DNA from: Prorocentrum cordatum
Lineage: Eukaryota; Sar; Dinophyceae; Prorocentrales; Prorocentraceae
Direction of reading: 5' to 3'
Length of the DNA: 64,000 nucleotides
NCBI GenBank assembly: GCA_963575745.1
Contig: CAUYUJ010018327.1
Span: forward strand, 1-64,000
Below are positions 1 through 64,000 of this stretch, in pieces. The notes beneath the pieces were generated by a model that saw only the letters and a list, made by a program, of their open reading frames with translations, did not search any database and was not told the origin of the DNA. The stretch's first letter is position 1. Every line of letters begins with the position of its first letter. The position numbers and the translations under genes were made by a program.

Positions 1-516
1 CGATGGAGGTGGTGAGGGAGCTCTCGTGCTGGGTGGCGCAAGCCCCCCTCATCTGGCAGGGGATCGAGGTCAAGGACTGCGAGGGCCTCCCCGAGGGCAG
101 CGAGCGGGCGGCCGGAGAGACCAGAAGGCGCGCTGGTTGCAGGGGCGGCACCCTGCTGTCACGCCCCACAGCGGCAGCAAGAGGGTCGGAGCGTCCGTGC
201 CCAGCTTGCGCAAGGAGGACGTGGTGCCGATGGCCGCCAGGGTGCGCTTCCTGGAGTGGCTGGTGTCCGCCCCGATGATGCACCTGGCGGCGTGGCCGCC
301 GACGCCGGCCGAGGGCCCCCCAGCGGCGCGGCGGCAGCAGGTGAGGCGGAGGCTGAGCCCCTGGCGCCTGACTCCTCGGGGGCCTCGAGGGAGGCTTGGC
401 TGAGCGCCTACGGGCTCGACGAAGCGAGCCTCCTTGAGTGGTCAGCCGCAGCTGAGACGGCGCGCGAAGACAGGCGCAAGAGACGCCGCCGCGCTGAAGG
501 TGACGAAGGGGAGTGA
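1..516 (+). pseudogene. 3' part of an unidentified gene, frame-broken
   Basis: Protein-like stretches lie in three successive frames: positions 3 to about 130 (begins MEVVRELSCWVAQAP), about 170-300 (contains VVPMAARVRFLEWLVSAP) and about 300-516 (ends LLEWSAAAETAREDRRKR... with a TGA stop at 514-516). The last part ends in a basic then acidic tail. Either small indels have broken one gene or very short introns separate the pieces; no clear GT/GC-AG pair was found, so a broken copy is preferred. The upstream end lies outside the window. The terminal ~140 bp belongs to the 310-bp tandem duplication that follows. No family recognised. Confidence 0.3.
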
Positions 517-995
517 TGCAGCATCACTTTCCTCTTTCTGTTGTATCTGCCCCTCGTCACCTCTTTTGGCGTGCGCGTGTGGCAGCGTCTTCTGCCCCGC
601 ATTGTTGATGCAGCGAGGAGGCTGTCTGGCGTGATGTGCGCCTCCGCCCCGCTGCCTTCTGATTTCTTTGAAATCGTGCGCTTCCTCGGGGGCCTCGAGG
701 GAGGCTTGGCTGAGCGCCTACGGGCTCGACGAAGCGAGCCTCCTCGAGTGGTCAGCCGCAGCAGAGACGGCGCGCGAAGACAGGCGCAAGAGACGCCGTC
801 GCGCTGTAGTTGACGAAGGGGAGTGATGCAGCATCACTTTCCTCTTTCTGTTGTATCTGCCCCTCGTCACCTCTTTTGGCGTGTGCGTGGGCAGCGTCTT
901 CTGCCCCGCATTCTTGATGCAGCGAGGCGGCTCTGTCAGGCGTGATGTGCGCCTCCGCCCCGCTGCCTTCTGATTTCTTTGAAATCGTGCGCTTC
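373..995. repeat. 310-bp tandem duplication (two copies)
   Basis: Positions 373-682 and 683-995 are the same ~310-bp sequence with a few substitutions and small indels. The unit starts in the 3' coding end of the preceding broken gene, contains its stop codon, then a 3' flank ending in TTCTGATTTCTTTGAAATCG. The second copy repeats the gene tail without its upstream part. The end of copy two runs directly into the left arm of the inverted repeat that frames the large 20-bp array. Confidence 0.9.
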
Positions 996-1155
996 GCGCT
1001 TTTGGCGCTTCGCGCCCTTTCCCCTGGCGGCTCCCTTGGGGCCCCTTGGGTTGGCCCTTGAGGCCCTGGGGCCAACGGGCTCTGTGGGCCTCGGGCTTCT
1101 TTTAGCCTTCACAGGCCCCGCAGCTCACAGCTCACACAGGAGCACGGCAGACCAC
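971..1155 (+). repeat. Left arm of inverted repeat framing the 20-bp array
   Basis: This ~180-bp segment (TGATTTCTTTGAAATC... to the first array units) is present in reverse complement at 4115-4292. The two arms share runs such as GAGGCCCTGGGGCCAACGGG and CCCCGCAGCTCACAGCTCAC, with scattered substitutions. Weaker similarity continues outward past both arms. The arms point inward with the tandem array between them. Confidence 0.85.
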
Positions 1156-1193
1156 ACAGGAGCACGGCAATCCCCACAGGAGCACGGCAGACC

Positions 1194-1255
1194 GCGCGCA
1201 GGTACAACATAAACGCGCCTTTTGTTGTACCCCGAACGCCGCTGGCGTTTCCCCC
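1194..1255 (+). repeat. Hairpin spacer in the array, copy 1
   Basis: A ~60-bp non-array segment containing GTACAACA...TGTTGTAC, a perfect 8-bp inverted repeat around about 13 bases, followed by CCGAACGCCGCTGGCGTTTC. Near-identical copies sit at 2559-2618 and 3374-3434, each in the same array context, so the array also has a higher-order organisation of roughly 0.8-1.4 kb. Confidence 0.85.
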
Positions 1256-1903
1256 ACAGGAGCACGGCAGACCACACAAGCTGGCGGGAAACCCCAAATG
1301 AGCACGGCAGCCCACAGGAGCACGGCAGACCACACAGGAGCACGGCAGACGCCACAGGAGCACGGCAGACCGCGCAGGAGCACGGCAGACCACACATGAG
1401 CACGGCAAACCAAGAAGGAGCACGGCAGACCCCATAGGAGCACGGCAGACCATAGAAGAGCACGGCAGACCACACAGGAGCACGGCAGACCACACAGGAG
1501 CACGGCACGGCACCACGGCAGACCACACAGGAGCACGGCAGACTCCACAGGAGCACGGCAGACCACAAAGGGAACACGGCAGACCACACAGGAGCCCGGC
1601 AGACCCCACACGAATACGGCAGACCACAAAGGGAACACGGCAGACCACACAGGAGCCCGGCAGACCCCACACGAATACGGCAGACCCCAAAGGAGCACGG
1701 CAGACCACACAGGAGCACGGAAGACCACACAAGAGCACGGCAGACCCAACAGGAACACGGCAGACCCAAAACGAGCACGGCAGAGCCGAGAGGAGCACGG
1801 CAAACCCCGCAAGAGCACGGCAGACCGCACAGGAGCACGGCAGACCACACAGGATCACGGCAAACCCCACAGGAGCACGGCAGTCCACACAGGAGCACGG
1901 CAG

Positions 1904-2216
1904 TGGTGTTGCTGGTTTGGTCCCCTCGGGATACCGCATTGACGTGTTGCTGGTTTGCCCCCCCCAGGATACCTTCTTGACGTGTTGCTGGTTTGTCCCC
2001 TCAGCACCTTCTTGACGTGTTGCTGGTTTGCCCCCTCAGGATGACTTCTTGGCGAGTGGCTGGTTTTGCCTCAGGGTAACTTATTGAAGTGTTGGTGGTC
2101 GACCACCTCAGCACCTTCTTGGCGTGTTGCTCGTTTGCCCCCCTCAGGATAACCTTTGACGTGTTGCTGGTTTGCCCCGTCAGGATAACTTCTTCACGTG
2201 TTGCTGGTTTGCCCCC
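1904..2216. repeat. Nested ~45-bp tandem repeat inside the 20-bp array
   Basis: About eight diverged units with the core GACGTGTTGCTGGTTTGCCC followed by a variable C-rich tail and CAGGATAACTTCTT. Array units flank it directly on both sides, so this is an insertion into, or a replacement within, the larger array. Confidence 0.85.
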
Positions 2217-2558
2217 ACAGGAGCACGGCAGACCACACAGGAGCACGGCAGACCCCACACGAGCACGGCAGACCAAAGAGACGACACAAGGAGCACAGCA
2301 GATCCCGCAGGAGCAGGGCAGACACCACACGAGCACGGCAGATCCCAAATGAGCACGGCAGACACAGAAGCACTGCAGACCACACAAGAGCACCGCAGAC
2401 CTCACAGGAGCACGGCAGACCCCACAGGAGCACGGCAGACCCCACAGGAGCACGGCAAACCACAAAGGAGCACGGCAGACCACAGAAGCACGGCAAACCA
2501 CACAGGAGCACGGCAGACCACACAGGAGCACGGCAATCCCCACAGGAGCACGGCAGAC

Positions 2559-2618
2559 CGCGCGCAGGTACAACATAAACGCGCCTTTTGTTGTACCCCG
2601 AACGCCGCTGGCGTTTCC
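2559..2618 (+). repeat. Hairpin spacer in the array, copy 2
   Basis: Same sequence as 1194-1255, including the GTACAACA/TGTTGTAC inverted repeat. The flanking array units before and after it also match those around copy 1 for about 100-200 bp, so the array grew by segmental duplication as well as unit by unit. Confidence 0.85.
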
Positions 2619-3373
2619 CCCACAGGAGCACGGCAGACCACACAAGCTGGCGGGAAACCCCAAATGAGCACGGCAGACCACAGGAGCACGGCAGACCACA
2701 CAGGAGCACGGCAGACGCCACAGGAGCACGGCAGACCGCGCAGGAGCACGGCAGACCACACATGAGCACGGCAGACCCCACAGGAGCACGGCAGACCCCA
2801 TAGGAGCACGGCAGACCATAGAAGAGCACGGCAGACCAACAGGAGCACGGCAGACCACACAAGAGCACGGCAGGCCACACAGGAGCACGGCAGACCACAC
2901 AGGAGCACGGCAGACCACAAAGGAGCACGGCAGACCACACAAGAGCACGGCAGACCCCACAAGAGCACGGCAGACCCCACAGGAGCACGGCAGACCCCAC
3001 AGGAGCACGGCAGAGCAGACCCAAAAGGAGCACGGCAGACCACACAGGAGCAAGGCAAACCACAGGAGCACGGCAGACCACACAGGAGCACGGCAGACCC
3101 CACAGTAGCAAGGCAGACCCCAAAGGAGCACGGCAGACCACCGGAGCACGGCAGACCACACAGGAGTACGGCAGACCCCACATGAGCACGGCAAATCCCA
3201 AATGAGCACGGCAGACCACAAGAGCACGGCAGACCACACAGGAGCACGGCAGACTCCACAGGAGCACGGCAGACCACAAAGGAGCACGGCAGACCACACA
3301 GGAGCCCGGCAGACGCCACAGGAGCACGGCAGACGCCACAGGAGCACGGCGGAACCCACAGGAGCACGGCAGA

Positions 3374-3434
3374 CCGCGCGCGGGTACAACATAAACGCGC
3401 CTTTTTGTTGTACCCCGAACGCCGCTGGCGTTTC
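3374..3434 (+). repeat. Hairpin spacer in the array, copy 3
   Basis: Third copy of the ~60-bp spacer, with one extra T in the loop run and a CGGGTACAAC variant of the left edge. Flanking units are more diverged than around copies 1 and 2. Confidence 0.8.
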
Positions 3435-3953
3435 CCCAACAGGAGCACGGCAGATCTCACAGGCGCGCGGCAGACCCCAAATGAGCACGGCCGACCACAG
3501 GAGCACGGCAGACCCCAAATGAGTACGGCAGACCCCAAAAGAGCACCGTAGACGCCTCAGGAGCACGGCTGACCACACAGGAGCACGGCAGACCACACAG
3601 GAGCGCGGCAAACCACAAAGGAGCAAGGCAGACACCAAATGAGCACGGCAGTCCACACGTTCGCACGGCAGACCGCACAGGAGCACGGCAGACCCCACAT
3701 GAGCACGGCAGACCAAGAAGGAGCACGGCAGACCACACAGGAGCACGGCAGACCACACAGGAGCACGGCAGACCACACAGGACACGGCAGACCCCACGGG
3801 AGCACGGCAGACCACACAGGAGCACGGCAAACCACACAAGAGCACGGCAGACCATACAGGAGCACGCCAGACCACACAGGAGCACGGCAGACCACACGTT
3901 CGCACGGCAAACTCCACAGGAGCACGGCAGACCCCAAAGGAGCACGGCAGTGG

Positions 3954-4114
3954 TACGTGGCACTGCTGTGGTATGCCGTACTAAAAACGTGGAATATCTC
4001 ATAAGCCCAGGGGACAAAAGCACGCTTCCCGTTCTTGTCCGGTCAGGTTCGTTGGCGGATTCCCCAAAATGGCCATTTCGCTCGAGACATCCTCAAAAAA
4101 TCGAGGTGTGGTCT
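3954..4114 (+). repeat. Junction module between array and right arm
   Basis: This non-array stretch contains CTTCCCGTTCTTGTCCGGTC, then CCCCAAAATGGCCATTTCGC and TCGAGACATCCTCAAAAAATC. The same ordered pieces recur at 7908-7990 and 9319-9390 in the minisatellite region. A shorter match to the first piece is at 11087-11108. It is therefore a dispersed module and not unique sequence. No gene. Confidence 0.75.
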
Positions 4115-4292
4115 GCCGTGCTCCTGTGTGAGCTGTGAGCTGCGGGGCCTATGAAGGCTAAAAGGAGCCCGAGGCCCACGGAGCCCGTTGGCCCCAGGGC
4201 CTCAAGGGCCAACCCTAGGGGCCCCGAAGGAGCCTCCGCAGGGGAGGGCGCGAAGCGCCAAACGCGCGAAGCGCAAGATTTCAAAGAAATCA
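4115..4292 (-). repeat. Right arm of inverted repeat framing the 20-bp array
   Basis: Reverse complement of 971-1155, including one array unit in opposite orientation at its inner edge. Together the arms enclose about 3 kb of array. From 4293 to 4502 there is no gene; the segment includes a second, diverged homology to the outside of the left arm and CTCACGAACCTCGAGGTGAG-type direct repeats. Confidence 0.85.
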
Positions 4293-4502
4293 AGACAGCA
4301 GCGGAGACTGAGGCACGCAAAGCACGGCCAGGAAGTCTGCCTCGCTGCAAATGAGACGCGAGGCCCACCCTCTCAACAAGTGACGAAGGGCCTCACGAAC
4401 CTCGAGGTGAGGCCAGCACACGCATTGCAAAGCCAAACGGGCCTGACCTCACGTGAGGGCTGAAACACACAACGGGCCTCGCCGAAGTCCCTGCCCCCGC
4501 TC

Positions 4503-5795
4503 CTAGAACTCATGCCAGGCGAGGCGGCCCCCAGACTCTTGGAGGACGAACGGCAGGCCTGCCCTGCACCTCACCCCGACGGAGTCAATCTCAAGCCACC
4601 CTGCCTTCCAGCGCAGGAGCTGCACTTCCTTCTTAGCAGCCCCCAGCTGCTCCTGCAGGGAGCAAATGTGAGCCACCTTTGACCAGTCGGCGAGCCATCG
4701 CCGCACTTCGCCCTCGGCGTCCTCGGTCGGCACGGCCAGCTCAGCGAATCCCACGGCAGTTCGACCGTCGTCTCCGTCTCCACGGAGGAGTGCGGCTTCG
4801 TTCACGCCGAGGTAGGTCGCGATCGCTCCACTGAGCGCCGACGCAGCGGTGGCGGAGCAGGCAGTAGCAGCATCGCCGTCGGCATGCTCCTGCCCCTGGC
4901 CGCCTACGCTGTCGTCGTCGCTGTCGTTGTGGCTGACGGCCTCGCCCAGACGGCCACTGACGGACAACAGCAGCGGCGAGGACTCGCCAGCCGCGGGCAC
5001 GGCATGGTCCCCGAAGGCGCCGCCGTCATCCCCGTCGCCGCCGCCCTCGCTCCCGCCGTCGCAGCTCTCGATGCCCAGCGCGTCCAGCAACAGGTCGTAG
5101 GGGTCGGCCCGCTGGTGCTCGCCCGCGGCCTCAGCCTCCAGAACAGCGAGCCGCCAGCCCGCCGCAACCCCCTGCGCAAAGGCCTGGCCCGCGGACGCCG
5201 CGACGAGGTCGAAGCCCTGCCACGCACCAGGCGCCAGCACCTCGGCCAGCGGAAGGGCGCGCGGCTCGACGCGGAAGTCGGAGAGCGCCGAGGGCTCCTT
5301 CGCATCGCCGCCGGCTGGCGCGTTGCCCCACTCGCGCGAGTAGACCTCGTGCCACACTCCAGGCGGCCGCTCCAAGGCCAGGGGCGCCGCGAGCGGCACA
5401 GCGCCCAGGACCTGGGTCTGCGCCAAGGCCGCCTCGGCAACCTCAGCGCGGCGCGCTTCGGTGGGGACAGGCCGCAGACGAGCTTGTCCTGGAGGCGGCG
5501 CGTGCCGCGCCCAGTTGCCCTCCTCGAGGTCGAACTGGGCATCGATCAGCACTGCAGGCGCGGCGCCGAGCAGCCTCACAGCTGCCAAGGCGTCGCCGTG
5601 GCAGGGCGCGAAGCCGCCGAGGACGTCGGCGAGCTGCCAGTGCGCCGCCAGCGCACGCCGCAGGACCTTGGTCCGCTGCGCCAGCGCTGCGGCCCTGCTG
5701 AGCCCGAGCTCCTGGCGGCGCGCGCGCCGCAAGCGCCGAGCCAGGGTGCGGGCAGACGCAGCCGCCCAAGCCGCTCCGCACCCGGAGTGTACCAT
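4503..5795 (-). CDS. Intronless retrogene, unknown protein (430 aa)
   Basis: An uninterrupted frame of 430 codons runs from ATG at 5795 to TAG at 4503-4505. This ATG is chosen because it is the first one 53 nt downstream of a relict spliced leader (5849-5869), exactly where a mature dinoflagellate mRNA would start translating. The frame stays open further upstream through the leader, but that part is 5'UTR and repeat. The protein starts MVHSGCGAAWAAASARTL, has an Arg-rich segment near residues 18-30, an Asp/Gly/Ser-rich acidic middle, and a possible short coiled coil near the C-terminus (VAHICSLQEQLGAAKKEV). I recognise no family. The spliced leader plus lack of introns indicates insertion of a reverse-transcribed mRNA; no poly-A tail is visible at the 3' side. 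The frame is intact, so it may be recent or under constraint. Expression is unknown. Confidence 0.6.
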   Translation of the reverse strand: MVHSGCGAAWAAASARTLARRLRRARRQELGLSRAAALAQRTKVLRRALAAHWQLADVLGGFAPCHGDALAAVRLLGAAPAVLIDAQFDLEEGNWARHAPPPGQARLRPVPTEARRAEVAEAALAQTQVLGAVPLAAPLALERPPGVWHEVYSREWGNAPAGGDAKEPSALSDFRVEPRALPLAEVLAPGAWQGFDLVAASAGQAFAQGVAAGWRLAVLEAEAAGEHQRADPYDLLLDALGIESCDGGSEGGGDGDDGGAFGDHAVPAAGESSPLLLSVSGRLGEAVSHNDSDDDSVGGQGQEHADGDAATACSATAASALSGAIATYLGVNEAALLRGDGDDGRTAVGFAELAVPTEDAEGEVRRWLADWSKVAHICSLQEQLGAAKKEVQLLRWKAGWLEIDSVGVRCRAGLPFVLQESGGRLAWHEF

Positions 5796-5848
5796 GGCCT
5801 CTGGCGGGCGCGCCGGCGCGCCCGAGGGCCTGCCGTAAGCCAGGCTCG

Positions 5849-5869
5849 CTTGAGCCAAAATGGCTACGG
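5849..5869 (-). other. Relict dinoflagellate spliced leader (DinoSL)
   Basis: On the minus strand this is a 21-of-21 match to DinoSL positions 2-22 (starts CCGTAGCCATTTTGG, ends GCTCAAG). Only the variable first base differs: it is C here and A, G or T in the canonical leader. DinoSL is normally added to mRNA by trans-splicing, so a genomic copy directly in front of an open frame marks a retroposed mRNA. Immediately upstream (5870 on) the sequence becomes units of the GGAGCACGGCAGACC repeat, so that repeat lies at the insertion junction. Confidence 0.92.
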
Positions 5870-6165
5870 GCCGTGCTCCTGTGTGGTCTGCCGTGCTCCT
5901 GTGGTCTGCCGTGCTCCCCACAGGAGCACGGCAGACCGCGCGCAGGAACCGAGAGGAGCACGGCAGACCAAGACGAGGAGCACGGCAGACCAGGCACTGA
6001 AACCGAGAGGAGCACGGCAGACCAAGACGAGGAGCACGGCAGACCAGGCACCAAGAGCGCCCTCAAGACGACGGAAAGGATGACCAAGACGAGGAGCACG
6101 GCAGACCAAGACGAGGAGCACGGCAGACTATGCCCTAAGAGTGCCCTCAAGACGGCCGAACAATC
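5870..6165. repeat. Head-to-head array of the 20-bp unit
   Basis: Units read in minus orientation from 5870 to about 5917 and in plus orientation after it, meeting at CCGTGCTCCCCACAGGAGCA. The plus part has longer units (GGAGCACGGCAGACCAAGAC and GGAGCACGGCAGACCAGGCA) spaced by GAACCGAGA or GAGCGCCCTCAAGACG. The orientation switch gives a local palindrome that could fold. Confidence 0.9.
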
Positions 6166-6353
6166 ATCAAACAAACAATGAGTCTAACGTCGTCTTGGAA
6201 TCGTTTTTGAGGGCATCAGTACGGCCCCCCAAAAACAAAATCGGCCCAAAGATGACCCGCAGAGTGCCCTCAATACGGCCGACCATGACGATTTCGCTGG
6301 GGACGTGTTCAATAAATTAAGAGTGTATCAGCACCGTCTGCTGCAACAACGCT
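6166..6353. other. Non-coding spacer with GAGTGCCCTCAAGACGGCC repeats
   Basis: Short direct repeats of GAGTGCCCTCAAGACGGCC (about 6057, 6138 and, diverged, 6251) in otherwise A-rich sequence. No open frame that looks coding. Confidence 0.6.
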
Positions 6354-6512
6354 GTGCTGGTCTGCCGTTCTCCTGTGGTCAGCTGTGCTGCTCTGCCGTG
6401 CTCCTGCGGTCTGCCGTTCTGGTCTGCCGTTCTGGTCTGCCGTGCTCCTGTGGTCTGCCTTCCTGGTCTGCCGTGCTGCTGCCGTCTGTCGTGTTGCTGC
6501 GCTGTGCCGTGT
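6354..6512 (-). repeat. Array of the 20-bp unit, minus orientation, diverged
   Basis: Repeats of GGTCTGCCGTGCTCCTGT and shortened forms (TTCTGGTCTGCCG) are the reverse complement of the large-array unit. Units are more variable and often shortened to about 12-14 bp. Confidence 0.85.
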
Positions 6513-6639
6513 AAGCTGATAAACCGGTCAGACCGATGAAGAAAACGAGAGTCGGGTTACAACGGCTACGCAGATTTAAACTGCTAGTCCAAAGGCTCTC
6601 CAGAGGACCCCAACATCTCCCAAGCACACCCCGAGAAGT

Positions 6640-6657
6640 CCATCATCATCATCATCC

Positions 6658-6705
<48 letters not shown>

Positions 6706-6832
6706 CCATACTCATACTCATACTCATCATCATCATCCTCCTCCTCCTCATCATCATCATTATCATCATCGTACGCATCACCATCACCATCAGCAGCAAC
6801 ATGATCATCACCAACAACAGCAGCGTCAATGA
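6640..6832. repeat. (CAT)n microsatellite
   Basis: Nearly pure CAT triplets with CCT, ACT and CAG interruptions. Read in frame it gives a long His tract; this is compositional and not annotated as a protein. Confidence 0.95.
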
Positions 6833-6838
6833 CATGAT

Positions 6839-6980
6839 CTGGTCTGCTATGTTCCTATGGGCTGCCGTGCTGGTCTGCCGTGCTGGTCTGCCGTGCCGGA
6901 CTGCCGTGCTCGTCTGCCGTGTCGGTGTGTTGTGCTGGTCTGCCGTGCGGGTCTGCTGTTCTGGTCTGCCGTGCTGAAGC
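6839..6980 (-). repeat. Array of the 20-bp unit, minus orientation, shortened units
   Basis: Around ten units of about 12-14 bp (GCCGTGCTGGTCTGCC) related to the core GGTCTGCCGTGCT. Similar in style to the shortened units at 6354-6512. Confidence 0.8.
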
Positions 6981-7007
6981 TGAAGCTTTGGGGGCTTAAA
7001 GCCAGAG

Positions 7008-7137
7008 AAAGAGAGAGACATAGAGAGATAGAGAGGGAGAGAGATTCTCTAACTAAGGGGTACGGGCTCCATCCCGAAACTCGTTGGCGGTTCTCTAACT
7101 AAGGGGTACGGGCTCCATCCCGAAACTCGTTGGCGGA
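7008..7137. repeat. (GA)n tract and a 46-bp direct duplication
   Basis: A GAGAGA-type tract (7008-7045) leads into two copies of a ~46-bp sequence with core TCTCTAACTAAGGGGTACGG and CCATCCCGAAACTCGTTGGC. Positions 7138-7270 hold unique sequence with no supported feature. Confidence 0.85.
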
Positions 7138-7270
7138 TGACGGGAAGCGTCTTCGAGGTACGACAAGCAAGCGGGACGTTCTGGCTGAATCCTTGAGTAA
7201 ATATATCTTTTCTTTAACTATATGGGTTGCCGCGCTGCACGGGATTTTTCGTTAACGGATTCCCCAAAAT

Positions 7271-7405
7271 GGTCTGGCGTGCTCCTGTATGGTCTGCCGT
7301 GCTCTTGTGTGGTTTGCCGTGCTCCTGTGTGGTCTGCCGTGCTCCCGTGGGGTCTGCCGTGTCCTGTGTGGTCTGCCGTGCTCCTGTGTGGTCTGCCGTG
7401 TTCCG
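7271..7405 (-). repeat. Array segment matching 3766-3878 in reverse
   Basis: These units reproduce, in reverse complement, the exact order of variants seen at about 3766-3878 of the large array: a CGCCAGAC unit, a CCATACA ending, a CAAACC unit, a CCCCACGGG unit and one unit lacking GAG. A shared order of private variants means this segment was copied from the large array (or both from one source) and did not arise independently. Confidence 0.9.
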
Positions 7406-10400
7406 GAAAATTGGCCGTTTCGCTCGGGACGTCCTCAAAAAATCGGCTCCGGAGGGGACTCCGAAGCAGCATTATCTTGGAATCGCTCCCGGAGGGCCTC
7501 CAAACGGCCCAAGAAAGCCCCCGAAGGCCCCCCAGAGGACCCCCAGAGCGCCCCAAGAGACCCCCAAGAGGCCCCCAAGGGGCGGCCAGAGGCCCGCCAG
7601 AGCGCCCAAAACGCCCCAAGAGACCCCCAAGAAGCCCCCCAGGGGCTCCAAAGAGGCGGCCAGAAGTCCCCCAGAACGCGCGAAAAGGCTCCAGGAGTTC
7701 CCTGAGAGCTTCATATCGCCCCATAGAGCCCCCGAAGGCCCCCCCCGGGACTCCCCCAAGAGGCCCCCGAGAGGCCAGAGGCTACGACAGCCCCAAGAGC
7801 GTCCAAGATACCTCCAAGACGGCGCCGAAGCCAGGAAACGCAACAGGGATGTTCTCTGACGTTCTCGCCAATACGGTCTCTGACGCACGTGGTGGATAAA
7901 AAACTGCGCTTCCCGTTCTTGTCCGGTCAGGTTCCGGAAAATTGCGGAAAAATGGCCGTTTCGCTCGAGACATCCTCGAAAAATTGGTTCCGGAGAGAAC
8001 TCCGAACCGGCATTATCTTCGAGTCGCTCCTGGAGGCCTTCAAAACGGCCCCAAAGAGCCCCCAAAGGCCCCGACACGGCCCAAAAGGGCCCCAAAAGGG
8101 CCCCGAAACGGCCCGAGAGGACCCCAAGACAGCCCCAAGAGAGCCCCAGGAGAGCCCCAAGAGCCACCCAAGAGGGCCCCAGGAGGCCGCCAAGAGAGCC
8201 CCAAGACGGCCAAAGGCGTCCAAGAGTCTCCAACACGGCCCAACAGGGCCCCAAGACGGCCAAGAGGGCCCCAAGACAGTCCCAGAGGGCACCCAAAGGG
8301 CCCCAAAAGGACCCCCAAGAAGGCCCATAGCCGCCACATGATAGAGCGATCGGTAACGCAAAAAGCTCTCCACACCAAGGCTCCCAAGAGCGACCGGTGA
8401 CGTGACAAGCTCGTGACATCAAGGCTCCGACGAGCGAACGGTGACGTGAACAATTCTCGACACCAGGGCTCCCAGAGCGAGCGGCAACGTAAAAAGCGCT
8501 TCACACCAAGGCTCCGAAGACACACCCTCCAGGGACCAAGTTGGCGGCTTTTTCGGCCCAGGACGGCTCCAGAGACCTCCACGACGGCCCCGGAGCGCTC
8601 CAAGTGGTTTCCAAGACGGCCCCAGAGGCGCCCAAGAGGCCCCAAGACAGCCCAAGAGCGCTCCAAGAGAAGCGAAGATGGCCCCAAGTCGAAGCGCCTC
8701 TGGCGTGCACCGTTGGTTCAGGGGCTTAATTTTCTATGATTTTTGAATAGTTTTTGAAGGTTTTTGGGGTTCTCGCCTTTTCCGTTTCCCGACGCTCCAA
8801 GACGGCCCAAGAGGCCCCCAAGATGGCCCCAAGACGGCCCAAGAGGCCCCCAAGATCGCCCCAAGACGGCCCAAGAGGCCCCCACGACGGCCCCAAGAAG
8901 GCACCAGAAGGCCCCAAGGCGGCCCCAAGACGGCCCCAAGAGGCTTCGCGGCGGCCCAAGAGGCCGTCAATATGGCTCCTAGAGGGGGCCCAGACGAGGT
9001 ACACGAACGGACTTTTCGGGTCCTCGGCCCCAAGTGCCCCCCCGGAGGGTCCAGGAGGCCCCCGAGAGCCTCCCAAGACGCTCCAAGAGGCCCTCAAGAG
9101 GCCCCCCAAAAAGGCCCCCAAGAGGCCCCCAAGACGGCCCCAAAAAACGGCCCCCAAGAGGCTTCAGAATTGCTTGTAAGAGGCCTACGAGAGACCGACC
9201 ACGACATCCCAAGGCTCCATTACGAACGATGACGTGGGCAGCTTCGAACGCCAGAGCTCCCAGTACGAACGCTGGCGTCCAGAGCTTTGACGACAAACAC
9301 TGCTATGTGCAAAAACGGCGCTTCCCGTTCTTGTGCGGTCAGGTTCCGGAAAAATTGCCGTTTCGCTCGAGAGATCCTCGAAAAATCGGCTCCGGAGCGG
9401 ACTCCGAACCGACATTATCTTGGAGTCGCTCCTGGAGGGCTTCAAAACGGCCCCAAAGAGCCCTCAAAGGCCCCCCAGGGGACCCCCGACACGGCCCAAG
9501 AGACCCCCAAGAGGCCCCCCAGAGGCGCCCAGATGCCCCCCAGAGCGCGCGAAGAGGCCCCGGGATTGGCCAAGAGAGCCCCAAAACAGTCCAAGAGAAC
9601 GCCAAGACAGCCCACGAGAGCCCTCACACACCTCGAGACACTCCCGGACAGTCCAAGAGGGTCACATTAGCCTCCAAGAGGCTCCTAAAACGTTCCGAAC
9701 GGCCCCAACAATTGCCGTTTCGCTCGAGACCTCTTCAACAAATCGGGTTCGGAGGGGACTCCGAACTGGCATTGTCTTGGAGTCGCTCCCGGAGAGCTTC
9801 AAAACGGCCCGAAAGAGCTCCAAAAGGCTCCCCAGGGGACCCCCAAAACGGCCCAAGAGACCCCCAAAACGGCCCCGAAGAGGCGCCCAGAGGCCCCCAA
9901 GAGGCGCCAAGAGGCCCCCCCGAGCGCGAGAAGAGGCCCCAGGACTGGCCAAGAGAGCCCCAAGACGGTCCAAGATAGCTCCCGGAGAGCTTCAAAACGG
10001 CACGAAAGAGCCCCAAAACAGGGGACCCCCAAAACGGCCCAAGAGACCCCTAAAACGGCCCCGAAGAGGCGCCCAGAGGCCCCCAAGAGGCGCCCAGAGG
10101 CCCCCCCGAGCGCGAGAAGAGGCCCCAGGACTGGCCAAGAGAGCCCCAAGACGGTCCAAGATAGCGCCAAGACAGCCCAAGAGAGCCCCCACAGACCCTC
10201 GAGAGACGCCTGGACAGTCCAAGAGGGTCACAGAAGCTCCCAAGAGGCTCCCAAAATGCTCTCCACGGGCCCCACTCAGGCCCCCAGAGCCCCACGACAG
10301 TCCAAGATAACGCCAAGACAGCCCAAGAGACCCCCACAGACCCTCGAGAGACGCCTGGCCAGTCCAAGAGGGTCACAGATGTTTGAAAAATGGCCGTTTC

Positions 10401-10850
10401 GCTCGAGACATCCTCCAAACATCGGCCCAAGAGGGGACTCCGCATCGATGTCGTGTTCGAATCGCTCTTGGAGGGCTTTCCAAAGGCCCAAGGGAGGCCC
10501 AAAAGACGCCCCGGAGAGCCCCAGGAGCGCCCAAGAGCGCCCCAAGAAGACCCCAAGAGACCCCCAAGAGCGCTCCAGGAGCCACCCAGACAGCTCACAA
10601 GAACCCCAAGACGGCCCGAGAAGGGCCAAGAAGGCCCCAAGAGACTCCCGGGAGCGCCCCAGGAGGCCCCCAGCGCCGAGACGGCCTAAGAAAGCTCCCA
10701 GAGATCCCCACGACGCGCCCAGACAGCCCAAGAAGACCCCAGAAGACCATAAGAGGACCCAAAGGGCCCCCAAGAAGCCCCCAACAGGCCCCAAGAGAAC
10801 CCCGCGCGGTGCCAGGAGCAACGTCTTTCCCCAATTATCTCATACTGTCC
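7406..10850. repeat. GGCCCCAAGAGG-type minisatellite with five CGCTCGAGAC cassettes
   Basis: Most of this segment is a degenerate minisatellite of ~10-14-bp units (GGCCCCAAGAC, GGCCCAAGAGG, CCCCCAAGA). It is punctuated by five copies of a ~100-bp cassette near 7411, 7951, 9353, 9713 and 10391: GCCGTTTCGCTCGAGACATC, an ATCGG, GGACTCCGAACCGGCATTAT and TGGAGTCGCTCCTGGAGGGC, after which the minisatellite restarts. Long frames rich in Pro, Arg, Lys and Gly stay open on both strands because units lack stops; I do not consider them genes. Confidence 0.85.
8343..8522. repeat. ~46-bp tandem repeat, four diverged units
   Basis: Units share GAGCGA-CGGTGACGT, GCTC-GACA and ACCAAGGCTCC. A further diverged pair lies at 9203-9295 (AAGGCTCCATTACGAACGAT and neighbours). 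Both sit between minisatellite blocks. Confidence 0.7.
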
Positions 10851-11075
10851 TCTGTCGTCGTCGTCGTCGTCGTTGTCGTCGTCGTCATCATCGCCCTCCG
10901 CATTCCTCCTCGTACTCGCCGTCGTTCTTTTCGTCCTCGTCCTTTTGCTTCTCTTCCTCCTCGTTTTTCCTCATGCTCCTCCTCGCTATCCTCACGTTCG
11001 CCACGTCGTCCTCGTCATCGACTCCTCGTTATCCTCGCCTTCCTTTTCTTCTTCGCCCAAAACGCCCATTAGACT
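10850..11075. repeat. (TCG)n and pyrimidine-rich tract
   Basis: A run of TCG/GTC triplets passes into a Ser/Leu-coding pyrimidine-rich stretch with TCCTCCTCG and TCGCC motifs. No coding signal beyond composition. Confidence 0.75.
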
Positions 11076-11651
11076 ACAGCGCCGCTTCCCGTTCTTGTCC
11101 GATCAGGTTTTGAGTCCTCGGTCTGGGGGGAGGTCGTGCTGAGAGGGGCCGGGGCGCCGCCCGCGCCCGGGCGGCATAAGGCGGACCTTCCTCCTTAAAA
11201 CACTGGAGGTACGAGCAGCTGCCCTCGCACCCCCACCACCGGCCTCGAAGATAGCCGCGCATCGCGCGTCGCGGCCTGCGCCAGGGAAGTGCCTGTTTCT
11301 AAGTGGGTAGCGCGAGGGCGTGAAGAAGTGGAGGCGGCATGGAAAACCGCGGGGCGGCATGAACAAGTGTTCGGCCCGCGCTCCAGATGGCGTGACGACC
11401 GCGAAATCAGGTGTATGACAAGAACGCGGCGGCGATCTTGTCATACGCCATTGAAGATTGATTTTGACGATCTACATGTATCATACCATCTTCATGCCGG
11501 TATCTTACCGAATTCTTTCTACCATTCATGCCATCATGCCGCACTTCTCCTTGCTTCGATGTCCGGTGTGGACGCAGGGGGGCCTGCCCCTCAGCCCGAT
11601 GGATCGTTGCCTGGGGTTGACAGAGCGGATCTGCTCAGAACGTAGAGGTCG
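11076..11651. other. Mostly unique spacer, no gene seen
   Basis: Opens with CTTCCCGTTCTTGTCCGATC, the module seen at 4024, 7908 and 9319. It also contains ATGACAAGAACGCGG...CTTGTCAT, an inverted repeat near 11415-11445. Short frames on both strands show no recognisable protein. Confidence 0.5.
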
Positions 11652-12672
11652 GATGGTTCCCACAACATGCGTCGGTGACTTTCTGGGGCCCCCAAACGGC
11701 CTCCTGAGTGCACCAGCTGGAGGTTCCCACAGCTTGCGTCGTCGGTGACTTTCTGTGGCCCCCAGGTGGCCTCCCCATAGCGGCGTCTTGGGATCACAGG
11801 CCATAGACTCCCACAGCTTGCGTCGGTGACCTTCTGTGATCCCCAAGCGGCCTCCTGAGGTCACCAGCCAGAGGTTCCCACAGCTTGCGTCGGTGACCAC
11901 CTGGTGTCCCCAAGCGGCGTCCTCAGTTCACCGGCTGGAGGCTCCCGCAGCTTGCGTCGGTGGCCTTTCTGTGGCCCCCAAGCGGCCTCCCCATAGCGGC
12001 GTCTTGGGATCACCGGCCAGATGCTCCCACAGCTTGCGTCGGTGACCTTCTGGGGTCCCCAAGCGGCCTCCTGAGGTCACCGGCTGGAGGCTCCCACAGC
12101 TTGCGTCGGTGACCTTCTGGGGTCCCCAAACGTCTTCCTGAGGTCACCATCTGGAGGTTCCTACAGCTTGCGTCGGTGGCCTTTCCTTTCGGGGCCCCCA
12201 AGCGGCCTGTTGATATCACCGGCCAGAGGTTCCCACAGTTTGCGTCGGTGACTTACTGGGGCCCCCTAGCGGCCTGTTGAGGTCACCCGCTGGAGGTTCC
12301 CACAGCGTGCGTCGGTTGTTATTTGGGGCCCCCAAGTGGCCTCCTGAGGTCACCAGCCAGAAGTTCCCACAGCATGCGTTGGTGACCTTCTGGGGCCCCC
12401 AATGGGCCTCCTGAGGTCATCCGCTGTAGGATCCCGCAGATGGCGTCGGTGATTTTCTGGGGTCCCCAAGCGGCCTCCCCAGGTCACCAGCTGGAGTTGG
12501 AGGTTCCAGCAGCTTGCGTCGGTGATCTTCAGGGGCCCTCCTGCAGCGTCCTCAGGTCACCTGCTGGAGGCTCCCACAGCTTGCGTCGGTGACCTTCTGG
12601 GGTCCCCAAGCGGCCTCCTCAGGTCACCGGCTGGAGGTTCCCACAGCTTGCGTCGATGACCTTGGGCGCCAA
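11652..12672. repeat. ~67-bp satellite, about 15 units
   Basis: Head-to-tail units with core CACAGCTTGCGTCGGTGACC, then TTCTGGGGTCCCCAAGCGGC, CTCCTGAGGTCACC and GGCTGGAGGTTC. Spacing between successive GCGTCGGTG cores is 67-68 bp where measured. A variant with GCGTCTTGGGATCAC appears twice, which suggests a dimeric higher-order repeat. Each unit contains GGTGACC and GGTCACC, inverted relative to one another. Confidence 0.95.
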
Positions 12673-14250
12673 AGCGGCGATGAGCAGGGTGTTTTCTTTA
12701 GATTTGCGCGTGGGATATCGGTGGCGCTCGTAAAAAAGTGTAGGCGGCGCGAGGTGCAGGCGCAGAGCAAAACTAGCGCGCCCTTAGCGTTTCGCTGAAG
12801 TGCAAGGAGCTGGCCCGCGGGGCCCCGTGGGTCCCGTGAGGCGCAGTGGCGTTGGATGCATTGCTCCGTCTAGCTCTGCACATCCTTCAGGGTCGGTCGA
12901 TGTGTACCCCGCTGGAGGTTTCATTCCAATTCGTCTGGGCGTGTTCGTCGTTGTGCCTTCGGGTTTGCTTCAGTCAGCTGGCTGCAGATGACATCCCGTA
13001 GCCGTCTGACTCTCTATGATGGGCGCGTAAGCGGCTTACCGTAAGCGCGAAGCGCTCCTATCCGCCGTGGCTCTCCAGCCAGCCAACAACAGCCCAAGTA
13101 AGTTCGGACGATGTTTTTTCTTCAGGCACCTCTTCTGCGGGTCCGCGGGGGCCGACGCGGCCGACGGCGCCGCTGCCGCCGCCCACGCCCACCGCGGCAG
13201 GCCCACCGAGCGGGGCGTCGCAGCCAGCTTTCTTCGCCGCCCCCACTGCCTCCGCCGCCACCTGCCGACGGGCATCGGTACGGTCCCCCAGCCATCGGTG
13301 CCTGGCCTTCGATCAGCAGCGGTGCGGCACCAGCCCGCACCCAGCCCCGCGCCGCCGCCCCCTTCGCTGACCTGCGCCATCGCAAGCAAGGCCGCCGGGT
13401 CAGCCCCTGGCTCCATGAGGCCGCCCCCCCCCGAGGCTGCCAGACACGCCTCGCAGCAACGCCGCCCTGGCCCCCCCCGCGCCCTGCGAGGCCCAGTGCA
13501 ACGTGGCTGCCCAGATCGCCTCGTGGATCGACGGGCACTTCGACGGCGCGGTTTACATTCGCACGCAGTGGCGCCTCTTGTTGGCCCGCAATTGCGACCA
13601 CTTACTTCATCCTCACCGGCCAGCCGGCACCGAGCTCCTCAGCCAGTTCGTCGATTCAATTCCGGTCCGGTTTCTGCAGGCCGCACCCCCTCTGGCCCCC
13701 CCGGTGGCAGGTCCACTGGCCCCACGGAGGTGCTGCAGTTCCCCGCAAGCAGCCTGCTTCCCGCCCCACTGCCAGGCGAGGCCAGCGGGCGCGGCGCCAG
13801 GCTCCAGAGACAGCGCTGCCTCTTCTTGCCCCCGCGCCTTCTCTTTCGGCCTGACGCCGTTCTCCTCGTTTGGCCGTCGAGCTTCTGTCCGCGCCACGCC
13901 TGCTCGCTCGGGTGCTTCGCTCTTGCGGCCCTTGCGCTGCGCATGTCGCGCCCGCGCATTTGTTCACTGGGGCGGCGTCTCCCTTCTGCCAGCACGCCCG
14001 CAAGTGCTTGCTGTACGGCACAAATCCTTTCTCATGCTGCCGTGTCGGGCAGGGCCTTCGGTTGGCGTGTCACCCCACTGCCATCCACGCCAGGATGCGC
14101 TGTATGGCGCACCTCCTCAGCTCATGCCGCCGCGTCGGGCAGGGCACTCGGCCGGCGTGTCAACTCACCGCCATCCATGCCCAGATGTGTTGATTGGCGG
14201 TAGGTGCCGCGGAATCCAAAGCGATTATTGAGGCCCCGGCCGCATTCCTG
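12673..14250. other. GC-rich segment with weak open frames
   Basis: Frames stay open on both strands because the DNA is very GC-rich. The most protein-like stretch is plus strand from 13503 (MAAQIASWIDGHFDGAVYIR), open to 14231. It passes after ~40 residues into low-complexity Arg/Ala/Pro text, so at most an exon is likely. Tandem ~80-bp similarity exists between 14028-14105 and 14112-14190 (GTCGGGCAGGGC, GGCGTGTCA, CCGCCATCCA). No family recognised. Confidence 0.25.
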
Positions 14251-14880
14251 CATATATTGTTGTCACTGACTACGACTCGTCGCCATGGGCGAGGCCGCTT
14301 CCGCCAACAGTGTGTGTGTGTGTGGGTGTGGGTGATGGGTGCCCAGACGATGGGTGCTCAGATCGAAGCCACGAGTGTTTTCCGACCACGGCGCCGGGAG
14401 GGAAACACAGGTAGGAAGCAACAGGTGTGCTTGTGATGTGGGCGGCGTCTCCCAGCATCCCGCTGGTTGAGGTAGCGTCGTCAGTGGGCTCGCAGGTGTA
14501 AAGAGAGGACGGGCTGTGGCGCGCCAGAGGACAGGATAGCCCCACGGTGGACGGGAGGGGATGAGAATCGGGAGTGAGGGGAGGGGCGAGCAGAAGGTGG
14601 GGGGCATGGGAGGGGCGACGAGCGGAAAGGGGGTCCGATGGGCGGAGCACGGGGGGATCTCATCCATGTCGGCAGGGGGGAGCTGGAGCCAGCTAGTCAA
14701 TTTCTAAACGCCAGTGTCCAAACGCATCCAAGTTCAATGTCGCGGAGTGCTGTACATGTGACGTGACTCGTGCTGTAGAATTCGGATCAAGGGGAGTGGG
14801 CCAGTTTAGGCCAGCTTTGCGGCTGGATTGTGCCAAAAAAGGGGAGGTCGCTTGATCTCGTTTGATTAGTGTGCGTCTGC
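14251..14880. other. Spacer with (GT)n and GGGAGGGG-rich DNA
   Basis: A short (GT)n run near 14311-14332 is followed by a G-rich plus strand (14540-14680). The latter gives Pro/Ser-rich frames on the minus strand. No supported gene. Confidence 0.5.
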
Positions 14881-15159
14881 TATGCCGTTAAGCCCATTCT
14901 GCCGTAATGAGTTTTGCCCGAATAAAGGTGATCGTGCCAATTCTTGCTCCACCACGGTCCAAACCCATGGTAAGGATGGGTGAGCGAACATCCGTGCCTC
15001 TGTGGTCCATCCTTGACTATGTTCAATGGCCCGCCGCGCTCGAAAAAAACTTCAACACAGGCGTCCGAGGGGCTTGCATCCTTATCGCGTATCCCAATAC
15101 CAGTTGTGACAGTGTTTGCCGAGACTTCATGGCGCTGATGCATGCGCTTGGAAGCCGTG

Positions 15160-16275
15160 GCGGGAGTCTCACTTGAAAATTCCTGACAACCGGGTTATCG
15201 CCACCGCGTACCGACTGCGTTGGGAGCCCATTGTCGCGCCAGGGATCGCCAAGCAGCAGCGCGGGTTCATCCCAGGAAGATCAATGCTAGCGGATATCGT
15301 GGATATAGAGCACGCGGCTGGTCTCGTTTGTTTGCAGCAGGACGATGTGGAGGTGGTTCTCTCGAATTTACGGCGGCCTTCCCGTCGGTGTCACGACTGT
15401 ACATGCTGGCCGCAGCGCGAGCGGCAGGCTTCTCCGACGGAGCAATGCAAGTGCTCTCGTCTCTCTACCACATGAAGGTCGGGGTGGTCATGTTGCACGG
15501 GCAGCTTCACGACTGGGTGCCTCTGGAGGCCGGCATCCGGCAAGGGTGTCCATTGTCACCGCTGCTCTTAGCTTTGGGGTCGGACAGCCTGCTACGAATC
15601 TTGGGGCTTAGAGCGCCGACGTCTACGACCAGGGCGTTTGCGGATGATACCGCCATGGTTTTGCGCTCGTGGCGACAAGAACACAAGCGTGTGTTCACGA
15701 CCTTCCGCGTGTTCGAAGCAGTCTCGAATCTTGCGCTCAATCTTGGCAAAACCGTTGTGGTACCTCTGTGGGGGGTTGACATCGACGGACTCCAAGCAAC
15801 TACCAGAGCCAACTCCGAGGCGTTGCACAGCACATGGGCAAGCTGTGGGAAATCTCTGGGGTATTACATCGGCCCGGGCAAAGAGGACAAGTCATGGACA
15901 AAGCAGGTGACGAAGTACGTCGATCGATTGCACGACTGGCGATGGTGTGAGCTCGGCTTGACCATGGGCTTGGTTGCCTACAACATGTATGTGTTACCTA
16001 CGCTGCTTTTCGTCGCCCACCTGGAGGCCCCGACACAAGAGGTCCTCGAAAAGGAACTCGTTGCAGTTCGACGGGTGGCTCCTGGGCCGGGGGCCTGGTG
16101 TTGCCCTGCTGACCTACACCACGGGGAAGAGCTCGGGCTGGCTTCCCACCTTCGGCCGCTGGAGGCTTCTTGCAAAGCTGCGATGATGCGCGCCCACGCC
16201 TGGGAATCTAGAGGGGGCGGCGGCGCGGACTGGGTCAGGATGGCTAGGGAGTGCGACGGCACGGGCCAGCACTGA
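15160..16275 (+). pseudogene. LINE reverse transcriptase, frame-broken, first catalytic Asp replaced
   Basis: The first part (about 15160-15345) is in one frame: KIPDNRVIATAYRLRWEP, then QQRGFIPGRSMLADI, the finger region upstream of the catalytic palm. A shift near 15340 moves the reading into a frame open to 16275 with LEFTAAFPSVS (about 15361-15393). In active enzymes the Glu there is the first catalytic Asp (DF..AF). Next come GIRQGCPLSPLLLALGSD (about 15535-15590), FADDTAMVL with both catalytic Asp (about 15635-15661), and FEAVSNLALNLGKT, the thumb-side motif. The Asp-to-Glu change and the frameshift make this a non-functional copy. Family: non-LTR retrotransposon RT, as common in dinoflagellates. 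Confidence 0.8.
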
Positions 16276-16429
16276 TCATCTGATCCGCGCTGCGCGGTGG
16301 CACAGATGGCTTGACTCCCACATCCCCACGGTTGCTGTGGCGGTCGTTACGGAGCAGGCTCGCGACGGTATACATTTACACGCAGCACGCGCCGCCTTCA
16401 GCAACGTCAGAGTGGGGCCACTTACGGAA

Positions 16430-16779
16430 GCGGGCGATCGGAGGTTCAGAACAATAAGCAAAAATGGTTCGTAGCCCGGCTCTTGACGCGTGATGGCTAC
16501 AGCGCGGAGTGGAGGCTCCGCAGGAGACTGGAGAGATGGAGGCTGGCAGAATTACCGGGGTGCGCGGCCCGCAGGGTGGCGCAAAACCTGCAGAGGCTTC
16601 GTAGACAGGCACCTCCCAGGATTAGGACAGCGATGGTGAGTACGATCTTCAATCGGTGGACAACGGACCGAAGAATGCGGTCGCTGCGGCGTGGGCGCCG
16701 GATCTGTGTGTTCGGTTGTTCATGCGCGACCGACGACTCGATTGAGCACTACGTTCGTTGCTCCGTGGGCCGAGCGTGA
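16430..16779 (+). pseudogene. C-terminal Cys/His region of the same LINE
   Basis: The frame includes KQKWFVARLLTRDGYSAEW, then an Arg-rich stretch and CVFGCSCATDDSIEHYVRC (about 16705-16761). This is a C-C...H...C arrangement like the C-terminal zinc motif of LINE ORF2 proteins. It is separated from the RT frame by a stop at 16273-16275 and at least one frame change. Downstream to about 17030, further coding-like fragments (for example MLGFGDFADSRQGWYADD) continue in shifted frames. Confidence 0.6.
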
Positions 16780-17129
16780 TCGCAGGGCTGATTGTGCACA
16801 ACAGACACCAGACCGACAATGGCTGGTGGCGTGCTTGCAATTTCCATGACAGATGAGCAACTACAGCGGCAAGCAGTCTACAAGTATGTGTTGCACCGGA
16901 CAGTCAACAACTTATGACGACGAGACTTTGGGATATTGGAGCAGCGGGCCGTTTTCGCGAAGGAGATCATGAACCAGCTATTCCACGAGGCTATCAGAGA
17001 TGATGCTCGGCTTCGGAGACTTTGCCGATTCCCGTCAGGGCTGGTACGCCGACGATCCGACGGGGCACATGGGCGGCGGGGGAGGAGTATGTAGCATGCG
17101 GTTTGCGGTGGCTCTTGCCACAACCTGGC

Positions 17130-17900
17130 CGCCAGCATCCAGCGCCCGACTCTCAACTTCCACCTCCGTTCACCGACATCCGACTGCTGCCTCCAACGGC
17201 CCAGGTTTCTCTTTACTCCTCCAGCGCCCTCACTTACACCATTTCAACGCCCAACGCCGCGCCTACGCCAGCCCGCGCCGCCGCCAGCGTCAGCGTCCGT
17301 GCGCGCGCCAGCTCCACACTCCGAACTCCGACATCCAGTTCAGCATTCCGACCCCCAGCATCCAGCACCCAGCGCTCCGACCTCCGTCAGTTCAGGTCAG
17401 TATTCGACTGCCCTCTCCCACCTACGCGCGTCGACCTCCAGCGCGACATTCGACCTCTGGCGGCCGATTTTCCACGCGTATTTCCACCCAGCGTCCTCCT
17501 GCCACCACGAGTTCAGAACTCCGGCCCCCAACCTCCAGCGGCCGACTTTACACCTCAACCTCTCCCTATTGCCGACCTACCTTTGCCAGCACAGCAGTCC
17601 GACCTCCATTTTGGCATCTCGACACGCAACATCAAACATCATGCGTTTCGACTCCGACCAGCCCAGCACACCGACATCCAGCAGCAAGCATTCGACCGCA
17701 CTCCACCAACTCCGCACGTCGGCCTCCAGCACTCACCACCTCGGCACATCGATTTTCGATATCCAGCAGTCGGCTTGCCACTGCGACCTCAACCTACGGA
17801 CCGACGCCGCCGCAACAAAACGATCGGGAATAGCAGCAGAGCTACCAACAACCATCGCGACCGCGTCCACGACCAGCACGGCGACACGCCGGCGCCCACC
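17130..17900. repeat. Degenerate CCGACCTCCAGCA minisatellite
   Basis: Irregular C-rich units related to CCGACCTCCAGCAYYCCGAC keep all three plus frames open in Ser/Thr/Pro-rich text. A second block of the same type is at 19430-19740. No codon structure or domain is evident. Confidence 0.65.
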
Positions 17901-18260
17901 CAGGAAGGGGGAATTCCGTGACACATGGAGGGGTCCACGATGCAGGGTTGCGCCAACCACGGCCACGAACAGCCACCACGCCCATGACAAGAAGCAGACG
18001 CCACGACCAGAAACAGCCACCGAGACCAGAAACGGCCACCACGACAAAACAGATCCACCACGACCACGACCAGACACAGCCACCAAGTCCACAAAGAGTC
18101 ACCACGACCACGAAGAGCAACAGCCACAACGACCAAGAACAGCCAATGCGACCACGCACAACCACCGCGATCTAGACCAGAAACAGCACCACGACCATGA
18201 ACACCCTCCACGACCACGACCACGAGCAGCCTCACGCCCTCTGCCAGCGCCAATGCAGGC
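17900..18260. repeat. Degenerate CCACGACCACGAACAG minisatellite, block 1
   Basis: Units of roughly 9-24 bp built from CCACGACCA, GAACAGCCA and GAAACAGCCAC. The same repeat occurs at 19070-19420. His/Thr/Arg-rich frames on plus and Trp/Val-rich frames on minus are by-products. Confidence 0.75.
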
Positions 18261-19069
18261 GCCGACGCCGCACAGGCAACGGCACAAACATTGCAGTGGT
18301 TAACACCGAATCCAGCACCAACCTAGCCTACAATAGCAATTGAGGGACGCCAGGGTACCATTTACGTTACGAGGCGCTGTGCCCCCTTGATTCCCACGAT
18401 GCTCTGCCCCCTTGGGCTCCTGAAGCGTTGGGTCGCCTGGACTTCCTGAGGCGCTGTGCTCCCTTGAATTCCCGACTGTGCTCCCACGCCAGCGCCTACG
18501 TCGGCGCCGACGCCAGCGCGCACGCCAGCTCTGACACAAGCATCAACGCCAATCGTCAACGCCGCAATCGCACCGGCACCAACATTGCCGACGCCGGCAC
18601 CGACGCCATCACCAACCTAGACGCTTTCATCGGCGTCGGAGATACGCCAGGACGCCAAATACAGAGCGACGCTGGCGAAGAGAGTCCCCGAGCTGAGTCA
18701 CCAGGCACAGGGCTGTGGCTTAGATTTTTGCATCAGGCATTGACAGCAGCGTCGACGTCTCGGACCATGGCTGCTATCCCCGCGACCCCGGCTATGACTC
18801 CAGCACTAGGTCTGGTCGATGAGTTGACATGGGTTGTGACTCAAGCTCCCGCCCCTCACGTCTCCAGCCCCTTCTACAGCAACAGGTTCGCACGAAAGCG
18901 CGGAGAACAGCTAGGCGACCAAGGGGCAGCGGCGAACCGAGCACTTCACAGAGCAGCCGAAATTCATGACATGTCCGTTGCGTGGAGCTTCTGCGCGTCA
19001 ATGCATGCATCGAAGAGGCGAGGGAAGACATGCACGATACATAACAGAAAACACAATCCTTGACAAATG
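18261..19069. other. Spacer with GACGCCAGCGCC repeats, no gene
   Basis: Includes an imperfect direct repeat of TTGGGCTCCTGAAGCG / TCGCCTGGACTTCCTGAGGCG with GCTGTGCNCCCTTGA (18370-18480), then GACGCCAGCGC units (18480-18620). The plus frame 18428-19063 is open but mixes repeat and unrelated text. Nothing recognisable. Confidence 0.4.
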
Positions 19070-19900
19070 GTCTCCACGACCACGACCAGAACCATCATAC
19101 GCGACCAGAAACAGCCTTCACGACCACGTCCAGGACTATCACGGCGGCACGTCAGCATCCATCCAGAAAGGCACATGCAGGTAACTATGATGCGGCAAGG
19201 CACCCACTACGACCACGAACAGCCACCACGACCACGACCAGGAACATCTACCGTAGATCATCTACCACGCCCACGAACAGCCAGCACGACCACGGCGAGG
19301 AACAGCCACAACGAACAGAAACCGTCACCATGACCATGCGAGGCCACCACGGCCGCGACCTGAAACAACCACCGCGACCACGAACAGCAACCATGACCAC
19401 GACCATAATCAGCTCCCAACTTCCGCAGACGCACTACCACCTCGAACTATCGTCCTCCAGTCCCCGCCAGCCAGGCATGCAGCCACCGGCACCCGACGCT
19501 CCACCTCATTTCGACCAATCGGACTCCAGCCTCCGTCAGTTCTGGTCTCTGACCTCCAGCATCCACTATCCGACGGTCCACTCCCACCTATCGACCTCCA
19601 GCCTCATACAGCCCAGCACTCCGTCCTGTCCTTCAGCGTCTGACTTCTCCGCCCATCTCCAGCTATCAAGTCTCCGCTTCTACTAGCTCAACACTCCGAC
19701 CTCGAGCCTCCAGCATCCGACGCCCCACTCCCGCCACCGATCACCTCCAGCATCCGGCAGGGAGCGGCGCGAAGGGTACAAACCGTTCGTCGCGCCAGAG
19801 CACGAGGGAGCACCCGCCAGACGACTCCGACCAGCACGGCGGATTTTGGCAGCGAACCACGTGACTGGGCGCCGACTCCCCGGCACACCCTCTAGGAGCC
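19070..19900. repeat. CCACGACCACG block 2 and CCGACCTCCAGC block 2
   Basis: 19070-19420 repeats the CCACGACCACGAACAG minisatellite; 19430-19740 repeats the CCGACCTCCAGC type. Two related blocks in the same order, 17.1-18.3 kb and 19.1-19.7 kb, suggest partial duplication followed by scrambling. The remainder to 19900 is unique. Confidence 0.6.
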
Positions 19901-20019
19901 CAGATATTGTGCTACGTGCAAGATGAAGAGAAGCATTGGTGCCGACACACCGCACCAGCTAGCCACGCGCTTGGGTTCTACTTTGTTGCACGGCTCGCTA
20001 CGGGCAGACGGGCAGTAGT

Positions 20020-20715
20020 TGCGTCAACGCCGACGCCAGCGCCGACGCCAGCACCGACGCCAGCACCGACCCACCTGAGGGAGATCCAACAATGCCGCAC
20101 CACGCTTGCGAGGCAGAACGACGTGCTTGAGGGCGGACGCACCGAGCCCGTGACAGGCTAGAGGGCAGCATCCTTTCGAGTGTGCCCTCGACGCCAACTC
20201 CGGGGGACACGAGTACCCCGTCCGACACGCTGGCTCCAGTGCTGGCGCAGACTCTAGCGCCGAATGCCTCCTTCCGACGCCGGGAACAACACGATCCCGT
20301 CTTCGACTACGGCGCCAGACGCCAACTTAGATTGCCCTCCCGACGCTGACTCCGTCTCGTTCAGCCCCGACTCCGGCCGAGGACAGCGGCCTTGAGGACA
20401 AGCGCGGTGGGTTCCACAGCTTGCCGGTGCACATGCTGGACGGCGACTTCGACCACGTGAGGTTTTCATCGATGCGCCGACGCTGGCACCAACACCAGCG
20501 CCTCAACCAGCGCCAGCGCCAGCACTGACGCCCGCACCAACGCCAGCGCCAATGTCAACACCAGCCCTAATTACAGTGCTTTCTGCGGTAAGCCTTTGGT
20601 CCAAACCTCCCGCCGGATTTCACCGCGGTGTCTGCGCCGACACCGCCGCTGGCCGCTACGCCAGTGACGACGCCAGCACCGACGCCCGCGCCGACGCCAG
20701 CGCGGCCTGGTTCTA
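20020..20715. repeat. GACGCCAGCGCC / ACCAGCGCC minisatellite clusters
   Basis: Clusters at 20025-20075, 20485-20560 and 20635-20705 of a 6-12-bp unit (GCCGACGCCAGC, GCACCGACGCCA), separated by unique sequence. Two of the clusters are close to GGTTCTACTTTGTTGC (19974 and 20708), a short direct repeat whose neighbourhoods also match (GCGGGC runs). Confidence 0.65.
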
Positions 20716-20779
20716 CTTTGTTGCGTCCTTGATGGGCGGGCGGGCGGGCGAACGTCTTGGGCCAGGGGTCATCGGCTGA

Positions 20780-21480
20780 AAGTTCTGAGCACGGCCTGCG
20801 AGTTGTTACAGGATTTTCCCCCTGTCTTTCTCTCTTTTCTGCCCCTTGGCTCTGTTAGTTTGTTCCATTGAATTGGGGGGTTCGTCTCCCGCCCTGTGTA
20901 ATGGCGGGCCCCTGCCTGGCCGCTGGCGCCCGACCCCGGGGCCTGTGCCGGGCTCGTCCTCGTGCCGCCTTGGGGTGCTCGCACATGGCGGCTGCCAGGC
21001 GCCATTGCAATACATCGATCTTTTCTTGCCTTGCTCTTTCTTTCCCCCTCTCTCTCTGCTGCTTGTGGCTCCATATCTGTATGAGGTACCACTCGCATGG
21101 GTGCCAGCGGGGGTACATAAACATTGTGCTGCAGCCGCGCAATTGTTCCCCTTCTTCTCTGGGGGCGCTGGCGCGTGCTCGTCATCCCCTTTCTTTCCTC
21201 TTGCGTCTCTTGCGCTTTCTCCTTCTTCTCCTTGTTTCTGGGTTCCGTTTCCTAGTCGTTTCACGGTTTGTTCATTACAACGCGCTTGGGGTGTTCAGTG
21301 TCTCCGCGGATCAGTGGCCGTTTGTTATCTCTTACGTTTCAGGCTGTAGCGCAGCTTCGCTGACGTGTATTACATGCATTGAAGCTAAGGTGGTCATATG
21401 TTTTGCGGAGGAGAAAATATAGGTACCCCCAAGGCTTTGGCCTCCCACCATCGGCCCTAGTCAGAGTGAGGGGGCTGAAC
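20780..21480. other. Unique pyrimidine-rich spacer, no gene
   Basis: The plus strand is rich in C and T (TTCTCTCTTTCTGCCCC, CCCCCTCTCTCTCTGCTGC) with two or three overlapping short frames. No motif or splice structure stands out. Confidence 0.4.
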
Positions 21481-21540
21481 CGAACGGTCATTCACTGTCC
21501 CTGGGGGCGTGGCTGAAGTGGAATTCCGCGCTGCGGATTC

Positions 21541-21651
21541 TTGTTGTTGGTGGTGTTGGTGTTGGTGTTGGTGTTGGTGTTGGTGTTGGTGTTGGTGTCG
21601 TTGTTGTGGTTGTGGTTGTGGTTGTGGTTGTGGTTGTGGTTGTGGTTGTGG

Positions 21652-21701
<50 letters not shown>

Positions 21702-21812
21702 ATAGTTGTTGCTGTTGCCGTTGTTGTTGATGTTGCTGCTGTTGCTGTTGTTATTGATGTTGTTTGTTGCTTGCTGTTGATGTTTGTTGTTTGTTGTTTG
21801 TTGTTTGTTGTT
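21541..21812. repeat. (GTTGGT)n, (GTTGTG)n and (GTT)n microsatellites in series
   Basis: Three related repeat types follow each other, each changing the triplet pattern: GTTGGT (21541-21600), GTTGTG (21600-21655), GTT (21655-21700), then interrupted GTTGCTGTT and TTTGTTG to 21812. Confidence 0.95.
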
Positions 21813-21819
21813 GTCGTCG

Positions 21820-22155
21820 TCCCACCCGCGACCCGCCCCGCGACCCACCCGCGACCCACCCCGCGACCCACCCGCGACCCACCCGCGACTCACCCCGCGA
21901 CCCACCCGCGACCCACCCCGCGACCAACCCGCGACCCACCCGCGACCAACCCCGCGACCCGCCCCCGACCCACCCCGAGACCCCCCATGCGACCCACCCG
22001 CGACCCACCCGCGACCCACCCGCGACCCACCCCGCGACCCACCCGCGACCCACCCACCCGACCCACCCGCGACCCACCCGCGACCCACCCGCGACCCCCG
22101 CGACCCACCGCGACCCACCCGCGACCCACCCGCGACCCACCCCGCGACCCACCCA
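21820..22155. repeat. ~10-11-bp minisatellite, CCCGCGACCCA
   Basis: About thirty units of CGACCCACCCG with one-base length variants (CGACCCACCCCG). Every frame on both strands is open across it, giving Pro/Thr/Arg or Gly/Val/Arg text. Not a gene. Confidence 0.95.
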
Positions 22156-22202
22156 AAATTTTCGGCGCCTGCGGCGGCCTTCTCCGGGTGGCCCACCAGT
22201 GA

Positions 22203-22492
22203 TCCCCCCCACGCTGAACTTGTCAGAGCACGACGACGACGATGAGGACGAGGACGCGGACGAGGAAGAGAAGGAGGAGGAGCAGGAGGATGAGGAGGAG
22301 GAGGAGGGCGCCATCGATTGGGAAGGTGAGGGCCACGAGGTCCGCCGGCTCGACGCCCGCGTCGCCCGTGCCAGCCCCCTCATTCTTATCCGCAATTACG
22401 GGGTGCTGCGTACAATATCCTTTTCATTCTCCTCTCCAGGCATGTCCCCTGTCGTCAGAAGCTCCCGAGCAAGCCCCAGCAATAACGAGTGA
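22203..22492 (+). CDS. Possible acidic protein or exon, unknown
   Basis: Directly after the minisatellite a frame becomes strongly acidic: LSEHDDDDEDEDADEEEKEE, then EEEGAIDWEGEGHEVRRLDA, and ends at 22492 (SPSNNE). Acidic runs occur in many nuclear proteins, but GAC/GAG-rich DNA also arises from microsatellites. No start codon can be assigned confidently and no family is recognised. Confidence 0.2.
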
Positions 22493-24745
22493 TGACCCGA
22501 CGCGGAATCATCATCTGATCGCCAGGCACTTGCGAAGCTAGTCGCCATCAACAATCCGGACCTGGTGCCTGCCTACAGGAAGCAGGAGAATAGACATCTG
22601 ATCTCCGCTCGTTTACAGTATCTTGTTATGCCACTCCAGATGCGTTGCCGGTTTTAGAGCACATGGTAAAGTGCATCACCATGTGCCGGATTGCGCCATG
22701 CCGTTGCTTGCGCGTAGCATCATGTAGCCCACCCATAATGCACCATCAGGTGCAGGGCCTTGCGGTAGCGAGGACAGGCGTTACATGGCGCATTGAACAT
22801 GCACAGGATGTATCGGTTGTCTCTCAGCCTTCGGCCGGATACACTCACCTGCGCACACTATCTTCCCTCGTGACGTTCAGGAAACAGGTATTGCGTCCGC
22901 TGCAGCTCGGTAGCAAGAGTTGGTGCGCGTGCGTGTGCAGGAAAGGGAGGAGGCATGGGAGGGCGCGCCCCTCACCCAATTATCGAGAGGAGATGTTCGA
23001 CAACACGGAGACACCCTAAGCAGAAAATGTGGGTAACGTTGTAACGATTGTCGGTTGTTTGATCGTTGTCTTCTTTGGCAAACGCTTGAACACCTCGTCA
23101 GACATGGGCAGCACTGTGCTTGGTGCGGAGGCAGGGTGTCGCCGAGAGCATGCAGAAAGGATGCGAGGCTCCAGCCATTTCGAAAATGTAGCACCATGAA
23201 GGATAATATTGTCTCGAGTTTTGGCATCATCATGTGTAGGCTATAACTAATGTTCGACGTGTTTCCCCACCATTTCTATTTAACGCAGGTGCTGTTTGTC
23301 GGCGAGGCCCTCGTCGGCAATGACGCAATTGACCAGGTGACGCGAAAACCTGTTATTATTTCCAGCATGTATCTCTGCTATTGATACTGTAATTGCAATG
23401 TGCGGTATTTTCTCCATTCATTGCCTCGCGCAATCCAGAACCCTAGTTCGCGTAGAAGTGAGGCCCGAAACCGTGCCTCGTGGTGCCGGTTCCGGTGAAG
23501 CTGTATCATCCAGATCACCCGCTTAGTCAACCGAAGGAGGTTACGGCATGCCCGACGAGGCTGGTCAACACACCTCAGGGGTCTCTTCGGGAATTCTCTA
23601 GGCTCTTGCTTTGCCTTTGTTGTGCTGTCGTGCGAGGCTTTGGGCCGCCTTCGTGTGGGATCTTTGGCTTTCTTGGCCCAGGTCCGCTCAGAGCGCTGGG
23701 AAGGACAACGCTTTCAGAGTTCTCTTAACACGCGCGGGGGGCTCCCCTGCCGACGGAGGTCAACCTCGCCACGTAGCGCACCGGGGTCGGAGCGCCTCCG
23801 CGAGGTGGTTGTAGGCGACCGCTGCCGGCTGTGGCGGCGACCTTCCCGCGCATGTTAAGACACGTGAAGTAGACGGGTGGTCTCTGACGCCTGGATGCGG
23901 GGCCACCTCGTTTGACATCGTTAAATCTGGAGTTCTTGTCAGGCAATCGATCGGACATTCTGACGTGCCTCGGCGTTAGAGTGCCCGTTTGGCAAATGAA
24001 GTTTCACGTTGCCACGTTGTTTCCGGATTCGTAGCGGAGCTGGCCACACTCGTGTTGGGAGGGAAGAAAGGCCGGGTCTCACTCCAGCACCGGGCCGCAA
24101 ATCCCAGGGGGGAAATAATGTTTTTGAGTGTGTACGCCACGCGTTGCAATCTGGCCACTGGCCAAGTGAATCGCCCCCCTAATAGCATTGCGCATAGAGC
24201 AGCAGCGGTGTTGCGCGCGTCACAAAAACCATATGGCAAGGTCATCCGTGCTCTTTGGGCGACTGCGTGAGTTCTGCGGGCCTCCTTGAGAGGGAACTTG
24301 GCTTCGACTCTTTTTCCTGCGCCACCGAGGATGGGCGACTGTTCTTGCGGGCGATCGGGGGCAGTGCCCCAGGTCCCCCGCAGGGCCTTGGCGGGGCCTC
24401 CCTGGGGGTTCCGCGGGGCGCGTTTCCGACGGGCGCCCCGGGGCGAACCGTCAGGATCTCGGTTTCGCCCTCAGCAACGGCGTTGTTGTAGGGCCCTGCA
24501 TGGGAGAGATCTCAGTTTCTACCGACAACAGCGCGTCTCGACCGTCGAGAACGAAATTCTGTCGTCGGGAGGGAATCCGGCGCGCGCGTTGCCGTAGGGC
24601 CGGTCTCCAGGCCCCGACGGCCCCGCGGGGATCGGTGCAGATGGCTCCAACAGCCCCTCCACGGCCGTTTGTAGGGCTCTCAGAGAGCCCCGCGAGGGCC
24701 CCAAAGGGGGACGAAGATCCTTCCAGAGAGCCCAATAGGGACCCA
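22493..24745. other. Mostly unique DNA, no supported gene
   Basis: Base composition is more balanced than in the neighbouring repeats. Only short frames occur, including 22645-23019 plus and 23480-23728 plus, with no recognisable domains. Short direct repeats near 24340-24480 and 24490-24660 (CAGGATCTCGGTTTC, GAGATCTCAGTTTC, CGGTCTCCAGG) are noted. Unique intronic or intergenic sequence is the simplest reading. Confidence 0.4.
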
Positions 24746-25381
24746 CTACCCCTTCACAAGAGCCCCAAGAGGGCCCCCAGAAGACTCCGGGAGGACCCCG
24801 GACGTACGCGAAGTGAGTGTTCGGGTGGATAACGAATTGCACATTGCGTAGTTCAGGATGTTCAGGCACGCGGCAGCCAGCTTTCCATAAGCGAGTCGAA
24901 GGCTATTTTTTCGGCTAGCCCCACTTGGCCCACCCACCTTTAGTTCCTCCCGATCGTGCGGCTGGCTCGAATATATTGGTCTTGGTATACAAGTCTTCGG
25001 CACGGTCCACATGGCCGTTGCGACTCCGACAGCGAGCCCACACCCCATCTGCGACCACGTGGACCTTTTAGTTCTTAATGAGATGGGCTTGGGGACAAGC
25101 TCGAAATACCAGGGCTCACACGAGAGGTTTGACATATTTTCAGTATGCTGAAGTACTTTAGACTTATCAGGCATGCAGTCTCTCCGAAAAGGGGAGTTGG
25201 GAACCACATCCCAATCATTCGAGCATGTAAATATGCCGGACGGAAGTGTGATAAGCCTCCAACCACGACGCCTGGCCGCACCCACAGAGACCGAACCTGC
25301 GCGCGGAAATGTGTTTGAGCAGGATATCTCACGGGCGTGACCTGTTGGGGTAGTCATCCATGCCATTACATGCCGGGGCAT
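24746..25381 (-). CDS. Hypothetical frame, 211 codons
   Basis: An open frame in moderately AT-containing DNA where random frames are usually short. It includes KSKVLQHTENMSNLSCEPWY and GCGLAVGVATAMWTVPKTC, then a Ser/Gly-rich end overlapping CCCCAGAGG-type repeats. No domain or homology recognised and no spliced leader upstream. It could be a gene fragment or chance. Confidence 0.2.
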   Translation of the reverse strand: MPRHVMAWMTTPTGHAREISCSNTFPRAGSVSVGAARRRGWRLITLPSGIFTCSNDWDVVPNSPFRRDCMPDKSKVLQHTENMSNLSCEPWYFELVPKPISLRTKRSTWSQMGCGLAVGVATAMWTVPKTCIPRPIYSSQPHDREELKVGGPSGASRKNSLRLAYGKLAAACLNILNYAMCNSLSTRTLTSRTSGVLPESSGGPLGALVKG

Positions 25382-25721
25382 TGGAAACGCTATCGGAAAT
25401 TGTTTTTTGATCCGCGGGTCGAGAGCGCACCTCTTCCGGTCGAAGCTACATAAGCGGGCCGCGCACAGCTTTCATTGACAGAGGGGGGCCGCTATCGGAA
25501 ACAGGCACCGCAATGGACGCAGCGACAACAGTACACCCCCATATTGGGACAGCGCGTGGTGTGCTTTAAAAGGTGTCGGCATGACCCCGCAGTAACACAA
25601 TTCAGTTTTCCAGCGAGGGTTCGGGGGGCCTTGCGCGCAAGACCGCCATGCGTATCCCTCAAGACATCGTACATTCCAGCGTGGACATCAGAGCATCCAC
25701 ACCGACCTTATCACGTACACC

Positions 25722-26801
25722 GTGCTCATTGTGAGCATGACGTTCGAGCACCTCGAGGATGAGCGCCAGTTCGCCTCATGTATTCAACTAACCGGCTTCC
25801 ACGTCCCCAATAGCGACCGCATCGGCGAAAGCTGCTGCTGGGTTCGAGATGGCGCGCCTCTCGAGGCACATTCGGCTGGATTCGACACACCGAACTTCCA
25901 ATTTCTCACCACAATGCTGTTCCGAGCCCTGGGGGGTGGCACCCATAGGGCTGCGCAACTACTCCGACTTTTGAACCACCAGATGCAACGCACCCATGGG
26001 GATCACGAAGCCCTAATCGCGCGCATGCGGTCCGTAGGACACATCGCCGAGCGCTCACAAAGGAACGTCGGATCAATATTCGGACAAAGCCGAGGTGGCA
26101 AAGGTCAAACTCAACGCGCGTACGCCACCGACACCTCGGAGCTTGGGAGCGCTTGGGAAGACGATGCTGGCGAAAAGACTACTCTGCTTGCCCGTCCACA
26201 GGCCTCCAGGTCCACAAACGACCCGCCGACCTGGCGTACTGGTCGCACTGCGACAGCACCCCGGTACACCTCCAACGTGTTGGGCGAGGCACAACCTTTG
26301 GAGTCAGCATATGCCGCCAACGGTGATTACCGTTCTGCCACTGACACCGACACTGCCTCCCCCAATTGTCCGAACTCTTAGTTTGGACAAACGTTCGAAA
26401 CATGTAGAACGACGGACAGAAGGCGGAACGTGTGTCCTGAGTATTGCAAGAGGACAACTCATGTGGAGGACGTTTATTCGCCAGCCCGCACGACGGGCAC
26501 GACAGACGAATGTGAGGATGATCGGAGGCAAAAGGCAAAGGCAAGGGAGCGCGGAGACGCCGACGCGGACGGGGCACTTCTGCATATATCGCAGACGACC
26601 AAAATGACGAGGCATGTTTTGCGCGGCGCAAATGGCGAAGGCAAAGGTCGTAGAAAGGCTGGAAAGGCAAAGGTAGAGACGGTCACCACAACGGGTCGCG
26701 ACGGCAACGCATTCAAGTGCCATAGATGTGGTAGTGAATTGCACGCGGTCAATTGTTCCCCGTCAGCGGGTTATGGGCGGGGGCCTTTTTGCCGAAGTTA
26801 A
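25722..26801 (+). pseudogene. gag-like protein of an LTR-type retroelement, one in-frame stop
   Basis: One frame is open from 25722 to a TAG at 26379-26381 and continues open, same frame, to 26801. The N-terminal half includes FLTTMLFRALGGGTHRAAQL and an Ala/Arg-rich middle. The C-terminal part is Lys/Arg-rich (KGRRKAGKAK) and ends with CHRCGSELHAVNC, a C-x2-C-x4-H-x3-C near-match to the retroviral-type zinc knuckle (usual spacing x4 before the last Cys). Basic segment then knuckle is the typical end of Ty1/copia-type Gag. No protease, integrase or RT follows, so this is a remnant. Other zinc-binding proteins cannot be excluded. Confidence 0.4.
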
Positions 26802-27340
26802 TTTCGTTGCAAGCCCAGAGGGTCGCCAACAGAATTCTCACTTGAGGCCCCTGAAGCAATGGAAACCGTCTTGTTTACCTTCTGGAACCTCGTTGGTGGC
26901 CTCGATGAGCTGCAGGCGTTCGCCCGCAGTACCTGCGGTGCGTCCTTGTGGCACGTCCCTTGGCACGTCGCCTGGCGCGTCCCTTGGAAGTTCCGCGGCG
27001 CGTCCTCTTGGCATGTTCCCACAATTAGCTCTGGGGCAGCTACTATGTGCTGAGGCAGCTCGAGCTTAAGATCCAGATCAGTTCGGTCAGGACTCGGATG
27101 CAAATGAGGACTCGATCCACAACGCTATCGAGCACACTCGCGGCATGGCACATCGCATTTCAGCACGGCGCAGCACAGCACAGCGCTCGGCACGGTACAT
27201 CAAGATCGATACACTCAGCATTGCGTTTGCCCGTCGCCGATTCTGGTGTCTTTGAAGCGTTGCCATGTCTTACATTTCTATATTCCTTTCCGGGTTCGTG
27301 GGTCGATCATGTTTTTCCAGGTCTTCCTTGGCCACACAAG
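26802..27340. other. Spacer with GGCACGTCCCTTGGCACGTC repeats
   Basis: Short CTTGGCACGTC/CCTTGGMRYGT direct repeats at 26945-27015. The stretch GCACGGCGCAGCACAGCACA (27160-27185) is repetitive too. No gene. Confidence 0.45.
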
Positions 27341-27840
27341 GGGGTATCTAACATGTTCTGCCCGAGCTGGAACCACGTCGTTTCACGTGTCCAGGGCACC
27401 CAGGTGGGTATCTAACATGGTGGTCCCGAGCTGGAGCCACGTGTTTTCACGTGTCCAGGCCACCCAGGTGGGTGTCTGACATGGTGGTCCCGCGCTGGAG
27501 CCACGTGTTTTCACGTGTACAGGCCACCCAGGTGGGTATCTAACATGGTGGTCCCGAGCTGGAACCACGTGTTTCACCTGTCGAGGCCACCCAGGAGGTG
27601 TCTAAGATGGTGGTCCCGCGCTGGAGCCACATGTTTTCACGTGCCCAGGTCGCCCAGCGGGTGTATCTAACATGGTGGCCCCGCGCTGGAACCGCGTGTT
27701 TTCAAGTGTCCAGGCCACCCAGGGGGGTATCTAACATGGTACTGAGCTGGAACCATGTGTGTTAACGTGTCCAAGCAACCCATGGGGTACCTAACATGGT
27801 GGCCCCGCGCTGGAACCGCGTGTTTCCACGCGTTCGATGA
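27341..27840. repeat. ~62-bp satellite, about eight units, with internal CACGTG palindromes
   Basis: Units run TATCTAACATGGTGGTCCCG, AGCTGGAGCCACGTGTTTTC, ACGTGTCCAGGCCACCCAGG. Each holds CACGTG-TTTT-CACGTG, a short inverted repeat. The GCGCTGG/GAGCTGG choice alternates irregularly. Confidence 0.9.
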
Positions 27841-27869
27841 CTGGCTTTTCGGGAATGAGGAGAACACAC

Positions 27870-29540
27870 GGTGAAAGAGGAGCCCTTCGACGGTACCCCC
27901 TGCCGCAGCAGCCTCGACGCTGCGGTCGTTGAGCCGAACGCCCGGCTAGGTTTTCAGTACGGAGACGTGCCTGATATTGCCGCTTTCGACTTGCCAATCG
28001 GACTTGATAGGGGAAGTGGGCTACGACGTAATCCCCGCAGAGGTGATCCAGCGTGTGCTCGGAAATGAGCCTGTGCTGGGCGTTGGAATTTTCCCGCATA
28101 CACATCCTGCAGCTGACGTTGACAGGAATGCTGACCGACCACGATGGACATGCATGGGTCCACGGACGTCCGCGCCGACCACGCATGGATGGGCGGCGTT
28201 GGAGCGACGCCGCGTGGCTGCGCCATTTAGGAACAGGCCATGCTCTGGCACAGCGAGGCCACGGGACGGTGGGGACGCGCCTGCCTGTGGCATCGCCATC
28301 GGGATGCGTTGCAGGTCCAGGGTTAGCATGCCCAGCCAACATCTCGGAAACGCGCCGAGTCAACAGCTCGGAAACGAGCCTGAGTCTACGCCTACGCCTG
28401 GTGCCGCCGCGTCTTTTGATGACCATGGACGCCCCATGGCGATGGTGATGATTGGCCGACCGACATCAGAGGAAGTGGACGGAGACGAGGTTGGCCTCGA
28501 CGAAGACGAGGCCACCGTATTTACGGTCCGTAGCGGCGACGACTCCAACTCCAGCCACGGCAGGGGTGACCGCGGAGATCTTCGCGAGGCACCATCTGCG
28601 CCAGTGCCTCATGCGGGGAGCGCTAGAGAGAGCGCCCGCCTAAACACTTGCGTCGGCCCAGTCCCCGCCGCGCGGCAGACATTCAGGGCGGTGCGATGCC
28701 AGCGCGAGACGACCCCCAGCGTCGAGGGAGCCACCATCGGCTCCTGGAGCTGGCAAACCAGCATATCGCGATCAGTTCGGGCGCGCCACGCGGGGCCCGG
28801 CACGCAGGCAGGGCGACGTTGCGCAAGAGAGCCGTTTGGGCCGCCGCCAACGCATTAATTTGCGGCACAACGATTGCCGACGATATTGCGGTCCATGCTC
28901 GGCCAATTTGCAAGAGCGCCGACCAGGGCGCCCGGCTGGGAGTGAATCCTTAAGCCCCATCTGGGGCCTCACCCCAACGAAGGAACACCCGCCGCTAGGC
29001 CTAGTTCGAATGACACAACGAGGTCCTGCGGCGTTTGGACCGACCGGCCCTTGGGGAAGCCTCTCGTCCTGCCGGCGCAGCAGGGGCGGCGGCCCTCGCC
29101 GAACAGCCCGGCAGCAGCGCTTGCGCCGCGGCAGCGGCAACGGGGGCACCCGCCGTCTACCAGATGACGGACGAGATCCTCGAATACAGAGTCAGCCAAG
29201 ACCAAGAAGCGCCACGGTGGCGACGTGCGAGCTCGGAAACGAGCCAACAAGAGTCGCTCAACAAGCCCGCAGGCTCCCAAGAGAGGGGCAGGGGTTCGGC
29301 CAGCAGGTGGAGAAGGATGGCGAACTGTATTTGGCTCCATGTCTTTCTCCCTCCCCCATCCCTCCTTATTCTTCCCGTGAGCCTACACCTGCAATCTGCA
29401 GCTCTTGCTTGTTCGTGCCCCCCCTGTGCGCCCGATCGAGGCCCCGCCCCAAACGGCCTGCCTGCCTCACCCGCCCTTGCTGCTGCCAGAGACCCGGGGA
29501 GCGCCCCAGGTTTCAAAGTTCAACCGGTCGCTGATCGACA
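27870..29540 (+). other. Weak overlapping frames, possible retroelement remnant
   Basis: Frames at 27977-28858 and 28836-29534 are open. The first contains two copies of QxLGNxP (PSQHLGNAPSQQLGNEPEST) and an acidic stretch VDGDEVGLDEDEATVF. Unlike the satellites there is no simple repeat, so some coding origin is possible. Nothing matches a family I can name and frames change often. Treated as unassigned. Confidence 0.2.
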
Positions 29541-29559
29541 TGTCCGAGAGCCGCAGGAT

Positions 29560-29825
29560 CGGAAGAGAATGACGAGCAGGAGGAAGGGCGGGAGGAGGAG
29601 GAAGCAGTGGAGACAGCAGGGACAAGGAGGAGGATGAAGAGGAGGGAGGAGGAAGAGGAGCATGATGGCCTGGATGAGGGGGAGGAGTAGGGAGCAGCAG
29701 GAACTGTGGAGGAGGAGGAGGAGGAGGAGGAGGAGGGCGGAAGATAGATGAGGGAGGAGGGAGGCGAGATCAGGAAAGAGGGAGGGGGAAGAAGTTGGTA
29801 GGACGAGAAGGGGGATCAGCAAGGG
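29560..29825. repeat. (GGA)n polypurine tract
   Basis: Almost pure purine plus strand built from GGAGGA and GGAAG units. Such mirror-like polypurine DNA can form triplex structures. Confidence 0.85.
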
Positions 29826-29829
29826 GATG

Positions 29830-30725
29830 AAGAGTGGCCGCGGTCAAGAGGATGCGTCGACGGAGTCCGCTTACGCCGTGGCCTCCCTGCCCGCGCAGAC
29901 GGCCCGTCTGACGCCGTCGGAAGCCGTCTTGGAGGCCACTTTGGGCCGACTTGGGGCCCTCTTGGGGCGCTTCCACATTGTTTTGGGGGCCATCGGCGTC
30001 GTGGAGGTATCCTGGACCGTTTTGGGTCCTTTTGGGGCCGTCTTCGGGGCCTCTTGGGCCGCCTTTGGGCCATCTTGGAGGCCTCTTGGGTGCTTTGGGG
30101 GCGATCTTGGAGGCGTCTTGAGTCGTCGTGGGCCGTCGGGGGGCCGCAAGTGCGCAAATGCCACCATTTTCAAACACAAAAAAGGGAAACCTTGACATTG
30201 GCCTTTTCATAGATATCCTCTTGGAGGCCTCTTGGGCCGTCTTGGAGGGGGCTTCTTGGGCAGTGCTGGGCCATCTTGGGCCGTCTGGGGTGCATTTTGA
30301 GCCACCTTGGGGACATATTGTGGCCATGTTGGGCTCCTGTGTGGCCATCTTGGTCTTGGCCGTTTTGAAGATCTTGGAGGCCAGTTTGGCAGTCATGGCG
30401 GCTACCAGGGCCCTTCCTGGAGCCCTCTTGGGAGCCTCTTGGGCCGTCCTTGTGCCATCTTGGAGGCCGCGTGGGCGCGCTTGAGGTGATCGCGTTGGCC
30501 TCTTGGACCGCTTTGGGCTTACGGCGCTGATGGTTGACGTTTCCGGCCTTCCTGGATTTCCTCTTGAAGGCTTTGTATGCCAACTAGGAGGCCTCTTGGT
30601 GGTTTCTTGGGCCCTCCTGGGCCATCTTGAGGCCATCTTAGGCAGTTTGGGGTGCATATAAGCCCGTCTTGGAGACACATTGGGGCCATCGCGGCCATCT
30701 TCTAGGCCATCTTGGCCGTCTTGCC
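29830..30725. repeat. GGCCNTCTTGGGGGCCTCTTGG minisatellite, reverse orientation
   Basis: Same family as 7.4-10.8 kb but reversed: GGCCGTCTTGGGGCC, CTCTTGGGCCGTC, GGCCATCTTGGAGGC. It runs up to the spliced-leader relic at 30729. Pro/Lys/Arg-rich minus-strand frames are repeat by-products. Confidence 0.85.
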
Positions 30726-30728
30726 GGT

Positions 30729-30767
30729 TCCGTAGCTGTTTTGGCTCAAGCAGCTGTTTTGGCTCAG
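30729..30767 (+). other. Diverged, tandem spliced-leader relic
   Basis: 30729-30750 matches the 22-nt DinoSL at 20 positions, including T at the variable first base; CA is replaced by TG in the middle. It is followed at once by 30751-30767, CAGCTGTTTTGGCTCAG, a second 5'-truncated copy that shares the same TG change. A leader followed by a shorter leader is the signature of an mRNA trans-spliced again after an earlier retroposition. A coding region follows directly. Confidence 0.85.
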
Positions 30768-30774
30768 GTGCATC

Positions 30775-32180
30775 TTGGGCTTGCAGCAGCAAGCTATTTC
30801 CGAACGGCCATTTGCGGTTGCGGGTCTTTCTGGCTTCGTCCTTATTTGCAGTTTGAGGGATCTCAGCCTTCGCGCTTCGGCTCTCAGGTGCCACGGTCGA
30901 GTCATGGCGGGCCCCCTGGCGGCGGCGCTGGAGGCGGCAAGCATCGCGTGTCCTGGGCTCCGTGGCGCAAGTCGTGGTCGTCGCCCCCGTCTTCACCTGG
31001 GACCGTTGCGGTTCATGGTGGTGGCCATGATGGCGCTGTCTGGCCTCCGCTCAAGCCTGGGCTTCAGTCTGGCGGAGCGGGAGGCAAAGGCAGCTCGCAC
31101 AACCCGCGCTAGACCTGCAGTTGTGCGGGTGTCGGCGCAACGAGGCACGGTTCTACTTATGCAAGCACTGTGGTGCGCTCAAGGCCGACGCTTGCATGGA
31201 GGAGCCCGCTGGTTCGCCCTCAGTTTGGTCGCGAAGTTCCGCGCGGGCCCTCTTCCCGGGGAAAGGGGGTCTTTCCATGGACGCCAAGGCAGGAGGCAAA
31301 CGCGCCAGTTCCCCACCGCCCCCTTCAGAACATCAGCACTATTCTCTGTTTCTTCTGACGGGCATTCGAAACTGGCTGTTCTGCTCGAGAAGCCAGGGGA
31401 CATGGCCGGCGCGGCCCGTCGTCGCGAGCTGGCCAAGCCCGCCCCTTCCGCCAAGGAGCCGCCCGTTCAGCACAAGGTGTCCATGGCGCATTTCCAAGAT
31501 ACGCCAGGTCGAGAAGAGGCTGTCGGCGACGTGTGCGCGGTTCGAAGAATGGAACTTGCAGATGGTACAGCAGCGAGCCTTGGTTGCCAAGTTCACGGAC
31601 GAGCTCGACGAGGTGGAGAAGGATCATCGGCGCTTGGTGCAGCCGCCCCACGCGTCGGTCGAGCCCCCGTCCAACAAGCTAGAGGCCGCACCCACTGTCC
31701 CTCTTGCTTCCATGCTGGACGGCAGCTTCACGAATGATATCATCATTTACCCTGCTGAGCGGCTGGGCTCTTGCGACGTCGACGAGCTTTCCGAGTCCGA
31801 TCAGAGAGAGTTTGATCAGCGGGGCGAACAGCTCAAGGCAGGCATCCAGCAGCTCGCCCGCACTCTTCAGCAAGGCAGTTGAGGAGGTCGAGAAGATCAA
31901 GAAGGCCCACCGCGATGATGCCGCTCGGCTCACCAAGGAGCGCAAGATCAGTGTTGGAGGCAGTGAAGAGTCTGGCGCGCCTGAGGGCGGAGCTCCCACT
32001 GATGCAGCTGCTGGTGGAGGCGAGGAGGCCAGGGGGCAGGCAAAGGGCCAGCCTTCTGTGCCTGCAGGGGAATGCCATGGCCAACCCAGCGAGGGTGGCT
32101 CCCCATCATCACCGGCCCCCTTCTGCGCGATGGCGAGCTGCCGAGATCATGTCTCAAGAGCCCCCTGCAGGAGCGATTGA
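30775..32180 (+). pseudogene. Zinc-finger/coiled-coil protein, retroposed and frame-broken (copy 1)
   Basis: Downstream of the SL relic, protein-like text moves between frames. A Gly/Ser-rich N-part (SHGGPPGGGAGGGKH, about 30892-31112) is followed by LCGCRRNEARFYLCKHCG, a Cys-rich zinc-finger-like motif (about 31119-31175). Then come EKPGDMAGAARRRELAKP in another frame and a long amphipathic segment, QMVQQRALVAKFTDELDEVE to TNDIIIYPAERLGSCDVDEL, in the frame ending at 31882. After a further shift near 31870, VEEVEKIKKAHRDDAARLTK continues to about 32150. At least three frameshifts make it a pseudogene. The layout (zinc motif, spacer, coiled coil, low-complexity tail) matches the locus at 62.2-63.8 kb. 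It resembles a LINE ORF1-type protein, but that is inference. Confidence 0.5.
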
Positions 32181-33750
32181 CTAGTCCTGCTCAAGTTGAC
32201 CTGCAGGGGGCAGCCATCATTTTCAGGATCCAGCTGCCGTTGCTTCTTTGCGCTTTCCGAAAGCGGAGAGCGCTGAACGTTGCTGGCCAGTGCGCGCCTC
32301 CATGGGGGGCGAGGTTTCTCTTGAGTATGCATATCGTCAGCTTGGCTATCCTGTCGTATGATATCTCGTTCTTTCCAAAGGCTGTCGAGGCGCCCGCGGG
32401 CCCCCCGAGCGCCGCGGGCCCGCGGGCCTGCCCGCGGGCCGCCGCTCGCGGGGAACGAGCCGTTGCTGGGCGGGGCAGCGCGGGCGGGGCCTCGACGGCC
32501 CAGGGGGGCGGCTGCCCGGGGGGGCGGCTCGCCAAGCGCCCCGAGGTCCCCCCCCCGAGGCAGGCGCAGCCGCGCGCCCGCGCCATCGGCGTCTGCTGTC
32601 GCGCGCTGGAGTTTGCCAGCGATTCCTCGGATCTGGCCTCTCCGGCCGCCCCGCGGGGCCCCGCCCCGCGCTGGTCGCCGCCCGCTCCCCGAGCGTTGCA
32701 GGGCCTCGCTGCGCGGCGCGGTTAGGCGCGCGCTCTGAAGGGCGCGTCGACTGGTTGCCTCTGGAGCCGCTGGTCTTCAGAAGCTCTCGTTCAGTAGTAG
32801 TCCTTCTGTGCTGGCCATGTTGGGTGGTTTTGCGTCTCCGAGTCAGATGCGCCCTGTCTGCGTCCGCTCAGAGCCACGCCGCCCCGTCGAGTGCATCGCT
32901 GGCCCCGGGGGCCCTGCCTTGAGCGGCGTCGCGCCCCCTTCCCACTCGGACCTGCTGAATTGCGAATAGGACGTTCGGCGAGACGATTCGCCGACCACAG
33001 AGGCACTCCGCCGCCCGAAACCGCAAAACCAGCCAACACAAGCCAAACGGCGACGAAACAGCGGGAGTCAGAAACAATCGCGCCTACGCGCTTACCGCGG
33101 CCGAGGACGAAAGGACATCGCGCGTGCGCGCCAACCGCAGGGCTGAAACCGACGTGCTGGGCCGAGCCCGTGGGCGCGACAGTTACAGGTGGGGACTGCC
33201 CCTCGCCGAAGGGGGAGGAGGGGAAGGAGGAGAAGGAGGGGGAGGAGAGGGAGGGGGAAGCGGGCGGCGAGGGATGGTTCAGGGGCCGCGGGCACCGAGG
33301 GATATTTTAGGGGCCGCGGGCACCGAGGGATGTTTTAGGGGCCAGCCCCTGCCCCCCCCCCTCTCTTCGAGAGCCTTGGAGGTACCCTTCCCCCCCATCT
33401 TCTTCGGCGGTTGGGCCTGGTTGTTTTTGGAAATCCTGGTATTGGCGCTCGGCTTTTCCTGCCGCTGAGCTTCCGCCTTTCCCTCTCCGGGGCCCTGGAG
33501 GCTTCTTTCTTTTCCCTGGTGGCAGGGGGCCTTTTTCGTGTGAAGGGGATTCCCCCCTGCGCATCGGGCGCCTGCGCGCGGCGGCCGCCGCGGGCCGCGC
33601 GCTGTCGGCCACGTCGGAGAGACATAGGGCCGCTAGCACCCGAGCATTCGAGGGGGAGGGGGAGGAGGAGGAGGAAAGCGGAAGGCTCTCGGCCCAATAT
33701 GCACCAACCCAAGACGATTTCCAGGGGCTTCCCAGGGTGCGGATTTGTGC
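32181..33750. other. GC-rich spacer, no supported gene
   Basis: 32370-32730 is very GC-rich (GCCGCGGGCCCGCGGGCC), giving open frames everywhere. 33195-33265 is a G-rich polypurine tract. 33276-33345 holds two to three copies of a 34-bp unit (GGGGCCGCGGGCACCGAGGG ATRTTTTA). The rest is unique. No domain recognised. Confidence 0.45.
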
Positions 33751-33754
33751 TGCA

Positions 33755-33952
33755 CTTGCCAACCAGTCAACCCAACGAGCCCGACCAGCCAATCAACCAG
33801 CCAACCAGCCCGACCAATCAACCAACCAACCAGCCAACCAACCAGCCAACCAACCAGCCAACCAGCCAACCAGCCCAACCAGCCAACCAACCAACCAGCC
33901 AATCAACCACCAACCAGCCAATCAATCAACCAACCAACCAGCCCAACCAACT
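33755..33952. repeat. (AACCAACCAGCC)n minisatellite
   Basis: Units of CCAACCAGCCAA and CCAACCAATCAA. The same repeat occurs at 43740-43860, 44580-44612, 45000-45110, 45385-45510 and 45900-45930, in each case immediately before a copy of the sequence that starts ACATCTTCGTCCAACTG or its relative. Confidence 0.95.
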
Positions 33953-34144
33953 TTGCGCGGGACACCTGCTGGAGGGCAGTTTAGGTCACCCGTCCAACTT
34001 TTGCGCGGGACACCTGCTGGAGGGCAGTTTAGGTCACCCGTCCAACTTTTGCGCGGGACACCTGCTGGAGGGCAGTTTAGGTCACCCGTCCAACTTTTGC
34101 GCGGGACACCTGCTGGAGGGCAGTTTAGGTCACCCTAGGTCCAG
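33953..34144 (+). repeat. 48-bp tandem repeat, four near-identical units
   Basis: TTGCGCGGGACACCTGCTGG followed by AGGGCAGTTTAGGTCACCCG recurs every 48 bp at 33953, 34001, 34049 and 34097. It corresponds to the first ~50 bp of the ~370-bp repeat at 43.86-45.97 kb (ACACAGGGCACCTGCTGGAG, GGCGGTTTAGGTCGCC), here amplified alone. The high identity implies recent amplification. Confidence 0.95.
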
Positions 34145-34164
34145 GCGTGCGATGGGCGAAACCC

Positions 34165-35214
34165 GAGAGAATTATTCACTGAGTGGAGCTCCCCGTATGT
34201 GCATTCATTAGCATGGACCCGCCAGCCGCGAGCGTCTAGGCGCAAGAATGTTCGAGTATACATTGGCTGGAGTACGGTCTGGGAGGGAATCTAATTGTGA
34301 ATGGGTTGGAGTGTGAATGAGTTTCAGTAGTATCAGGTCTCTGCACCTGAGCTTGGGGTTTCCTGGGGCCTCTTGAAACCTCTTGGGGCTTCCTGTAGCC
34401 TCCTGGGGTCTCGTGTGGCCTCTGGGGGCCTCCTGGAGCCTCCTAGGGCATCCTGGGGAGGATTCGTGCCCCAGGAGAGGCCCAACCTGCAGGAACAGAG
34501 GTACATAAAACATGGCGGGTTGGAGCCACAGGCGAAAGGTAATATATCGGAACACACGTAAACCATCAAGGAATTGTGTTGTAGGGGAGGTTGAGTTTGT
34601 AGGAACATACGTACAACACTGTACAACACTTAGGAGTGGATGCGCAGGAATAGGGCATTCTATATAAACATACGCACAGCACTTCGGATTCGTGCTCCAG
34701 GGGGGGGGGGGGGGGGCAATCTATAGGAGCACGCGTACAGCACATGGGATTGGAGCCACTCCTGTGGCCTTCTGGGGCCTCCTACTCCTGGGGGCTCGTG
34801 GGGTTTCTGGTTTCCTGGAACCTCTTGGAGCCCCTTAGGGCCTCCTGGGGTCTCCTGTGGTCCTCTGGGGGTTCCTGTGGTCGTTTGTGGCCTTGTGGTG
34901 CATCCTGGAGCCTGCTGGAGCATCCTGTGGCAGCCTAGCAGGATCCGTGGCCTCATGTGGCCAGCACAATAAGCAAGCCGCTCGACACATCCTTAAGATC
35001 TGGCACCCCTGGGGTGCGAAAGCCAGCGCCTCGCTCGAGATATCCTCAAGATCTGCTGCGAAAGCGGACGATGTTGGGCATGCAACCAGGCACATTATTC
35101 GATACATCCCCGCCATCTAGGCGCGAACGGGAGAGTGAGGTACCCCCTGGGAGCTCCCCCTTGGGGGTGTTGAAACCCGCGCTTCGCTCGATACATTCTC
35201 AGACTTTGCTCCGC

Positions 35215-35300
<86 letters not shown>

Positions 35301-35310
35301 TCATCACCAT
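34165..35310 (+). repeat. Composite repeat, copy 1 (partner of the intron at 50.1-51.1 kb)
   Basis: Ordered parts: a leader with ATTCACTGAGTGGAGCTCCC, CGTATGTGCATT and AGCATGGACCCGCC (34165-34290); blocks of CTCCTGGGGCCTCCTGGAGC units (34360-34460 and 34760-34940); modules around CGCTCGAGATATCCTCAAGA (34980-35200); then a (CAT)n(CAG)n microsatellite (35215-35310). The same parts in the same order make up 50120-50945. A homopolymer G run sits at 34700-34715. Confidence 0.8.
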
Positions 35311-35464
35311 CACCATGACCGTCACAATCAGCATCAGCATCATCAGCATCATCGCCACCACCACCATGGCATAACAGAGCATAACGTAGCATACCATAAC
35401 GTACCGCAACCTAACATATTTCGCTTGGGCCTTTGAGAGGCCTGGACAGAGGTCCGCTAGCCAG

Positions 35465-35640
35465 TAACTCCAGTAACTCCTCCTCCACCTCCTCCTCCTC
35501 CTCCTACCTCCTCCTCCTCCTCCTCCTCCTCCTCCTCCTCCTCCTCCTACCTCCTCCTCCTCGGTCCCCTCATCATCCTCCTCCCCCTCCTCATCCGCCC
35601 TCTCCTTTTCCTCCTCCTCATCATCTTCCTCCTAACTACT
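35465..35640. repeat. (CTC)n pyrimidine tract
   Basis: Runs of CTC triplets with short interruptions, next to the 3' end of the following minus-strand gene. 35641-35750 is the presumed 3' flank of that gene. Confidence 0.9.
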
Positions 35641-35750
35641 CCTCCCAAGAAGTCCCCAGGGCCCCAGGAAGACCAAGATCCCAAGCGTCCCAAGTGGCCC
35701 CCTAGGATGATCGACTCTCCGTTCGCACCACACCCTGAGGCACGATTCAC

Positions 35751-38144
35751 TCACGATTGATCTGACAACGGCGCCGCCGCTGCCGCCGCCGGCTGCAAGC
35801 TCTGGCTGACCGCCTCAGCCGTGTTCTTCGCCTCCCCCTCTGGGTACAACTGCCCCCACCCCTTGACCTGCTCGCAGACGTCCTGGGGCAGGCCCTGGAG
35901 GAAGCTGAGCCTCAAGCCGTGGCACGGATCCTTCGTGATCTCCCAGACGAGGTAGTGGGGCGGCATCACCAGCAACGAATTCTCAACGGCATTGGTGCCC
36001 ACCAGGAACGGCTTCATCTTGCCGAGGTCGTCTTCGGAAATCTCCTTGAGGGCCCAGGTCTGCAGGCTCGCGGCGTTGATGTCGTCAACCTTCGTGCTGG
36101 CATGATCCTTCGCGAAAGCCAGGAGCTCGCCACACGGCGCGGCGATGACCATCCTTTCGCCACCAACCTGGAAACGGGCCGTCGGCAAACAGTTGAAGTC
36201 TGGCCCGAAGGTGTTCTGCTTCCCAGCCACGCCGTACATCGAGACTCCCATCTTCGCGGCCAATCCCGATGACACTTCCTTTGGGGCAACTGGGAGATGC
36301 TCGAATAATTTGTTGATCGCGCCAGCGATGTCCTCCTTGCCGTTGCACTTCAGCTTGCAGTGCGCTCGCCCAGATACCTTCACTGGGGTTGAAGACAAAT
36401 ACCCCTGCTTGAAGATGTCGAGGTTCGTCTTAACTTCGGCCCCATTCGCGCTCACAATGAACTCCATGATCGAGCTGCACTTCTTCACGATGAACGGCTT
36501 GGTGAGGTCGGGCTTGTCACTGAGAGCATCGGCGTCGGACTCGTATGCGTGCATCGGCTGCGCGTAGCTAAAGCCCTTCTCGAACATGGCGCCCGCGTCC
36601 TGCTTCGCGGCCGGCTGCTGCTGCTGCTGCTGCTTGGCAGCCGTCTTGGCAGCCGTCCTTATCTTCTTCTGTTCGTCTCTCGCTTTCTGTCTTTCCTCAG
36701 CTTTCTTCCTAGCCTCTTCCGCCTTTTGCGCCTTCTTCTTCTGGGTCTCGCGATCCTTCATGGCGGCCTTCAGCTCAGCGGATGCAGCGGCGAGAGACGA
36801 TGCCAGCTCAGTGTATGCGGCTTCGATGTCATTGAGCTGCAACTCCATCTGTTTGAGCTCATCTGGTGCCTTGGCCGTCTTCAACTCCAGAATCTTCGCG
36901 TGGAAAACTCGCAGCGTCACTAACTTCTCTGGGGATCCGCACGGCTTATGCTCCATCGAGGAGAGGGCATCCCTCATGCGCTGGACGGTGTCGTCGAGGT
37001 CCGGCGGGGCTGGCGGCGAATCAGGCACATCCTCCCCGTAGCCCTCGATCACGATGTTCGCCAAGCTCAGCCTCTCTCGAACAACGGCCTTGTATTCCTC
37101 TGCGTCAGTCGCGTCCTTAAGTTCTTCCACATCTGCCACTGTCCTGGTAACCGCATGCTTCAGCGAGGGCTGCACCTTGAACACCAGCGCACTTTTCCAA
37201 GAGTCGTGGGCTCGCAAGCGGATGAGCGACAAGTCGCCCTTCTTGCTGTCGCTACCCTGTCCCCCACTGGCGCCGCCGCCGCCCCCCGCCGAGCCGCTGG
37301 GCGTAGCCTTGGGGGCAGTCTTGCGCTTCACAGGGGTCCTGAGGTCGCCGTCGTCGTCATCGGAAGCCTGGCCGTCGGTGGGAGCTGCCCTCTTACCAGC
37401 ACTGGAAGACGCAGCCCCGTTCTTCTCCGCGTAGAGCTTGAAACCCTCGTCGGTGTCGACCGCCATGTCCCCGCTCTTCGCCTCCTTGCTGACCCGCTCG
37501 GCTCGATGGCCACCCTTGGTCTCTTTAAACTCGTTGATGAAGGTCTTCACCCTGACTCGAACCCTCTCTGGATACTTCTTGTTGTCACCGTCCAAGTCGT
37601 AGTCAGTGGTGCCCTTGTACTTCTTCACAGCCTCGTTCCACTTTTCGGTGATCTCCTGCGGGGTGAACTTCTTTTTCAAGTAGAACTCTTCGTGTTCGAA
37701 GAGGTCCATCATTTGGCTCTCATCGCCCGCCTGACTCACATCGGACTTCTCCATGATCTCAACCAGTCGGGCAACCTTGTAGATTGGTCGGGTCTTACCA
37801 CGCCCGCGCGAAGCACACGTCAACTTGTAGTCGTTCAGCATTTTCCTGAAGATCACGGGATTCTTCAAGCCATCTTCGTACTTATCCAGCCACCCGTTGA
37901 TCTGCGCATCTTTTTTCATGGCATCCATCTCGCGCTTGTCGTCGTGGCAGACCGGGTTGTTGCCGCAGCATGCCCTCTCGGGGTCCAAGCAGATGAAGCA
38001 CACCTTCTTGGCCGCCTTGGCACTGGGAGCGGCGCCGCTGCCGCGGCGGCTGGCGGCAGATCCCTTGCCTCTCTTCCCGCCAGGCGCACCCTCGGGAGGA
38101 AGAGCCGCCTCCTCCGCCTCGAAGTCCATGGCACCTTCTGCCAT
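35751..38144 (-). CDS. Unknown 797-aa protein with Cys/His cluster and coiled coil
   Basis: One uninterrupted frame of 797 codons from ATG at 38144 to TGA at 35751. Residues 1-47 are acidic then Gly/Ser/Lys-rich. Cysteines 49, 52, 59, 60, 66 with His67 (CFICLDPERACCGNNPVCH) form a likely zinc-binding cluster. Residues 80-210 are a charged helical region (GWLDKYEDGLKNPVIFRKML). An Asp- and Gly-rich linker follows, then about residues 420-510 form a Lys/Glu/Ala/Gln-rich coiled coil ending in a run of six Gln. The last ~270 residues (from PDLTKPFIVKKCSS) look globular. I do not recognise the family; it could be a chromatin or element-encoded nucleic-acid-binding protein. It lies 541 bp downstream of the methyltransferase-like gene on the same strand. 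The intact long frame argues for a functional or recent gene. The absence of introns is unusual beside its neighbours and may mean retroposition. Confidence 0.75.
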   Translation of the reverse strand: MAEGAMDFEAEEAALPPEGAPGGKRGKGSAASRRGSGAAPSAKAAKKVCFICLDPERACCGNNPVCHDDKREMDAMKKDAQINGWLDKYEDGLKNPVIFRKMLNDYKLTCASRGRGKTRPIYKVARLVEIMEKSDVSQAGDESQMMDLFEHEEFYLKKKFTPQEITEKWNEAVKKYKGTTDYDLDGDNKKYPERVRVRVKTFINEFKETKGGHRAERVSKEAKSGDMAVDTDEGFKLYAEKNGAASSSAGKRAAPTDGQASDDDDGDLRTPVKRKTAPKATPSGSAGGGGGASGGQGSDSKKGDLSLIRLRAHDSWKSALVFKVQPSLKHAVTRTVADVEELKDATDAEEYKAVVRERLSLANIVIEGYGEDVPDSPPAPPDLDDTVQRMRDALSSMEHKPCGSPEKLVTLRVFHAKILELKTAKAPDELKQMELQLNDIEAAYTELASSLAAASAELKAAMKDRETQKKKAQKAEEARKKAEERQKARDEQKKIRTAAKTAAKQQQQQQPAAKQDAGAMFEKGFSYAQPMHAYESDADALSDKPDLTKPFIVKKCSSIMEFIVSANGAEVKTNLDIFKQGYLSSTPVKVSGRAHCKLKCNGKEDIAGAINKLFEHLPVAPKEVSSGLAAKMGVSMYGVAGKQNTFGPDFNCLPTARFQVGGERMVIAAPCGELLAFAKDHASTKVDDINAASLQTWALKEISEDDLGKMKPFLVGTNAVENSLLVMPPHYLVWEITKDPCHGLRLSFLQGLPQDVCEQVKGWGQLYPEGEAKNTAEAVSQSLQPAAAAAAPLSDQS

Positions 38145-38685
38145 GGTGGTGGCTTTCGATGGTCCTTATGCCCAACTGCTTGCCTGAGTAATTACGGCTA
38201 TGGGGCCAATGTTTGATTTGGGCAATGTTTGATCATGATTTGGGCAATGTTTGACTTGGGCCATGGGTTTCATTGGAGCAATGCGTGATCTAGGCACTTT
38301 GATGCCATGCATTATCTACATTGCTGTTGCCGCCCTCGGAGGAGGGAGGGCGAGATGGGAGAGAGGGGCGAGCGGCAGGACGTCTTGCGATGAGGAACCC
38401 TTGATGGGGAACGACGTCCCTCCCTTGGAGGCCCCAGCTGAGACCATATGTACGTTTCTACGTTCCCTACGAGGGGGGCTCGAGGATCTTGGAAACTTCT
38501 CCGATACCAAATTGGCCCTTATTCCAACGTTTTTTTATCTCTGGAAGGCGGAGGGGATTTCAACGGGAAGCGGTCTCTGACCGAAAGAATCGAAGCGTTC
38601 GGGCACAGGGCTCGGGCAGATGCGGGCCGCGAGGCAGCTGCAGGCTAGATGGCCACCACAAGGCCTATCACTGATCACCCGTACT
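38145..38685. other. Spacer between two minus-strand genes
   Basis: Contains direct repeats of TTTGGGCAATGTTTGA (38205-38260) and a weak spliced-leader-like segment at 38183-38203 (minus), 39 nt upstream of the ATG of the 797-codon gene. No gene. Confidence 0.5.
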
Positions 38686-40581
38686 CTAGTCGCTGTCACT
38701 GCCATCGATATCGTCGCCCGCCTCCGCGCCGGCGCTCGCGATGAAGGCGTCCTCGGGATACCAAATAGTAGGGAGAACCTCCTGGCCCCCTGTGACCTCC
38801 GAGACTTCAATGTCGTCGCCCTGGCCCTCTGCGACCTCGGAGACCTCAATGTCGTCGGCCTGGCCCTGCGTGACCTCAGAAACCTCGATGTCGTGGTCGC
38901 TCTGCTCGGACGCATCGCAACTCAAAGAAGAATTCACCCTGCGGTAATCCAAGCTCAAGGTGCTACGCTGGACCGCCCGGCTCAGCACGTACCCGACCAC
39001 TTCGCCCGGGCATTGGGCATGCATGGCCAGGCCAGCTAGCTTCCTGATGTCGCTGGTCGAAATCACGTTCATCTTCAAAAGGTCGGGCCAGTTGCAGTCA
39101 GGCTGGTCGTCGCAAAGAAAAGGAAACGCTGGAATCCCTTGCATGACGAGGTGCTCCGCAGCAATAGCTGTCCGCTGTAAGCCGCTGTGGTACATGATCG
39201 AACCGTGCAGCAGCGGAGGCACGAACGGGCCAGGGCAGGAAAACCCAAGTTCCTGGTTGATGTCTGCCACGACGCCTGGGCCATACTGGCGTTCAGCATC
39301 ACTGACCTGCTCATTCGCGCGACGGCTCTGACTTGGTGTCAGCAACTTCAGGGAGTCGTACCTCGAAGACTCATCCATGGGCACCTTGCTCTTCTGCTTC
39401 GCGATCTCCGACCACTCGGCCTGCTGTTGCGCGTCTGGGGCGCAGAAAAGATCCTCGGACTTCATCACGACCTTCTTGCTGTACAGCAGCTCGAACTCTT
39501 CTGGCGACCCCAACCACTCGAAGACGTCTTTCCGCAGCATGGCTGTGTACTTCCTCGGCCGTCGCACTGGCAGGCCGAACGTCCACGGCGAAACCCTGAA
39601 GACGGCAATGGTGTACCTGCCGAGCGCCCCCCTCCAACGAGAACGTATGGGAAGATGAGAGGGAGAGAGGGATATCTATATATATATATATATCTATGTA
39701 TACATGTATGGAGGGCACGTGTCCTTGAAGAAGTACTCTAGTATGCCCTCTGGGTGCAACTCGGTGATCTCGTGGATGACAACGAGCGGCCTGGTGCGAA
39801 GGATGCTCAAACACCACATGAGGAAGGTCGCGAAGTTGTCGTGGGACGTCTTGGCACCTGAGCCCATGAACGCAAATGCGTAACACTCGGTACCCGAAAC
39901 ATGGATGGTGAGCGGCTCCGTGAAATCGTCATTCGGGAAATGCTGCACGAACGGTGGCGCTGCGTGGCCTGTCTGGATGTCCTTCATGACGCGGTCGTCT
40001 GGCAAGACCCTCTCCATGTTGGTCTTCATGAACTCCCACATGTCCTCGAACTTTTTGCGCCGCTGCGGCGGCTCCATCTTGTCGTCTGGCATCATCCTGT
40101 TGATCTCAGCTGCGACGTCCGGCGGGATCTGCTCCATGATGTCATTGAAGATGTGCGCCGCCCCAGTGCGATAGCCAGCGCTCAAGGCGATCTGGGCGGA
40201 AGGCGAAGGGTCCACCGAACACCATATTTTAGGATGCGTTGGTGGGCACATGTCGTGAAAGGCGCCAAGAGCAAGGCAAATGGACCGCTCACCATTGCCT
40301 GTCCCAGAATGATCAGAGAACACGATAACGCCTTTACGCAAATTGTTCCTCAGGCACATCACTCTAGCGTGACAGTCAACTGAGTCGGGGTTGGTTGTGT
40401 CGTCAGCGAACTGATAGTGCCACTTGAACGCATCTCGTAACGATGAGGGACCTGCTGGAAGATGATCCCGAGCTTCTGTGAAACCATGGCTGCCAGGATG
40501 CGCTTGCCCTGGCACTGCATTGCGCCGACCCTTCAGATTCAATGGGTCGGTCGCTCCCGACTCCAAGGTACGTTTGCCCAT
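38686..40581 (-). CDS. C5-cytosine DNA methyltransferase-like protein (597 aa, two exons)
   Basis: Joining 40581-39719 to 39616-38686 gives 1794 nt, 598 codons including stop. Motifs in order: VFSDHSGTGNGERS (87-100), the SAM-binding motif I; VSGTECYAFAFMG (228-240), with Cys233 in the place of the catalytic Cys of motif IV; HEITELHP (270-277), keeping the Glu of the ENV motif; and VSPWTFGLPVRRPRKYTAM (296-314), motif VIII. Splicing joins ..EYFFKDT to YTIAVF.. in frame, as this family requires. The C-terminus has three copies of an acidic DIEVSEV repeat. C5-methyltransferases add methyl to cytosine in DNA, and dinoflagellates have many, some inside mobile elements. The Pro before the Cys and the Asn-Val of ENV are not conserved, so activity is uncertain. 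The start at 40581 is the first ATG after a poorly conserved stretch; an ATG at 40671 is possible. Confidence 0.65.
39617..39718 (-). other. 102-bp GT-AG intron in the methyltransferase-like gene
   Basis: On the minus strand the intron starts GTGCCCTCC at 39718 and ends CGGCAG at 39617, with a (TA)n microsatellite inside. Removing it keeps one frame and restores the conserved stretch before SPWTFGLPV. Read through, the frame stops 8 codons into the intron (CPPYMYT). Confidence 0.8.
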
Positions 40582-41540
40582 GAAGCCCCGCCGCTGGGCG
40601 GCAGCAGGGAAGCTCAACTTGCAAAAAATCACTCGACACAGTGATGAGCTTCGGAAAGGGAAAGGCAGCATCCAAACGAGTGTGGCAAGCGGTAAGGGGA
40701 GTTTGTGTGTTTCCAGCAGACTCACTCATACTCAGGCTCACCCTCAAACTCGCCCATCCATGGACTCACTCGCATTCAGACCAATTCGTTCGCTCTCACT
40801 CACAATCGAACTCCTTATCAATCAGACTCTTTTTGTTTTATCGCCTGCTTTGCCACGATGGCTGCATGACTGGGCCTGCCGAACACAAATATTCGGGTAC
40901 ACTCTTACTACACGTCTAAGAATACGGGTACATATATCAAGATCGCACGTGCAAAAGACTAGGGAGGCCCCACATGTTAGTTAAGATTCGGTTTTGTTTC
41001 TGTGGGGCAGAAGAACGCACACTTCCCACGGCGGGTGGAAACAACGATCACACGTGCAGAAGACTGTCATACCCAGACTCTGTCATACCCAGACTCAATC
41101 ATACCCTTTCTCTGGCATCCTTACCAATCAGACTCGACCATACGCAGACTCGATCACCATCATCTCGAGCATCAATCAATCAGACCCAATCTGCCTTGGA
41201 GGACCACCTTTGAAAACAGGCGTGCGTGTACGTATATACATACCCGAATGCGTATACATGTTTTACCTTCGTGCGTGTCATGTTTCACATACATATATAC
41301 CTACATGCATACATACACACATACATACATACACATACATACATGCATGCACGTGCATATACATACACACATATATGCGTGTATACACATATGGATATGA
41401 ATGTACATGCACGTATTCATATACATATGCATCGACATACACATATAATATCCATATACATGCACATATACATAGACATGCGCAAACACATACATTGTTG
41501 TTCCTGCCCCACTCTCTCCGACCGCGCCGCTGACATAATG
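40582..41540. repeat. CTCACTCA-type spacer and (ACAT)n microsatellite
   Basis: 40690-41200 is unique to mildly repetitive (ACTCATACTCAGGCTCACCC; TCATACCCAGACTCTG twice). 41225-41490 is a long (ACAT)n/(CATA)n run. Tyr/Met/Val-rich or His/Thr-rich frames are by-products. Confidence 0.8.
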
Positions 41541-41544
41541 CAAA

Positions 41545-41762
41545 CACCTAGCTGTTCATACCCGACAGCTCCGCTGACGGGAAAAACACACCTAGCTGTT
41601 TATAACCGACAGTTCCGCTGACGGAAAGCAAGCATCTAGCTGTTTATACCCGACAACTCCGATGACGGGAAACAACAAGCACCTAGCTGTTTATACCCGA
41701 CAGCTCCGCTGATGGAAAGCAAGCATCTAGTTGTTTATACCCGAAAACTCGGAGTTGTCGGG
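41545..41762. repeat. ~45-bp tandem repeat, five units
   Basis: Units begin ACCTAGCTGTTTATACCCGA and continue CAGCTCCGCTGACGGGAAA, spaced 42-47 bp. They are followed by another (CATA)n run (41770-41930). Confidence 0.9.
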
Positions 41763-41929
41763 TACATGCGCAAACACATACATGCATGCATGCATGCATA
41801 CATACATACATACGTGTATACATACAACCATACATGTGTACACACCAACACACAACCATACACACATACACACACATACACACATACACACACATACAGA
41901 CATACATACATACATACATACATACTAGG

Positions 41930-42417
41930 CTAGAACGGCCCCATTCTAGGCTAGAACCGCCCCTTTCTAGGCTAGAACGGCCGAACGGCCCCGTTCTAGG
42001 CTACAACGGCCCCGTTCTAGGCTACAACGGCCCCGTTCTAGGCTAGAACGGCGCCGTTCTAGCCTAGAGCGGGGCCGTTCGGGGCCGTTCTAGTCTAGAG
42101 CGGGGCCGTGCTAACGAGACGGCCTGTGCATGAAAACCCGCCAGTAGGGGGGGGGGGGGGCAAGTTCAGCCCGCATGAGGGCTAATATACACCCGCTGGC
42201 TGCTCGAGATAAACCCGAACGGGCCTACTGAGATAAACCCGAACGGGCCTGAGATAAACCCGAACGGGCCTGAGATAAATCCGCGGGGGCCGAAGATAAA
42301 CGATAAACCAACTGGCGGCCTAAGATAAGCCCGAGCGGACCTCAGATAAACCGATACACCCACGGGGGCCTGATATATACATGTATATGTACACATACGT
42401 ACATACATACATACACA

Positions 42418-42449
<32 letters not shown>

Positions 42450-42510
42450 CATATATACATACATACATACATACATACATACATACATACATACACACAT
42501 GTTTGAAGGG
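41930..42510. repeat. CTAGGCTAGAACGGCC and GATAAACCCGAACGGGCCT repeats, (CATA)n
   Basis: 41932-42115: units of TTCTAGGCTAGAACGGCCCC, which is partly palindromic and reverses orientation at about 42058 (GTTCTAGCCTAGAGCGG). 42190-42360: about seven units of GAGATAAACCCGAACGGGCCT type. 42370-42500: (CATA)n. A run of about ten G lies at 42150. Confidence 0.9.
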
Positions 42511-43735
42511 TGCCATATCATTTTGAGCAGCCATACTAAAAATAGGCTGGATGAGACCTCCAGGTGGGGGCTGAGAGCCTCTTGGGGCATGATCGGGGCT
42601 CGGGGCGGTGGATTCGGAGACTCCCAGAGCCGCACTCACCAACCAAGAGGCCCCAGGGAACCCCAGTCAGGTATAATGGCACCCAGGAACCCAGGCAGGT
42701 AACAATGGTCTGCAGGGAACCCCAGTCAGGCACAATGGCGTCGGCAGAGTCGAAGGCTACTGATGAGCACCCTTGGGATGCTCTGGACTCGTGTGCCGTC
42801 TCAGGCTGGCCTGAAACAGCCCGCACCACGCGCGTAAGGTTGTCTAGGAAATCTTTGTCGAGACGGCCCATGTGGGCTGCAGCAGCACTGTTAGTGCTTG
42901 CAACTGCTGGAGATTCTGATCCCGAACCTACGTGGCTGAGGCAGCGGCTGAGGAACAGTTTTTTGCGACGATTTAGGCCATCATCTTGGGGTTTGAACGG
43001 GATTGAGTGGATTCTGGGTTTTCAACCAGGACTTTGGCCGTCATCCGGGGATTTGGGCCGTCAGCCGGCGATTTGGGCTGCAGCCGGGGATTTGGACCTT
43101 CAGCCGGGAATTTGGACTGTCAGCCGGGGATTCTGGTGATCCTGGAGGAATCAGCTTCCAACCTCCGGGTCATTCGGGTCATTCGGGTCATTCGGGCGAT
43201 TTCGGTCCCGAAATGGGGCCCCATTCGGGTCATTCGGGCGTCGCCCGAAACTTCGCTCGATACATTCGCTTGGAGTTTCGGGTCATTCGGGTCATTCGGG
43301 CGCCCCAGTGGACGTCGCCCGAAACCCCCCGAAACCCCCCGAAGGTTGGGGCCCGCCCGAAACTTCGAGGCCATTTTGTCCAGACGCGCCCAATTTCCCC
43401 GGCGCGAAGCCCGTTTCCTCCCGATGCGCCCAGTTTTCCCGGCGCGAAGCCCGTTTTGTTTGGATGCGCCAAGTTCTCCGGCGAACGCGCCCAAATATCC
43501 TGATCTGACTTTTTGGCTTGGAAAACCACGAAGAGACGTCCCGAGCTTTCGAAACTTTGCAGACGCCACCCAAAAAACCCAAAACCATCTTTTCAAGCAG
43601 CGCTCAGACAGAAAGGCCCAAGAGCGCACAGAAGGAGCCGCAGGGGCCCAAAGAGGCCCTTCCTCCCAAGTGGGCCCCTGAGACAACCTCCAGGGGCCTC
43701 CCGAGGTATGGATCTGCGATGCTGGGGCCTGCCAT
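42511..43735. repeat. Mixed short tandem repeats, no supported gene
   Basis: GGGAACCCCAGTCAGGTAYAATGG recurs three times (42655-42740). CAGCCGGGGATTTGGRC units occur at 43030-43140, GGTCATTCG 9-10-bp units at 43165-43300, and a ~50-bp unit with GGCGCGAAGCCCGTTTT at 43395-43470. Frames such as 43007-43681 are open only because of these repeats. 42720-42990 is the most unique part. Confidence 0.7.
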
Positions 43736-43739
43736 CCAA

Positions 43740-45970
43740 TCAACCTGCCAACCAATCAACCGAACCAGCCAACCAACTAGCCAACCATTCAACCAACCAG
43801 CCAGCCCAGCCAGCCAACCAATCAACCAACCAACCAGCCCGACCAGCCAACCAACCAGCCAAATGGGGGCACATCTTCGTCCAACTGTTACACAGGGCGC
43901 CTGCTGGAGGGCGGCCTAGGTCGCCTTAGGTCCAGACGTGCAAAGGGCGAAGCCCGATGGATTCGCACAAGAACGCCAGCAGAAGTCAATCCATCCAAGT
44001 CCGAACGTGGCGGAACTCGACGAACAGTCGAGATCAAAAATGAGAGGCATAATGAAGTCAAAGTGCGTTAATTCATGGAAGTTGCCAGGGAATAGCACGT
44101 CAACTCTGTCTCAGGATATACACCTTGTATATGTTTTTTTATGTATATGAATGGATGAATGTGAACTTGAATTTGGACATGCGCATGTAGATGCATGCGC
44201 AGGTGCTCCTGCCAACCAATACCAAACCATGGGGCACATCTTCGTCCAACTGACACAGGGCGCCTACTTGAGGGCGGTTTCGGTCGCCTCAGGTCCAGAC
44301 GTGCAACGGGCGAAGCCCGATGGATTCGCACAAAAATGCAAGCAGAAGTCAATCCATCCAAGTCCGAACGAGGCCAAACTCGACGCACAGTCGAGAAAAA
44401 AATGAGAGGCACAATGAAGTCAACGTACGTCAATCCACCGACGTTGCCAGAGAACAACACGTCAACTCTGGTTCGGGATATACTCATGTAAAATGTATAT
44501 GTTCGGACATATGTATATGAATGACTATATTTAAGTTTGAAGTTAGATATGTATATGTAGATGCATGTGCAGGTGTACCTGCCAACCACTACCAAACAAT
44601 CCAACCAACCAGCCAAACAGGGGCACATCTTCGTCCAACTGTTACACAGGGCGCCTGTTGGAGGGCGGCTTAGGTCGCCTTAGGTCCAGAGGTGCAAAGG
44701 GCGAAGCCCGATGGATTCGCACAAGAATGCAAGTAGAAATCAATCCATCCAAGTCCGAACGAGGCCAAACTCGACGCACAGTCGAGAAAAAAATGAGAGT
44801 CATAATGAAGTCAAAGTGCGTTTATTCATCGAAGTTGCCAGAGAATAGCACGTCAATTCTGCCGCGGGGTGTACATGTTAACATGTGTATACGTATCTGT
44901 ATGTATATATATATATATATATATGTAAATGAATGGGTGGGAACTTGACTTCGGATATGCATATGCACATGTATGTGCATGTGCACCTGCCAGGCAATGC
45001 CAAACCAGCCAACCAACCTGCCCAACCAATCAGCCAACCAACCAACCAGCTCGACCAGCCAACCAATCAACCGACCAACCAACTTGACCAGCCAACCAAC
45101 CAGCCACATGAAGGCACATCTTCGTCCATGTGTTACACAGGGCACCTGTCGGAGGGTGGTTTAGGTCGCCTTAGGTCCAGACGTGCAAAGGGCGAAGCCC
45201 GACGGATTCGCTGCAAAGCCAATGCAATTCAATGTATCCTCCTCTTCTCCCGTCCTCCTCATCCCCCTCCTCCTCCCCCTCCTCCTCCTAGCTCTGCTGC
45301 CGCCCAGCTGCAGCCGCTCCTGCGCTGCGCGCCCTTGTTCTCAATGGGGCCTCCCAGGGTGCGGATCTCCGCGGCTGGGGCCTGCCAATCAACCAACCAA
45401 CTTGCCAATCAACCAATCAAACTAGCCAACCATTCAACCAACCAGCCAGCCCAGCCAGCCAACCAATCAACCAACCAACCAGCCCGACCAGCCAACCAAC
45501 CAGCCACATTGGGGCACATCTTCGTCCAACTGTTACACAGGGCACCTGCTGGCACCTGTTGGAGGGCGGTTTCGGTCGCCTCAGGTCCAGAGGTGCAAAG
45601 GGCGAAGCCCGATGTATTCGCACAAGAACGCCAGCAGAAGTCAATCCATCCAAGTCAGTCCGAACGAGGCCAAACTCGACGCACAGTCGAGAAAAAAATG
45701 AGAGGCATAATGAATTCAAAGTGCGTTAATTCATCGAAGTTGCCAGATAATTGCACGCCAGCTCTGTCCCAGGATATACACATTGTATATGTTCTTTTAT
45801 ATATATATATATATATAGATACCTTTATTTATGAATGGATGAATGTGAGCTTGAATTTGGACATGCGCATGTAGATGCATGCGCAGGTGCACCTGCCAAC
45901 CAATACCAAACCAGCCAACCAACCAGCCAAATGAAGGCACATCTTCGTCCAACTGTTACACAGGGCACCT
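43740..45970. repeat. Array of ~370-bp repeats with (AACCAACCAGCC)n spacers
   Basis: Copies begin with GGGGCACATCTTCGTCCAAC at about 43864, 44230, 44619, 45112, 45512 and 45934. Complete copies continue through GGTCCAGACGTGCAAAGGGC, CAATCCATCCAAGTCCGAAC, GAGAGGCATAATGAAGTCAA, a (TA)n, and ATGCGCAGGTGCACCTGCCA, followed by the AACCAACC spacer. Copies at 45112 and 45934 are truncated, the last ending about 14 bp from the stop codon of the transposase-like gene. The 45112 copy is replaced by pyrimidine-rich DNA (45230-45380). The unit's first part is the 48-bp repeat at 33.95 kb. Confidence 0.9.
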
Positions 45971-45983
45971 TGTCATTGCATTG

Positions 45984-48900
45984 TCAGTCGGAACTGGAGC
46001 TGGACGTGCCTGAGGTGTCTGAGGACGAGCTGGGCTCCTTGGCCCTGCCCGCCTTCGCCTTGGCCGCTTTGGCCTTGGCCTTGGCCGCTGGAGGCTTTGC
46101 TTTCGCGGCTGGCGCTGCTGGCGGAGCAAGAGGGGCAGGGGCGGCAGCGTCGGCGACTCCCATGGCGTGAGCCTCTGGCGGCCCCTCGTACTCGTCGGGA
46201 AGGTTCTCCAACATGCCCTGCTCGATCTCCGCGATCTCTGGCATGTCCTCAACTGAAACAAAGTCTTTCATGTGATCTGCTTTGCTTCTATTGCGAGTGG
46301 CCCAGTTGCACCAACAACGAATTCGCCAGAGTGCGATCTGTTCATCAGCTTCATCCTCGAACTGGAATGTCAATGTCTTGGTGCACTTGATGCGTACATT
46401 GTGCGGCTTAAAGGGGCAGGTTGCCTGCCATGATGGATTGACAAAGTGGCCCTTCTTATTGATGGTCTCGGGGCGGTAGGTGATCCTGAAGGCCCCCCAC
46501 TCGTGCGTCTTGGCGTGATATTCCTCGCAAGGGCGAGGAGGCCGTCGCGGCGCCTTCGCCGCCGGCGGCGCTGGCGGGGGGTCGTCGTCGCCGTCCGCGG
46601 CGTCCTCGGAGTCCTCTTCGCGGTCGTCGTCTCCATACTCACCATGTTCATCGGAATCGTGACCATGGGCATCGCCGCCATCAGCGTTCTCCCACTCGGA
46701 AGCTGCGTCGTCATTGGGTACTAATCCAACGTCTTCGGGTAGTGCAGCTCGACCGACGTCCATGAGAGCAGGGCGCATCTTGCGACGCCGCTGTACGTCC
46801 CCCACTTCGGCCTCGAATTTAAGCGGCAGCATTGTTAACGTGTCTGGCGTTTTCTTTCCATCTATTACTGAGATCACATCAGCGTAGTAGGCGACTGGCT
46901 TGTTGTGGGCGATAGATTTGACACCGAGGTCGACCAGCTTTGCGCGGTTCTCCTCGACCCCCACAAGTGCTCGCAAATACGAAGCCATTATCGTGACGCA
47001 GTGCGGGCGGAAATACCATGTCTTGTGCAAAGGAGGGCCGTCCTTGTTCATCTCGTCATCGTCGGGTATAGCAATACTCAGGGGAGGAGGAGCCCTCGCT
47101 CCTTTTTGCCAGGGCAGTGCAACCCATCCACGATTCCCTAAGTAATCCATAAGTTCCCAATGTGTCCATTCTCCCCTGTCCTCCAGCATTCGATGGGTAA
47201 GAACGTTTTCCTCTCCCGACAAACGAATCTCCACCTGCATAGTGGACATGCCAACGTCCGTAAATTGCCATCGTGCGTCGCCGTCGTCACCCACTGCTTG
47301 TCGCGTGACGTACCCGAGACGATCCCAATCTTGAAGAACCAATTCTTGATGCTCTTGATGTGCAGCGCCCCGCTTCAGCAGATAGTACTGGCCAGATCCA
47401 TGGTAGGCCCTGTTCTTCAGCATCTCTTTCACAACCAGCTCAGCGTGTTCGCGAGAATCCTCGGCCATCACTGGGAGCGTGTAAGAGGGTTCCTCTTTTG
47501 AGAGCTTCCAGACAGCAGCGTCGAACAAACTGTCGTTGACAATCGCGAGTGCACCTGCTAGGGGGCCACATGCGAACCCCACCCCTACCCCCACGATTTC
47601 TGAGGGGAAGGGTGGGGTTCACTTCGTTCGGGAGCTCCCGAGCGAAGTGAACCCCACCCTCCCCCTTAGAAATCGCCGGGTGTTGGGGTAGGGTTTGCAT
47701 GTGGCCCCCTACCTGCCACGTCGCCCGCTGTGCTGTTGCATGGCCTGCCATTTGTCATCGCAAAGCAGTCGTCCCCATCCCAGCGCGTAATATCGAACAA
47801 TGTCACTGCGACGTCGGAGCGCCCCAAGTGAGCAACGGTGTCCCCCCTCGCTCGCTTCAGGAGCGCAGGATAGAAATGCTGCACTTTGAACAGAATTACT
47901 CCAGTAGGGATGTCATCGATCTTCGGCGGGCCGACTCCGAAAGGCACGATAAGCTGCCCAGCATCCGATAGCCTTGCCCGGCCGTCAATGTCGCCTTTCT
48001 CGTAATCCAAGATCTGTCCACACGCGACTAATGTAGTGCGGTCTTGGCCTATGGCCTCAGATAATCGTCGAAATGGAGACTCGCCTACATAGTCAACGGG
48101 CAATGCCGCAAGAAGCCACTCCTGTCGATCGAGTGTAGTGCGGACATGTTCCAGAGCAGCCGCCTGCAACACATTCGACTCGGATTCCCGCGGCCTGCCC
48201 ACTGGCGCGGGCCTGCTTGGCGGCGCGCCACCTCCCAAGCTCGCCAATTTCAGGTCGGCGAATTGCGATGTGGAGTCAAGCCTGTAAACGACGCTGTCAA
48301 GTAGAGGATGCGGTATCTCTCCCGTCGCGTACTCCTCGAAAGCAGCGTGGCGACGCAGTCCTAAATGCGTGGCAACCCAGTGAGGCGATCTGCACTTTTC
48401 GATATTGTTGACAATGCCCATCACCATGTCTGGATCATTGTCAAAGAGCTTGAACATCTCTGGGATCCTGAGCGCCTGGCTTACGTAAGCTCCACTATGG
48501 TGGCGGGCCTTACTCGTGGCTTTCTGAACCAGCGCATGGAGGCCTTCGACGCTCCGCTCGATGATGGGGACCAAAGCCAAGCCGCACAACTGCGACCGAA
48601 GTTCCACGAGCTGAGGATCATCTAAAGAAGTGCCAGCGGCAAACAACTCCAGTAATTCCCGCAACCGAGACCCATGCTCCAAGAATTTGCGAGTCACATA
48701 GTGCGTCTCGCGGTCGGCCACGCGTGCATACAAACCCAGACAAGAGATGGCAGCTTCCCTGGCGATGGCCTCCTTCGCATGGGCTACCCCACCCAGCGCG
48801 TAAGGCAAGGTCGTCCAGAAGCCAAACTTCACAGCCATCATGAAATTTAAATGCCTGACGCCCTCTGCGAAGTCATCCTGGATTCGTGCGCGGGCAGCCG

Positions 48901-50664
48901 CGGATCTCAGTGGGGCAGTTATTTCAAGTAAGTTCATCCCGAACGTGTTCTGACACTCCTGCAAGAAAGTCGAAAGACAACCTTGAGCCATCTCAGGGGC
49001 ACGGCGGCCGCGCAGGGGGCAGTCGCACCTCACGCAAATATCAGGTACATCCCAATACAGGTCGCCGTCAGCGGATTCTGGACTAACGTGGCAAGGACAT
49101 CCCTGCACCCAATAGTTCAAGTGGTTCAAAGTAGTCATCAGCAAGCGGAGCATGCCCATGTAGCTCCACAGTTCTCCATTGGCTACAGCCTCTGCGAAAC
49201 TGTGTAGCTTGGATCCGAAAGACTCGCCGTCCTTTTCACCATTCTCGTCTGCCCGTGTCCCACCAGACGCCCGGTGCTGCAGAAACTGCCTCGTGTTCCA
49301 AAATCTGCGAATGCAGCGCTCTAGGGGCTCTATCTCTGCGATGAAATCCGAGACGCTCATCCATCTCCAGTGCAATAGTTTTGATTCGAAGGTTCTGAAC
49401 CGACAAGCAAACGGCCTCGACGCTGGCGAACTGAAACATGTTGCAACGAGCGCTTCTCTGAGATGTTTCTCCTTAAGGAAGTTCGCGAGAGCTTTCATGC
49501 CTGGTGTCATTCTTCCAAAATTTGTCATGCTCTCCGTGACATCCTTGGAGATGTTGTGGAGTATGTGGAGGCTCCCAGGAACTTGCAACGTGGGGGTCAA
49601 ATCAAACGTCAGCGGATTGATCGCTTCGTCGCCTGACTGGCCGTCGTCCCCCATCCCGTCGGGAATCCTGTCGCCAGCGTTGTCAGCCTCGAACTCGAGC
49701 TTCACGGCGTGAGGGCAGAGTACATCCAAGCGATGCTTCATCTTCCCGAGCCCAGCTTCAACGCCAAAGTCTGTGGTGAAGCTCAGAATGCGGCGAACCC
49801 AATGTTGCATGAAAGAACCGTTCAATAAAAATAATTGGTGCGCCAAGGCAGCGGCCTTATGAGTAGCATTTGTATTTCGATATCCGAGCCCCGCTGGAGG
49901 GGACCTCTCTGTCACGCGCGCCTCCTTCACCCTGTTCAACAGCTCACTCACGCGCTCGGCCATGGAGTCGGTGATGATCGCACTGTCCGACTCTTGTCTG
50001 AAAAAGTTGAGCGTGTCGATAAGTTCGCACATCGACGCGTGCAGGTCCGCCATGTCCCCGAACCAAATGTGCGACTCTGTCATCAACCAATCACGCCCGC
50101 CTTGCCAAACAAAGAAATGATTCACTGCGTGGAGATCCCCATATGTGCATCTACTAGCGTGGACCTGTCCGCCGTGAGTGTCCAGGCGCAAAAATTGTCG
50201 AATATTCACGGCCGTGGGTATTGACGGTCTGGGAGCATCTTGGAGCCTCCTGAGGCCTGGAGCTTCTGGGGGCCTCCTGGAGCATCCTGGGGCATACTGT
50301 GGCCTCTTGAATCTTGTTGTGGCCTCCTGGAACCTCCTGTTGCCTCCTGGAGCCTGCTGGAGCCTCCTGTGGCATCCTGGGGAGGATCCGTGCCCACCAG
50401 TCTGGCCACCAAAACAGGCAAACCGATCGAGACATCCTCAACTTCTGCTCCCGCTTGGGGGTGAAAACGAGCGCCTCGCTCGAGACATCCTCAGCATCTG
50501 CTCCGACCGCGGAGAATATTGAGCATGCCAACTGGCAAACCGCTCGAGACCCCCCCGCAATCTTGGCGCGAATGGAGGCCGTGAGATACCCTTGGCGGCC
50601 CCCCCTTAGGAGTGCTGAAGCCAGCGATCCGTTCGAGACATCCTCACAATATGGCCCCCTCTGG

Positions 50665-50709
<45 letters not shown>

Positions 50710-52356
50710 CCATCATCACCATCATCATCATCATCATCATCACCATCATCACCATCATCACCATCACCATCATCACCATCACCAGCATCATCATCATCGT
50801 CATCATATGTTCATCATCATCGCCATCACCATCGTCATCATCATTACCATCATCATCTTCCATGATCGTCATCATCATCAACATCATCAGCATTATCATC
50901 ATCAACACCATCAGCATCGTAACCATCATCATCGTAGTCTGAGCGGGGGAACGGACGCAACGAGGTGAAGTACCCGAACCCTCCACCCACCGTCTCTTTC
51001 CCCCCTCCGAGGCCCCCTCCACCCTCCCCATGCGAGCTCCACGGAGAAGAAGGGGGGAGGAGGGCATGGCAACCTCACAGCATTGCGTTGTTATTTCTCT
51101 CTGGTGCCTTGCGGCGAGCTGTCCGAGAGCATGAAAACCACGCAGTCGCACTCCATGAGAGGAAGGTGCATGCCCCGTTGTTTCAACATGTAAGCTGCGT
51201 CCACCATGATCCTCCACCTGGAAAGTTGCGACGCGTCTGGCACGGGCATACCCTCAACCATTTCCTCGAGTGACTTGGAGAGTTCGCGAGGAAAAAACGT
51301 TCGCACAGCCATCTTGAAAACCTTGTTCAAGTCCCTATCGTGCAAAAGCTGGCTGCATGTGAGGACTGAGTGCAGAACGAACCAACTGGTGAAGCGTCCA
51401 TGATGCTCGTCGACTCCAGCTGCCCCAACTCGAAGGTGACAAAGCCTGGCACGTTTGCCGCCCTTTTCCACTCTGTGTGCAAGCATATTCTGTTTCGAGA
51501 GCGTGTGCGAGCAACGAAGCGCCCACTGGCGGAAACGCTCGAGTTCGTCATGCGTCTCTTGGCGCTGCTCCAGGTCATCGCTGATGCCGTCTCTCGCAAC
51601 ATTGCCCAATGCATGTGCCAGTGCTTGAAATGCAGCTGAATTGAAGATTAACTCTTGGTCGCCATCTGGGCGGACGATGGTGCGTCGAAGTTTGCGCAAC
51701 GGCCGAAGTGGCTTAAGTTGATGGTCTGATCGGCGGCTCAAGCTGAAAGAAATCGAATCAATCAGACCACCCGCCACCATGTGCGCCAGAACAGGGGGTA
51801 AACTGCAAACAATCACTTCATCATGCTTCAACGTGCCATCAAAGATGCCGCACTGTCGCCAATTCCGTGCAACTTCGTCCATACTTTCACGGCACCTCTG
51901 TATAGTCACGTCACTCGGTTTGAACCAATTCCACCGCAGAACATGCAGGTCCAGGTCTGGAATTGCCACCACTCCTGTTCCAAAAGGTGCGGCAGCCAAT
52001 ACTTGCCAGTGTGCGCGCTGCCAGCTGGGACCCTCCAAATCAAACCACACGCTGTCCATGCCAACTGTATCATGATACTGGGCCGTCCTGCTCGGGTCCA
52101 AACGAAGTAGTGCCGCCCCAACTATCTTTGCAGACCCACTACCCTGCATAGCCTGGTGAATGTCGTCGGCGAAACCTGACAAGAGCGTGGATGAGCGGAG
52201 CCTTGTCCGCAAAAATTCCGCCGACGTGTTTGAAATACTGCCTATTGATCTCATTTGTGGCCCACAGCTTTCTGGAAGCGACCAGCGCACATGAGACCTA
52301 TCAGGACCTCGTCCCGTCCGGTGTCGGGTGCTGAGCAGCACGATGAAAGATTCCAT
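45984..52356 (-). CDS. Putative DDE-type transposase-like protein (~1735 aa, three exons)
   Basis: Exons on the minus strand: 52356-51108, 50100-47713 and 47554-45984; total 5208 nt, exactly 1736 codons with stop, one frame throughout. Exon 1 ends in CDCVVFMLSDSSPQ and exon 2 resumes GGRDWLMTESHIWF. Candidate catalytic residues of an RNase-H-fold transposase are Asp412 (SDSSPQ), Asp527 (SFTTDFGVEAGLG) and Glu931 or Glu935 (VPIIERSVEGLHALVQ). A SLHILHNI motif lies between the last two and a Cys-rich patch (GCPCHV..ICVRCDCP) near 750-780. Exon 3 carries an Asp/Glu-rich region and ends in a Ser-rich tail after Ala/Lys/Pro repeats. Intron 1 is a 1-kb composite repeat, intron 2 a 153-bp palindromic introner. 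The intact frame over 5.2 kb of coding DNA is strong evidence for a real gene. Superfamily not identified; the transposase role is inferred from residue pattern only. The start is the first ATG of the open frame. Confidence 0.7.
47554..47716 (-). mobile_element. Introner: palindromic insertion forming intron 2
   Basis: The element (47559-47711, 153 bp) is a near-perfect palindrome centred on GAGCTC at 47632-47637, with terminal inverted repeats TAGGGGGCCACATGC. It is flanked by a 5-bp direct repeat, GCAGG on the coding strand (47712-47716 and 47554-47558). The intron, 47712 down to 47555 (158 bp), begins GT with G from the repeat and T from the element, and ends CAG inside the second repeat. 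Splicing restores exactly the pre-insertion sequence GGCAGGTGCA and the frame GDVAG|ALAIVND. Confidence 0.92.
50101..51107 (-). other. 1007-bp intron 1 (GC-AG) made of composite repeat, copy 2
   Basis: On the coding strand the donor is CAAG|GCACC and the acceptor CAAG|GCGGG. GCAAGGC is directly repeated at the two junctions (51112-51106 and 50105-50099). GC-AG introns are common in dinoflagellates. The intron body, read on plus, is the leader GATTCACTGCGTGGAGATCC (50120), CTCCTGGAGCATCCTGGGGC units, CGCTCGAGACATCCTCAGCA modules (50410-50650), and a (CAT)n (50665-50940). This is the same order as at 34.2-35.3 kb. Joining the exons yields SDSSPQ|GGRDWL in one frame. Confidence 0.8.
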
Positions 52357-52739
52357 ATTGGGCCAAAACGGCTATTCAGACCGACTCCGCATGGCAAGAT
52401 TCACTATCACTTCCGCCGTTTCCGCCAACCTATTTCACTCACTCAGTTCCTGCACTTTCCGCTTGGCCTTCATCCGGCTTCCGCGGCCCTTCTGGAGTCC
52501 ATTCACATACGGAACGCGCGGAGTCCACGTTCTGGATACTCGCGCGGAAAGCCACTGGCCAGCGCGTCCGTCCACGTTGGGCCAAGCTCTGGAAGGACAT
52601 GCGGCCACATAGTTATCCAGCTCTCGTCCACTTCCCTGCCTTGGGACGGCCACACCATAAGGGCCCACGTCTCTTTTTATGCTTCGTGTGGAGTGCTCAT
52701 ACTGTTATCTTACGTTGTCTCCCTCTCTTTCTGTCTCTT

Positions 52740-52772
<33 letters not shown>

Positions 52773-52790
52773 AGAGAACACTTAAAAGGC
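52357..52790. other. 5' flank of the transposase-like gene and (TC)n
   Basis: Directly before the ATG at 52356, the minus strand reads TAGCCGTTTTGGCCCAA (52374-52358), which differs from the matching part of DinoSL at two bases. A (TC)n run is at 52741-52772. No other feature seen. Confidence 0.45.
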
Positions 52791-52901
52791 TTCTGAGGCC
52801 CCTTGGGGCCCCAACTTGGGGCTCCTGAGGCTCCTGAGGCTTCTCAGACGATCCTTAAGATCTTGGGGCCTTCTCAAGGATTTCAGCGAGTACTGCGGAT
52901 C

Positions 52902-52950
<49 letters not shown>

Positions 52951-53275
52951 CCACGGCCACGGCCGCGACGATGACGGCGACGACGGCGGCGACGGCGACG
53001 ACAATGACGATGGCGTCGGCGCTGACGGCGGCGGCGGCGACAACGAAGACCACGACGACGACGAACGGCGGCGGAGGAGGAGGAGGAGGAGGAGGAGGAG
53101 GGACGAGGAGGAGGAAGAGGAGAAGGAGGCCGAGGAGGAGGACAAGGAGGAGGAGGAGGAGGAGGAGGAGGAGGAGGAGGAGGAGGACGGCAAGGAGGAG
53201 GAGGAGGAGGCGGAGGAGGGGGAGGAGAAGGGAGGAGGAGGAAACGTCGGTAAAATTCTGGAAGTGGCCGTAGCG
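52790..53275. repeat. GGGGCCTTGAGGC repeats, (GAC)n and (GGA)n
   Basis: 52785-52885 contains CCTGAGGCTTCT/TTGGGGCTCC short repeats. 52905-53060 is (GAC)n with interruptions and 53065-53250 is (GGA)n. Homopolymeric frames in both directions are by-products. Confidence 0.9.
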
Positions 53276-55093
53276 GTGGCGACGGGGCCTGGACATGCTC
53301 TACGGCCCTAGTTTGTTCACGAACACGTTCGTTGGGGCCTCCCCCAGAGGGTTCCAGACCCAACACCTAAACGAAAACCCCTATTCGCAATTCAGCACTC
53401 GGACCCCTTCACTGTTCATTTGGATTCGCCCGAGCTTTGCTTCCGCGCGATCAGCTGCAACAGTTGGTCGACCATGGAGAAGCTACTGGCCAGCGCCCCT
53501 GCGCGTGTCATTCTGCGCCATGAGCACGGGTTTGGTTCAACAAAAAAGTGTTGACCAGGCTTCGGCCCGGGCTGCTAGGGGGGGTTGGGCGAGCCTTTGG
53601 ACCGGAGCTCTGGGCGCGGAGGCTGGCTCCACCTTCGGTCGCGCGCATTTTGGTCAGGGGTTGCTCAGGCCTGCATGGGCCCCCCGGGAGCGTCGGAGGT
53701 TGAAGCTGGACGTGCTGTCTCAGGTGCCACCCGCCCCCCTCGGGGGACTCGCTCTCTCGCCTGTGCTGCCAATCTGGATCATTCGGAAGGTCTGGCGGAG
53801 ACGAATGTTGATTTGTTGGCTAAGATTCGCGTCTGCTGTTCCTCCTCCTCCCCCCCCCTTCTGCATTGGTGCCTCAAGTTCTCGGTCGGCGTTAGTTTGT
53901 CGAGAAGCTCCCCGGCGTGCGCGTCGCTCCTGGTGAGTGTGCTCATTTCGGAGAAAGACCCTAGCACGTTGGACTATGTTTCCCCCCGTCCGAGGGGGGG
54001 GGGGGCTGGGGAAAGCTGTTATATCGCGTGAAGTGTTGCGCGACACCGTCCTGAGCCCTCGCGGGCCTGTCCAGGTGATCTTGCGTCCTTCTCCCGCTCG
54101 GTTCCAGCGCCCGCGGCGTTCGGTCCTGCCTCGAGCCTCTTCGCTGGCCCCGCCCTCGCGCTCGGGCTGGGCAGGCCGCGCAGTGCAAGGGGGGGCGACG
54201 CCGCGGGGAGCTTCTGCCCCCCTTGGCCCTTGCTGTGCTGATTGGGCTGGCGAGGCCGATGTGGAGCTTGCACCGCCGCTTGGAGCCGATCTCCTTGTCT
54301 TAGGCACGCGTTCCAAGGGGCCTCAACTTGCGTGGAATAGGCTCTGGGGCAGGAAATTACATATTCATGATCCTGATATTTGCGCGGCGCGTTGGCTTAG
54401 CTCCCGAGTCCGCGCCGTGGCTGCCTGGCGCGCTGCGAACCTTCGCCGGGGGATCTGGCTCAGGTGTTAGTTTAACTGCTGTGTACGGCACCATCATCAG
54501 TTGGGGTGACGGACGGACTTCGCCCACTTTTTGAAGACGCTGCTGGCTTTGCTCGCGGAGATCGCGCGCTTCGGGGCTCTTCGGGGCAGGCGCCGCGCGA
54601 CGAGTTGGATGCAGCCGCGGATCTCGCCGGCAATGCGGCGAGCAAGGGGGCCCGCAAGAGTTGGCGGGCTTGGATTCGCAATGGAGATCTATGAAAGGGG
54701 GCCAAGAGGGCGCATTTAGACATTAGGGGCCCTGCCGTGTCAAAGGAAAACATAGAAGGCTCGGCGGTCAGCTGCGATGGTTTCATCTGCCGCCGCTCTC
54801 AGCATGTATGCGATCCTGTCTTGGACGCCTGAGCCATGGTTTCGAAGTCGCGGAAGCGCTCAGCCAGCTGCCTAAGCAGATTTCGGCCGCTCGTTTAGCA
54901 CTGCTGTCCATGCCAGCTGGTGTCTATAGGCCGATGCGAGTGCTCTGCGCCTGGTGCAGAGTCTGGGGCAAGTGCCGTCTCTTCTTAGCTTTGCTCTGGG
55001 AGAATGAACACTCCCGTCGGTGTTGGGCTGCCGGGGCGCGCGGGGGGGCCTCGGATGTCGCGCGGGGGCGAAGCGTCAAGGCCGAACACGGGA

Positions 55094-55460
55094 CGGCCAA
55101 GAAGGATGTCAGCTGCAGTGTTTCACGACATGCTCAAGTATTACGAAACGATCGATCTGTCTGTCCTCGAAGATAAATGCCACAAGCATGGGTTTCCTGT
55201 GCCCATTGCTCGCCCGTGCATATTCGCCGTGCGGCGCGGCCGTTTGCTCGTCGTTGGGCGGCGTCTGCAAGGCCGCATTTGGTCGAGAGAGGGGTGGTGG
55301 CAGGCTGCGGCATGGCCGCCACCCTTACCCGTGCTTTTGCTGCCGGTGCGTTTGACGCCGTTGTGCTTGCGCCGCGCGTGGACCTCGACATTTACATTGA
55401 CAACTCTGGGCCGTCGTGTACTGGGCCCAAGCATCACGTCATCGGAAGCATCGTGGTTGG
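55094..55460 (+). pseudogene. Reverse transcriptase palm fragment with YIDN instead of YxDD
   Basis: FHDMLKYYETIDLSVLEDKC and HGFPVPIAR (about 55116-55214) resemble the region around the first catalytic Asp. A frame change then leads to GVVAGCGMAATLTRAFAAGA, FDAVVLAPRVDLDIYIDNSG (about 55293-55410). YIDN stands where active enzymes have YxDD. Loss of the second Asp together with the frameshift means it cannot be active. This RT type differs from remnant A (FADD, QGCPLSP), so two distinct lineages are present. Confidence 0.6.
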
Positions 55461-55499
55461 GGCAAAATCGCTGCATCATGCCATCGCCGGTTTTCTCGG

Positions 55500-55919
55500 G
55501 TGCAGTCTTGCTCTTGACGCGGTCTGCACGGTGGCTTCCGCCCCCCGCCGCCGCTCTTCGCGACGCGCGCCCCGTTTGGGACGCGCGCTGCTCACTCGCC
55601 GTCCCCTGCGCCATTTCGGCGCTTCTCCGCCGCGCCACGTTGGGCCGCCCATTGGGTCGCCCTGCGTTGCTGCCCGGCTTCCGCGCCTTCCGGTGCCCCT
55701 CTCCTTCCGCGGCGGCCCCGCGCTGCCTCCTCCCGTTGCGTTGCTGTTCCGCCCCGCTGCTTGCGGGCGCCAGGGGCGCGTCGCCGGCCGCCTGCCCGTC
55801 CTGTTGCCCTCTGGCCCCCTGGCGCGGCCTTGGGCGGTCGCCGCTGTTCCCTCTCTGCCGGCCATCTGGCTGCGTCGCCACCTCCTTCTGGCCCCCGCGC
55901 TTCCCCCCCCTGTCCACAG
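55500..55919 (+). other. GC-rich insertion or possible intron within remnant B
   Basis: A GC-rich block interrupts the RT text and ends in CCCCCTGTCCACAG, a good splice-acceptor-like sequence, after which ATTATGTTCATGCACCGTGC resumes. A GT (GTCTGCACGG, 55524) could be a donor. The segment 55735-55885 is similar to 56377-56540 (CCGCCCCGCYGCYTGCGGGC, CTGGCCCCCTGG, GGGCGGTC, TGCCGGC-ATCTGGC). A GC-rich repeat may therefore have been inserted twice. Confidence 0.35.
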
Positions 55920-56335
55920 ATTATGTTCATGCACCGTGCCATGGCAGCATCCCTGGAGCATTTTTTGTAGATGCCGATTCGCGCATGATCATTGGGGAGA
56001 GTTTGGGAATGATTTGCCCTTGCGTCCGCATGGTAGGAAGCCTCGGCGGGCCCCGGCGGTCTTGCGGCGGAGGTGTCAGAAGGATGTTTCTCGGGGGGCC
56101 CGCCGCGCATGGCGCCCCGCTCGGTGCGGCACATCAATTTCGCGTTCTTTGTTTGCAGGTCGAAAACTATGCACCGTGCCGCGCCTGGTTTTCATCGACG
56201 GCCTCAGAGTCTGTCGCCGAGTTCTCTCGTCGACCCATCTGGGTCGAAATGTTGGCGCGCGCATCTTCGCTGGGCTCGCGAGGGGGCGCGCCAACGCAAT
56301 CGGCTCCCGACGACGCCAGGAGGCCTTTTGAAATT

Positions 56336-56930
56336 GCGAGGCTCGCTGCGGTGATCAGTTGTCGTCCGCGCGCCCCTGCGTTGCCGTTCCGCCCCGCCGC
56401 CTGCGGGCGCTTGGTGCGATTTGCCCGCCGCGCCCCGCCCCGTCTCTCCCGGCCCCCTGGCCACCTGGCTTCGGGCGGTCACGCCGCAGTGCCCCTGTCA
56501 TTGCCGGCTATCTGGCCGCTGCTCCTGCCTCCGCACGGCCCAGTGCCGCGCCTACTCCTCGGCGCGCCGCGGCGCGTCGTTCGCGGTGTCCCACTGCGCC
56601 AGCCCGCCAGCTCCAGCCGCTGGCTGCCGCCCTCCCGCCACCCTTGCCACCGCGGTTCGCCGCGGCCGCCCGCCGCGCTCTGGCCCCGCGCGCCCGGCTG
56701 CTGCTGCCCCCCCCGGCTACTCATCGCCGAACTCTTCGACGTCTGAGCGCCCCTTCTTCCTCTCGGCCGCCCCCCCCCCCCCCTCCTCTTTGCTCGCCGG
56801 CCAAGCCAATTCGCTAGTTAGTGCCCCTATCTAGCTTCTCGCTGGAGCGGAGTTCGCCGCCTCGCCCCTGCCGAAGTTACCCTGCCGAACAACCCCCCAT
56901 ATGCAGTTGCGGGCACCGCAGTTGTGAATA
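56336..56930. other. GC-rich segment, second copy of the insertion, no gene
   Basis: Contains the second copy of the 55.7-kb GC-rich sequence followed by Pro/Ala/Arg-rich open frames caused by composition. Runs of C occur at 56769-56783. Confidence 0.5.
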
Positions 56931-56934
56931 GCTT

Positions 56935-57590
56935 CTTTGGTGAGGCCCCGCCCACTGGGGCCTTAGGTGGAGCTCCCTATGGGGCCACGAAGCGTGTGAG
57001 CGTTGTGCCGACATGGGCGTGGGGGACGCATGCGAGCGGTGGCACTGGGGCTTTCGGTGGAGTTCCTTATGGGGCCGCGCAGCGTGTGAGGGGTGTACCA
57101 GATTGGGCGTTTCGGGGCGCATGCGGGCGGTCCCACTAGGGCTTCGGGCTCCCTATGAGGCCACAAAGCGGTGTACCGGGTGGGTGAAAATGCCGTATTG
57201 AATTTGTGGGACGCATGCGGGCGGTCCCACTGAGGCCTTCGGTGGAGCTCCCTATGGGGCCACGAAGCGGTGTACTGGGTGGATGAAAATGCCAAATTGG
57301 GCGTGTGGGACGCATGCGGGCGGTCCCATTGTGGCCTTCGGTGGAACGCCCTATGGGGCCACGAAGCAGTGCACTTGGGGGGTGGAAATGCCACAGTAGG
57401 TTTTCAGGACGCATGGGAACGGTGGTACTGGGGCCTTCGGTGGAGGTCCCTATGGGGCCACGAAGCGCCGTATTGGGTGGGTACAAGTGCCACATTTGAT
57501 GTTTCGGGGCGCGTGCGGACTGTCCCACTGGGGGCTTCGGTGGAGCCCCCATATGGGGCCACGAAGCGCTGTATTGTGTGGGTGAAACGC
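56935..57590. repeat. ~90-100-bp tandem repeat, seven units
   Basis: Unit: GGGGCCTTCGGTGGAGCTCC, CTATGGGGCCACGAAGCGGT, a variable A/T-containing part (GGGTGGGTGAAAATGCC), then GGACGCATGCGGGCGGTCCC. Units start near 56957, 57047, 57140, 57232, 57331, 57431 and 57530. GGGACCGCC/GGCGGTCCC-type inverted pieces recur in each unit. Confidence 0.9.
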
Positions 57591-58125
57591 AGGGAGGAGG
57601 GAGGAGGGGGAGGAGGGGGAGGGAGGAAGGAGGAACGCGGGGACCGTCTCTTCAAAGCAAAGACCCAACACCACAGGATGGCTGGGAAAAACAATTGGTG
57701 GCCTCCAGAAGGTCTCTTGGGGGCCTTTTAGTGTTTGCGGGGAGTCTCTTGGGGCCTGCCGGCGGTCTCGGGGGCGATTTTGGGGCGAAGGGGAATACAC
57801 GTCGGTTGGTATTCCCGTCTGGGGCCTTTCTTGGGCCGTCTGGTGGCGCTCTTGTGGGTCTTTTGGTCCGTCCGGGGGCAATCTTGGAGGCCTTCCGAGC
57901 AGTCGCTGGGGCGTCGAAGCCCGAAACGGCGAGAGCACGAAAAACGAATCAATGATTTGGGCGTTTCGGTGCCCTCTTGGAGCGTCTTGGGGGCCTCTTC
58001 GGCCGTCTTGGGGTAATCTTGGGGGTCTTCCAGCGCTCTTGGGCGGTCTTGGATGCCTGTTTGGCGCTTCTTGCGGCCCTCTTGGCCGTCCTGGAACCCT
58101 CTGGATTCTTCTGAAAAAGGTCACG
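57591..58125. repeat. (GGA)n tract and GGCCTCTTGGGG minisatellite
   Basis: 57590-57635 is a (GGA)n tract; 57705-58110 is the GGGGGCCTCTTGGGGC/GTCTTGG family in the same orientation as 29.8-30.7 kb. Its edge includes CGAGAGCACGAAAAACGAAT. Confidence 0.8.
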
Positions 58126-60450
58126 CGGGGAACCCCAGGAACGCGCAGGAGCGCCCAGAAGATTTGCAAAGGTGGGCTGTGAGGCCCTTGTGAAGCATTC
58201 ACCATTCTCAATGCGGAGAACTCGAGGGTACCTGAAAACACCCAAACTCTTTCTTCAGGGTTCGGTGGCGGATATGGAGAAAGAAGGGGAGGACAGAGGG
58301 TCGGGATAGAGATGTGCGCAGTGGAGGCTGGCAATTAGAAGAGACAGCGTCCGCACACCCCCAATCAGGCACGTTCGAACAAGAATATCACGTCAGCGGT
58401 GGGGCAGCGCGTGTGGAGAAGAGATTTGGCGAGAAAAAGTCGCAGGCATGTTTATATTGAGGCTTTGGGAGGGGAAGCTGTGAACGGGAGGGACCAGGGG
58501 AATCGATGGCATGCTGCTGACGAAGTACGACACCGTCGATGACAAGGCTTGCGATGCACATGTGTGCGGGCACATTGCCACCTGCCTTGGAATGCCAGTA
58601 GACTGTGTCTCCCTTGTATCCACTTATATCGGTGCGCGTATGTAGCGGCGTTGATGAAGTACGCCCCAAATCATTGCGCGCTCTTCCATTTCCTATGCAT
58701 CCGAATGCACAGAATGGCCCCGCAGGGCCTGCTAGATCAGAACGTGTCCACGTGCGAGCGTGCACGCCGTGCAGGCTCGGCTCCGTGGGCATGTCGCTGC
58801 CCCGTGCCTGCTCGCACGAGCGTTCCGGTTGCTCACGCTGGCGTTCAAGAGGCGCCGATTAGCCTCTATTGCCTATCGCGTGTAGTGCGCGTTGCCAACG
58901 GGAGGAAGAAGCCGTAGACCCCAATATCTGGCGTTCACTCAAAGGCCTGGACGTTGACTAAACAGTCCTGCTCTGCTTGGTTCCTACGTTCGGCTCGTTC
59001 ACTAAAGGGCATCGGTTGTGGGGGGTGTTTCTCGCGTGGGCGGCCCCTCTGCCCCACAGTTTTGTATGACGTGCGTGCTGCACTGCATCCAGAGGATGCC
59101 CGAGCATCGGCAACAGGCTTTTCACATTTATGCAGTTCGAGGCACGCTACACGCGGCCACCAGACAGCCCCCGTCGCGCTGCCCCTCTGTTCCTGTTGGC
59201 GTTGCTCCTCAGATTCCTTCCTCCTGCTCCTTTGCATCCTATCGCTTATCTTGCTCACGATGTTTTCGCGTCTCTTCCTTGGCATCATGTTGTTGCTCAT
59301 GTTTTTCCATCTTTTCCTCTGCCTCGCCCTCATGGGCCTTCATGTGGGGCGCCCTCGGGCCAATGGGACCTCGCAAGCAGCACGTTGTGGTATTGTTGTT
59401 CATCCTGAATGCACTCTGCCATCAATGCCCCGATGCCTGCTCGATTTCTTTCGGTTTGGACGAATCCTTTCTGGATCTAGCAAACGTCGTTGGCCCGATT
59501 CGTCCTCCTCCCGCTCTCCCTCTTCCGCTTTCTCTATTTCTGGTTATGTGTTTTACTGCTCGTTCTTGGCGCGTGTTTGTTTTTGACCGCAGCCCCGTCT
59601 GGGTTTTGGGGGGTCGTGCCACGACGGGCCCACGACCGTCGTGGGCCCGTCTCGATCCTTCCCCTCTCCGAAATTCCTCTTCCCCTCCTCCTGCTCCTTC
59701 TGTTGCCGCTTCCGCCGTCCGCAGCATTCGTTCCGCTCTAACTTGAAAAGGAGGGCCCCCCCATCCCGGCGTCGTCGTCGCAGTCGTCATCGCCGCCGCG
59801 AGGTGCGATTGCAAACGGTGATGTTTATGTTGTTCCCCCTTTTCGGTGCGCCCTCGTGAATCACGGCCGGACGCAGGTTCGAACACGGTCGAGAACCTGG
59901 CCGCGGTCAGAGTCGAGCCAGGGCCTGTGGGAGGAAACCAGGTGCGTTTGGCCACAAATCCCCCGTTCCATACTTTTCCAGCTGAAGCGGACGAGGTTGA
60001 AGGGGCCGTTGACGGCCGCGTTGACACGCGAGTGGTCAGCTGTCGTCGACACGGTTGGGGCGTATTGAAAACTTGTGATGAGAGTGCTGTTTATATTGCA
60101 TAGAACGTCGATGCACCGACGCCCGCACATGCTTCGTATAGCGGGGCCAACGCGCAGGGGAAACATGACGCGGCGGGCGACGCATTTGGGCAATTTGGCG
60201 TTGCTGGCGACGTGCCGGGGAATCCTGGCGCCGTGGGAAGGCCGGCCGCGTCCGGGATGAGTTCGGGAGAGCCAGGAAAGTGGGGGGGGTTATGCCCTGC
60301 CCCTTCGATGACGCGTTCCTCTATGTGGTTGCACACCAGGACAGGACAGGACTGCGGAGATGTCAGCCAGAACGAGCCAAAGCGAGCAAAAGAGGCACTC
60401 CTCGCGACTGCCTCTTAGAGTACAGACCAATGTACGTTGAGCCGGCCCTA
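58126..60450. other. Largely unique sequence, no supported gene
   Basis: Several short frames on both strands overlap without a clear winner. 59215-59420 and 59480-59740 are Leu/Ser-rich on plus (pyrimidine-rich DNA). 59950-60110 gives RMRVEPGPVGG-type text in one frame only. No motif, repeat or splice structure I can defend. Confidence 0.4.
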
Positions 60451-60451
60451 C

Positions 60452-60790
60452 AATGTTAATGAACGTCGAGTCGACGCGGCCCATGAAGATACGCGTCGAG
60501 TCGCATCGGACCAAACTGACGAGCGTCGAGTCGGCGCATGCAGTAATGGGCGCCGAGCCGGCACGCGCGAAACTAGAGAGCGTCGAGTCGGCGCGATCCA
60601 TAATGATAAGCGTCGAGCCGACGCGGGCCATGCCGATGAGCGTCGAGTCGGCGCGCGCCGCGTCAATGAGCGCCGAATCGGCGCGCGTCGTGCTGACGAG
60701 CGTCAAGTCGACGCGCGTGAACCAAAATGAGCGTCGAGACGACGCGAACCACCGACCGGGCGAGCGCCGAACCGACGCGCCCGCGCTGCC
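60452..60790. repeat. 30-bp minisatellite with palindromic core
   Basis: About eleven units of 30 bp with core GAGCGTCGAGTCGGCGCG followed by ~12 variable bases. CGTCGAGTCGACG within the unit is palindromic around one base. Since 30 is a multiple of 3, each frame gives a 10-residue repeat (for example DERRVGARRA or MSVESARAAS) on either strand. The variable part resembles codon-sized changes, but both strands are open, so coding is not supported. Confidence 0.9.
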
Positions 60791-60799
60791 GAGTGACTT

Positions 60800-62145
60800 T
60801 CTGAAAGCGCAGATATACATTGCAGGAACAAAACAGGCAACAACCGATAGTTTTTCAAGGGCAAGGGAGAGACAGTCTCCAGCCTCTTTGCTGCGCGCTC
60901 AAAGAACGCGCGGGGGCATGCATTGGGCGCGGCGACCAGCGAGCGCGGGCCGGCGCAGAAAAAGCCCGGATGATGGCCCAGTCGACCAATCAACCATTCC
61001 GCGCAGTTATCGACGTTGAAGCTCGCGCTGCTGCCGAGTTCCTTGCGGCCCAGAGTGCCGGGGGCCATGGGCAGGAGCGTCGACAGAGGCAGCGCAGCCA
61101 TGCCTATCTCTATGAACAGCTCACGGCATCTGGACAACGCTGCAATTCGGATGGAGCCGAGCACGAGAGCAATATGCCCACCCACGCAGGCGCGACCACG
61201 CGCTGCGTGACCTCCAAATGGGAGTCGCACCCCCACGAGCGCAACGGATTGCTGCGAGCAATGAGATGGGGCAGGTCAAGCGTCAGATGGCAGAAATAGT
61301 AACCGCCGCGAATGGCGCAATGATGAGCCGCGCTGCTCTCCCGGAGCAGCTAAATCGCGCGGATCGTCGAGCCCCCGCAGAGAATTGCGCGGCACGTGCG
61401 CGTGAAACTTCGCCAGCGCACCTTCAGAAACAGGCCAGAGACGCGACTCGAGGCGCGCGGGCGCATAGCTGTCAAGCGTTGTTGCCCACTTCAGAATCAC
61501 AAGAGGATGAACGCCATGAGCTTGGATGGGGCCAGAAATGAGGCGGGCGCTGATTTTGCCGAACTGGATGCGCTGATCGATGCGATCAGCGAGAAGAATG
61601 GATTTTAACTGGCGGGAATGAGTCGGGGTGGCGTGTCTCCGCGATCTCTGCCAGACAGATGTCATTAGTCACGAGGCACGTGGGCCCAGCGACGAGGGCG
61701 CCGCAACCTGCGCCCGCGTCGCCGCGGCCGCGCGAACATGTGGAATGGGCAGTTGCTGAGACCCGGCCCCACTGGCATCGACGTGATCGAGCGCCCCCCC
61801 GCGCCTCCAGCGCGCGAGGCTGCGCCGGGGGGGCCCGACGCCGCGCGCGCGGCGTGCCGGCGCGCTGCGCTGCGCTAGGGCAATCGATGTTGAGGTCATG
61901 TTGAGGTCAGCAGAGCCGCTGCTGTTACGCCGCGCCCAAGCATGAGAGCCCTGGCCAGCCAGGGCGCGAAGCGGGCATAACGCCCCGGCGGGCTCGATCA
62001 CCCGCGCGGGACGAACCGCAGAAACGCGCGCCGCCCCCGCCTTCCGGGGATGAGCATCGCGGCGCGAGCGGCGGGCCATCCAATCATGGGCGGCAGATCG
62101 ACGCAGGAGGTGCAGTTCGGATACTGCTAGACAAGACGCCGAACA
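60800..62145. other. Unassigned frames between repeats
   Basis: Plus-strand frames at 60820-61299, 61218-61541 and 61396-61608 overlap and shift; the last includes LDGARNEAGADFAELDALID, which looks like real protein. A frame-broken element-derived gene is possible. 61780-61880 is GC-rich. No family recognised. Confidence 0.2.
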
Positions 62146-62179
62146 CATTGATTGCCGAGGCGCACCTGCTGCGCCGCCC

Positions 62180-63783
62180 TCCGTGGAGGCAGGGTCTGCG
62201 CGAAACGGCGGGCTCTGCCTCGGGCGGGCCAGATCAGCATTTCAATTTCCTCCGCGCGATCGAGGATGCCGCAACAAGGATGGCCCAGGCCCGCGGGCCG
62301 CAGGGGGCCCGTTTTCCCTGGGCACCCAGTCTTCTGCCTTTTGGGCGGAGGGCGTCGCGACTTCCGGGGGGCGCCGCGATAGGCGGCCGCCCCCCGCCCG
62401 GCGCAGGCGGCCGCGGCGGCGGCGGGCCAGCGCCCGCAGCATCCCCGCAGCGGAGCGTGCCAGGCAGCTCCTGCGTCGCCACCGCGGAGACGGCCACCTT
62501 GCCAGCATGGGCACTCTTGGCAGCGGCGGCAAGGACTGCCGCAGTGGCTCGAGGCCGCCGCCCAGAGCTCCCTCTCGCACGCCATCGGAAGGAGGGGGGT
62601 TCTGGCGCTGCGCCCAGCCTGACTGCAGCTATGCCAAGAATCAAGAAAATGGCGGTGGCGCAAGCACCAAGGAGAGCCATGGCGGGTCGGACAAGCCGCC
62701 GCGGGCGCGCGAGAGGCCGCCTCGCGGCGGGGGTGGTGCTCCTGCCCAGCACGATGGCAGCCCGGGTTGGATGCCGCGCTGGCGCTGGTGGCTTTCGCCG
62801 AAGGCACGGGAGATACGGAGCTGGCCGAGAAGTGCGGCGCGGCCATTGGCGCCAAGACCCATCCCGCTGCACCCACCTCTTTGTCCAAATAGGAGCTGCG
62901 CCCCATGGCCACGCTGGCGGAGAAGTCGGGCGGCGAGGCCGCAGCCGAGACGCACGAGCAGCTCCTAGACCAGGTCGGTGAGCCTTCCGGAGACAAGAGG
63001 CCAGCCCAGCTCCGCGCCAACGAAGCCCATGCTTGCGCGCGCAGAGCAAAAGGAAAGTTGAAGACGGAGAGTGCGACGCTCACGGACCTGCTCGAGCAGG
63101 TGGAATCGCGGCGCCAGCTCGTCGCGGAGCTGGAGGCCGCCGAGGGCGAATGCAGGCAGGCCGTGGCGGATGTTGCCGCGGAGGCGGGCGGTCCTGCGGC
63201 GACAGCTGGCCGCGCGGCCGCGGCCGACAGCTCCCAGCCCATCCGATTGTCGCTGTCGGAGCTTCTGGACGGCGAATTGGATTGCATCGACCTCGGCGAC
63301 GACGGGCCGTTCGGCTTCGCGGAGTTCGAGGCGCGCGGGCCCGAAGCTTTGGAGGGGGCTCAGAAGCGCAAGATGCAGATGCTCAAGGTGTTCCAGGAGA
63401 TGGCGGGCAACTTCTTCGGGGAGGTCCGCCAGTTGGGCGAGCCCCTGCAGGCCGAGCACAAGGCGCTGCAGGAGAGGCTGGCCGCGAAGAAGAGGCGCGC
63501 TGCTGACGGAGCGGACGCGGCAGCGGTAGAGGACGACAAGGGCGATGACGAGAGCGGCGCGCCACCTCCAGGACCTGCTGACCCACGGGCGGGCAAGCAG
63601 GCGACGGCGGCAGCTCGGCCAGGAGCCGCAGGGGGTAGCGAAGACAGCGCGCGGCTCAAGAACGAGGCCAAGGCAGCTGTGGCGGCCGCGGCGGCTGCAA
63701 AGAGCGCCGGCAAGGGCTCGCCTAGCCAGGGCCGGGAGATGGGGCAGCATTGCCAGAAAGACCCTGAAGCGTGGCGGAAATGA
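62180..63783 (+). pseudogene. Zinc-finger/coiled-coil protein (copy 2), one frameshift and one stop
   Basis: In one frame, GGGFWRCAQPDCSYAKNQEN (about 62595-62654) is a zinc-finger-like motif followed by a Gly/Arg/Ser linker. Near 62760 the reading moves to another frame, DAALALVAFAEGTGDTELAE, then an in-frame TAG (62890-62892) and MATLAEKSGGEAAAETHEQL from 62905, open to 63783. This last frame has a predicted coiled coil (LTDLLEQVESRRQLVAELEA), an acidic SLSELLDGELDCIDLGDDG region, another charged helix and a Lys/Ala/Gly-rich tail. The order equals the locus at 30.8-32.2 kb. No spliced leader was found here. It is less decayed than copy 1; a translation start at 62905 would give a 292-aa protein. 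Function unknown; LINE ORF1-like is an inference. Confidence 0.45.
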
Positions 63784-64000
63784 TCGCAGTGTCTCCAAGG
63801 GTTGCCGCGTTCGTTTCAGCTTCATCGACGTGGTCAACGCTGGGCTTCAGTCGAGGCCGCAGGCGCGCAATGCACCATCGACTCAGGCATCGTCAGTTTC
63901 AAGGTCGGCCTCGTCGTCGACGTCTGTTTCGGGGCAACGACCCCCTGAGCATCGCCAGCTGCGCGGTGGCAAGGGGGGCCGTTCGCCTTCTGGCGGCGCC
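63784..64000 (+). other. 3' continuation of the copy-2 locus to the window edge
   Basis: Ser/Arg-rich text (for example SSTSVSGQRPPEHRQLRGGK in one plus frame) continues past the stop at 63781-63783. It may belong to the same broken gene after another shift or to a new exon; the window ends before this can be decided. Confidence 0.25.

Follow-up and report, generated by a model that had tools for sequence, protein, structure and literature searches.

A 153-bp foldback MITE interrupts the coding sequence of a large DNA transposon in Prorocentrum cordatum, and because its duplicated landing site supplies splice signals the insert can probably be excised like an ordinary intron. We examined this element within a 64,000-nt stretch of the P. 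cordatum genome (hereafter the window). Our main reading, to which we assign a probability of roughly 80%, is that the MITE landed in a GCAGG of the large transposon's coding sequence and that splice sites derived from the duplication let the spliceosome take out 158 nt, restoring the message. The MITE would have inserted at CAG/G (the slash marks the splice joint) within the host coding sequence, duplicating GCAGG; the upstream GCAGG would retain its ...CAG and lend its G to the T at the element's edge, forming the donor CAG/GT, and the downstream GCAGG would serve as a ready CAG/G acceptor behind the C-rich end of the element; removal of the intervening 158 nt by the spliceosome would then exactly restore the old message. 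The features concerned, in window coordinates, are these:

47559..47711, no strand assigned: 153-bp foldback MITE (fold, repeat and frame analysis).
47559..47573, plus strand: terminal inverted repeat TAGGGGGCCACATGC, one end.
47697..47711, minus strand: terminal inverted repeat, other end.
47554..47558, minus strand: target duplication copy GCAGG, downstream in the gene; acceptor CAG/G, exon restart at 47554 (present once at the empty site in two paralogues).
47712..47716, minus strand: target duplication copy GCAGG, upstream in the gene; ...CAG/ plus the donor G.
47555..47712, minus strand: predicted 158-nt GT-AG intron (frame restoration; same geometry in the annotated sister copy L007).
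47713..50437, minus strand: host frame upstream of the intron (50437 is the stop-to-stop limit, the true exon start being inside it; homologues).
45984..47554, minus strand: host frame downstream of the intron (frame; homologues).
51091..52371, minus strand: probable earlier exon of the host gene (homologue P0005 has both parts in one protein; exact joint presumptive).
32953..53397, no strand assigned: 20.4-kb (20,445-bp) DNA transposon holding the host gene, with 18-nt inverted ends TGCTGAATTGCGAATAGG.
32945..32952, no strand assigned: 8-bp target duplication CTCGGACC, left.
53398..53405, no strand assigned: 8-bp target duplication CTCGGACC, right.

The interrupted gene is on the minus strand. 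The 15-nt ends of the window element are perfect inverted repeats; the palindrome as a whole is imperfect, and the window copy differs from the consensus of 35 sampled copies at 9 positions plus one gap. Forward-strand CCTGC (GCAGG on the minus strand) is found at 47554-47558 and 47712-47716, in agreement with the first-pass annotation, which had described a 153-bp palindrome with inverted ends between two GCAGG copies in a long frame and whose coordinates were confirmed. The same annotation had drawn the donor G from one GCAGG copy and its T from the element, and the acceptor CAG from the other copy, and this geometry is what the window contains: the donor reads CAG/GTAGGG, with the G (47712) from the duplication and the T (47711) from the element, and the acceptor reads TAGCAG/G, with the CAG (47557-47555) lying entirely inside the other duplication. 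With the insert kept, the host frame stops after 923 codons (stop to stop); removal of 47555-47712 yields the single continuous frame that had been anticipated, of 1,431 codons stop to stop, with a predicted spliced junction of GTGGCAG/GTGCAC. Both duplications would be cut at an identical position, so splicing would restore the old message at any element length. Annotation of the host protein in P. cordatum was absent from the protein-search matches; judged from its frame and homologues, the window copy itself is probably spliced. Two other candidate observations were set aside. A second copy in the window at 35690-35704 has one end only, with 2 mismatches (4 matches in total, compared with 2.84 expected by shuffling). 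The insert contained 0 of 50 variable sites (2.7 expected) and so appeared better conserved than its surroundings, yet 11.5% of stretches of equal length also contained none.

A competing explanation, which we consider unlikely, is that an ordinary MITE has broken its host gene: the GT-AG geometry would be coincidental, the RNA would retain the insert, and the transposon would be mobilised by protein made elsewhere. The predicted RNA fold speaks for this explanation. The 191-nt stretch around the element folded as one hairpin of -155.6 kcal/mol, versus a mean of -79.6 kcal/mol (sd 4.4) for 200 shuffles of the same stretch, which bears out the strong hairpin that had been expected within the intron; in the predicted structure the terminal stem contains both splice sites, the donor being paired to the acceptor region. 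So stable a hairpin could hide the splice sites from U1, and this is the main mechanical doubt.

The state of the locus before insertion was sought with the two flanks joined as query, and all eight candidates obtained were scored; five were filled copies and three (L056, L057 and L068) were without the insert. An empty site with a single GCAGG had been predicted, and it is present in two of these paralogues: L056 and L057 aligned across 382/382 columns with a single CCTGC, at 83% and 82% identity to the window, respectively. L068 (78%) is also collinear at the insertion point, with the site altered. L056 and L057 are identical to one another at 3,372/3,382 positions and, being nearly identical, may count as one event. 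Their frame runs without a stop and the junction reads TAGDVAGAL, identical to the predicted spliced product; dN/dS for L056/L057 against the window gene was 0.29 upstream and 0.37 downstream of the junction. A more distant homologue, P0005 (1,373 aa, ENA), aligned over 990 residues at 43% identity and was gapless at the junction. Processed, spliced copies of the host gene, which would have been proof of splicing, were absent from the eight candidates scored.

Evidence against a simple gene-breaking insertion comes from sister copy L007, where an element with the identical GCAGG duplication lies in a different gene (the SH3_3 match there is below Pfam's own cut-off). The public P. cordatum protein P0011 at this locus contains LERLRLAGVRVEQVCLVDRAYRR, the CAG/G product expected after exact excision of a 159-nt intron, and the gene is conserved: nine further proteins aligned to P0011 without an insertion at that joint (three of them, from Symbiodinium and Durusdinium, are named DnaJ; in five, an additional residue sits about seven positions upstream of the joint). 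As described in passages of Dougan et al. 2023 (PMC10666404), the P. cordatum annotation drew upon RNA-Seq assemblies via PASA, with GC and GA donors allowed, plus gene finders; P0011 is strong but indirect evidence of splicing at L007. The proposal that the element acts as a precisely removed intron gained its support here, from a sister copy excised as predicted in an annotated protein. On the predicted joints the reading frame is intact after splicing in the window copy and at L007, as it is in the empty-site paralogues.

The host gene had been taken to be transposon-derived, and it does sit in a 20.4-kb unit with inverted ends and 8-bp duplications, of which five close copies were found. 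The four copies beyond the window are 97-99% identical in the parts compared, with right ends within three bases of the same place; all four share these inverted ends, apart from a single mismatch at one end in one of them, and each is bounded by an 8-bp repeat of its own (CTTCAAAA, GTGCTCAT, CCCCCAAG, plus an uninformative G run). Related pieces (fragments on C4388 and C13231, and a diverged end on C11795) lie beyond the five copies scored for the insert. The MITE is at the same base in 5/5 close transposon copies found, on five contigs, a distribution most simply explained by at least four moves of the transposon with the MITE in it. The host protein had no Pfam family at the cut-offs used, and five other frames of the transposon were scanned with no Pfam match at E 0.01. 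The host homologues have in common the motifs D(S/T/A)SPQ-G(R/H)D, T-DFG(V/T)E-like and H-HN; judged by eye these point to a putative transposase, which we regard as a lead. The fuller history, that the MITE became an intron in a putative transposase gene and that the spliced, active transposon then carried the intron to at least four more sites, we hold at even odds; splicing would presumably have kept the host transposon mobile. Elsewhere in the window a retroelement lies nearby (RVT_1 reverse transcriptase domain, 15187-16272, E 2.9e-11), and there are other repeat clusters with inverted copies at 3669-4135 and 41925-42080 (CAGACCACACAGGAGCACGG units; TTCTAGGCTAGAACGG palindromes).

Comparison of the host copies bears both ways on the gene-breaking explanation. 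The four other copies showed 13 silent and 49 replacement changes against the window, summed with shared changes counted repeatedly, about as lack of constraint would give, and 3/4 carried small frameshifting indels within the 3.2 kb compared. This near-neutral drift and the indels would fit a broken gene; they also suggest that most host copies are decaying, which is usual after transposition and has no bearing on splicing in the copy that spread. Against the explanation, all five close host copies have the insert and none close was without it among the eight scored, so there is no obvious helper copy.

The P. cordatum assembly (4,128,499,153 bases in 21,875 contigs) was searched for further copies of the MITE in two ways. 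With the insert as query, the best 40 of 3,421 candidate places were scored (the similarity-ranked set); five, counting the window copy, were this insertion in near-identical host genes, and the remaining 35 were other insertions. With a two-ended pattern requiring both perfect 15-nt ends, 139 matches had an interior of 90-120 nt and 978 one of 121-150 nt, 1,117 in total, and the reversed control gave 0 genomic matches, in keeping with the expectation that the genome would hold other copies. A flank-blind sample of 35/1,117 matches was made up of the first 15 of one list and 20 of the first 21 of the other, leaving out one of two neighbouring look-alikes on C228. Exact duplications were of 5 bp in 21/35 and of 6 bp in 2/35; exact duplications of 3, 4, 7, 8 or 9 bp occurred in 0/35, and in the remaining 12/35 the repeat was imperfect or absent. 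When left flanks were set against right flanks from other copies, 1 of 1,190 pairings matched. The 35-copy consensus is a nearly perfect 154-bp palindrome, with a median divergence of 4.5%. On this sequence evidence the family is a non-autonomous foldback TIR DNA transposon (MITE) that ends in TAGGGGG...CCCCCTA and duplicates 5 bp of its target; its description as mobile, with inverted ends and duplication of the target, stood up in the sample.

GCAGG on both sides of a 131-160 nt interior between 10-nt ends was found at 24 genomic places, of which five are the host copies and 19 are others; GCAGG is over-represented in the similarity-ranked set because the query itself contained GCAGG. At L018, L070 and L072 the flanks are near inverted repeats of each other, so that the palindrome extends past the element ends and replaces the direct duplication. 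At L031 (around 1578-1731) the element is flanked by a 12-nt direct repeat with one mismatch, the commonest length being 5.

That the family might be a dedicated introner family, with copies that are mostly introns, is improbable, although clean introns would result from the window copy, from L007 and, as a GA-AG intron only, from L017. We asked Pfam about 134 frames at 50 other insertions, taking up to three frames of at least 80 codons beside each. Four of the 134 were flagged: TylF, Acyl_transf_3, SH3_3 and one SR-25, the source frame of the last not being among the 20/134 rescanned singly. The resulting three genes and one SR-25 match at 50 loci argue against such a family, the gene count being a lower bound because Pfam misses many dinoflagellate genes. 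Empty-site frame lengths were compared with a control having an upper quartile of 426 codons and a 90% mark of 659 codons. Similarity-ranked frames exceeded these in 7/35 and 2/35 cases, about the chance expectation, which also argues against; among flank-blind loci with 1.5-kb flanks, 6/15 exceeded the upper quartile (about 4 expected), a point in favour, and 2/15 the 90% mark. Several of the printed long flank-blind frames had low-complexity translations by eye and two others a very low apparent GC, which for the long frame at L043 is due to a run of N. Long open frames at other copies were set aside as evidence of genes, many being low-complexity in a GC-rich genome. By Pfam and frame lengths, enrichment in genes was not seen among the sampled loci.

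The duplications gave a similar picture. Splice-ready duplications (GT-AG with exact restoration, in either direction) made up 3/21 of the exact ones, versus 6.2% among random 5-mers from the flanks; with GC and GA donors added, both of which dinoflagellates employ according to passages of PMC11453091 (a further point for a dedicated family), they made up 5/21 versus 12.7%, and GNNNG duplications 4/21 versus 19.6%. The splice-ready ones are too few to call clearly enriched, and the duplications are diverse. The first-pass expectation that most copies would be exonic introns with GCAGG-like duplications did not hold. The scarcity of recognised genes beside sampled copies, together with the lack of clear enrichment, fits the gene-breaking explanation as well.

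Besides L007, two of the scanned copies lie in recognised genes and differ in what splicing could achieve. The L017 element (1620-1773) interrupts a TylF-type methyltransferase frame in a conserved stretch, GGVLIMDD here; without the insert the protein aligned ungapped to solved relatives at the insertion point. Its duplication is GAGGA, and exact removal is feasible only as a GA-AG intron. The sole empty-site candidate scored for L017 was the filled locus itself and was discarded. At unrelated loci, intron behaviour is indicated by an annotated protein at L007, and by frame and homology only in the window and at L017. The L043 element (1501-1634) lies in an acyltransferase-3 frame; read in the gene direction its duplication is CAATC, which offers no GT, GC or GA donor and no AG acceptor. 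The Pfam match stops 24 residues short of the joint, after which the scaffold enters N; by eye, the gene continues across the joint. Since this duplication has no splice sites, the copy would be expected to disrupt its gene, provided that gene is live, and to that extent L043 sides with the gene-breaking explanation. With few sampled copies beside a recognised gene, splice-ready duplications not clearly enriched and L043 without splice sites, we favor a foldback MITE that gives rise to an intron in some instances.

A real intron spliced at a different acceptor, the TAG made up of the TA of the element and the leading G of the duplication (ending at 47558, 3 nt earlier than CAG and also in frame), or at both acceptors alternately, would keep one extra codon and read VAAGAL in place of VAGAL, as this route always adds exactly 3 nt where a 5-bp duplication has the form GNNNG; we give it little credence, as sister copy L007 is annotated with the CAG/G product only and the TAG-acceptor product is absent from P0011.

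If the main reading holds, one genome displays the stages of intron birth: a donor family, a target duplication, an empty site, a filled site and an annotated spliced sister. The data suggest a borderline state, a MITE family without a clear link to genes in which an intron arises when a copy lands on CAG/G in the right direction; ordinary transposons are thought to turn into introners by way of such a step. If the spliced, active transposon did carry the intron to further sites, DNA transposons would be a second route by which introner-made introns spread together with their exons; with five copies of the host transposon, one can test whether a transposon interrupted in this way stays mobile through splicing.

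Introners of Micromonas pusilla and Aureococcus anophagefferens are reportedly short non-autonomous DNA transposons that carry one splice site, the target duplication supplying the other. The P. cordatum element is alike in being a short non-autonomous DNA transposon with a splice site from the target duplication; unlike them, it gives only the donor T, and most sampled copies are without a recognised gene. The kind of introner is already known, since introners that have inverted ends and duplications of 3-9 bp (Gozashti et al. 2022, PMC9860276) and introner elements in P. cordatum itself (Dougan et al. 2023, PMC10666404) are described in passages of those papers. The pattern used by Dougan et al. 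combines inverted repeats (8-20 nt) and direct repeats (3-5 nt) close to the ends of introns, and it should pick up the element wherever it is annotated as an intron; the main-text passages of that article describe no single family, target-duplication anatomy or transposon nesting. A literature search, extending to parts of the sources and not to Roy et al. 2023 on dinoflagellate introners, returned no description of this MITE family, nor of an introner spreading inside a transposon gene. In passages of Gozashti et al. (PMC9860276), enrichment of introners in genes is given for 161/175 genomes, Florenciella has cases in which the duplication or insertion site provides both splice sites in whole or in part, and the introners of Aureococcus include codon-adding cases. 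The present family resembles the families in those passages in its inverted ends, duplications and splice sites from the insertion site, and differs in being palindromic, with 5-bp duplications and with gene enrichment not seen in our sample. The introner elements of Amoebophrya, in passages of Farhat et al. 2021 (PMC7789003), are alike in their predicted hairpin, their inverted repeats (8-20 nt) and the direct repeats (3-5 nt) that mark their boundaries; those elements were defined among non-canonical introns, whereas the window element is GT-AG.
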